Below, piece after piece: positions 1 to 32,911 of a stretch of DNA of 32,911 bases. A program made the translations under genes and the position numbers. The DNA comes from a virus. The stretch lies in IMG/VR virus record IMGVR_UViG_3300032287_001412, positions 1 through 32,911 of that record. The stretch is one strand, 5' to 3'. Within the stretch, counting starts at the first letter, position 1. Each line of letters starts with the position of its first letter. The notes beneath the pieces were generated by a model. It did not search any database, was not told the DNA's origin, and saw only the letters and a program-made list of their open reading frames with translations.

Positions 1-503
1 GCTTCTATGAGTTTACACATTAGACCTTCAGGATTAGTTGGTTCATATCCATCACTACCCACTACATTGTAGAATCGAAAGATAGTATAATCTTGTTTTC
101 TATGTTGTGTGCAATACTCACGTATTACATCTTCTGCCGCACGTTTACTAATACCATATGCGCTATTGCAATCTTGTGCGGCACCTGTACTTGAAAAGAT
201 AAAGTTCTTTGCTTTTATTCTGTTAATAACATTCATCGTACCATTCAAGTTAGTAATATAATATTTGATTGGTATTTGTTCACTCTCGCCTACACGAACT
301 AATGCGGCTAAGTGAATAACAGCATCGTACTCAATATCTTCCGGCATTGTAAATTGTCTATTGATATCACATCGATAGAATTCATTGAGTGGTGCTTGTG
401 GGTCAACAATATCTAGACCATGAACTTCATAGTCATTTGCTAATAGTTTACATAGATGTGAACCTATGTAACCTGAACAACCTGTGATTAAAACTTTTTT
501 CAT
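1..503 (-). CDS. NAD-dependent sugar-nucleotide epimerase/dehydratase, GalE-like (3' end outside window)
   Basis: The first 167 codons of an extended short-chain dehydrogenase/reductase are visible; the rest lies beyond base 1. The protein opens MKKVLITGCSGYIGSHL, which carries the GxxGxxG Rossmann motif. An STGAA stretch and the catalytic-type YGISK (YxxxK) motif follow, as expected for UDP-glucose 4-epimerase or a related nucleotide-sugar epimerase/dehydratase. Its ATG overlaps the stop of the upstream glycosyltransferase as TAATG, so the two are probably translated together and share a glycan or nucleotide-sugar role. The substrate cannot be read from this part. The family call is firm; GalE rather than another SDR epimerase is a guess. 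Confidence 0.85.
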   Translation of the reverse strand, partial: MKKVLITGCSGYIGSHLCKLLANDYEVHGLDIVDPQAPLNEFYRCDINRQFTMPEDIEYDAVIHLAALVRVGESEQIPIKYYITNLNGTMNVINRIKAKNFIFSSTGAAQDCNSAYGISKRAAEDVIREYCTQHRKQDYTIFRFYNVVGSDGYEPTNPEGLMCKLIE

Positions 504-1825
504 TAAAAATTAAACAGGCTTATACCTGTTTCCTCTTCTGTGGGTTCAAAACTAGGATCTTTTGTTAAGTAAGTATCATTGTCAGTATAGATAACACGAA
601 AACGATGTTTGTTTGTGTAGATGGGTAGGTAATCTTCAATTAATGTTCTACCGATACTTTCAGTAAAATCTTTATATTTTACAGTAGTTTCCTGACATAT
701 TTTAGCAGTAGTACTAGACGATTGTTTGGGTTTGAATTCGTTAAAACACTCATTCCACTTGTGAAATACTTTTGATTCTTGGTCCTGTGCGTGTTCTAAT
801 GATCCTAAATTATACCATCTTTCTGCTTGTTCAAAAACATCATATAATTCTTTTGCTTTCTCTGCCATGTTCTTTTTGTTACAGGTATAAAAGAAGTCAC
901 TGTTGAAATTATTAGTCCATCGTTGTTCTGTTAAAACTAATGTAGGCAATTGAATGTGTTGCTCGTAGAATGCCATACCGTAACTTTCTACAATGCTAGG
1001 GTTGAAAGCAATACGTGAACTTTTAATAAAATCTACTTTCTCTTGCCCAATGATACTAGCACGAACATCATACTTAACTCCCAAGTTTGCTAGACGTTCT
1101 TCAAACTTGCTTACCCCAGTGGGGCTAGTCATTACTTTAGCCGGTAACTTAATCTGTTCAATTAAGTCAATAAACAGTTCAGGATTCTTACCTTCTTCCC
1201 ACCTACCAACAAATAGTATACCTTCACGTTCACCTGTATATTCAGTCAACAAGTCTCTCTCAGAGATAGGAATGGGTAGATTATATGCACCAATGTGTGA
1301 GGCATTAAACTTACTTTGTGTACCTATAAAGACATTATCAGTTTGTAATTGCTGACGCATCATTACATTGACATTGTGTAAGAATGGATTCTTGGTGTCT
1401 TTGAAAATTTGACTCTCTAAATGCGTATAAGCGATAATTTGAACTGATTCTTCTAAACCCATTGTGCTGGCAACTTGAACAGTTTCATATGTGTTGCATA
1501 CCAACACATCATACATGTTTTCATGTAACGCCCTTGAAATTGCATTACTGAAATTCTCCATTCTGGCATAGTTGAACGTATCTTTATGCGAATATAAATT
1601 ATTATGTGCAGTGTATGCTAAAACTTTTTTTGGAGCAATTATTCTAGCGTTTAATGATTTGATGAAATTGTCTTCGGTTACTGGTTTATCAACGATAATA
1701 TCAACTTTAATGTTGTGTTGATTCATCAATTCACAAAAACTTTTTGTAAATTGCCCGATGCCACCGTGAGGTATTAATGTTTGTGAGCTTACTAAAAAGC
1801 CAATTCGTTTATCGTATGTTCTCAT
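503..1825 (-). CDS. GT-B glycosyltransferase (GT4-like) with conserved-looking C-terminal extension
   Basis: This is a 440-residue retaining-type GT-B glycosyltransferase candidate. The N-terminal lobe has the glycine-rich GGIGQFTKSF stretch. The C-terminal lobe has ILFVGRWEEGKNPELF and the GT4-like NPSIVESYGMAFYEQ segment, with glutamates in an E-x7-E arrangement. After the GT-B fold, roughly residues 365-440 form an extra tail ending in TYLTKDPSFEP and a FNF terminus. I chose the ATG at 1825, 30 bases inside the longest frame, because it overlaps the stop of the 57-residue ORF upstream as ATGA. The next gene is a GalE-like epimerase. Acceptor unknown: DNA base, virion protein or host glycan are all possible. 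Confidence 0.8.
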   Translation of the reverse strand: MRTYDKRIGFLVSSQTLIPHGGIGQFTKSFCELMNQHNIKVDIIVDKPVTEDNFIKSLNARIIAPKKVLAYTAHNNLYSHKDTFNYARMENFSNAISRALHENMYDVLVCNTYETVQVASTMGLEESVQIIAYTHLESQIFKDTKNPFLHNVNVMMRQQLQTDNVFIGTQSKFNASHIGAYNLPIPISERDLLTEYTGEREGILFVGRWEEGKNPELFIDLIEQIKLPAKVMTSPTGVSKFEERLANLGVKYDVRASIIGQEKVDFIKSSRIAFNPSIVESYGMAFYEQHIQLPTLVLTEQRWTNNFNSDFFYTCNKKNMAEKAKELYDVFEQAERWYNLGSLEHAQDQESKVFHKWNECFNEFKPKQSSSTTAKICQETTVKYKDFTESIGRTLIEDYLPIYTNKHRFRVIYTDNDTYLTKDPSFEPTEEETGISLFNF

Positions 1826-1995
1826 TTGTCTTTCACTATAGGCACATCTTGCCATTCAGTCCATTCACGCTTTTTAGTAAAACTACCGTTTGTAGTAGTT
1901 CTACTATAGTCTGTAACTTCAAGTTGTGTTCTATATTGTAACACTTTTTCAGGTCCGTCCCAACCGTTTCGGACAAGATATCTTAGTTCATACAT
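1822..1995 (-). CDS. Small conserved-looking phage protein, 57 aa
   Basis: A 57-codon frame opens MYELRYLVRNGWDGPEKVLQ and ends DVPIVKDK. It is preceded by AAGG about eight bases before the ATG, and its stop overlaps the next gene as ATGA. It fills almost exactly the space between the 74-residue ORF and the glycosyltransferase, which supports it being real. The fold looks like a short beta-rich protein with many Arg, Thr and aromatic residues. It has no membrane segment and no motif I recognise. Function unknown. Confidence 0.65.
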   Translation of the reverse strand: MYELRYLVRNGWDGPEKVLQYRTQLEVTDYSRTTTNGSFTKKREWTEWQDVPIVKDK

Positions 1996-1999
1996 ATAT

Positions 2000-2224
2000 T
2001 TACCTTGTTAGTTTCCATATAATATGGGTATTCTTATCGTGCCATCTATATTCAAAAATAGATTCTCCAGGACCTGTAATAATTCTAGTCATGCGATAAC
2101 CAAATTTTAACCAAATACGCTTTCCTGATATATCACATTTTTGCGGTAACCAAGCGAACTTAAGTTCAGTACCTATCAATTTGTCATAAAAATAATCGTA
2201 TGATTGTACTTGATCTAATGGCAT
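2000..2224 (-). CDS. Hypothetical protein, 74 aa
   Basis: A small protein, MPLDQVQSYDYFYDKLIG to HIIWKLTR, rich in aromatic and basic residues and with several tryptophans. It starts one base after the metK stop and ends four bases before the 57-residue ORF start, so it sits tightly inside the operon. The composition suggests a compact beta-rich cytoplasmic protein without signal peptide or membrane segment. I recognise no family and assign no function. Confidence 0.6.
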   Translation of the reverse strand: MPLDQVQSYDYFYDKLIGTELKFAWLPQKCDISGKRIWLKFGYRMTRIITGPGESIFEYRWHDKNTHIIWKLTR

Positions 2225-2225
2225 A

Positions 2226-3326
2226 TTAGAATAAATCTACACGTTCCCATGGCAAGTCAGGCTTACCGAAATGACCATAGTTAGTAGTTGTACTATAGAT
2301 TGGTCTAAACAAATCAAATCTATCAATGATACCTTTAGGTGTCAAATCAACATTGTCTTGAATCCATTTAGTTAACTCACGACTTTGAGGCTTGTGGTCT
2401 GTCTCAACATAAAAACTCATGGGCTGTGCAAGACCAATAGCGTAACTAATCTGTACTGTAGCCCAATCTGCTTTACCACTTGCTACAATGTTCTTGGCTA
2501 AGTAGCGTGTTAAGTAGGCAGCAGACCTATCCACTTTAGTAGGATCTTTGCCACTGAAGGCTCCGCCACCATGAGGACTATAGCCACCGTAAGTATCAAC
2601 AATAATCTTACGGCCAGTAAGCCCAGTGTCACCATCAGGACCACCGATAACAAATCTACCAGTTGGGTTAATAAAGAATTTTGTTTCATTGTCTACAAAT
2701 TGTGATGGTAAAATACTGCGAATGATATGTTCTACGGAAACTCTAACTAAGTCAATTTCTGCATCCTCGTTGTGTTGTGTGCTACAAACAACTTTACTAA
2801 TACGTTTAGGTGTGTTGTCATCATTGTATTCAAATGTAACTTGACTCTTAGCATCTGGTCCAAGATAAGGTGCAGAACCTACTTTGCGTAGTCTTGTTAA
2901 TTCTTCTACGATACGATGACTCCAGTAGATAGCACTAGGCATATGATTCTCAGTCTCGCTACAAGCATAACCGAACATTAAGCCTTGATCTCCGGCACCG
3001 AATGTATCTGTACCTAAGGCAATATCAGCACTTTGTCCGTGTAGTAGATTAGTAATCTCTACATTACGCCAGTCAAAGCCTGATTGCTCATATCCAACGT
3101 CTTTGATAACTTTGCGTACTGCACTCTCAACAGCTTCTCCGTGCAATATACCTTTGTATTCACCCGCAACTACTACACGATTGGTTGTAACTAATGTTTC
3201 ACAGGCACAACGTAATGCAGGATTTCGTTGTTCCATTACTAAATCTAATACTGCATCACTAATTGCATCTGCAATTTTATCTGGGTGTCCCTCAGATACG
3301 CTCTCACTTGTAAATAAATAACTCAT
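2226..3326 (-). CDS. metK: S-adenosylmethionine synthetase
   Basis: A full-length MetK (366 residues; cellular forms are about 380-400), making SAM from methionine and ATP in the cytoplasm. The family motifs are intact: SEGHPDK at residues 11-17, GAGDQGLMFGYA near 109-120, and the glycine-rich GGGAFSGKDPTKVDRSAAY near 252-270, the phosphate-binding loop. It starts 14 bases after queE ends, with an AAGGA ribosome site before the ATG. Phage MetK is uncommon. Here it could supply SAM to the two radical-SAM proteins just upstream (QueE and the SPASM-like protein) and to methyltransferases, or offset host SAM depletion. The identification is certain; the purpose is inference. Confidence 0.97.
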   Translation of the reverse strand: MSYLFTSESVSEGHPDKIADAISDAVLDLVMEQRNPALRCACETLVTTNRVVVAGEYKGILHGEAVESAVRKVIKDVGYEQSGFDWRNVEITNLLHGQSADIALGTDTFGAGDQGLMFGYACSETENHMPSAIYWSHRIVEELTRLRKVGSAPYLGPDAKSQVTFEYNDDNTPKRISKVVCSTQHNEDAEIDLVRVSVEHIIRSILPSQFVDNETKFFINPTGRFVIGGPDGDTGLTGRKIIVDTYGGYSPHGGGAFSGKDPTKVDRSAAYLTRYLAKNIVASGKADWATVQISYAIGLAQPMSFYVETDHKPQSRELTKWIQDNVDLTPKGIIDRFDLFRPIYSTTTNYGHFGKPDLPWERVDLF

Positions 3327-3340
3327 ATTTTCCTTTTAAA

Positions 3341-4189
3341 TTAGGTTCCCCACTCGTTTTTAAAGAGTGGTACTTGTAGTCTATCGCTGTAACGATAACC
3401 ACGATTCATTGCTTCAATCGCAACATTTTTTGCATTCATATTGTATATACTCTCTACACCACCACATGGCATAAAATATACTGGACCTCTGAATCCTCTA
3501 GCACGAAATTGTGTGACTGCCTCATCAGCCTCGAGTGCATCTTCTTTTGTAGCAATAACAAACTTAAGATATACAAAGCCTACACTTTCATATTGATGAA
3601 TGATATCAGGACAAATTGCTTCTTCCCACTTCTCACCACTGATACTTAATTTAGGACTTACACTAAATGTAAGTGCATTCTTTTCTCTGTTAATCTTCCA
3701 TTTTTGTAGATATATTTTAAACTCTTGGCTTAGTTCTTGTGTGCCATTAGTTTCAAATGTAATCTCTTTCAACGCTCTCATTTTCTCGTTTGAAAGTAAG
3801 TCTGGATATGCTCTTTGCCAGCCAAGAAGAGGTTCTCCACCAGTGATAACAAGATGCTCATCCATCCAGCGATTGTGAGGAAGCATATCCATAATGCTGT
3901 CAACAATACCATCGGTACTGACAACAGGACTAAGATGCTTAAACCTAGGGTCCCAAGATGCATAAGAATCACATCCCGTGCTGACAAGCGGTAAGGATTT
4001 ATAATCTGTATAATCTTCTGCTTTAATTGCGATAACATCTCTCTCACTACTTAATTCCCCTTTATTCATGCCGAACCCACCGCATGTAAAATTACATCCA
4101 TAAGTGCGTAGAAACACAGACGGTACGCCCATGTATCTACCTTCACCTTGAATGCTGTAAAATAACTCTGATACTTTTAAATGATTCAT
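3341..4189 (-). CDS. queE: 7-carboxy-7-deazaguanine synthase-like radical SAM enzyme with insertion in the cluster motif
   Basis: A QueE-type radical SAM protein of 282 residues. In the preQ0 pathway QueE converts 6-carboxytetrahydropterin to 7-carboxy-7-deazaguanine using SAM and a 4Fe-4S cluster. Seen: the N-terminal FYSIQGEGRYMGVPSVFLR signature (10-28) and TGGEPLLGW, the usual GGEP motif. The cluster motif is odd. Cys32 and Cys36 have CX3C spacing, but position 39 is Phe where the third Cys should be; the next candidate is Cys73 in TGCDSY, followed by Asp as in the canonical CD pair. The protein is longer than a minimal QueE (about 220), largely because of this insertion. The start overlaps the 68-residue ORF as ATGA and metK follows directly. 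Confidence 0.85.
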   Translation of the reverse strand: MNHLKVSELFYSIQGEGRYMGVPSVFLRTYGCNFTCGGFGMNKGELSSERDVIAIKAEDYTDYKSLPLVSTGCDSYASWDPRFKHLSPVVSTDGIVDSIMDMLPHNRWMDEHLVITGGEPLLGWQRAYPDLLSNEKMRALKEITFETNGTQELSQEFKIYLQKWKINREKNALTFSVSPKLSISGEKWEEAICPDIIHQYESVGFVYLKFVIATKEDALEADEAVTQFRARGFRGPVYFMPCGGVESIYNMNAKNVAIEAMNRGYRYSDRLQVPLFKNEWGT

Positions 4190-4392
4190 TTTGGTTGTAT
4201 GTTGTAATTTTTAAGAATGACTTCACCCCAAGTGCCGCCACCTTGTTTGTAAATGTGATTAACTTGCTTTGCACAATCTCTAATTAATAGTTCTGCAAAC
4301 TTTTCAATATCAAACGATTGATTTCTATCGTAGATGCTATCACCTGATCTAAAACCACATTGCTCTGCAAATTCTTCAATTTTTTTGTTCAT
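4186..4392 (-). CDS. Small phage protein, 68 aa
   Basis: A 68-residue soluble protein, MNKKIEEFAEQCGFR through ILKNYNIQPK. It has an amphipathic N-terminal helix and a DIEKFAELLIRDCAKQV helix. Short proteins of this style, with an EEFAEQ-like opening and a FAELI-like helix, are frequent in tailed phages, but I know of no function. It begins inside the end of the radical SAM gene (17-base overlap) and its stop overlaps the queE start as ATGA, so it is translationally tied to both. Confidence 0.7.
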   Translation of the reverse strand: MNKKIEEFAEQCGFRSGDSIYDRNQSFDIEKFAELLIRDCAKQVNHIYKQGGGTWGEVILKNYNIQPK

Positions 4393-5464
4393 ATTTTATA
4401 CTATTCAAGTTTCCCAATATAATTTTTGGATCATCAAAAACACTATCTTGTAATATTTGATAAAGTTCCTGTTTTTCAGTAGTTGTCAAATCAAAATCGT
4501 TTTCAAATCTAATACTATTAATATGTCCCCATTGTACTACAAAATTAAAATAAATGCTAGTTAGATGGCTATATGTTAGTTGCCATTGGGCAAATTCTTT
4601 AACTTCTTTATAATTTAATTTTTGTACCGTAAAAATTGTTAAAAAAACTTTTAAATTTCTAAACTGATTTTTTTCTATTGATTTGTTTAACGATTGAAGA
4701 TTCTTCTTAACTTTTTCCAGCGAACCGTTTTTGCGAACTATATTATATGTTTTTTCTGTGGCTGCATCAATACTCACATTTATTTGATATATGTTATCCC
4801 ATAATTGTTGTATTTCATTCAGTTTTTTTGTAGTCATTAATATACCATTTGTAGACAACTTCAACAATAAATTTTTATGTGGTTTTAATTTTTTTAAATA
4901 ATCCCAATATATTGGGCTTGCAAATGCATCACCACTTCCAGTTATATTTAATAGTAACTTTTCATCATTGAGTAACAGATAATCAATTAGATTTTGAACA
5001 CCGGTATGTACTTTATCTAGTGTTTCATTTTCACCCAATGAATACATTATCAGTTCGTTTCTACAGCTAGGACATTGTAGATTACATGATGGATCGTAAC
5101 TAAAATTAATAGCTAATGGTATTTTTTTCTTATATTCACTTAGCTCACTTAGAGGTACAATGTACCCAGCTGGATTTTTACCATTTAATATAGAATTGAT
5201 ATACGGACAATGGTCATTACATTCAGTAAACTTACCTTGATCCATATCACTAATCAATGATAAACGTTCTATATTGTTTAATATTTCTTTAGGAGAATCT
5301 GTTAAAATATTTCCAACAAATTTAGGTAACCATGTGAAACAGCAAATAGATATATCACCTGAGATATGTATTTCAATATACTTAGATATACGATAACACC
5401 CGTACTTGTTTAAAGTAGATTCAGGAAATAAATATTCACTTGCTGGTTTTATTAAGTAATTCAT
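4376..5464 (-). CDS. Radical SAM protein with N-terminal SPASM-like Cys region
   Basis: This 362-residue protein has a canonical radical SAM CX3CX2C motif in DPSCNLQCPSCRNEL (Cys127, Cys131, Cys134). An N-terminal Cys-rich region has SPASM-like features: ISGDISICCFTWLPKFVGNIL (Cys41/Cys42 and the GN motif), then ECNDHCPY (Cys82, Cys86), plus Cys23. SPASM domains usually follow the core; here the order looks reversed. SPASM proteins often modify peptides or bind extra Fe-S clusters. I chose the ATG at 5464 because it overlaps the upstream stop as TAATG. The gene is strikingly richer in A/T and Lys/Asn/Ile codons than metK or queE, which suggests later acquisition. Substrate unknown. Confidence 0.8.
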   Translation of the reverse strand: MNYLIKPASEYLFPESTLNKYGCYRISKYIEIHISGDISICCFTWLPKFVGNILTDSPKEILNNIERLSLISDMDQGKFTECNDHCPYINSILNGKNPAGYIVPLSELSEYKKKIPLAINFSYDPSCNLQCPSCRNELIMYSLGENETLDKVHTGVQNLIDYLLLNDEKLLLNITGSGDAFASPIYWDYLKKLKPHKNLLLKLSTNGILMTTKKLNEIQQLWDNIYQINVSIDAATEKTYNIVRKNGSLEKVKKNLQSLNKSIEKNQFRNLKVFLTIFTVQKLNYKEVKEFAQWQLTYSHLTSIYFNFVVQWGHINSIRFENDFDLTTTEKQELYQILQDSVFDDPKIILGNLNSIKYEQKN

Positions 5465-5655
5465 TACCAATGATGTAAAGTGTTTGCTATGATAAAACAA
5501 CATGTTATCACATGTAGTACTACCCAGAAAGTTTTTAGGAACAATGCGACCTTAGCTTCTCTTAATGTAAGAATGGGTACATCAGGCCGATCATCATCTG
5601 TATTACCCATCAGATGACCGGTAGCTCTAGCCCAAATTTTTTCTAAACTATTCAT
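5464..5655 (-). CDS. Small single-pass membrane protein, 63 aa
   Basis: The protein opens MNSLEKIWARATGHLMGN, has an acidic TDDDRPDVP loop, and ends in one hydrophobic helix of about 20 residues (FLKTFWVVLHVITCCFII) with a short HHW tail. The 20 or so N-terminal residues plus loop would be cytoplasmic if the positive-inside rule applies. The start at 5655 was preferred over a longer frame because it overlaps the preceding gene's stop (ATGAATAG), and the stop overlaps the radical SAM start as TAATG. I do not know the family. A role at the inner membrane during infection is possible. Confidence 0.7.
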   Translation of the reverse strand: MNSLEKIWARATGHLMGNTDDDRPDVPILTLREAKVALFLKTFWVVLHVITCCFIIANTLHHW

Positions 5656-6283
5656 TTCTTTCTCCGATTGCATAGAACCAATCATCTCCTGCACTCCATT
5701 TGCGAGTACCATCAACTGTAAATATTGTTTGTGCGGCTTTGAAGTCTGGGAACTTAACATTACCTGAAATCAAACTTTGATCGTACCATAAACATCTATT
5801 GTTGGGCTGACATGCAAACTGTCCGTTTTCTAATTTAATAAAATTAAAACTCTTGTGTTCCTCAGCAACCTCAGTAAATCCTGTGTCTACATCCATACCA
5901 TCAGCGCAAAAATCCACTGTAAACAAATAGGTGCCATGATGCCATTCTTTATCTTTACCTAAGAACTTTACACCTAGATTACGTAATCCTATTTTTTCAA
6001 CAATAGTAAAACGATAACCCATACAGTCCCAAAGCTGTAATATATCTATAGGTAAGTTGCCAGTGTAATCTTCTTTCCATACATAAGCATGAATAGGTAA
6101 CTTGTCATAGAGTGCTCCATAATTGGGTAATAATGATTCTATACGAAACACTTGCCCTCTTAATGCTTTGAGACTGACCCATATAGCAGGTTCTAATTCG
6201 CCGTGACCTTTTTCAAAGTTATAGAGAAACTCTCGTTTAACAAAACATTTGATTGGTGGTAACGATCCTACAATATAACTCAT
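5648..6283 (-). CDS. Hypothetical phage protein, 211 aa
   Basis: A soluble 211-residue protein, MSYIVGSLPPIKCFVKRE to WFYAIGERNE, rich in Trp, Tyr and Phe and without membrane segments. Repeated hydrophobic/aromatic beta-strand patterns (YLFTVDFCADG, CLWYDQSL, WSAGDDWFYAIG) suggest a mainly beta fold. It shows no catalytic motif I recognise. It is coupled to the Bax-inhibitor gene upstream (TAATG) and to the 63-residue membrane protein downstream (8-base overlap). Function unknown. Confidence 0.7.
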   Translation of the reverse strand: MSYIVGSLPPIKCFVKREFLYNFEKGHGELEPAIWVSLKALRGQVFRIESLLPNYGALYDKLPIHAYVWKEDYTGNLPIDILQLWDCMGYRFTIVEKIGLRNLGVKFLGKDKEWHHGTYLFTVDFCADGMDVDTGFTEVAEEHKSFNFIKLENGQFACQPNNRCLWYDQSLISGNVKFPDFKAAQTIFTVDGTRKWSAGDDWFYAIGERNE

Positions 6284-6972
6284 TATTTTCTATCACCGAA
6301 TAGTTGTAATAGGTTAATAAACAAGTTGATAAAGTCCATGTATAGAGTTAGTGCACCACGAACCTCTGCGCTATCACTAGTTTCTACGCTGAGTTCTTCG
6401 CGGATCTTCTGTGTATCATATGCAGTTAGTCCTAAGAAGATAATAATTGCTAAAGCACTGATTACCATCTGCATCACTGTTGAGCCAATAAAGATATTAA
6501 CGATACTAGCGATAACAATAGCAATTAGTCCCACAAACATAAACTTACCAAGACTGTCTAAACTCTGCTTAGTAAAGTAGCCGTAGCCACTCATTACACC
6601 AAACAGTACGGCTGCACCCATGAATGCTGACACAATACTGCCCATGGTAAACACAGCAAAGATTGTAGCAAAGCTCAATCCCATCAATGCGGCAAAGCCG
6701 TGTAAACATAATTGCGCTACACCTTTACTAGGATTATTGGCTAGTACCATACTAACACCAAAGATTGCCGCAATTGGTGAAAGTATTACAATCCATTTCA
6801 TCCAGCCTGTAAAAAAGAATGCCAATAACTCTGGGCTAGAGCCAACAAAGTAGCTGACAAACATTGATACAATAACTGCTAGACTCATATGTCCATAGAC
6901 ACGACCCATTGCTGAGTTAATTTCACTTGCAGAACGATATGATACTGCATTTTCATAAGTTGTTTCAAACAT
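6283..6972 (-). CDS. Bax inhibitor-1 family integral membrane protein (YccA/YbhL-like)
   Basis: A 229-residue protein with about seven hydrophobic helices. The C-terminal half carries the family signature GLTAYDTQKIRE followed by a last amphipathic/hydrophobic helix, LYMDFINLFINLLQLFGDRK. Bacterial homologues are inner-membrane proteins; E. coli YccA interacts with and restrains the FtsH protease, and other family members act as calcium/proton leak channels. A phage copy could protect phage membrane proteins from FtsH or alter ion balance; that is inference. The start has a good AAGGAG ribosome site. It lies 10 bases after the aldolase and overlaps the next gene as TAATG. Confidence 0.9.
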   Translation of the reverse strand: MFETTYENAVSYRSASEINSAMGRVYGHMSLAVIVSMFVSYFVGSSPELLAFFFTGWMKWIVILSPIAAIFGVSMVLANNPSKGVAQLCLHGFAALMGLSFATIFAVFTMGSIVSAFMGAAVLFGVMSGYGYFTKQSLDSLGKFMFVGLIAIVIASIVNIFIGSTVMQMVISALAIIIFLGLTAYDTQKIREELSVETSDSAEVRGALTLYMDFINLFINLLQLFGDRK

Positions 6973-6982
6973 AGTTTTCTCC

Positions 6983-7618
6983 TTAAAATTTATTTGATGC
7001 TAATACGATTTGACAAATATGTTCTAATCGTTCGATGTGTTCAAAAGCACGCCACGGACTTGTATCAATAGCTACAACTCCGTGCCCTTTGATGCCCACA
7101 ATGTCATAAGAAATGTTACCCTCGTTGTCTAACTTGAGATTCTCATGGCAACGATCAGCAAGTTCTTGGCTGATAGGCGCTACATCTCCTACGTTAGGTG
7201 CCACTTTAGTGTAACGGCTGAGTTCTGGAAAGTCATTAGCAAGGCTACTTAACTCAATACCACGATGCATTGCCGCAACACAGTAAGTGGGATGTAAGTG
7301 AACTACCACACGAACATCGTTTTTATGTTGACCCATCATCTTTTGTAGACCAAAGTGTAATGGTAGTTCACCGCTAGGTCTAAGATTTTTACTGATATCA
7401 GTATAAGGTAAATCTACATGACTCCATCTATCAATGGGCTGATGCATTATACCAATCTTTTTAAACTGGTCAGGTTGCATTGTCTGTTTACGCACACCAC
7501 TAGGGGTAATGTAAAAATGGTCACGGTCGTGATGACGAATACTTACATTACCATCACGACTGGTAATCCAGTTGCGTCTATACGCTTCGACTAATGTATC
7601 GCAAATTGTTTCTAACAT
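6983..7618 (-). CDS. Class II aldolase/adducin family protein
   Basis: A 211-residue zinc-dependent class II aldolase-type protein, close to the usual length for L-fuculose-phosphate aldolase relatives. Visible ligands and catalytic residues are Glu84 in SGELPLH, His107 and His109 in VVHLHPT, and His179 in IKGHGVV, with DGNVSIR near residue 22 forming the phosphate-binding region. Family members cleave or epimerise sugar phosphates, or act as dehydratases. The substrate cannot be told from sequence. Because nearby genes concern sugar nucleotides and pterins, a role in building a sugar or modified base is possible. The gene begins two bases after the stop of a 30-residue membrane ORF. Confidence 0.88.
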   Translation of the reverse strand: MLETICDTLVEAYRRNWITSRDGNVSIRHHDRDHFYITPSGVRKQTMQPDQFKKIGIMHQPIDRWSHVDLPYTDISKNLRPSGELPLHFGLQKMMGQHKNDVRVVVHLHPTYCVAAMHRGIELSSLANDFPELSRYTKVAPNVGDVAPISQELADRCHENLKLDNEGNISYDIVGIKGHGVVAIDTSPWRAFEHIERLEHICQIVLASNKF

Positions 7619-7620
7619 GG

Positions 7621-7713
7621 TTATCCTTTGTCCTTATACGTATCCCATAATACTATTCCTATTACAGCTACTATAACTATTACAGCAATAATTTCATTAG
7701 TAATCACACTCAT
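7621..7713 (-). CDS. Membrane micropeptide, 30 aa
   Basis: A 30-codon frame, MSVITNEIIAVIVIVAVIGI then VLWDTYKDKG, consisting of one hydrophobic helix of about 19 residues and a short charged tail. Its ATG overlaps the stop of the 58-residue ORF as ATGA and it ends two bases before the aldolase ATG, so it fits the operon without waste. Too short for any homology claim. Function unknown, probably an inner-membrane peptide. Confidence 0.55.
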   Translation of the reverse strand: MSVITNEIIAVIVIVAVIGIVLWDTYKDKG

Positions 7714-7886
7714 GCTCCTTGATAATAGTTTAGTTCATCTTCTTCGGTAAGCTCCGGAGTATTCCAAACATTACGATTGTTCCATTCACGAATACGATCC
7801 AATCGTTCCTGTTCCGTTAGTTCATAGCATCTAGGGTTACGATCCGGCTGTCGAAGTGCCTCAACCCCTCTTTCGAATAAAGACAT
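7710..7886 (-). CDS. Small soluble protein, 58 aa
   Basis: A 58-codon frame reads MSLFERGVEALRQPDRNPRC at the start and LTEEDELNYYQGA at the end. It is charged, mostly helical and without membrane segments. It starts at a TAATG overlap with queD and ends with an ATGA overlap into the 30-residue membrane ORF; coupled junctions at both ends are the main evidence that it is translated. The ELTEQERLDRIREWNNRN stretch looks like a short helical hairpin. No family recognised. Confidence 0.6.
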   Translation of the reverse strand: MSLFERGVEALRQPDRNPRCYELTEQERLDRIREWNNRNVWNTPELTEEDELNYYQGA

Positions 7887-8368
7887 TATGCAAACTCTCT
7901 GTCTTCCCTATGACCACCACGACCTGCCATATTACTATCAGTCTCACGGACCTCTACTCTACAGCACCATACACGCTTTGCTTCTTCACTACCACAGTTG
8001 GGCAAGAAGATTGTGTTGATGTATTCATATAAAAAGTCAGCAATACCTTCACAACCAGTACGTTCTACTTCTGTAATCTTTGCTAGTTTAAGCTCACCCA
8101 AACGCAATAATTCGTCACGCATAGGGTCATCTTGTGCGACTAATAATGTATGATCGAACCATTCTTCTAGTTTATCTTTAAGTGGACGCAATCCACCAAA
8201 GTCAGTTACCCAGTTACGTGCGTCTAGTGTGTCAGCTTCAAATTCAAAGTGAAAACTCATAGCATAACCATGAATTAAGTTACAATGACTGTCAGCACGC
8301 CATTGACGATATGCGACAGGACCTATTTGTCTGTATGTTTTTGTTGAAAAGAATTTTTTGTTTGCCAT
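7886..8368 (-). CDS. queD: 6-carboxytetrahydropterin synthase-like protein (QueD/PTPS family) with altered zinc site
   Basis: A PTPS/QueD-family T-fold protein of 160 residues (E. coli QueD is about 120). QueD converts dihydroneopterin triphosphate, the FolE product, to 6-carboxytetrahydropterin, the QueE substrate. Seen: the catalytic Cys in the CxxxHG motif (Cys29, His33), the Asp-His pair FDHTLL (Asp72, His73), TDFGGL before the helix, and Glu142 in VEVRET for pterin binding. The second His of the HGH zinc motif is Tyr35, and there is no obvious upstream zinc His; His28 next to the Cys could substitute. It has its own sigma70-like promoter. folE and queE nearby support the pathway assignment. 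Confidence 0.85.
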   Translation of the reverse strand: MANKKFFSTKTYRQIGPVAYRQWRADSHCNLIHGYAMSFHFEFEADTLDARNWVTDFGGLRPLKDKLEEWFDHTLLVAQDDPMRDELLRLGELKLAKITEVERTGCEGIADFLYEYINTIFLPNCGSEEAKRVWCCRVEVRETDSNMAGRGGHREDREFA

Positions 8369-8385
8369 GATTTCTCCTATGTTGT

Positions 8386-8414
8386 ATTATAGCATAGGCA
8401 GCAGAATTTGTAAA
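8386..8414 (-). promoter_or_regulatory. Sigma70-type promoter for queD operon
   Basis: On the minus strand a TTTACA -35 box (8414-8409) and a perfect TATAAT -10 box (8391-8386) are separated by 17 bases. TG sits one base before the -10, making an extended -10 (TGCTATAAT). Transcription would start near 8379, about 11 bases before the queD ATG, leaving just enough room for the AGGAG ribosome site. Confidence 0.8.
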
Positions 8415-8438
8415 GCGGGATGATGTCCGAAGACCGCT
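8414..8438 (-). other. Short stem-loop with UUCG tetraloop after the cytidylyltransferase gene
   Basis: On the minus-strand RNA, GUC-UUCG-GAC forms a C(UUCG)G tetraloop hairpin nested inside AGCG/CGCU. It sits between the stop of the cytidylyltransferase gene and the queD -35 box. There is no long U-run, so it may be a weak terminator or a 3'-end stabiliser rather than a classical intrinsic terminator. Confidence 0.3.
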
Positions 8439-8442
8439 ATAG

Positions 8443-8916
8443 TTATTTATTAAGAACGTTAATAATCTGGGCATCAGCTACCCGTTTCCTTAAACTTGAA
8501 CTACTAAAACTATGGTCACGACCATTAAAGACAATTTCAATATTTCTATCAAAACATTCATCTCTACCCGAAAAATCTTTATCAGCATATTCAACACCTA
8601 AAATACGAACATCTACGGGAAGAATAAGCAACAAGTCTCGCAAGTCTTGTTCGGTTTGATATACAACCACTTCATCAACATAACGGCAAGCTGATAATTG
8701 AATCTGTCGTTCTACGATACTTTGAACTGGTTTATTTTTAGTATCAGGTCTATCAATAGTAGGATCAGTTTGTAATCCTGCAATTAAGTAATCACAGTGA
8801 TTCTTTGCTTCACTTAACATAGCAATATGCCCTGCGTGTAGCATATCAAATGTGCTGAAGGTGATACCAATCTTCTTACCTTCTTGTTTAAGTTTCTTAA
8901 TATGATTGAAAATCAT
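8443..8916 (-). CDS. Cytidylyl/adenylyltransferase-family nucleotidyltransferase (HxGH)
   Basis: A 157-residue single-domain nucleotidyltransferase of the RfaE C-domain/TagD type. Seen: STFDMLHAGH, the HxGH nucleotide-binding motif near the N terminus, and SSSSLRKRV near the C terminus, matching the SSTxxR-like phosphate motif. Such enzymes join CTP or ATP to a sugar-phosphate or polyol-phosphate. I chose the ATG at 8916 over one six codons upstream because it overlaps the previous stop as ATGA. A second HxGH enzyme fused to a cupin lies at 12403-13158. Together with the glycosyltransferases this suggests an activated-sugar route, but the substrate is unknown. Confidence 0.82.
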   Translation of the reverse strand: MIFNHIKKLKQEGKKIGITFSTFDMLHAGHIAMLSEAKNHCDYLIAGLQTDPTIDRPDTKNKPVQSIVERQIQLSACRYVDEVVVYQTEQDLRDLLLILPVDVRILGVEYADKDFSGRDECFDRNIEIVFNGRDHSFSSSSLRKRVADAQIINVLNK

Positions 8917-9149
8917 TTTGAAAGAGTTCTCCACATTTTCTTTTGTTCATTCTCTTTTAAGAATTCATCCTCACCTACAAATGTAGGGCTATCAGCCATG
9001 ATCTCATCCAACAACCATTTTAGTTTATGTAAATCTTGTTTGATTCCCCATTGAACATATCCGTCATTGTATGGACTGTGAAGTTCTACTCCTGCTAGAT
9101 AGATTTGATGATGTACTGAATTATAATCCATTGGTTTACTAAATCCCAT
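8913..9149 (-). CDS. Small phage protein, 78 aa
   Basis: A soluble 78-residue protein starting MGFSKPMDYNSVHHQIYLAG, with a YVQWGIKQDLHKLKWLLDEIM amphipathic helix and a charged C terminus ending WRTLSK. The start at 9149 overlaps the stop of the 41-residue micropeptide as TAATG, which favours it over the longer frame. The stop overlaps the cytidylyltransferase start as ATGA. No recognised family. Confidence 0.65.
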   Translation of the reverse strand: MGFSKPMDYNSVHHQIYLAGVELHSPYNDGYVQWGIKQDLHKLKWLLDEIMADSPTFVGEDEFLKENEQKKMWRTLSK

Positions 9150-9274
9150 TATTTGCTCCCACATGTACAGTTGCGACCTTGATTGCAATCACCAGTGCAA
9201 CTACTTTTTGGTAATAATCTAACAATTGTAATTGCAACAGCAATCACTACAGCTAAAATAATAATTATAGTCAT
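9149..9274 (-). CDS. Membrane-anchored Cys-rich micropeptide, 41 aa
   Basis: The peptide is one N-terminal hydrophobic helix (MTIIIILAVVIAVAITIV) followed by a short tail with four cysteines (residues 26, 30, 36 and 38) in a CTGDCNQGRNCTC arrangement. The start overlaps the folE stop as ATGA and the stop overlaps the next start as TAATG, so it lies in a fully coupled chain. Similar CxGxCxQGRxCxC tails occur in small proteins of other phages as far as I recall, but I know of no function. The tail could bind a metal or form disulfides if exported. Confidence 0.65.
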   Translation of the reverse strand: MTIIIILAVVIAVAITIVRLLPKSSCTGDCNQGRNCTCGSK

Positions 9275-9951
9275 TTGCAACCTTTATTAGCAATTTGCAA
9301 GAACTCTTGTCTAGCCGCTGGATCCGTTTTGAATCCACCACCTAAGCGACATGTAACTGTGCTAGAACCAGTATCTTCTACACCACGTGATTTAACACAA
9401 TAGTGCTGTGCATCAATCATAACTGCTACATCTTCTGTTTCAAGAATGAACTGTAAGGTGTGGAAAATTTGCTCTGTTAACCTCTCTTGGATTTGAGGCC
9501 TTTTGCTAAAATATTCTACGATACGGTTTATCTTACTAAGCCCTAACACTCTTTGTTTAGGGACATAAGCTACAGTAGCCAATCCATCAATTACTACAAA
9601 ATGATGTTCGCAGTTAGATTGAACATTAACATTACGCTCTACAACCATTTCGTTGTATTGCATCTTGTTGTCAACTGTTGTACATTTAGGGAATGCTTCA
9701 TAATCTAATCCCCAAAAGATTTCGTTTACATACATCTTAGCAACACGCTTTGGTGTTTCCATTAATGAATCATCATCTAGGTCAAGACCCAATGTTAGCA
9801 TGATGTTTGTAAAAGCATTTTCGATGATTTCGATTTTAGCTTTGCGGTCAATACTGTTATTGACTGTAGGAGTTTCAACTCCCATTTTAACTAAATGTTC
9901 GTGTACTTTTTGACCCAATTCTGGATCTGTTTTTGTCTTATTGTAACTCAT
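9271..9951 (-). CDS. folE: GTP cyclohydrolase I
   Basis: A FolE-type GTP cyclohydrolase I of 226 residues, the usual length. It converts GTP to 7,8-dihydroneopterin triphosphate, the first step of both folate and 7-deazaguanine synthesis. The zinc site is intact: NCEHHF (Cys114, His116/117) and QHYCVKSRGVEDTGS (His183, Cys185). SKINRIVEYFSKRPQIQERL carries the substrate-binding region. I chose the ATG at 9951 because a strong GGAGGG ribosome site precedes it; the longer frame has none. Upstream lies a GATAAATA late-type box. With queD, queE and dpdA in the same run, the product probably feeds modified-base synthesis. Confidence 0.95.
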   Translation of the reverse strand: MSYNKTKTDPELGQKVHEHLVKMGVETPTVNNSIDRKAKIEIIENAFTNIMLTLGLDLDDDSLMETPKRVAKMYVNEIFWGLDYEAFPKCTTVDNKMQYNEMVVERNVNVQSNCEHHFVVIDGLATVAYVPKQRVLGLSKINRIVEYFSKRPQIQERLTEQIFHTLQFILETEDVAVMIDAQHYCVKSRGVEDTGSSTVTCRLGGGFKTDPAARQEFLQIANKGCK

Positions 9952-10010
9952 AGATAACCCTCCGTTGTGAGTGTTTTGTTTTGACATTCGCTACCGTTGT
10001 GTAGCATACT

Positions 10011-10018
10011 TATTTATC
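10011..10018 (-). promoter_or_regulatory. T4-type late promoter box GATAAATA upstream of folE
   Basis: GATAAATA on the minus strand, 60 bases before the folE ATG. It matches the NATAAATA late-promoter consensus of T4-like phages and is the same octamer found before four other genes here. The 83-base gap around it (9952-10034) holds nothing else I can identify. Confidence 0.5.
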
Positions 10019-10034
10019 TTTACTAATTGCCTGT

Positions 10035-10520
10035 TTAAGAAAAAGGCCATGCCGCATTTGGGTCTAATGGTGGACGTTCTTTTAACTCAACATTCTCAGT
10101 GATTATAACACCGTTGTCACTAGCATATGCAACACTAAAGGGCGCCAAGACTATGACATAATCATCTTCAATTTGCCAATCATGTTCACCATCAAACAAC
10201 CAAGATGCACCACCTTCGTAGTACAACTCTTTGATTTCTTGTTGTTCTAATTCTGGAATATCGTCTGAGAATTCCCAATCTATACTGATAGAATCATCAA
10301 ACTCACAGCCCCAACCTGCATCTGTTTTACAATAAGCAGAGTTGTCACCTTTCCATGGAAGGTTGCAATCAAGGTCTTCTTCAATAAAACCTTGACCCCA
10401 ACGATATAGTTCTTCCATATTAAACCAACTGATAGATCCGTCACTATTCTCACGGAACATTTCTACCCGCCAGCTAATACTTTTCTTTTCTAATGGTTTA
10501 ATACAGTAAACATTTGCCAT
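10035..10520 (-). CDS. Acidic hypothetical phage protein, 161 aa
   Basis: A strongly acidic soluble protein starting MANVYCIKPLEKKSISWRVE. It is rich in Trp, Asp and Glu and ends in a proline-rich ERPPLDPNAAWPFS tail. Strand-like segments alternate with acidic loops. It could mimic nucleic acid charge, but no motif supports that. It lies two bases after a small basic protein and before the folE promoter. No family recognised. Confidence 0.7.
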   Translation of the reverse strand: MANVYCIKPLEKKSISWRVEMFRENSDGSISWFNMEELYRWGQGFIEEDLDCNLPWKGDNSAYCKTDAGWGCEFDDSISIDWEFSDDIPELEQQEIKELYYEGGASWLFDGEHDWQIEDDYVIVLAPFSVAYASDNGVIITENVELKERPPLDPNAAWPFS

Positions 10521-10522
10521 TT

Positions 10523-10693
10523 TTAATCCTTAGATTTTCTACCAGAAGTCTTGGCTCGCATACCTTCTTTGTATATTTCAGCCCAACTACGAATAAAGCT
10601 ACCACGTTGATGGTCGTCTAAGATAGTAGCCGCTCTGCGTTTTACTTCTTTAGGGACTTTAACTGCCCTGCTGTCATATCCTCTGCAGGTCAT
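10523..10693 (-). CDS. Small basic protein, 56 aa
   Basis: A 56-codon frame, MTCRGYDSRAVKVPKEVKRR to KTSGRKSKD, very rich in Arg and Lys with a helical centre (AATILDDHQRGSFIRSWAEI). It fits tightly between the histone-like ORF (ends 10697) and the acidic protein (starts 10520), and no other frame fills this space. The charge suggests nucleic acid binding, which is inference. Confidence 0.6.
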   Translation of the reverse strand: MTCRGYDSRAVKVPKEVKRRAATILDDHQRGSFIRSWAEIYKEGMRAKTSGRKSKD

Positions 10694-10696
10694 ATA

Positions 10697-10891
10697 TTAA
10701 GCCTTTGCTTTTGCTTCAGCACGTGCGGCTTTTTCTGCTGTAATTTCATTACGGCGAGCCTTAACTGCTTTTGCTAATTCTGCTAATGCTTTACGGGCAC
10801 GTGTACCTGCGGCCGCATTGCCTTTGTTAAATTTATCGTTCTCAGCATTGTATGCTGCCAAACTTGTTTCAATATCGTTATGTGCGCTCAT
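10697..10891 (-). CDS. Histone H1/Hc1-like small basic protein
   Basis: A 64-residue, Ala/Lys-rich helical protein. The AYNAENDKFNKGNAAAGTR and RKALAELAKAVKARRNEI segments resemble the Hc1-type bacterial histone H1-like family, which binds and compacts DNA. The tail is an alternating Ala/Lys/Glu helix, AARAEAKAKA. Its start overlaps the preceding gene, which itself ends in a histone-like tail, as ATGA. The family call rests on my recall of the Hc1 pattern and should be tested by profile search. Confidence 0.65.
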   Translation of the reverse strand: MSAHNDIETSLAAYNAENDKFNKGNAAAGTRARKALAELAKAVKARRNEITAEKAARAEAKAKA

Positions 10892-11205
10892 TTGTTTTCC
10901 TTTGTTTTACGTTTAGTTTTAGGTTCTGCAACCTTTTTTGCTACAGTCTTAGCTTTTGGTTTAGCTTCAACAGTAGCAGTAGCCTTTTTAGGGGCTGCCT
11001 TCTTTTTAGCTGGTTTGACATCTACACCAACAGGAAGAACACTTTCTGCTTTTAGACAAGCGGCTCGAACTTCGCTGACCAATGCGTCCCAATCCCATTC
11101 TAATTCTACCTTACCATTTGGATGGGTAGTCACAGTTAAGTGATTACCCTTTACTACCTTGGGCTCAAGTGATTCTTTTGCTTTTTTAATTAAACTGGTT
11201 ACCAT
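10888..11205 (-). CDS. Phage protein with Lys/Ala/Pro-rich histone-like tail, 105 aa
   Basis: It has two parts. Residues 1-62 form a small folded region with HLTVTTHPNGKVELEWDWDA and a helix VSEVRAACLKAES. Residues 63-105 are a low-complexity tail with KPAKKKAAPKKATATVEAKP-like repeats, typical of H1-type linker histones. The tail would bind DNA without sequence preference. It is coupled by ATGA to the Hc1-like gene, so the pair probably acts together on the phage or host nucleoid. No function is known for the N-terminal part. Confidence 0.7.
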   Translation of the reverse strand: MVTSLIKKAKESLEPKVVKGNHLTVTTHPNGKVELEWDWDALVSEVRAACLKAESVLPVGVDVKPAKKKAAPKKATATVEAKPKAKTVAKKVAEPKTKRKTKENK

Positions 11206-11206
11206 T

Positions 11207-12406
11207 TTAATATTTGCTTTCTCTAGTGTATTTGCGATAATCTTTATCCATACGCAACCATTGTTGTCCCTTACCTTCTAAGATATCACAGATTCTATCA
11301 ATCGTTCCATCAGTCCAATCACTGATTTTACCTTGATTCATATGCGGCTGATGTAACATATTATACAACTTAATAGCGGCATCTTCAACAGACCAGGGCG
11401 TATACAATCTTGTGTAGTCATTTGCAAACGTTTCTGGGAAACTGCGATACGCCGGATATAATACATTGCAACCCAATGCATCTGCTTCACTAACTGTATT
11501 ACTTACCCAGTCTTGCAAAGCACAGTTAAACAATATTCTAGTATCATTTAACAAACCGTAATATGCATTCTTATCTAGGTCTTCGTATACTTTTAATAAA
11601 CCGCGACTTTGAAAATCTTTAGTGCGTTGCATGTAACTGTCATTATTACTTTTTAAAGCACTACCACTGAACACACAGAATTCTACGTTTCGGGGTACAC
11701 CATGACGATCTACTAATCCATATCGGTCAAAGAATTCTTCAATCACATCCATGTAGAAGTCTGGTTGCTTTTCTTGATCCCAACGTGCTGAAAATGCAAT
11801 ACGCATCTTACGCTCATCGAATGGCTTGATGACATTACCTACACGACTACGAACTTCTTCTTTACCAAACGCTAGACCACTAATATTATAGATAGGAGCT
11901 TTCCAACCCGCAATCTTCATGTGCATTACCATTTCTTCATTTGAAGCAAGTACACCATCAGCAAAACTATCAACCATCTTCTCGTAGTGACCCATGAATT
12001 CACTCATACCCCATACGTGTACAAAGTCATCAGGGTCAATACTTTGTGCTAGACAGCGAACAAAAATCTTAGGACGACTTGTGATCGGAACCTGTTTCAT
12101 AATGTAGGGTAATGACTCAATGCCGGGCTGAAACATATCTTCAAAGTATACGATATCACCTGCACCAACTAGTCCTTGCTTCATCATCTTAACAAGATTC
12201 ATTAGTTGACTCATACCAAAGTATGTGCGACCATGTGCGTCTAGTACTTGACCTGTAACAATAGATTGGTCATTATTTAATGTTTCACCGGGCACGATAA
12301 CATAGTTAATGCCACGTTGTTTAAAAACACGCTCATTCCACTCTTGCAATTGTAGAGTGTATCGTGCTTTGTATGGTTCCAAGCCCATGTAATATAATGT
12401 TTTCAT
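11207..12406 (-). CDS. GT-B glycosyltransferase, phage type
   Basis: A 399-residue protein with GT-B features. The C-terminal half carries IAFSARWDQEKQPDFYMDV, which resembles the nucleotide-sugar lobe opening of GT4 enzymes, and an SNTVSEADALGCNVLYPAY stretch that matches the donor-binding Glu region. It has no signal peptide or membrane segment, so it acts in the cytoplasm. It starts at an ATGA overlap with the cytidylyltransferase-cupin gene, suggesting it uses a sugar activated by that protein. The target could be modified DNA, a virion protein or a surface glycan. Confidence 0.75.
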   Translation of the reverse strand: MKTLYYMGLEPYKARYTLQLQEWNERVFKQRGINYVIVPGETLNNDQSIVTGQVLDAHGRTYFGMSQLMNLVKMMKQGLVGAGDIVYFEDMFQPGIESLPYIMKQVPITSRPKIFVRCLAQSIDPDDFVHVWGMSEFMGHYEKMVDSFADGVLASNEEMVMHMKIAGWKAPIYNISGLAFGKEEVRSRVGNVIKPFDERKMRIAFSARWDQEKQPDFYMDVIEEFFDRYGLVDRHGVPRNVEFCVFSGSALKSNNDSYMQRTKDFQSRGLLKVYEDLDKNAYYGLLNDTRILFNCALQDWVSNTVSEADALGCNVLYPAYRSFPETFANDYTRLYTPWSVEDAAIKLYNMLHQPHMNQGKISDWTDGTIDRICDILEGKGQQWLRMDKDYRKYTRESKY

Positions 12407-13158
12407 TCTTTTCTTTCAATATCTTCTTCTACACAAAGTGAACCATATTGAATCTCTACAATACGACAAATTTCACTGTATGGATTACTTAATTGATGCC
12501 AGTCACCTACTGGAATTTTATATGAATTATGTTTAGTTAGTGTTTGTGTTGGTAATGAATACCCATTAGACATCATAGAATGGACATCACACTTGCCCTC
12601 ACTTACTAACCAGTATTCGCTTCTGTTATTATGTTTTTGCATACTCAATGATTTACCCGGATCAATAGTTAATTCTTTTACTTTACAACCTTCTACATCA
12701 TGTAGTATACGATAATATCCCCATTGACGCAATGTTTTCGGTTGTTTCCATTCACGTAGTATCCAACTACTACTGTTCATTTTGTTTTCACCACCTACAG
12801 CAAAGACAAATTCCACATCATCAAACACCATTTCTGGTATGTTTTCTTTTGTTCTGTCGCCACCATTTGCGAAAATAATATGTGCATCTGGGTACATCAT
12901 TTTTACATTGCGAATAGCTTCAACGCTAGAACCATCATTATCATCATAGATAACACAATGATCTACCATTTTTAAATTCTCAATGATTGACATGCGTTCA
13001 GTAATCGGCATAAAAGGTTGGCCCTTCTTGCGAGCCAACCATGCATCACTATTCAACCCGACGATTAATTTATCGCCTAGTTTTTTTGCAGCCTTGAAGT
13101 ATTCAATGTGACCGCTATGTAATGGATCAAATCCACCAGTGACTAATACTATTTTCAT
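12403..13158 (-). CDS. Cytidylyltransferase-cupin fusion (RfaE/TagD domain plus sugar-phosphate isomerase-type cupin)
   Basis: A 251-residue two-domain protein. Residues 1-135 form an HxGH nucleotidyltransferase (TGGFDPLHSGH at 7-17, ITERMSII). Residues about 145-251 form a cupin of the mannose-6-phosphate isomerase type II/GDP-mannose pyrophosphorylase C-domain kind: WGYYRILHD, KELTIDPGKSLSMQKHNNRS, a WHQLSNP segment and a GSLCVEEDIER end. This would couple activation and isomerisation of a sugar phosphate. I chose the ATG at 13158 because of the ATGA overlap with the upstream gene; a longer frame exists. The pairing of these two domain types is unusual to my knowledge. Confidence 0.85.
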   Translation of the reverse strand: MKIVLVTGGFDPLHSGHIEYFKAAKKLGDKLIVGLNSDAWLARKKGQPFMPITERMSIIENLKMVDHCVIYDDNDGSSVEAIRNVKMMYPDAHIIFANGGDRTKENIPEMVFDDVEFVFAVGGENKMNSSSWILREWKQPKTLRQWGYYRILHDVEGCKVKELTIDPGKSLSMQKHNNRSEYWLVSEGKCDVHSMMSNGYSLPTQTLTKHNSYKIPVGDWHQLSNPYSEICRIVEIQYGSLCVEEDIERKE

Positions 13159-13361
13159 GGACGTGCGTGTTCCACCCATTGATTTTTTGCAGGCTTACCT
13201 GACATGCATTTTGCAAATTGACGGAACACATAACTACGTTGGTCGTAGAGGTCTGCTTCGTTATACTTATAACCATAATCTTGACAGAATTCAAGATACT
13301 TTTCCAAGTCCTCAAAGATTTGTTGAACACGTGGATTAGATTGATATTGTTGTTTTGCCAT
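13155..13361 (-). CDS. Small phage protein, 68 aa
   Basis: A 68-residue helical protein, MAKQQYQSNPRVQQIFEDLE to NQWVEHARP, with a YNEADLYDQRSYVFRQFAK segment. Proteins of this pattern are common in T4-like phages, without an established role as far as I know. The start at 13361 was chosen over an upstream one because an AAGGA ribosome site precedes it. The stop overlaps the cytidylyltransferase-cupin start as ATGA. Confidence 0.7.
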   Translation of the reverse strand: MAKQQYQSNPRVQQIFEDLEKYLEFCQDYGYKYNEADLYDQRSYVFRQFAKCMSGKPAKNQWVEHARP

Positions 13362-13374
13362 TTTATTAATTCCT

Positions 13375-13827
13375 TTAAATAGCGAGTTGTTGATAAGGTC
13401 TTGTTGTATTGTAATAAATCGTTGCACCGTTCTCATTATCTTCTGAGACAGTGATTTCAATATTACGATCGGGATAGCGAGTAGCGATTTGCTCATAGAG
13501 GTCATCACTAATCATTTCACATGACTTATAATTCAATTCAAGTGTTCCGCCTTTATAGAGATTCTCTAACCAGCGTTTAAATTGAATGAATTCAATATCC
13601 CTGTCATTGTGAAATACTTCAATCGCCACGTTAAAGTGAAAGATATGACGATGTGGAGTTCCTAAAAAGCTAACATCATACTCATCACCTGTTTTAAGTG
13701 CTGGGTCTGTTGCTGCCGCTGGGTACATATGAATACCCTCTTTTTGAAATGTTACAAAAATCATACGCTTGGCATGATGTTTGATTTCATTGCGTTTCAT
13801 TTGTAATGCTTGATCTCTTTGTTCCAT
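13375..13827 (-). CDS. Possible divergent T-fold (PTPS/QueD-like) phage protein, 150 aa
   Basis: The order of segments resembles the PTPS fold: HRHIFHFNVAIEVFH in the place of the HGH strand, RDIEFIQFKRWLENLY in the place of the DFxxLK helix, KSCEMISDDLYEQIATRYPD in the place of the PTxExLA helix, and IEITVSEDNENGATIYY in the place of the final VxET strand. The catalytic Cys of the CxxxHG motif is absent, so it is probably not an ordinary QueD. This is a pattern judgement only; the protein could be an unrelated conserved phage protein. It is coupled to the 73-residue ORF as TAATG. Confidence 0.45.
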   Translation of the reverse strand: MEQRDQALQMKRNEIKHHAKRMIFVTFQKEGIHMYPAAATDPALKTGDEYDVSFLGTPHRHIFHFNVAIEVFHNDRDIEFIQFKRWLENLYKGGTLELNYKSCEMISDDLYEQIATRYPDRNIEITVSEDNENGATIYYNTTRPYQQLAI

Positions 13828-14048
13828 TAGTAAGTCCTATTTAATGTAGCCCATGTTAACCACTGATGAAATGTATTATACACTATTTCAGCTTCTTTGT
13901 CATCCTGATTTACCCGTTTACCACGTACATAAAACCCATCTTTTGCTACACGTAGCATTTCATCTGAACCACCTCTAAATGAAATAGTAGATTCTTCGGT
14001 TTCAGCAGTTAGTGTCGATTTAATAGATAGTGATGAATTACTGTTCAT
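13827..14048 (-). CDS. Small phage protein, 73 aa
   Basis: A 73-residue protein with a Ser/Thr-rich start (MNSNSSLSIKSTLTAETEES) and a compact centre, MLRVAKDGFYVRGKRVNQDD, then a helix EAEIVYNTFHQWLTWATL. This pattern recurs in large phages without assigned function as far as I recall. Its start overlaps the SGNH-like gene stop as ATGA, and its stop overlaps the next start as TAATG. Confidence 0.7.
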   Translation of the reverse strand: MNSNSSLSIKSTLTAETEESTISFRGGSDEMLRVAKDGFYVRGKRVNQDDKEAEIVYNTFHQWLTWATLNRTY

Positions 14049-14884
14049 TTAAAAAATCCTGTACTTTCTAAGTGTGGTAATAAAATATTATTTAACCAAA
14101 CCATATGCCCATGTGCGTTTGGGTGAGGGTCAACTATTCCTCTAAAATATTGCAAATCTTCCACTTCAATTGATTTTAAATATCCATGTATAGATTTTGT
14201 TGTAACTAAATTTGATCTATCTAATAATTCATATAGATGTTTGCACTGATTATTACTTTTGTGAGATTCTATACAATCGTTAACACCATCCATATAATAT
14301 TGTTCATATAATTTAATATTGTGAACTTTACATATAGATTGTAACATAATCATGTTCTCTAATGAAAGTATTATGGACTCCTCTATACCATCACAAAACA
14401 TCAGATATTCTTTAAAGAAAGGAATTTCATCATGCCATCCACCGGTTATATACCAACCACCGTTTTGATTATATGGAATACAATGATCGGTATTCACCTC
14501 ACCTACACATGCAATACTATCACCTGAATTCTCTAAATCACCAAACTGCAATTGATATAATAATCTATCTTGTTTAGTCCAATGCTCTACTATTCGTTCA
14601 ATGGTATCTTTATTATTGATTAACCAACTACGTCTGTCATGTCCCGACCACATTACAAACACACAAATTTCTTCAGGCTTATACCCTTCACTCAATGCTT
14701 TATGTATAGCATGAACCGTTTTCTTTTGTATAAGTTGATTACCTTGGCTACTTAATCCCCTGTGGTCAAACACTAATTCAGGATTAATTCTTTTTAGATT
14801 TCGTTCTAATAAATTTACCCATGTGAATGGAGTAGAGGGGTCGCTAAAACTACACCCACATGTTATAATTTTCTTATACTTCAT
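14045..14884 (-). CDS. SGNH/GDSL-like hydrolase-fold protein
   Basis: A 279-residue protein with the blocks of the SGNH fold: GCSFSDPSTP (candidate nucleophile Ser12), SSQGNQL (block II Gly48, Asn49), FVMWSGHDRRSW near residue 78 (block III region), and VDPHPNAHGH near the end with Asp252 and His254 completing the usual triad. No signal peptide, so cytoplasmic or virion-associated. Family members are esterases, acetyl-transfer or deacetylating enzymes on glycans. The gene is richer in A/T than its neighbours, like the radical SAM gene. Substrate unknown. Confidence 0.65.
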   Translation of the reverse strand: MKYKKIITCGCSFSDPSTPFTWVNLLERNLKRINPELVFDHRGLSSQGNQLIQKKTVHAIHKALSEGYKPEEICVFVMWSGHDRRSWLINNKDTIERIVEHWTKQDRLLYQLQFGDLENSGDSIACVGEVNTDHCIPYNQNGGWYITGGWHDEIPFFKEYLMFCDGIEESIILSLENMIMLQSICKVHNIKLYEQYYMDGVNDCIESHKSNNQCKHLYELLDRSNLVTTKSIHGYLKSIEVEDLQYFRGIVDPHPNAHGHMVWLNNILLPHLESTGFFK

Positions 14885-15096
14885 TAATGATCGTCACTAA
14901 GGTCTACTGAATTGTGGTCATTATCCCATTGGGCACGAATCATCATTCTAAGTTCTTTGTTATATTTGTCTTTAGTTTCTTTTAAATCAGATATCTTTTT
15001 AGTATCAGTAGAACCATTCTTTTCTAAATTAAAGATTTGGTTATCTAATAATCTAACTGATTCTTCTAGTGTCTTAATACGACTTCTATATGGCAT
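14884..15096 (-). CDS. Coiled-coil protein, 70 aa
   Basis: A 70-residue protein, MPYRSRIKTLEESVRLLDNQ to NSVDLSDDH. Two charged helices with heptad-like hydrophobic spacing suggest a short coiled coil, followed by an acidic tail. It starts one base after the dpdA stop and overlaps the SGNH-like start as TAATG. No family or function recognised. Confidence 0.65.
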   Translation of the reverse strand: MPYRSRIKTLEESVRLLDNQIFNLEKNGSTDTKKISDLKETKDKYNKELRMMIRAQWDNDHNSVDLSDDH

Positions 15097-15097
15097 A

Positions 15098-16651
15098 TCA
15101 TTCTCCTAATACTTTTGCGATTTCGTCATCACTATCTTCAATGACTTCATCAACTTCTGGTTCATCTGTATTTACTTCAAATAATTGATCAAACATTGTC
15201 ATAGCATTAACTGTACGCTTACCACTGATACCTTGACTACCCGATTGAAATTGCATCCAGTAGCTACGATGATAATCAATCAAGTCAATAGATTCTTGTT
15301 TAGTTTTCTTACTAAAAATTTCATCAACTAAGTCACCAAAGAACTTACTACCTTCAAACTTATGAATAAGCATCTTGGGTACAATACCTGTTTCATATTG
15401 ACGATTAGCCTCTTGAACTGCATTCATATGCATCCAAACATTATGACTTTGAATTAATGTATAACTCAATGTGTCCCAGCTAGTTTTAGTTTCTTTACCA
15501 TGTTGTCCTAAGAATCCATGACCCCTATAACACATATCCTTAAGTACTAGTTTATCAGTAACTGGACTATCTGTAAAGAGTTTATGGATACCCTCTGACA
15601 ATACGGCATCACGGTACTTACGATTATCTATTGCATAATCTTTCTTTTCAGCGGTCTTTTCCATACTGTATGACCATTTCTTATTATGTTCAATGTTAGT
15701 ATTGAAATATGCTAAACCTTTAGCCGCACTATAGAATGGGCTTGCACAGTCAAAAGTAATTTGTAGTTTAGGGTTGTGATACTTGCGAATAGCTTTCTGA
15801 ATGTCAGTAAACAATACAGCATACTCTAAGATACTTGTACCCAAACAGTGAATCAAATCATGTTTACCTTCTACCAACAACCCATCATGTATAATATCAA
15901 CCATGCGTGTTAACATCAAGTGTACATCAATCTTATTCTGACCACCGAACGCCCAGCCATTAAAATGATTATCTGGATATATATTTGGGTCACAATACTT
16001 CTTCATTTCATTATACCAGTCTTCGGACTGACCATGATTACGACCTTGAAGTACATTTAAGAACTTGCATTTACCATTACGATTCTTAATAAAGTATTCA
16101 TTATTGATATGAGTAGCAGTAATAGCTTCTTCAATAGTACTGATACCATGCAGGCTATTACCATTCTTATCTTTCATACCGAACGTTGTTAATGACTGTG
16201 ACGGGATATCTAAACACATGCCATAGTCCATGTATGTGTCCATCCAGTTCAATACAGCTTTACGCTTTACCATAGCACGTGGGCAGTTAGGATCTTTCCA
16301 GTCTGCTGGCCATTGACCTTTAAGAATCTGAAATCCACCAGAGTCACCTAACATAAACGTACCTTCTTCACGTTCTCTAATGATTGATTCACTAGGATCG
16401 TCTTTAGTAGTATCTAAGTTAGCGTGACCAGCACTGTACAATCCCCATTTATAATAATAGAGACCTTCTTTGCTATTTAAGAAATTTAGTTTCTCAACAT
16501 CACCATTGAATTGTGCAGGGATTCGTGCTTTATCAAAGTACTCTTCACCTTTACGTTGCTTACCCAAGCCAGCAATATAAAAACTACTGACTGCAGGTAA
16601 GAACAATGCCCATTCAGGGTTTTGTTTTGCTGATAGATTATCTTGTTCCAT
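15098..16651 (-). CDS. dpdA: DpdA-like tRNA-guanine transglycosylase-family DNA base exchange enzyme
   Basis: A 517-residue TGT-superfamily protein. DpdA relatives exchange guanine in DNA for a 7-deazaguanine. Seen in family order: GDSGGFQ (Asp103, general acid/base position), CLDIPSQ (Asp148, base recognition), NVLQGRNHG (199-206), GWAFGGQ (232-238), HCLGTS (268-273) and TFDCASPF (Asp301, the nucleophile position). The C-terminal zinc motif of TGT (CxCxxC plus His) is reduced to one Cys and the His of SHNVW. No PUA RNA-binding domain is evident. The presence of folE, queD and queE in the same run argues for DNA rather than tRNA modification. Specificity is inferred from context. Confidence 0.87.
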   Translation of the reverse strand: MEQDNLSAKQNPEWALFLPAVSSFYIAGLGKQRKGEEYFDKARIPAQFNGDVEKLNFLNSKEGLYYYKWGLYSAGHANLDTTKDDPSESIIREREEGTFMLGDSGGFQILKGQWPADWKDPNCPRAMVKRKAVLNWMDTYMDYGMCLDIPSQSLTTFGMKDKNGNSLHGISTIEEAITATHINNEYFIKNRNGKCKFLNVLQGRNHGQSEDWYNEMKKYCDPNIYPDNHFNGWAFGGQNKIDVHLMLTRMVDIIHDGLLVEGKHDLIHCLGTSILEYAVLFTDIQKAIRKYHNPKLQITFDCASPFYSAAKGLAYFNTNIEHNKKWSYSMEKTAEKKDYAIDNRKYRDAVLSEGIHKLFTDSPVTDKLVLKDMCYRGHGFLGQHGKETKTSWDTLSYTLIQSHNVWMHMNAVQEANRQYETGIVPKMLIHKFEGSKFFGDLVDEIFSKKTKQESIDLIDYHRSYWMQFQSGSQGISGKRTVNAMTMFDQLFEVNTDEPEVDEVIEDSDDEIAKVLGE

Positions 16652-16664
16652 TAAACTTTTACTT

Positions 16665-17393
16665 TTATTTTGAGTTAGCTGGGAGTCTATAGCAATATGT
16701 AGCTAAGCCACTGTCAACTACAATCTCAGTTGCACCTGCATCACTGATACGAACAATTTTGTCCCCGACTAGATCCATGATACCAATGAATTGTTTTACG
16801 GGCCAGTACCAGCCTTTAGCCAATGCACCACCTACATCTGAATGAAACACAAAGCTACCACTGTGTGTTGATGGGTCACCGAAATAGAATTTCAAGTCAT
16901 TACCGTCAGTTTTAGCAACGAAATGTTCTTCTTCGCTATTAGCTTGTGCTTGTTTCTTTAGTCGCATAATACCAGCAACAGTAGGCTCAAAGCTAACGTT
17001 CCACGGGGGAGTTTTAAAGCCAACTGATTTAATTTTTTCTTCAACAACAGTTTTGTACATCAAACGATAGTCGTTGATAAAGTCACCTGTCTTTGTTTCA
17101 AAGTGAATTGCACCGGGAACATCTTCACCGTCACGTTGTGTTTTAGAAACATTGATTTTAGCATGTTCGTCATACTCATCAAAGCCAACGATTGTTTTTA
17201 GTTTACCTAAGTTAGGCATACCAAACACACCGATGAAATCGTGAATAGGATGTTTAAATGATCCGCTAAGGATAAGAGATTTATCTTCTGCGATAGCATT
17301 GATTTGTGTCTCTGTGGCAGTACCTGTGATTTTAATCAAATCGATACCAAGACCATGTGTATGGTCAATTAAGTCTTTAAGATAGTCTTTCAT
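16665..17393 (-). CDS. DNA polymerase sliding clamp, gp45-like
   Basis: A 242-residue protein matching T4 gp45 in length (228) and pattern: an N-terminal strand-rich half (ITGTATETQINAIAEDKSLI), the FIGVFGMPNLGKLKTIVGFD stretch equivalent to the gp45 inter-strand region, and a C-terminal half with DLKFYFGDPS. In T4 the trimer tethers polymerase gp43 and also activates late promoters. It lies directly downstream of polB under a perfect sigma70 promoter. The GATAAATA boxes elsewhere fit a clamp-driven late programme. Pattern recognition and position support the call; sequence similarity to T4 is low. Confidence 0.85.
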   Translation of the reverse strand: MKDYLKDLIDHTHGLGIDLIKITGTATETQINAIAEDKSLILSGSFKHPIHDFIGVFGMPNLGKLKTIVGFDEYDEHAKINVSKTQRDGEDVPGAIHFETKTGDFINDYRLMYKTVVEEKIKSVGFKTPPWNVSFEPTVAGIMRLKKQAQANSEEEHFVAKTDGNDLKFYFGDPSTHSGSFVFHSDVGGALAKGWYWPVKQFIGIMDLVGDKIVRISDAGATEIVVDSGLATYCYRLPANSK

Positions 17394-17437
17394 GTTTTTC
17401 CTTTATGTATAGTACTATTTAGGTAGTTATGTTGTGT

Positions 17438-17466
17438 ATTATAATGGCATTTATTGCGAATGTCAA
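17438..17466 (-). promoter_or_regulatory. Consensus sigma70 promoter upstream of sliding clamp
   Basis: TTGACA (17466-17461) and TATAAT (17443-17438) on the minus strand with exactly 17 bases between them: a perfect match to the host vegetative consensus. The start point would be near 17431, leaving about 38 bases of leader with an AAAGGA ribosome site before the clamp ATG at 17393. It is the likely entry point for the long minus-strand unit containing dpdA, folE and the rest. Confidence 0.88.
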
Positions 17467-17474
17467 TAAGCAAT

Positions 17475-20183
17475 TTAACCGAAACTGAATAAGTCATCAA
17501 ATGTAGATTTAACATCAATGTTACTCTTAATGTCCCAATTCAATACACCGAGTAAGTTGTCAATTTTTTCATCAACTAGTGTTGATTCCATTGCGTCATC
17601 ATCAAATGGTAATTCTTTGAACCATGTAGGTAAGCGTAATTCATCAACTGGGTAAGCAATTGAATTAAATCCTAATGGATTGGGTTTTAATTTACAAACG
17701 ATAATCTTCATACCATCAACAATTTGTTGACTGTAGTTGTCGCCGTTCATTCTGCGTAGATAGTTCCAGTTGATAGCGGCTCTAGCGTGACCAACACCAC
17801 ACTTACCTGTTTTCTCAAATATCTGTGTATGCTTAGTCAAGTTATTAACTGATTTAGGTGAGCCTTTAGTCCAACTGTCTTGTTCAACTAGTATACGCTT
17901 AAACTCTTTAACACGCTCAATTACTTCTTCACGATTTTTACCTCGTTGAAGAACCATTTCAAGCACATCCATTAAGAATTCTTGTACATACTTAGGAGTA
18001 TCAGCACGTTTCAAGTCAAGACCCATAGCTTTGATATCACCGAGTGCACCGTCTTTGTCTTTACGCTTACCTTCTTTATCAAAGATGTTGATAGCATAAC
18101 GCTTCTTAGTGATAAAGATACTACGATCACCAATCAGTTCACGACCAGCTTTAATGATAGAACCGTTCTTTCTAGGAGCATGAAATGCTTTCTCCATGAA
18201 CGCCGGGAACGATTCATTAGCCTGATCAGCAATACCATCATACAATCCGATGCAAGTCTCTTTATCCCAAATCAAGTCACCACTCTCAATTTGAGGCTTA
18301 AGAGCAGGATATGCAGTGAAATAACATGAGTCAGTATCACCATATACAATTGCAGGACCTTCGTGATTATAATCACCAGTGACAGATTCATTGATTGTAC
18401 TCATCATATGACGAACAATTTGACGACCACTCAATGTTACACTTTGACCGATACGCTTATCATAGAAACGACAATGTTCATTCAATAGTGCGCCATATGC
18501 TGAGTTAAGTAAAATCTTACGAACAAGCTGTCGCTTATCGTAATATTCAAACTTGTCAGTACCATATGCTTCTTTAGCTAGTTTTTGAGTTTCTTTACGC
18601 TCTGAGTACCAGCGACTAAGTAGACCGGGAACAACGCCTTCTTTTTCATAAGTAAAGATTGTACCATTAGCACTTAGCATCCAAGGCTTATGACTGTCAA
18701 AGATTAGTTTCCAGATTTCTGCGGCTGACATTTCTACTGAACGACCATCTTCATAGTCAACAGTAAGCATTGTACCACGCTCTTGGTTCATAATAGCTGT
18801 ATATTCTAATGAGCCGAACATGTTCTCCCATAATATAGCACCAGTTACATCGTCATCACCTTCTTTGAAGTATTTCTTTCCTTCAGCAAGATTACGACCC
18901 TTTTCTTTCATGTAGTGATCGGTTAATGTTTGTCTGACTTGTGCGACAATCGTTTCTCCACCCATGTTGATTGCACGAATAACCGAGGGATAGAGTGAGT
19001 TAATATCAACGGCTCCGACCCATTCGTGCATACCTCTTTTCGGCGTAGCAACATAGGCACCTGCCGCTTGTTGGACTTCTTCTGCATTTTCAACCTTTCG
19101 TTTTTTATCTGGAACTACAAGCCCACGTTCGTGAGCCTCATTAAAAATTGCCATCTCAATCATTGCAACTGAACCCATAACTGTTGGGAGCAGTACTGTA
19201 TTTTCATGTGCAAGTTGATTAGCTAATTCTAAAAACTTAAGTTTGTTGTGAATCTTCACCAACAACATCGTATCTTGTCTGTTGTATTCAATGAACTTTT
19301 TAAAGTCTTTGTTATACAACTGGTCAAGTGTACCTTCATATTGTGTTTTGTTTTCACCGACTTCCATCTCACCGATAGAGTCTAGCTTATAGCTGTGGCG
19401 TGATTCATAGTTATACTTTTTGTACAACTGTAAATAGTCCATGTGAATACGACCTACTAAGTCATAAGTTGTTTCACTTTTACCGAATCGTTCGTATTCT
19501 CTAGCTTTGGGCAATTGACCCATCAAGCAAAACTTGCGTGTGTCATCTTTACTCATCACTCTAGTAACACGATTGACCATGTAGGGTATATCATAGCCCT
19601 CTGAGTTCCAGCCCGTCAATACATCAGCATCTTCAATTAGTTGAAAGAAAACATCAAACATTTCTTTCTCATTATTGAATAGCATTGTGTTCTCAAACTC
19701 ACTTACGATTTCGTTTGCTGTCTCTGGTGTCATATGCTTGGGAGCAATGACTAGAGTAATACATTGATCAAGCCAATCCAAGTAACAACTGATAGCAGTT
19801 ACAGGATTGAATGGATCACTTGTGGGACTAAATCCTTTAACAGGATCAAAGTCCACCTCAATGTCAAAGAAGCAAGTATGAAGTTTAGGAGCATCAACTT
19901 TAAGATAGTTTTCGCTTAAACAACGAAACACTACATTGATATCACTTTCAAATAATGTTTTACCTGAATGGATACGCTTTTCTTTTTCAAACTCTGTGCG
20001 TTTGCGTGTACTGAAACGACTTACTGGATTGCCATATATACTACGATGCTTACCCTTAGGATCAGGATAATACATTACATAGTTAGTGGGGAATTCTTTA
20101 TACTGACGTTTGCCGTTCTTATCCCGCTCTACAACGTAGATACGGTCTTCGTCCCTACTGTGAATAGCATCAACATAACTCAT
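17475..20183 (-). CDS. Family B DNA polymerase, T4 gp43-like
   Basis: A 902-residue replicative polymerase with 3'-5' exonuclease, almost the length of T4 gp43 (898). Exo I is FFDIEV (Asp107, Glu109), Exo II NSEGYDIPY (Asp198), Exo III EYNRQDTM (Asp304). Polymerase motif A is DINSLYPSV (Asp393), motif B KILLNSAYGA (556-565), motif C YGDTDS (Asp616, Asp618). The last residues, STFDDLFSFG, resemble the clamp-binding peptide of T4-like polymerases. It starts at an ATGA overlap with the DsbA-like gene and is followed by the clamp gene. All catalytic residues are present, so it should be active. Confidence 0.98.
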   Translation of the reverse strand: MSYVDAIHSRDEDRIYVVERDKNGKRQYKEFPTNYVMYYPDPKGKHRSIYGNPVSRFSTRKRTEFEKEKRIHSGKTLFESDINVVFRCLSENYLKVDAPKLHTCFFDIEVDFDPVKGFSPTSDPFNPVTAISCYLDWLDQCITLVIAPKHMTPETANEIVSEFENTMLFNNEKEMFDVFFQLIEDADVLTGWNSEGYDIPYMVNRVTRVMSKDDTRKFCLMGQLPKAREYERFGKSETTYDLVGRIHMDYLQLYKKYNYESRHSYKLDSIGEMEVGENKTQYEGTLDQLYNKDFKKFIEYNRQDTMLLVKIHNKLKFLELANQLAHENTVLLPTVMGSVAMIEMAIFNEAHERGLVVPDKKRKVENAEEVQQAAGAYVATPKRGMHEWVGAVDINSLYPSVIRAINMGGETIVAQVRQTLTDHYMKEKGRNLAEGKKYFKEGDDDVTGAILWENMFGSLEYTAIMNQERGTMLTVDYEDGRSVEMSAAEIWKLIFDSHKPWMLSANGTIFTYEKEGVVPGLLSRWYSERKETQKLAKEAYGTDKFEYYDKRQLVRKILLNSAYGALLNEHCRFYDKRIGQSVTLSGRQIVRHMMSTINESVTGDYNHEGPAIVYGDTDSCYFTAYPALKPQIESGDLIWDKETCIGLYDGIADQANESFPAFMEKAFHAPRKNGSIIKAGRELIGDRSIFITKKRYAINIFDKEGKRKDKDGALGDIKAMGLDLKRADTPKYVQEFLMDVLEMVLQRGKNREEVIERVKEFKRILVEQDSWTKGSPKSVNNLTKHTQIFEKTGKCGVGHARAAINWNYLRRMNGDNYSQQIVDGMKIIVCKLKPNPLGFNSIAYPVDELRLPTWFKELPFDDDAMESTLVDEKIDNLLGVLNWDIKSNIDVKSTFDDLFSFG

Positions 20184-20446
20184 AGAGTTTTGCCGACTGT
20201 TTCCAAAATAGTGTTGAGTTCATCGTGGTCTTTGTTAGTCTGACCGAGACTTGCTTTATGAGCAATCTTAATTGCTTTCTTCAATGTAGAAGCCTTGATT
20301 TCAAGTTCTTCTGCCACTGCTTTGATAGTGTCATTCAAACCACCATTCAATGTGTCAATCTCATGTAGGACTGTCATGCCCTCATTTACCAATTGTGTTA
20401 GTTTGATTTTAGCTTCGTTATTAAACGAACGATTATAGTCTGACAT
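20180..20446 (-). CDS. DsbA-like double-stranded DNA-binding protein
   Basis: An 88-residue protein of the size of T4 DsbA (89), a DNA-binding factor that stimulates late transcription. The pattern NNEAKIKLTQLVNEGMTVLH, IKAVAEELEIKASTLKKAIK and ELNTILETVG is, as I recall, that of proteins annotated DsbA in T4-like phages. The middle helices resemble a helix-turn-helix. Similarity to T4 itself is weak. It has its own sigma70 promoter and overlaps polB as ATGA. Confidence 0.6.
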   Translation of the reverse strand: MSDYNRSFNNEAKIKLTQLVNEGMTVLHEIDTLNGGLNDTIKAVAEELEIKASTLKKAIKIAHKASLGQTNKDHDELNTILETVGKTL

Positions 20447-20469
20447 AGGTTCTCCTTAAATAATTAGTT

Positions 20470-20498
20470 AGTATATATGGTCTGTACAAGAAAGTCAA
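20470..20498 (-). promoter_or_regulatory. Sigma70-type promoter for dsbA-like/polB unit
   Basis: TTGACT (20498-20493) and TATACT (20475-20470) on the minus strand, 17 bases apart, each one base off consensus. The start would be near 20463, followed by an AAGGAG ribosome site and the ATG at 20446. The -35 box overlaps the stop codon of the TilS-like gene. Confidence 0.75.
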
Positions 20499-21091
20499 CT
20501 ATTTTGCTTACCTTCTACAATCTTCTTGACCAAAGTATGAATGCCCGGGTTGACTTTTAATACATGTGGCATCATTTCATTGCGAATATAGTTGCGTGTA
20601 TATCTGGAATTTTTATTTGATTCATCTTCGATCCATGGCACATTGTGACTCTCACACCAATATATCAAATCTTGTTTACGGGTAGTTAAGAATGGGCGTA
20701 ATACATTGTTTCTTGTTAATGGAATAACTTTGGGTGTACCATGAAGACTTGACCAGATATATGTTTCAACACAATCATCCAAATGATGACAAGTGATAAT
20801 TGGACCAAGCTCACTTAGAAAGTCATAGCGTTCTCTACGCCAGTATTCTTCTTGTGATTCTTTACTACCTTTTTGACTGCGAGGCGAACCATACAACATA
20901 GTAATATCATTATCACCGCAATACCTAGAAACAAACTCAGCGGCTTTCTCACCGTGTTGTGTTCTGTGATTAAAATATGCAATAGTAACATCATGCTTGC
21001 GACTTAGAAAGTCAACAACTGCCATGCTGTCAACACCTCCGCTACATGCAATAGTAATTCGTTTGGGTAATGGAACTGTAATCTTAATCAT
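20495..21091 (-). CDS. TilS-like PP-loop ATPase, catalytic domain only
   Basis: A 198-residue PP-loop ATPase resembling the N-terminal half of tRNA(Ile)-lysidine synthetase, which adenylates C34 and attaches lysine. Seen: the SGGVDS P-loop at 17-22, AYFNHRTQ, the ITCHHLDDCVET segment (100-110), RPFLTTRKQDL, and the DESNKNSRYTRNYIRNEMMP TilS signature. Cellular TilS is about 430 residues; the C-terminal tRNA-binding domains are missing. It lacks the four-Cys zinc motif of QueC, a fellow PP-loop enzyme. It could act on tRNA, or conceivably on a deazaguanine carboxylate. The ATG sits close to the predicted transcription start. Confidence 0.85.
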   Translation of the reverse strand: MIKITVPLPKRITIACSGGVDSMAVVDFLSRKHDVTIAYFNHRTQHGEKAAEFVSRYCGDNDITMLYGSPRSQKGSKESQEEYWRRERYDFLSELGPIITCHHLDDCVETYIWSSLHGTPKVIPLTRNNVLRPFLTTRKQDLIYWCESHNVPWIEDESNKNSRYTRNYIRNEMMPHVLKVNPGIHTLVKKIVEGKQNS

Positions 21092-21097
21092 TCATGC

Positions 21098-21106
21098 ATT
21101 ATAGCA
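21098..21106 (-). promoter_or_regulatory. Extended -10 promoter before TilS-like gene
   Basis: TGCTATAAT on the minus strand (TATAAT at 21103-21098), the same extended -10 as the queD promoter. The -35 position, 17 bases back, holds TTTCAA, a weak match. The start point would fall at about 21091, on or next to the A of the gene's ATG, so the transcript may have almost no leader. Confidence 0.6.
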
Positions 21107-21117
21107 CAAATAATCAT

Positions 21118-21690
21118 TTATTGAAAGATATGATGGTTCTGTTCACCATAAATTTTGATGTATTTACCCGCAAGCATATCTGCCATTGCTTCAATTGGGC
21201 TGCCGGGGTAACTATCACCCGGCTTAATCATATCTAGTTCACCTTGGCGAACGTGAACCAATTCATGGAATACTGTGCGTAGTATATCAACTAGGTTACG
21301 ATTGTTTACGTATACCCAAATACTATCAGCACCCATTTGGTGACCACCAGTGTGATGATTGTTTTGTGCTTCTTCAGTATCCATACTGAGTTCGATTTCG
21401 GGCTTAGATTTTATGTGCAATCGTTTACATGCCCACTCACAAAATTTATCGACTTCTTGTTGTAAGTTTGCATTATCACCTTCATCTAATTTATTCTTTA
21501 CCCAATTATCAGGGGTTCTTTTATATTTTCTTACGAATAAATCATGTAATGCAGTACCGCTCATACTATGCCGTTGAGCAATACTTCGCATTAATTTATC
21601 AATGGTATCATAGTCGTGCTTAGCCAATGAGGGTAGCTTTTTTGCTAACTCATCTACAGCAGATTCTACAATAAAATTATTTGATATCAT
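21118..21690 (-). CDS. HExxH metallopeptidase-like protein, 190 aa
   Basis: A 190-residue protein with an HELVH zinc motif (His142, Glu143, His146) and a likely third ligand Glu167 in SPIEAMADMLAG, a gluzincin/SprT-like arrangement. The N-terminal 90 residues are helical and charged (MISNNFIVESAVDELAKKL) and look like a separate region. No signal peptide, so it may be virion-associated or act in the cytoplasm, for example in maturation or on host proteins. Location at the edge of the late region fits a structural role. Substrate unknown. Confidence 0.6.
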   Translation of the reverse strand: MISNNFIVESAVDELAKKLPSLAKHDYDTIDKLMRSIAQRHSMSGTALHDLFVRKYKRTPDNWVKNKLDEGDNANLQQEVDKFCEWACKRLHIKSKPEIELSMDTEEAQNNHHTGGHQMGADSIWVYVNNRNLVDILRTVFHELVHVRQGELDMIKPGDSYPGSPIEAMADMLAGKYIKIYGEQNHHIFQ

Positions 21691-21712
21691 AAACGGCTAC
21701 TTCTACCCCGTC

Positions 21713-21898
21713 TTACAAAACAGTATGTGATATAATTTGTTCTTCTGCCGTCCATCGTGCAAATATGGCTTCTTTTTCAGGGGTCATATCTTCATTGATA
21801 TAAATTTTATATTCTTCTTCAGATAAATTTATTTCGGCCCATTGATGACATGTTAAAAAGTTCTCACCTTTAGCTGATGTATATTCGTGTGTTTGCAT
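21713..21898 (-). CDS. Small late protein, 61 aa
   Basis: A 61-residue acidic protein starting MQTHEYTSAKGENFLTCHQW and ending EEQIISHTVL. It follows a GATAAATA late-type promoter and an AAGGAG ribosome site, which is good evidence that it is expressed. No membrane segment and no family recognised. Confidence 0.65.
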   Translation of the reverse strand: MQTHEYTSAKGENFLTCHQWAEINLSEEEYKIYINEDMTPEKEAIFARWTAEEQIISHTVL

Positions 21899-21918
21899 AA
21901 TAAATGCTCCTTAACTAG

Positions 21919-21926
21919 TATTTATC
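21919..21926 (-). promoter_or_regulatory. T4-type late promoter box GATAAATA
   Basis: TGATAAATAC on the minus strand, about 21 bases before the ATG of the 61-residue gene, with the AAGGAG ribosome site between them. It matches the NATAAATA late consensus and sits in a true intergenic gap. Confidence 0.7.
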
Positions 21927-21929
21927 ATT

Positions 21930-22022
21930 AAAGCTCACTTTAGACTTCTGAGTAGCGAATTCATACATCAAGCCAGCAGCCGGCTACACCACGGTAACGA
22001 GTACCGGTCCTAAGGTGTGTTC
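21930..22022 (-). other. Structured intergenic stretch with consecutive stem-loops
   Basis: This 93-base stretch between the oxygenase stop and the next late promoter is more G/C-rich than its surroundings and contains inverted repeats. The clearest reads ACACC, then CGGTA-CTCGT-TACCG, then GGTGT (about 22018-21986 on the minus strand). AGCC/GGCT and CTCA/TGAG hairpins follow. No U-run follows the first hairpin. It is not a tRNA: no T-loop or acceptor pattern fits on either strand. It may be an operon 3' end, a small RNA or a processing element. A 17-codon frame inside it is not convincing. Confidence 0.4.
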
Positions 22023-22706
22023 TTACCAATCGTTTGATACTTCATTTAATTGATGCTTCTCAAAACGTGTTAATCTTTTTAAAAAATCATTAGTTTTTTC
22101 TGTAACAATACCAGTTAATTGCAATGTAACTCTAGGGTTATGTCCTGCATTAGCTGTGCAATGTGGTATATTCTGCCAATCAAAACTGGTCACATCTCCG
22201 GCATGCCATTGTTGATGATTATAGTTTCCATAGCTCCAGAAATGTCCGGGTTCCCAATCAGTCAATGCTACTTGAATACGCATTACACGCCATGGCTCAT
22301 TTGGTAACCATTTTTCTAATTTATCCAAATGCAAGTTCCAAACCTCGCCGGGCATCTGTACATGAATACGTTCCATGCAATCCTCTAAACCAAACAAATC
22401 ACTAATCTTTTTTAGATTAGGAGTTATCTCCCAGTTCAAGTGAGTGATTTGATAATCACTACCATAACCAAATCGTTCTAAATCATAATCTTCTGCGGCT
22501 AGTTCTTCTTCGGGTCTGGATTTACCTACAGCACCGCGTGTTCGCCATGTTGCTGGTTTAGCTGTCTTTACTGCATGTTTCACATCTTCACTGTAATCTG
22601 CTAGTATTTTACCAATCTTAATTACTTTATCGACCTGTGGATCATTTTTAAAGTTATCAAAATGATAGTTACTGCGCTTTTTACTGTGTTCCCAACTGCT
22701 TATCAT
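22023..22706 (-). CDS. 2OG-Fe(II) oxygenase-like protein, 227 aa
   Basis: A 227-residue protein with the iron ligands of a double-stranded beta-helix dioxygenase: HLD in VWNLHLDKLE (His126, Asp128) and the distal His182 in NIPHCTANAG, followed by Arg192 in HNPRVTLQLTG, the usual 2-oxoglutarate contact. Other strands (VMRIQVALTDWEPGHFW, WHAGDVTSFDW) fit the fold. Similar to aspartyl/prolyl hydroxylase-type phage oxygenases. The N-terminal 80 residues are charged and of unknown role. The target could be a protein, nucleic acid or small metabolite. Its start overlaps the sulfotransferase-like gene as ATGA. Confidence 0.7.
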   Translation of the reverse strand: MISSWEHSKKRSNYHFDNFKNDPQVDKVIKIGKILADYSEDVKHAVKTAKPATWRTRGAVGKSRPEEELAAEDYDLERFGYGSDYQITHLNWEITPNLKKISDLFGLEDCMERIHVQMPGEVWNLHLDKLEKWLPNEPWRVMRIQVALTDWEPGHFWSYGNYNHQQWHAGDVTSFDWQNIPHCTANAGHNPRVTLQLTGIVTEKTNDFLKRLTRFEKHQLNEVSNDW

Positions 22707-23323
22707 ATTACTGTTACCCTTACATCTGATGCCCCGTAGCTTTGTTCATACTCGCTCGGTGGTAGTTCTATATTTAGCATCTTACATAGCATATGATTAG
22801 TTAATGGGATTTTGCTAGGATACTTATATGTTGCTTTAATGATACCTTGATTCTGTTCTTTAATCTTTTCAGCCATGACTTTCAAATTTTGATAGTATTC
22901 ACTATAGTCAGGGTATGTGATATCAAAATGACCGCACTTGACCCACCAGCCTAAACACGCATCATCCGGACGATGTACTAATACGATAGGACAGTCGGGC
23001 CATGTTTCTTTAATGTAATCAATATGATTACTAAACACATGTGATTTGATAATACGAACACCTTCACCGGTAAATGCTTCATCAAAGTCTTTTTCTAATT
23101 GTTCTTTAGTATACATAGGCATTCTATGTAGATACTTACCAAACTCCATGCCTGGATCATAGTATGCACCCAAGTGCATCAAGTCTAACTTACCACCAGC
23201 ATCATGGTAATATGTTCTACTATCACTATAGTCAGAGTGGTCTACACTTGGGCTATAGTAGATGTTCTTTACTACGCTACTCCACTTACTGCCAGGAGCT
23301 CCTGCTACAAAGATATATTTCAT
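22703..23323 (-). CDS. Sulfotransferase-like P-loop protein, 206 aa
   Basis: A 206-residue protein whose start, YIFVAGAPGSKWSSV, resembles the 5'-phosphosulfate loop of PAPS sulfotransferases. The later IVLVHRPDDACLGWW segment resembles the 3'-phosphate region. IIKSHVFSNHIDYIKETWPD fits the strand between. It could sulfate a glycan or small molecule, but kinase-like P-loop proteins look similar. It lies in a coupled chain (ATGA on both sides) with a glutamine amidotransferase upstream and a dioxygenase downstream, suggesting one shared pathway. Confidence 0.55.
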   Translation of the reverse strand: MKYIFVAGAPGSKWSSVVKNIYYSPSVDHSDYSDSRTYYHDAGGKLDLMHLGAYYDPGMEFGKYLHRMPMYTKEQLEKDFDEAFTGEGVRIIKSHVFSNHIDYIKETWPDCPIVLVHRPDDACLGWWVKCGHFDITYPDYSEYYQNLKVMAEKIKEQNQGIIKATYKYPSKIPLTNHMLCKMLNIELPPSEYEQSYGASDVRVTVI

Positions 23324-23895
23324 AAGTCCTTAATTAAATCTAAAATGTATTGTCTTGTATGTGCATTGACTTCACGTTCTGGATGCCAACCTATACCTAA
23401 CATACGTTGTGACTTATTTACTGCTAATTCAACTATACCATTATTATCTTGTTGCAATACTTCAAATCCAGGAGCAAGTGTATCTAGTTGAATAGTATGA
23501 TGGCATGTTACATTAAACTGTGGCAGTGGTACTATAACGTTGTCGTATGGATGATCCATTAACTTATGTGTACCGCCCATAACATGATTGATGAAGTGTG
23601 CCCCACGACATACACCTACTGTAGGTGTGTTTGTTAATAAACATTGTTGAATCAAGCTATTTTCAAAATCATCACGTTTTTGATAATGATTGTCACGCCA
23701 TGTTTTAATGCCGGGCATATCATTACCGCCTGCTAGTATGATTAAGTCAAACTCATCTGTTTGTGGTACAATACCATGACAGCATAACGGAACAATATCA
23801 TGTCCTGCTAAAAAGTCATACCATTCATAATTGATAGCCGCATGCCACGTATCACGCAACTTGCGGGTCATCTCCATTGATAAACCTATTTTCAT
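23320..23895 (-). CDS. Class I glutamine amidotransferase-like (peptidase C26 type)
   Basis: A 191-residue single-domain class I amidotransferase or gamma-glutamyl hydrolase. The nucleophile elbow is GVCRGAHFIN (Cys96) and the His-Glu pair is GIGWHPERE (His171, Glu173). LIILAGGNDMPG forms the oxyanion loop. The C26 family includes PuuD-type gamma-glutamyl-GABA hydrolases and amidotransferases in capsule biosynthesis. No synthetase domain is attached. It is coupled on both sides by ATGA, to the TctC-like binding protein before and the sulfotransferase-like gene after. Substrate unknown. Confidence 0.85.
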   Translation of the reverse strand: MKIGLSMEMTRKLRDTWHAAINYEWYDFLAGHDIVPLCCHGIVPQTDEFDLIILAGGNDMPGIKTWRDNHYQKRDDFENSLIQQCLLTNTPTVGVCRGAHFINHVMGGTHKLMDHPYDNVIVPLPQFNVTCHHTIQLDTLAPGFEVLQQDNNGIVELAVNKSQRMLGIGWHPEREVNAHTRQYILDLIKDL

Positions 23896-24851
23896 TTGTT
23901 AGGATCTATTCTTCTAGCAATAGGTTGCCACACTTGTTGAAGTCTAGCCATACTAGCACGAACTCCTGCAGGACTATGTTCTTCCGGTGTAATATACATC
24001 ATATTTTCTTTAAACTTTACACTTGCTTCAGCACTGCGAATTGCAGGTACAAATTGTTCGTGATACCATTTTTGCACATCTTGAGGTGTGTTGGGTGGTA
24101 GAACCATATTCCAACATCCGTGAATGCTTAAGCCTGGTGCAGCCTTACTCATTAGCGGCGCAGATTCTAATCCAGGTAAGGGTTTAGTATCAGCTATACC
24201 TATTAACTTTAATTTGCCTGTTAGTACATGCGGATACCCAACTGCAACAGGAGTCACACCAAATTCTACATGACCTCCCATAACATCAAGTAATGCCTGT
24301 GCCGGTCCTTTATACATTAATGTTTCAATTCTGTCGCCACCGGGTACATTTAACTTATCAGCAAGATATTCAACTGCCAATTTATGTCCACCACCTCCAA
24401 TAGCAATTGTGATAGGGCGTTCTTTTTTACGAATGGCAGCAACTAAATCTTCAGGCGTGTTAATCTTACTACCAGGATGTGCCCAGAATGCTAATGGACT
24501 ACGTGCAATATTAGCAATTGGTTCTAAATCCATTGGGTTATATTTAATTACTTTAGAATACCATACTTCGGGGGTGACCCAATTACTCTGACATGCTGGA
24601 ACGCTAATAGTATGACCATCTGCCGGGACAGTAACGAAATAGTTGATAGCTATATTGCCGTCTGCGCCGGGTCTATAATCAGGTACAAATTTTGCCCCGG
24701 TTTTCTTTTCTACTATATCTGCTACAATACGGAATGATATTTCATTCCCTGCTCCCGGGCCGTTCGGGAATATAACTGTTATGGGTTTTGTTGGTTGCCA
24801 TGCAAATGCAACTAACGGTATAAATGTTAATAATATTAAAAGTTTTTTCAT
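23892..24851 (-). CDS. Bug/TctC-family periplasmic substrate-binding protein
   Basis: A 319-residue Bug/TctC-family receptor of tripartite tricarboxylate transport systems. The signal peptide is MKKLLILLTFIPLVAFA, then the mature protein opens WQPTKPITVIFPNGPGAG, the family start. DYRPGADGNIAINYF and VPADGHTISVPA match the usual GAGG and PDGYT motifs, and length is typical. It would be exported to the periplasm and bind a carboxylate or similar ligand. I chose the ATG at 24851 because GGAGG precedes it; a TTG lies one codon upstream. No transporter membrane genes are present, so it may borrow the host's or act alone. The family is strong in Burkholderiales. Confidence 0.93.
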   Translation of the reverse strand: MKKLLILLTFIPLVAFAWQPTKPITVIFPNGPGAGNEISFRIVADIVEKKTGAKFVPDYRPGADGNIAINYFVTVPADGHTISVPACQSNWVTPEVWYSKVIKYNPMDLEPIANIARSPLAFWAHPGSKINTPEDLVAAIRKKERPITIAIGGGGHKLAVEYLADKLNVPGGDRIETLMYKGPAQALLDVMGGHVEFGVTPVAVGYPHVLTGKLKLIGIADTKPLPGLESAPLMSKAAPGLSIHGCWNMVLPPNTPQDVQKWYHEQFVPAIRSAEASVKFKENMMYITPEEHSPAGVRASMARLQQVWQPIARRIDPNK

Positions 24852-24925
24852 CAATCCTCCAAAATAACTATGATGTAACTATTATTTAGTCCATCTTACA
24901 AAAATTATTATAAATATTAAAATTT

Positions 24926-25594
24926 TTAAGTATTAATTGATAATTTTGCTTTCTCTAGTAATTTTTTAGGATGCAAACTTAACCAATATTTAATGTGCAT
25001 TTTTTGTGCGTCATTACATGAAATATTAAAATTGTTGCGTAAAACATTTTCAGGGTCTTTAATCAATTCATGTAAATTAATTCTTATGTCAAATTGATTG
25101 AGTAGTATTGCCATACCTTTTTTATATAATTTACCATCTATTAATTCTGTACGCCGTAGTATTTTTTTTACTCCTGTAACTGACTCTATTTTATTAGGTC
25201 CAGTTTTATAAAATAAGCTAGCTTTTTTATAGTAAGACAATCGCAATTCGGTATGTATATCAGTATAGATGATAGCACTTTTTCCTGGAAATGATCTCCA
25301 CTGCGGTAATTTGTTACAAGTATAAAGTACTTTGGCTTTATCGTAATATTGTTGAGATAACGTTAGTTCGTTTTCTGGCCAAACTTCGTTCTTTTTCCAT
25401 TCATTTGAAGGTTCCCATTGTTTAGTGTAAATGTGTTCTTTAAAATTTTTAAACCATAAATCATATGGTAATTCTGAATCGTCACCAAAATTACATCTGT
25501 ATTCTTCACTTAGTAACAATAAATGCAAAAAGAAAAAACCACCGTGCCCACCCATATAAAATATGTTCAAATCTTCTTTTTTTTCGGGTATCAT
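24926..25594 (-). CDS. Hypothetical late protein, 222 aa
   Basis: A 222-residue soluble protein starting MIPEKKEDLNIFYMGGHGG and very rich in Lys, Tyr, Leu and Trp. The early YMGGHGGFFFLHLLL could be a degenerate nucleotide-binding loop like that of the neighbouring sulfotransferase-like protein, but no second motif confirms it. It is preceded by a GATAAATA late-type promoter. The gene is notably AT-rich, as is the flanking gap, suggesting recent acquisition. Function unknown. Confidence 0.6.
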   Translation of the reverse strand: MIPEKKEDLNIFYMGGHGGFFFLHLLLLSEEYRCNFGDDSELPYDLWFKNFKEHIYTKQWEPSNEWKKNEVWPENELTLSQQYYDKAKVLYTCNKLPQWRSFPGKSAIIYTDIHTELRLSYYKKASLFYKTGPNKIESVTGVKKILRRTELIDGKLYKKGMAILLNQFDIRINLHELIKDPENVLRNNFNISCNDAQKMHIKYWLSLHPKKLLEKAKLSINT

Positions 25595-25615
25595 AATAAA
25601 AATTAAATATATGAT

Positions 25616-25623
25616 TATTTATC
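25616..25623 (-). promoter_or_regulatory. T4-type late promoter box GATAAATA between divergent genes
   Basis: CTGATAAATAA on the minus strand, 22 bases before the 222-residue gene. The box lies inside the 40-base gap between this gene and the plus-strand methyltransferase, so it overlaps the leader of the divergent gene. No clear plus-strand promoter is visible in the gap. Confidence 0.6.
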
Positions 25624-25634
25624 AGGATTTTATT

Positions 25635-26369
25635 ATGAACACAAAAATTTTTAAGTTAGTCAAAGAAAATTTAGAACTTGCGTTTAATTTACCCAAGTAT
25701 TCTAAAATTTCTATTGATGAAAACACAATTGTACAAGACTTACCCTGGACTCCTGCACGTTATAAGAAATTCAAAGACCATGTATGGGATGAATTACAGA
25801 TCCAATCAGATTATATAGGTTCTTTGCGTGATATAGTGGCTGATTTGTCAGAACGTTATACACATCGTTTCTTTGCTGAAATTTGGAAACCAAGAACAGG
25901 TGACTATGACCATAGTGGTTGGGCATTAGCAGAAGAGGTTGCTAAATCAAATCCAAAGAAAGTATTAGATGTTGGTTGTGGTTATCATCCCTTTAAGGAG
26001 CGTATACCTAACCTAATTGGTATAGATCCTTACAACAACTGTGCTGATTATGAAGTTGATATACTAGACTATAAAGTTAAACCTGAATCACATGATGTAA
26101 TCATTGCACTAGGTTCTATTAATTTCAACAGTAAAGATGAGATTGAAGAACGATTCAGTCATTGTGTATCATTGCTTGAGAAGGGTGGCAAGTTCTATCT
26201 ACGTGCTAATCCAGGATTACCTCACAAGACAGGACCGTATGTTGATATTTTTCCATGGAGTTTTGAAATTGTTAATGAGTTTTCTGAAAAGTACGACCTC
26301 ACATTACTAGAGTTCAAAAAGGAACCTGCCGAACTTGGCAGGCTATATTTTGTTTATCAAAAGAATTAA
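25635..26369 (+). CDS. Class I SAM-dependent methyltransferase
   Basis: The only plus-strand gene in the window, 244 residues. The core motif I is KVLDVGCGYHPFKERIP, followed by LIGIDPYNNC (motif II acidic turn), DVIIALGSINF (motif IV region) and LLEKGGKFYLRANPG, the usual post-core strand. About 100 residues precede the core. I chose the ATG at 25635 because an AGGA site lies seven bases before it; upstream ATGs lack one. Its stop overlaps the stop of the endonuclease gene tail to tail. Substrate unknown: DNA, protein, glycan or small molecule. SAM could come from phage MetK. Isolated orientation suggests a moron-like acquisition. Confidence 0.85.
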   Translation: MNTKIFKLVKENLELAFNLPKYSKISIDENTIVQDLPWTPARYKKFKDHVWDELQIQSDYIGSLRDIVADLSERYTHRFFAEIWKPRTGDYDHSGWALAEEVAKSNPKKVLDVGCGYHPFKERIPNLIGIDPYNNCADYEVDILDYKVKPESHDVIIALGSINFNSKDEIEERFSHCVSLLEKGGKFYLRANPGLPHKTGPYVDIFPWSFEIVNEFSEKYDLTLLEFKKEPAELGRLYFVYQKN

Positions 26370-27184
26370 TCTTGTGAATTAGCACCACACTTAGCACGTT
26401 TACTTTTAGTTAAAGCACCGTAGTCAACAGGCCACTCTTGACCCGGTGCTATTTCTTTGGCGTTTGCAGGAAATGCATACTTAACACCTGCATATTCCTG
26501 TATTTGTTGTATGGGAGCACGAAACTTTGTTAAATCATTGCCTAAGTTAACATACGGCTTTTTGTGAGGGAAAGCCCAACCGGCAACTTCACCTGTCGCT
26601 TGATTGATAACAATCTTATAGTAACCATGTGGTACAATGATACCTTTGAATGATTCATTACCAGCGCCATAGTATGCGCCAACGTATATAGTAAAAGTCT
26701 GATTTCGTTGTACTGCCCATCCTCTTACTGATGTCTCTAATAATTTCCATATTCCCCTGTTTAAAGATCCATGTTGGGGGTACATATTTGTCATTAAAAA
26801 ACTCTCGTATTCTACTTGTTGATTGTAAGACAGGTCACCATCAGGCACGGCATGACCTTTATCATAGCCTGTACCGATATAATCATCTGGCTTCGCACCT
26901 GTACCTTTTAATGATTGGTCAGCAACAAATGCGTTTGTTCTTGGAAAGCAACCTAATGCATTCTGTGGTAATAATGTATATGCTACATAAACAGGAATCT
27001 TCACAGGAGCATCATATGCTACTAGATATGCTTCACGACAAATAGGCTGTGCTGTTCTTTGTGTTTGTGCAAATCCATATGGACTATGTACTTGACATTG
27101 GTGTGGTGGTAACGGTGGGCGTTGGTCCCAGGCTGATACGGTTAATGATAGTGTTGCTAATAATATTGCTATAATTTTTTTCAT
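26366..27184 (-). CDS. Secreted DNA/RNA non-specific endonuclease (NUC1/EndA type)
   Basis: A 272-residue beta-beta-alpha-metal nuclease with an N-terminal signal peptide, MKKIIAILLATLSLTVSA. The active site reads DKGHAVPDGD (His111 catalytic; classical motif DRGH), with the metal-binding Asn142 and Glu150 in LNRGIWKLLE. Length fits the Serratia/EndA group. The ATG at 27184 begins a proper signal peptide, whereas the longer frame has a charged leader. It would be exported to the periplasm or outside, where it could degrade host or foreign DNA. It follows the Dps gene closely. All key residues are present, so it should be active. Confidence 0.88.
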   Translation of the reverse strand: MKKIIAILLATLSLTVSAWDQRPPLPPHQCQVHSPYGFAQTQRTAQPICREAYLVAYDAPVKIPVYVAYTLLPQNALGCFPRTNAFVADQSLKGTGAKPDDYIGTGYDKGHAVPDGDLSYNQQVEYESFLMTNMYPQHGSLNRGIWKLLETSVRGWAVQRNQTFTIYVGAYYGAGNESFKGIIVPHGYYKIVINQATGEVAGWAFPHKKPYVNLGNDLTKFRAPIQQIQEYAGVKYAFPANAKEIAPGQEWPVDYGALTKSKRAKCGANSQD

Positions 27185-27188
27185 GCAA

Positions 27189-27629
27189 TCACTCACGTTC
27201 TGTTTTAAGGGTAGAACGAATGAACCATGCTTTTTTACCATACAAATCTTGTAGTTCAGCCATATAGTTTTCTATACCATGTTGATTTTCATTTGCCGCT
27301 TCAGCAAACATAGCAACAACTAATTCACTCATCTTTTCGCAATCCTGTAATGATTCTGCAAACATTAATTGAGCACGTGGAATCTTTACTTGGTCTTGAA
27401 TGATACTTAATTCAGCATAACGTGATAAACTGCCTGGAGTATAAGCACCTAATATTCTGATGTATTCAGCAATAGGATCGATAGTAGCACTTACATCACT
27501 ATACAATGTATCAAAGAATGCGTGATATTGCGGGAAGTTGCTACCTTCAACATTCCAATGAAAGTTTTGACTCTTGATGGCAAACGCTTGTGTACTAGCT
27601 AATAGTACTTTTAAGTTATCTGATAACAT
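27189..27629 (-). CDS. Dps-like ferritin-family DNA protection protein
   Basis: A 146-residue four-helix ferritin-like protein of Dps type. SQNFHWNVEGSNFPQYHAFF carries the helix-A/B signature with His of the ferroxidase site; DVSATIDPIAEYIRILG contains the Asp and Glu residues of the inter-subunit iron site. Cellular Dps proteins (about 160-170 residues) form dodecamers, oxidise and store iron and coat DNA. The basic N-terminal tail used for DNA binding in E. coli is short here. It overlaps a 15-codon mini-ORF as TAATG and is followed by the secreted nuclease. Confidence 0.9.
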   Translation of the reverse strand: MLSDNLKVLLASTQAFAIKSQNFHWNVEGSNFPQYHAFFDTLYSDVSATIDPIAEYIRILGAYTPGSLSRYAELSIIQDQVKIPRAQLMFAESLQDCEKMSELVVAMFAEAANENQHGIENYMAELQDLYGKKAWFIRSTLKTERE

Positions 27630-27676
27630 TATTTAGGATATCCTTTTCTATTCCAATAAAATTCATAATCTGTCAT
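27629..27676 (-). CDS. Mini-ORF of 15 codons bridging two late genes
   Basis: The frame encodes MTDYEFYWNRKGYPK. It starts at an ATGA overlap with the 453-residue gene and stops at a TAATG overlap with dps. Such exact coupling at both ends, in a window where that is the rule for real genes, suggests it is translated. It may act as a peptide, or simply hand ribosomes from one gene to the next. Too short for any homology argument. Confidence 0.45.
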   Translation of the reverse strand: MTDYEFYWNRKGYPK

Positions 27677-29034
27677 TTGTTTTTTCCTTGACAATGTGCT
27701 TTTTGGCTAAAGCCTTTAGGATTACTACAGTTGATACTGTCTTTGTATTTCTGTGACCACTTTTCATCTAACACATCTTCATTTGATTTTTTCTTAGTGT
27801 TAACATTGATTGCTTTACCACTACGCTCTGGATTAGGATCCTCTCTGCGCTTACGTTGAGCGGCACTAGCACGACCCTTCTTGCCTAGACTGTGCGCCTT
27901 GGCTTGGGGCAAACACTTTGGTTTACCTTCTCCTGGTTCTTTTGCACATGGACCCTTAATATTTCCTTTAGTATCCATGCGAACCCATTTTTCTTTATTG
28001 AACCAATCGTGCAAACTTTCATCCGCTTTTTCAAGACCTTCTAAGATAGAACTTTCATTCTTTTTACCGCCATTACCCCAACTATCTGCGCCTTTCTTGC
28101 GGCACTTTACTAACGCACCTGACGCATAAGCACTTGGCCATACTTTATAACGGCTCTTAACTTTGTAGTAACAAGCATCTTTCTTTTCGTTCATCAATTC
28201 TTCACTGACCATCTCGCCACCGCAATGTGGGCAACTATGTTGTTCTTCATTTGTTTTATTTTTTGCACAACTACCTGGAAAGCCTGCTTTAGTACCGGCA
28301 ACTCTATGGTAGCCAGACCAACATTTTAACTCATCTAACTGATCTTCTGCTACACCACTGCGGGTCACTAATCCAATTTCTAAATCAGGGCGATTCTTTA
28401 ATATAGAATTTCTTATATTTAAGGCAGCTTCTTTAGTTTTAAATGTAACATCTACTCCACCCTTACTCCATACTTTGCCATTAATCTTTAAGCCCCAAAC
28501 TTGTGTCGGAGTATCTAAATCATGTCTCTCATCATCTCTTTGACCACGACTAAAGCCTGTACGATTAGCATGGTAGTTATTGAATGCTTCGTTTAATTCC
28601 TCTAAATCACTATGATTAAACGCAATGTATGTATCACCATTCTCATCACCAGCACGTATTACAAACACACCTGCATCGTCATCACCTGATTCATCTTGAC
28701 CAATTTCCCAACCCATTGCAGCCAATGTTTTTTGAGCCTTAGACATTTCTTGTTCTGTGCCTAACCACCACTTTGCGGCTAACTGACGTAATATTTCTTC
28801 TTCATCAGGTTCACGGTCATCACCACCAACGGGTGCAAATTCTTTTAATTGTTTTTCATCATTAGCAAACTGTTTCTTAGTTGCTTTTATGATGCCACTC
28901 ATGCGCTTGTCACCACGCTTGTAGTCGCCTTCACTATCCGCTGTACTAGCATCAGCACCTGCGGCTTTTTTATATTGTCCTAACTTCTCATTAGACAATT
29001 CGTTTAATTGTAAACCTTTTAGAATATTGCTCAT
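27673..29034 (-). CDS. Modular Cys-rich late protein (DUF5872-like segment), 453 aa
   Basis: A mosaic protein with clear blocks. Residues 1-60 (GLQLNELSNEKLGQYKKAAG) form a charged N-terminal module. Residues 75-225 are acidic with a WGLKINGKVW strand-rich region. Then come Cys-rich modules: CWSGYHRVAGTKAGFPGSC (238-256), a CPHCGG zinc ribbon (268-272), CYYKVKSRYKVWP...VKC (288-311), a segment resembling DUF5872 (LHDWFNKEKWVRMDTKG, then GPC...CLPQAKAHSLGKK, 341-386), and a C-terminal CSNPKGFSQKAHC (436-448). Such short modules recur at the ends of proteins in T4-like marine phages as far as I recall. Likely a virion or prohead protein; function unknown. Confidence 0.65.
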   Translation of the reverse strand: MSNILKGLQLNELSNEKLGQYKKAAGADASTADSEGDYKRGDKRMSGIIKATKKQFANDEKQLKEFAPVGGDDREPDEEEILRQLAAKWWLGTEQEMSKAQKTLAAMGWEIGQDESGDDDAGVFVIRAGDENGDTYIAFNHSDLEELNEAFNNYHANRTGFSRGQRDDERHDLDTPTQVWGLKINGKVWSKGGVDVTFKTKEAALNIRNSILKNRPDLEIGLVTRSGVAEDQLDELKCWSGYHRVAGTKAGFPGSCAKNKTNEEQHSCPHCGGEMVSEELMNEKKDACYYKVKSRYKVWPSAYASGALVKCRKKGADSWGNGGKKNESSILEGLEKADESLHDWFNKEKWVRMDTKGNIKGPCAKEPGEGKPKCLPQAKAHSLGKKGRASAAQRKRREDPNPERSGKAINVNTKKKSNEDVLDEKWSQKYKDSINCSNPKGFSQKAHCQGKNK

Positions 29035-29035
29035 A

Positions 29036-29842
29036 TTATTTCTTCTTGTTCTTGTTGTCTAACATGCCACGCTTGTTAGCTGTAGCCCAAGCAATGTTCT
29101 CTGCTTCGTCTTTACTCTTACCTAATTTCTTTTCTGATTTTTCAATGTGCTTAACCATACGGTCAACTTTAGCACCTTCAGTCATGTTTTGCTGACCATA
29201 CATATCAATCATTTGTTTAATAAAGAAATTGTAATGACCGCGACGGCTATTGTATTCTCTATCTCCAAGTACAGTCTTTAATGCTTGTACAGCATCGCTT
29301 ACTTCAGCACCACGCATCATTTTTAGTGCATCAGTAACAAGTGAATCAACTCTAGTACCTTCAACTACTGATTCTTGCTGAATCTGTTTGCCTTCTAAGT
29401 ACTCACGTATAGTGTTTAGATAATCATTTGCCTTAATAATCTTTTCTTGTACCCAACCTTCAAGTCCTTCATCTTCACTAACATCTTTAATCATAGCATA
29501 AACTTGTTGAGCATTCTTTGCGGCACTGAATAAATCACTACGTGCCATCTCAACTTCATGGTCAACACGACTTTGACCATGTGGTACGAATCCAGTTTTC
29601 ATTTTGCGTCCTTGTCCAGGAACTAAAATGATATCATCTTCTTGTAGGTCAGCTTCACTGAGTTCAGCACTTTCGTTGATGCTGTTACTGTAAGGGCCTT
29701 TTTTCTTTGCTTTAGCACCCATTACTTTTTTAACGGGTTCTAAACCAGATACTTGAGTTCTTGTTTGAGTTTGACCCAATGGCATTGCTACAGTTGATAC
29801 TGAGCCGGATGTTGTAGATTCTGATATTTCTGTGAAACGCAT
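29036..29842 (-). CDS. Modular late protein with conserved C-terminal helix, 268 aa
   Basis: The protein starts MRFTEISESTTSGSVSTVAM, a pattern like the opening of several phage structural proteins. A low-complexity Lys-rich linker follows, then helical regions (DHEVEMARSDLFSAAKNAQQ, GWVQEKIIKANDYLNTIREY). The last 45 residues (VKHIEKSEKKLGKSKDEAEN, then WATANKRGMLDNKNKKK) form a module I recall at the C termini of many phage proteins. It is driven by a GATAAATA promoter. Probably packaged or head-associated, which is inference. No enzymatic motif. Confidence 0.65.
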   Translation of the reverse strand: MRFTEISESTTSGSVSTVAMPLGQTQTRTQVSGLEPVKKVMGAKAKKKGPYSNSINESAELSEADLQEDDIILVPGQGRKMKTGFVPHGQSRVDHEVEMARSDLFSAAKNAQQVYAMIKDVSEDEGLEGWVQEKIIKANDYLNTIREYLEGKQIQQESVVEGTRVDSLVTDALKMMRGAEVSDAVQALKTVLGDREYNSRRGHYNFFIKQMIDMYGQQNMTEGAKVDRMVKHIEKSEKKLGKSKDEAENIAWATANKRGMLDNKNKKK

Positions 29843-29865
29843 AATGGAATTCCAATGTTATATAG

Positions 29866-29873
29866 TATTTATC
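29866..29873 (-). promoter_or_regulatory. T4-type late promoter box GATAAATA
   Basis: TTGATAAATACT on the minus strand, 24 bases before the ATG of the 268-residue gene. The box lies inside an inverted repeat AGTATTT-TGAT-AAATACT, so a short hairpin could form if it is transcribed from upstream. Confidence 0.75.
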
Positions 29874-29887
29874 AAAATACTACACAA

Positions 29888-31204
29888 TCAGAATTTGCCG
29901 TTTGCTTTTGCTGTTGGTGGGATTCCGGCTCTGCTAGTGAGCCATCCGAATGCTTTTGCATTCTTTTTGATACTATCAGGGTGTACATCTACAGTTAATG
30001 CTGTCTTAAAACGCGGGTCGTTTTTCTCTTTTTCGCTAGGAATGTAACCACTTGCTTCTGATATACCACCGCGATATCGTCTATCTTTCATCCCACCATA
30101 TGGATTTGTTGCAGATGTTTTTTCTGATGCATATTGAAGTGTTTCATCTTCACTGACATTGTATGTAGGATCAACTTTCTGACGCTTCATACCTTTAGGT
30201 TGATTAGGATCAACTGGATCAATGTCAGTTGTTGTCAATCCTGTCTTTTCTAGGTCTTTAATGTATTTGTGTTCAGTATCTTCATCACCAAATGAAAAAA
30301 TAGTACTTGGTGGACCTGCACCGAAGTCATGCTTACCTAACCCTTTAAGATTACTAATATGTTGACCTAATTTATACCAGTCATACACATCACTAACATC
30401 TACTTTAACTGTGCCAGCTGGCATTGTAGGTTTGAACTCAGGCCCTGGTGGGGTAGCATTAGGATGATAATCATCATTAATAGGTTGATACATCGTTTCA
30501 ATAGTTAACTTCTCACTATGTAACTTGTCTCTTAAATCATATAGTTTTGTAATGTATCCCTGCGCTCTTAATGCTTTGTATGCTAAATTCTCAGGACCAA
30601 ACTCGCCACCCTTATCTAATCCTGATTGTCTATATCTTTTAATTGTTTTAATTATGTTACTTACTTTACTATATTTTCTGGATTTTAGGGCTAGCTCTAT
30701 TAATGTTAATAACTTTTCATATTTTGTTTTGGTGGCAGTTTGGTCAAAATTGGCTCTGCGTTTTGATGGGATTTTAAGCCAGTTATCATTTTTGAGACTG
30801 TACTCACCTAGACTTACGACTGGTTCTCTGGCGTCTTGTACATATAACTCTACTGGTATCCCATGTATCTTTATATCATGGCTATCATTGTATAATGATT
30901 TCTTTGCTGTAAATAATTCTCTGTAAACTTCATTGTTTGGCAACTTACTCATATCAACTAATATATGCAAGTCTAGGTCGCTGTTAGGTGTATAACTGTA
31001 TGCGGCATTAGATCCAGATACAGTCATGTCTGCTACATCTAATCCATTAATGCCTAGTTCTTCTAAAAAATCTTCTGCTATGATTAATAATTGTTGTTTT
31101 ACTTCAGGACGCAAACGATTATTATTCCATAACTTAGGGTTCAATTTGTCATGGAAACTAATGGCGTCGGAGATACGAAAGGAATCAAGTTCTTTTAAAT
31201 TCAT
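29888..31204 (-). CDS. Nucleotidyltransferase-fold late protein with modular C terminus, 438 aa
   Basis: An N-terminal domain (about 1-200) has the Pol-beta-type nucleotidyltransferase signature: TVSGSNAAYSYTPNSDLDLH, with Gly64-Ser65 and Asp76/Asp78, and a third acidic residue Glu119 in GIPVELYVQ. A helical region rich in Lys/Arg follows, then a linker. The end is a module SGYIPSEKEKNDPRF...HPDSIKKNAKAFGWL typical of phage proteins. It may transfer a nucleotide to a protein or RNA, possibly as an injected effector, but that is inference. The ATG at 31204 sits six bases beyond the promoter box; a TTG start at 31222 is the alternative. Confidence 0.72.
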   Translation of the reverse strand: MNLKELDSFRISDAISFHDKLNPKLWNNNRLRPEVKQQLLIIAEDFLEELGINGLDVADMTVSGSNAAYSYTPNSDLDLHILVDMSKLPNNEVYRELFTAKKSLYNDSHDIKIHGIPVELYVQDAREPVVSLGEYSLKNDNWLKIPSKRRANFDQTATKTKYEKLLTLIELALKSRKYSKVSNIIKTIKRYRQSGLDKGGEFGPENLAYKALRAQGYITKLYDLRDKLHSEKLTIETMYQPINDDYHPNATPPGPEFKPTMPAGTVKVDVSDVYDWYKLGQHISNLKGLGKHDFGAGPPSTIFSFGDEDTEHKYIKDLEKTGLTTTDIDPVDPNQPKGMKRQKVDPTYNVSEDETLQYASEKTSATNPYGGMKDRRYRGGISEASGYIPSEKEKNDPRFKTALTVDVHPDSIKKNAKAFGWLTSRAGIPPTAKANGKF

Positions 31205-31208
31205 ATTG

Positions 31209-31216
31209 TATTTATC
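31209..31216 (-). promoter_or_regulatory. T4-type late promoter box abutting a start codon
   Basis: TTGATAAATAC on the minus strand, only four bases before the ATG at 31204. It follows the terminator at 31221-31242 directly. By T4 spacing, transcription would start on or within a base or two of the ATG, and no ribosome-binding site is present between them. Confidence 0.75.
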
Positions 31217-31220
31217 AAAC

Positions 31221-31242
31221 AAAAGCCCCTTTCGGGGCTTTT
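31221..31242 (-). terminator. Intrinsic terminator, likely bidirectional
   Basis: AAAAGCCCC / GGGGCTTTT stem of nine pairs with a four-base loop (GAAA on the minus-strand RNA, UUUC on the plus). On the minus strand it is followed by GTTT and lies three bases beyond the stop of the GT-A gene. The plus strand also ends in a T-run, so it may stop transcription both ways. Confidence 0.92.
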
Positions 31243-31245
31243 TTA

Positions 31246-32145
31246 TTATACTTTAATTGATTTAACTTCGTTGCCGTCTTTGTCAACTAGCTTTAGACCA
31301 GCTTGTTGTTGCTGTTCTAGGAACATAGGTCCGATTGTTTTCATCAAATGTTCTTGGTTCTCTTGGCAGAAAACATATGAACCACTGTGACGTAACAATA
31401 CACGCTTATCAACCCAGATGCGTCCACCGATATCACGCCAGTTTTCACAGAATGTCCAGTCTTCGCTATAGTAACGATTCTGACGAACTGCTGTATCAAA
31501 GTATGTCTTTAGATGCTGGTCAAACTTTGGATCTAAACCGATATCGTTCTTATACTGCTTAACTGCAGGGTGAGATTTCATCTTTTCAAATACATGCTTC
31601 TTCATTAACAAGAAACCTGTACCTGCTTTAGATACTTCTTGTAAGCCATCACTGCCTTCTTCTGCACCTTCAAATCCATTAACTACCCACTTAATTGGCA
31701 TAGTCTTCATTGGGTATAGTCCACCGATAACATCAACGTCACGATTCAACAATACCAACAAGTGCCATGGTTCCCAACCAATGTCAGCATCAACAAAGAA
31801 TAAGTGTGTTGCTTCTGGCATATCTAGGAATTTAGCAGTAAGGGTATTACGTGCTCGGCTGATGAGTGATTCATTAACCATTGTTTCTAATGTCCAGTCA
31901 ATACCAAGCTGACGAGCAGTGTTAGCCCACTTGATGAATGACATGAATGTTGATTCTGTCAACATACCACCGTAACATGGCATAGCAATGTGTACACGGG
32001 TAGTTTTTAAGAAGTCAACGTTAACTTGAACTTGACCCTGTTGCGGGGCTTGTTGCTGTTGTTGTGCCGCTTGTTCAGCGATTTCTTGTACCTTTTCTAC
32101 GGGTACAGTTTTTTCTTCAGTTTTTTTGGTTTTCTTAGTTGCCAT
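31246..32145 (-). CDS. GT-A-type glycosyltransferase-like late protein, 299 aa
   Basis: The N-terminal 45 residues are a Lys/Glu/Gln-rich, largely disordered leader (AEQAAQQQQQAPQQGQVQ). The catalytic-type domain begins VHIAMPCYGGMLTESTF and has SLISRARNTLTAKFL, then the DxD motif HLFFVDADIGWEPWHLL (Asp119, Asp121) and DVDVIGGLYPMK. Such proteins are widespread in tailed phages and may glycosylate virion proteins or host polysaccharide. It ends just before a strong terminator. The upstream gap holds TGTAAATA, a poor match to the late box. Donor and acceptor are unknown. Confidence 0.8.
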   Translation of the reverse strand: MATKKTKKTEEKTVPVEKVQEIAEQAAQQQQQAPQQGQVQVNVDFLKTTRVHIAMPCYGGMLTESTFMSFIKWANTARQLGIDWTLETMVNESLISRARNTLTAKFLDMPEATHLFFVDADIGWEPWHLLVLLNRDVDVIGGLYPMKTMPIKWVVNGFEGAEEGSDGLQEVSKAGTGFLLMKKHVFEKMKSHPAVKQYKNDIGLDPKFDQHLKTYFDTAVRQNRYYSEDWTFCENWRDIGGRIWVDKRVLLRHSGSYVFCQENQEHLMKTIGPMFLEQQQQAGLKLVDKDGNEVKSIKV

Positions 32146-32196
32146 TTGGTCCTCTTGTTAAGATAGTAATATTTACATCAAAACAAGGGGGTCAAA

Positions 32197-32911
32197 TTAT
32201 TTTTCTTCTAAGTAATCTATGGATTCGGGTATATACTTTACTAAGTCAGACATATCAAATACGAAGGATCTACCATAATTATCCATCCAAACTCTAGCTT
32301 GGTCACCTTTAATTTCTGCTATCTCACCGATACCTTTATAATGTCCTGCATTGACTTTAACCATATCACCTACACCTAATTTAGTTCTTGTGAAACTTCC
32401 ACCGATGTTAACTGGTCTATCACCTGCAAAGTTACCCTGATCTCCCCATGGATCGTTTTCTATTAAACTTGCGCCAGCAATACCTGTACCTATACCAGCA
32501 CTTGCTAATGTATACTTGATTGTATCACTCCAATTCTTACCATTGATACGTGAAACAACTGTAGGAATAACTGTGTTTAATATTGCTTGTAATGCTAAGT
32601 TAGTTTGTGCAGGGCTTAGTCCCATCTTCTGTGCTGTAGTTAATATACCGCCTGCTAATACTGCACCAACTGTAGTAACGATACCACCTTGGATATATGG
32701 GTTCTCTTTACCCTTCTTAAAGATATCAACTAACTTGCTACGAACATCAGGATCATTTGTTTTCTGTAACAATCCACGAGCTTGGTCAACATAGTCAGGT
32801 AATTTTTCTTTATGAATATCATTTACTACTGGCTTATAAAAATCTATTACCATTGAAGTGAGTGGGTCAGTTTCTTTATCTTCATCTGTAACCTTTCTAA
32901 CATAGACAGTA
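32197..32911 (-). CDS. Probable structural protein with Gly-rich hydrophobic segment and KOW-like C terminus (5' end outside window)
   Basis: The frame stays open through the right edge of the window, reading TVYVRKVTDEDKETDPLTSM before the first internal Met at 32853, so the true start probably lies outside. A hydrophobic glycine-rich stretch (YIQGGIVTTVGAVLAGGILT, then a second near YTLASAGIGTGIAGAS) looks like membrane-interacting or tape-measure-like helices. The C-terminal 60 residues (GVGDMVKVNAGHYKGIGEIA) resemble a KOW/SH3-like small barrel. Function unknown; late position suggests a virion protein. Confidence 0.65.
   Translation of the reverse strand, partial: TVYVRKVTDEDKETDPLTSMVIDFYKPVVNDIHKEKLPDYVDQARGLLQKTNDPDVRSKLVDIFKKGKENPYIQGGIVTTVGAVLAGGILTTAQKMGLSPAQTNLALQAILNTVIPTVVSRINGKNWSDTIKYTLASAGIGTGIAGASLIENDPWGDQGNFAGDRPVNIGGSFTRTKLGVGDMVKVNAGHYKGIGEIAEIKGDQARVWMDNYGRSFVFDMSDLVKYIPESIDYLEEK

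Follow-up and report, generated by a model that had tools for sequence, protein, structure and literature searches.

A phage glycosyltransferase similar to QTMAN may add a sugar to 7-deazaguanines in DNA

Glycosylated cytosines are well known in phage DNA, where they block restriction and CRISPR. Here we ask whether a sugar could likewise be placed on a 7-deazaguanine, a question raised by a 32,911-base IMG/VR virus record that was analysed at its full length (the window) and is probably a fragment of the genome of an uncultured aquatic phage. No nucleotide similarity to phage records was found for its bases 1-20000. A preliminary description, made from the sequence, had named a cytidylyltransferase-cupin fusion, two GT-B glycosyltransferases, a second cytidylyltransferase, an aldolase and an epimerase, and had proposed that the sugar might end up on a modified base. 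All of these neighbours were found, interspersed with FolE, QueD, QueE and a DpdA-like gene (Table 1); GT-503 is present as described, its end lying at 1855 and not at 1825. In the open-licence literature searched, we found no report of a glycosylated deazaguanine in phage or other DNA, and the novelty of the proposal is provisional.

Table 1. Positions of the genes discussed in the window.
Feature	Position	Strand	Remarks
GalE-like nucleotide-sugar epimerase	3..503	minus	truncated by window end
GT-503, second GT-B/GT4-like glycosyltransferase	503..1855	minus	
QueE	3341..4189	minus	
Class II aldolase/epimerase family protein	6983..7618	minus	
QueD	7886..8368	minus	
Second HldE/TagD-like nucleotidyltransferase	8443..8934	minus	
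FolE (GTP cyclohydrolase I)	9271..9987	minus	
GT-11207, GT4-type GT-B glycosyltransferase, predicted deazaguanine glycosyltransferase	11207..12406	minus	fold, QTMAN profile comparison, context
NT-cupin fusion	12403..13158	minus	HldE/TagD-like nucleotidyltransferase (N) + type II phosphomannose-isomerase cupin (C)
Small conserved ORF	13155..13361	minus	between QueD-like gene and fusion
QueD-like paralogue (phrog_17812)	13375..13827	minus	
DpdA-like DNA-guanine transglycosylase candidate	15098..16651	minus	

FolE, QueD and QueE of the preQ0-type 7-deazaguanine pathway are all present in the window. In this it resembles the phage DpdA/DpdA2 systems, whose replication module likewise contains FolE, QueD and QueE together with a transglycosylase of DpdA type (Hutinet 2019, PMC6884629), but it differs from them in having a QueD-like paralogue and a glycosyltransferase instead of a recognisable QueC. 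The PP-loop gene of the window (20495-21091) is TilS-like, and since the window is a 33 kb fragment, QueC could be encoded outside it. The PP-loop protein is short and matches the N-terminal TilS domain only (TIGR02432, above cut-off), and a gene of this type is a conserved feature of many relatives, lying upstream of their DNA polymerase. The motifs D103-SGGFQ and F300-D301-C302 of the DpdA candidate are invariant among 11 sequences, and we take their aspartates to be catalytic, as in TGT. The candidate has a weak profile link to DpdA2 (hhalign probability 55-72%) and no PDB sequence match. The QueD-like protein shares a C-terminal motif with QueD (SCEMIsDDLY...SEDgEN and GCEgIADfLY...ETdsN, respectively; hhalign 74%), and its family is a candidate for the step that replaces QueC. 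Two other genes are unusual for a phage replication region, a TctC-like periplasmic binding protein (23892-24854) and a Bax-inhibitor-1-like membrane protein (6283-6972), both assigned by reading the sequence only.

The enzyme that could connect a sugar with the base is GT-11207. Pfam, PHROGs and NCBIfam gave it no name, and no usable match came from searching PDB sequences with the profiles of GT-11207, the QueD-like protein and DpdA. Its structural model (mean pLDDT 71) has a GT-B fold that matches GT4 enzymes with Z of about 21 over at least 320 residues, several GT4s reaching this value and none being clearly best. The catalytic motif of GT4 enzymes is present (R208, K213, D299-x7-E307), the homologues in phages ACP17, X1 and PA5oct have E-x7-E at the corresponding place, and an N-terminal E-P...RYT...W pattern of the GT-11207 family persists to 22% identity.

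A profile was built from collected bacterial members of the QTMAN family, and 87 other ORFs of GT4 loci in the same genomes served as controls. This profile gave the phage GT-11207 family a median score of 37.8 bits, with 32.7 for the member in the window, and the controls at most 29.3; in the reverse comparison, the GT-11207-family profile matched QTMAN with 39.7 bits and the controls with at most 27.6. The hhalign score of QTMAN and the GT-11207 family was 120 over 303 columns, as against 53 and 45 for two GT-503 control pairs. The HMMER match between the two families is the donor half. A search that finds bacterial positives did not detect QTMAN_N (PF12038) in the window at E <= 0.001, from which it appears that the acceptor half of GT-11207 has diverged. 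As judged from these profiles, GT-11207 is clearly closest to bacterial QTMAN homologues among the GT4 enzymes tested. QTMAN puts mannose on queuosine, a 7-deazaguanine, in tRNA (PMC12518689). GT-11207 and QTMAN (the PF12038 family, human GTDC1) are thus both GT4 enzymes of GT-B type and best reciprocal profile matches among the GT4s tested, and a 7-deazaguanine, which QTMAN accepts as nucleoside, is also the predicted acceptor of GT-11207; they differ in the QTMAN_N domain and in that GT-11207 is grouped with DpdA and not with tRNA Q genes, no cyclopentenediol-forming genes being identified. With the alpha- and beta-glucosyltransferases of T4 and the arabinosyltransferase of RB69, GT-11207 shares the GT-B fold, its origin in a phage and, by prediction, the transfer of a sugar onto DNA bases, but their acceptor is 5-hydroxymethylcytosine and that predicted for GT-11207 is a deazaguanine.

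Searches with GT-11207 found at least 558 viral relatives. The top-scoring ones were examined, as was a second set that started from Synechococcus phage BUCT-ZZ01, and associations were counted in the 168 loci with at least 5 kb of upstream flank. DpdA is near the transferase in all 168 (in 167 of them no more than 6 kb upstream, in the remaining one about 3 kb downstream) and a QueD-like gene lies within 4 kb of it in 167. QueE is a usual companion, and QueC was found in none of the 168 and in none of 193 transferase loci overall. These loci mostly belong to one syntenic lineage and include some duplicate contigs; they are therefore not 168 independent cases, and the isolates weigh more.

Among cultured phages, DpdA, the QueD-like gene and the transferase recur in altered order in five lineages (BUCT-ZZ01, ACP17, X1, PA5oct/Paride and Phosso), three of which have DpdA2 and two the type of the window; DpdA2 is the type described in phage nt-1 (PMC6884629). 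The cluster of BUCT-ZZ01 reads QueE, phosphoribosyltransferase, QueD, FolE, GT-503 homologue (36% identity), DpdA2, QueD-like gene and GT-11207 homologue (63% identity). The order is DpdA2-transferase-QueD-like-QueE in Acidovorax phage ACP17, transferase-DpdA2-QueD-like-QueE in Xanthomonas phage X1, and window-type DpdA, transferase and QueD-like gene in Pseudomonas phage PA5oct. In Sinorhizobium phage Phosso, the QueD-like gene and the transferase adjoin each other and have DNA polymerase, clamp, FolE and QueE as neighbours; DpdA is separated from them by 170 kb. Compared with the BUCT-ZZ01 transferase, those of ACP17, X1 and PA5oct have an identity of only 22-24%, and this divergence together with the differing gene order argues that more than shared synteny lies behind the partnership. 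When these three transferases were used to scan for viral relatives, no hit other than ACP17 itself appeared.

Whole-genome searches of eight isolates divided them by QueC. BUCT-ZZ01, ACP17, X1 and PA5oct have the transferase and the QueD-like gene, whereas pf16, Ps15, nt-1 and 1.081.O lack both and have QueC; Phosso sides with the first set. No QueC above the Pfam cut-off was found in the complete genomes of BUCT-ZZ01, ACP17, X1, PA5oct and Phosso, X1 having one sub-threshold match. The isolates had been picked by their DpdA, transferase and QueD-like matches, so this split is a pattern and not the outcome of random sampling. It points to the base of the phages with transferase and QueD-like gene being made without preQ0 synthesis by QueC, although a host QueC could help. 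The QueD-like family, whose function is given as unknown in PHROGs, also occurs in Cellulophaga phage phiST, Rhizobium phage RHph_I1_18 and Vibrio phage Bakedbeans, there without QueC and without the transferase. Xanthomonas phage PhiXhv-12 was considered as a bearer of the transferase without deazaguanine genes, but a GATase-QueC gene adjoins its transferase and the case stays ambiguous. This transferase is more distant and QTMAN-like, and its place beside GATase-QueC, with no QueD-like gene, counts against the model. The transferase, the GATase-QueC fusion and a PIG-L de-N-acetylase stand side by side (6735-9966) and possibly form a second, separate deazaguanine-sugar system. In Stenotrophomonas phage Ps15, a gene annotated as myo-inositol-1-phosphate synthase (4505-5755) lies within the FolE-QueC-DpdA2-QueE cluster.

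Where the sugar would come from is a separate matter, for which the preliminary description had pointed to the fusion together with the glycosyltransferases, the aldolase and the epimerase. That a cytidylyltransferase-type domain is joined to an isomerase-type cupin is borne out by Pfam, AlphaFold and the viral relatives, of which there are 189; the best 80 are full-length fusions, which rules out a chance join. The protein has 251 amino acids when read from 12403-13158 and 258 if an in-frame upstream ATG at 13179 is used. In the 258-residue form, CTP_transf_like covers residues 13-110 (6.5e-14) and MannoseP_isomer residues 148-257 (3.9e-19), both above cut-off; the bit scores are 52.7 for the N-domain with PF01467 (cut-off 21) and 69.4 for the C-domain with PF01050 (cut-off 23.6). 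The AlphaFold model has two folded domains (mean pLDDT 87.5), of which the first matches glycerol-3-phosphate cytidylyltransferase and HldC (1coz, 5xf2) and the second phosphomannose isomerases and the CapF cupin, each with Z of 14-17. In the alignment of relatives, H14 and H17 of the HxGH motif are invariant and G16 is conserved to more than 90%. Q174, H176, R179, E181 and H221 of the cupin are invariant in 81 sequences and are presumably the metal ligands and the catalytic arginine, as in phosphomannose isomerases. Judged by its domains, the fusion is a genuine two-domain enzyme of predicted sugar-activating function with an intact metal site.

From the two domains and the conserved isomerase residues, its architecture is analogous to that of ManC/AlgA, in which a nucleotidyltransferase is likewise followed by a cupin of the same type; the residues of both domains fit the suggested joining of sugar activation with isomerisation, an activity that is predicted. 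It differs from ManC/AlgA in that its nucleotidyltransferase belongs to the HldE/TagD superfamily, and TIGR01479 matches the cupin part only (68 bits, with a cut-off of 373 for the full-length match). HldE/HldC and TagD share the fold and the HxGH motif of the N-domain, but the fusion has no kinase domain and carries the cupin behind; the rfaE_dom_II and g3p_cytidyltrns profiles both score far under cut-off on this domain. The 3' end of the fusion gene overlaps the start of GT-11207 by 4 nt (12403-12406), which suggests coupled translation, and a second overlap of 4 nt (13155-13158) joins it to the preceding small ORF.

The best 80 of the 189 viral relatives fall into two contexts. Thirty-five share the gene order of the window, which runs from DNA polymerase and clamp through DpdA, the QueD-like gene, the small ORF and the fusion to GT-11207, with FolE, the second nucleotidyltransferase, QueD, QueE and GT-503 farther along. 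The other 45 have no deazaguanine gene in the stretch examined, and in most of them the fusion comes after UvsX and its neighbours. Full-length fusions with about 38-55% identity occur in SAR11, SAR86, Rhodobacteraceae, Marinimicrobia and candidate-phylum bacteria; in about 30 genomes of SAR11 the gene has a conserved place, with polA on one side and an MFS transporter on the other, apart from any glycan cluster, and in some of the candidate-phylum bacteria it is near other glycan genes. The notion that the fusion is dedicated to the deazaguanine base fails on the 45 viral loci and on many SAR11 and SAR86 genomes without deazaguanine genes nearby. A contig filed under Rhodobacteraceae that carries the fusion and then a GT-11207 homologue (8001-10003; 736 bits) is probably a phage contig binned with the bacterium. 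Cultured cyanophages, among them P-TIM68, S-SSM7 and S-SCSM2R, match the N-domain only; in the two records inspected, the matching gene has DNA polymerase on one side and UvsX on the other.

A survey of phages with both DpdA and the fusion had been proposed, and the two do co-occur, in 51 of the 168 transferase loci as in the 35 fusion loci. As a marker of deazaguanine phages the fusion was nevertheless rejected, for it is absent from about 70% of the transferase loci and present elsewhere without DpdA. It has entered the deazaguanine context several times and its state changes 13 times on the GT-11207 tree, which makes it an exchangeable, optional gene. The GalE-like epimerase, which stands behind GT-503 in the window, is found directly behind GT-11207 in many relatives: 66 loci have only the epimerase (directly behind), 39 only the fusion (directly in front), one has both and 27 neither. 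These raw counts look exclusive, as if the two genes were alternative sources of the donor; once the tree is taken into account the alternation is not significant, tree-aware pairs being too few, and strict alternation of the two genes was not accepted.

The strongest rival to our reading takes the fusion for a passenger that was inserted in front of GT-11207 and has no tie to the deazaguanine genes: it would be an auxiliary gene that supplies sugar nucleotides for glycans of the host or the virion, and GT-11207 would modify the base by means of a host donor. The 45 loci, mostly of the UvsX module, the solitary fusion of SAR11, the glycan neighbours in candidate phyla and the 13 changes all agree with this; against it stand the 4-nt overlap with GT-11207, the transferase directly behind the fusion in nearly all deazaguanine-context loci of the first search, and the several separate fusion lineages that stand directly before GT-11207. 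We regard the passenger role as a serious contender, if somewhat short of an even chance, and the feeding of GT-11207 by the fusion in this phage as only slightly better placed, still a tentative assignment.

Much less probable is that GT-11207, GT-503 and the fusion build a virion or surface glycan and came to lie among deazaguanine genes by chance. GT4 enzymes usually are glycan builders, and an aldolase, an epimerase and two nucleotidyltransferases are also in the window, but GT-11207 is conserved like DpdA (mean column identity 80% vs 81%) and keeps its DpdA and QueD-like partners across the rearranged genomes of isolates. We think it similarly improbable that the substrate of GT-11207 is not DNA but either a pterin that FolE and QueD produce or the queuosine of host tRNA. 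Pterin glycosylation does exist, cyanobacteria having a tetrahydrobiopterin glucosyltransferase, and such enzymes are among the fold matches of GT-11207 (5zes, 9v0l; Z of about 19); the match is unspecific, since hundreds of GT4 folds score alike. QTMAN itself works on tRNA, but neither queA nor queG was recognised among the genes of the window, which also argues against a queuosine-type hydroxyl as acceptor, and the constant company of DpdA and the usual company of QueE speak against both substrates. Least probable is a modified pyrimidine as acceptor, in the manner of T4 and RB69, with the deazaguanine genes serving a separate modification: RB69 and Thanatos phages do glycosylate cytosine using dedicated nucleotide-sugar genes (PMC6024577, PMC12838424), but the ORFs of this 33 kb fragment include no recognisable dCMP or dUMP hydroxymethylase, which speaks against glycosylation of hydroxymethylcytosine, and the transferase tracks DpdA in isolates.

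In the pathway that we favour, FolE, QueD and QueE would yield 7-carboxy-7-deazaguanine, which the QueD-like paralogue would tailor in place of QueC; DpdA would swap the resulting 7-deazaguanine for guanine in phage DNA, and the QTMAN-like GT-11207 would add a sugar to the inserted base. The fusion would be an optional feeder that helps to make the activated sugar, and in other relatives the GalE-like epimerase directly behind the transferase would act instead. We give the pathway as a whole a rough probability of 0.55, and an equally slight preference to its extension to the phage QTMAN-like family, which would glycosylate 7-deazaguanines in DNA with QueC bypassed via the QueD paralogue. Somewhat better placed is the action of GT-11207 on a deazaguanine product, which we consider probable. 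The proposal that the sugar ends up on the modified base has strong genomic support through GT-11207 (DpdA, the isolates and the QTMAN profile), though not through the fusion. We infer from this genomic evidence that the acceptor is a base in DNA, that this base is not preQ0 and that the QueD-like protein replaces QueC; the role of the fusion and the sugar that is used are likewise inferred. Candidate acceptor sites are the 7-carboxyl, a 7-amide or carbon 7; if the inserted base has no 7-substituent, the sugar could be joined to carbon 7 as a C-glycoside.

The trio of DpdA, QueD-like gene and QTMAN-like transferase is widespread in uncultured aquatic phages. Cultured phages have it as well, the Pseudomonas phages PA5oct and Paride among them, and the idea is thus open to immediate testing with phages that are available. 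If it is true, a family of tRNA-base mannosyltransferases would be linked to DNA modification.
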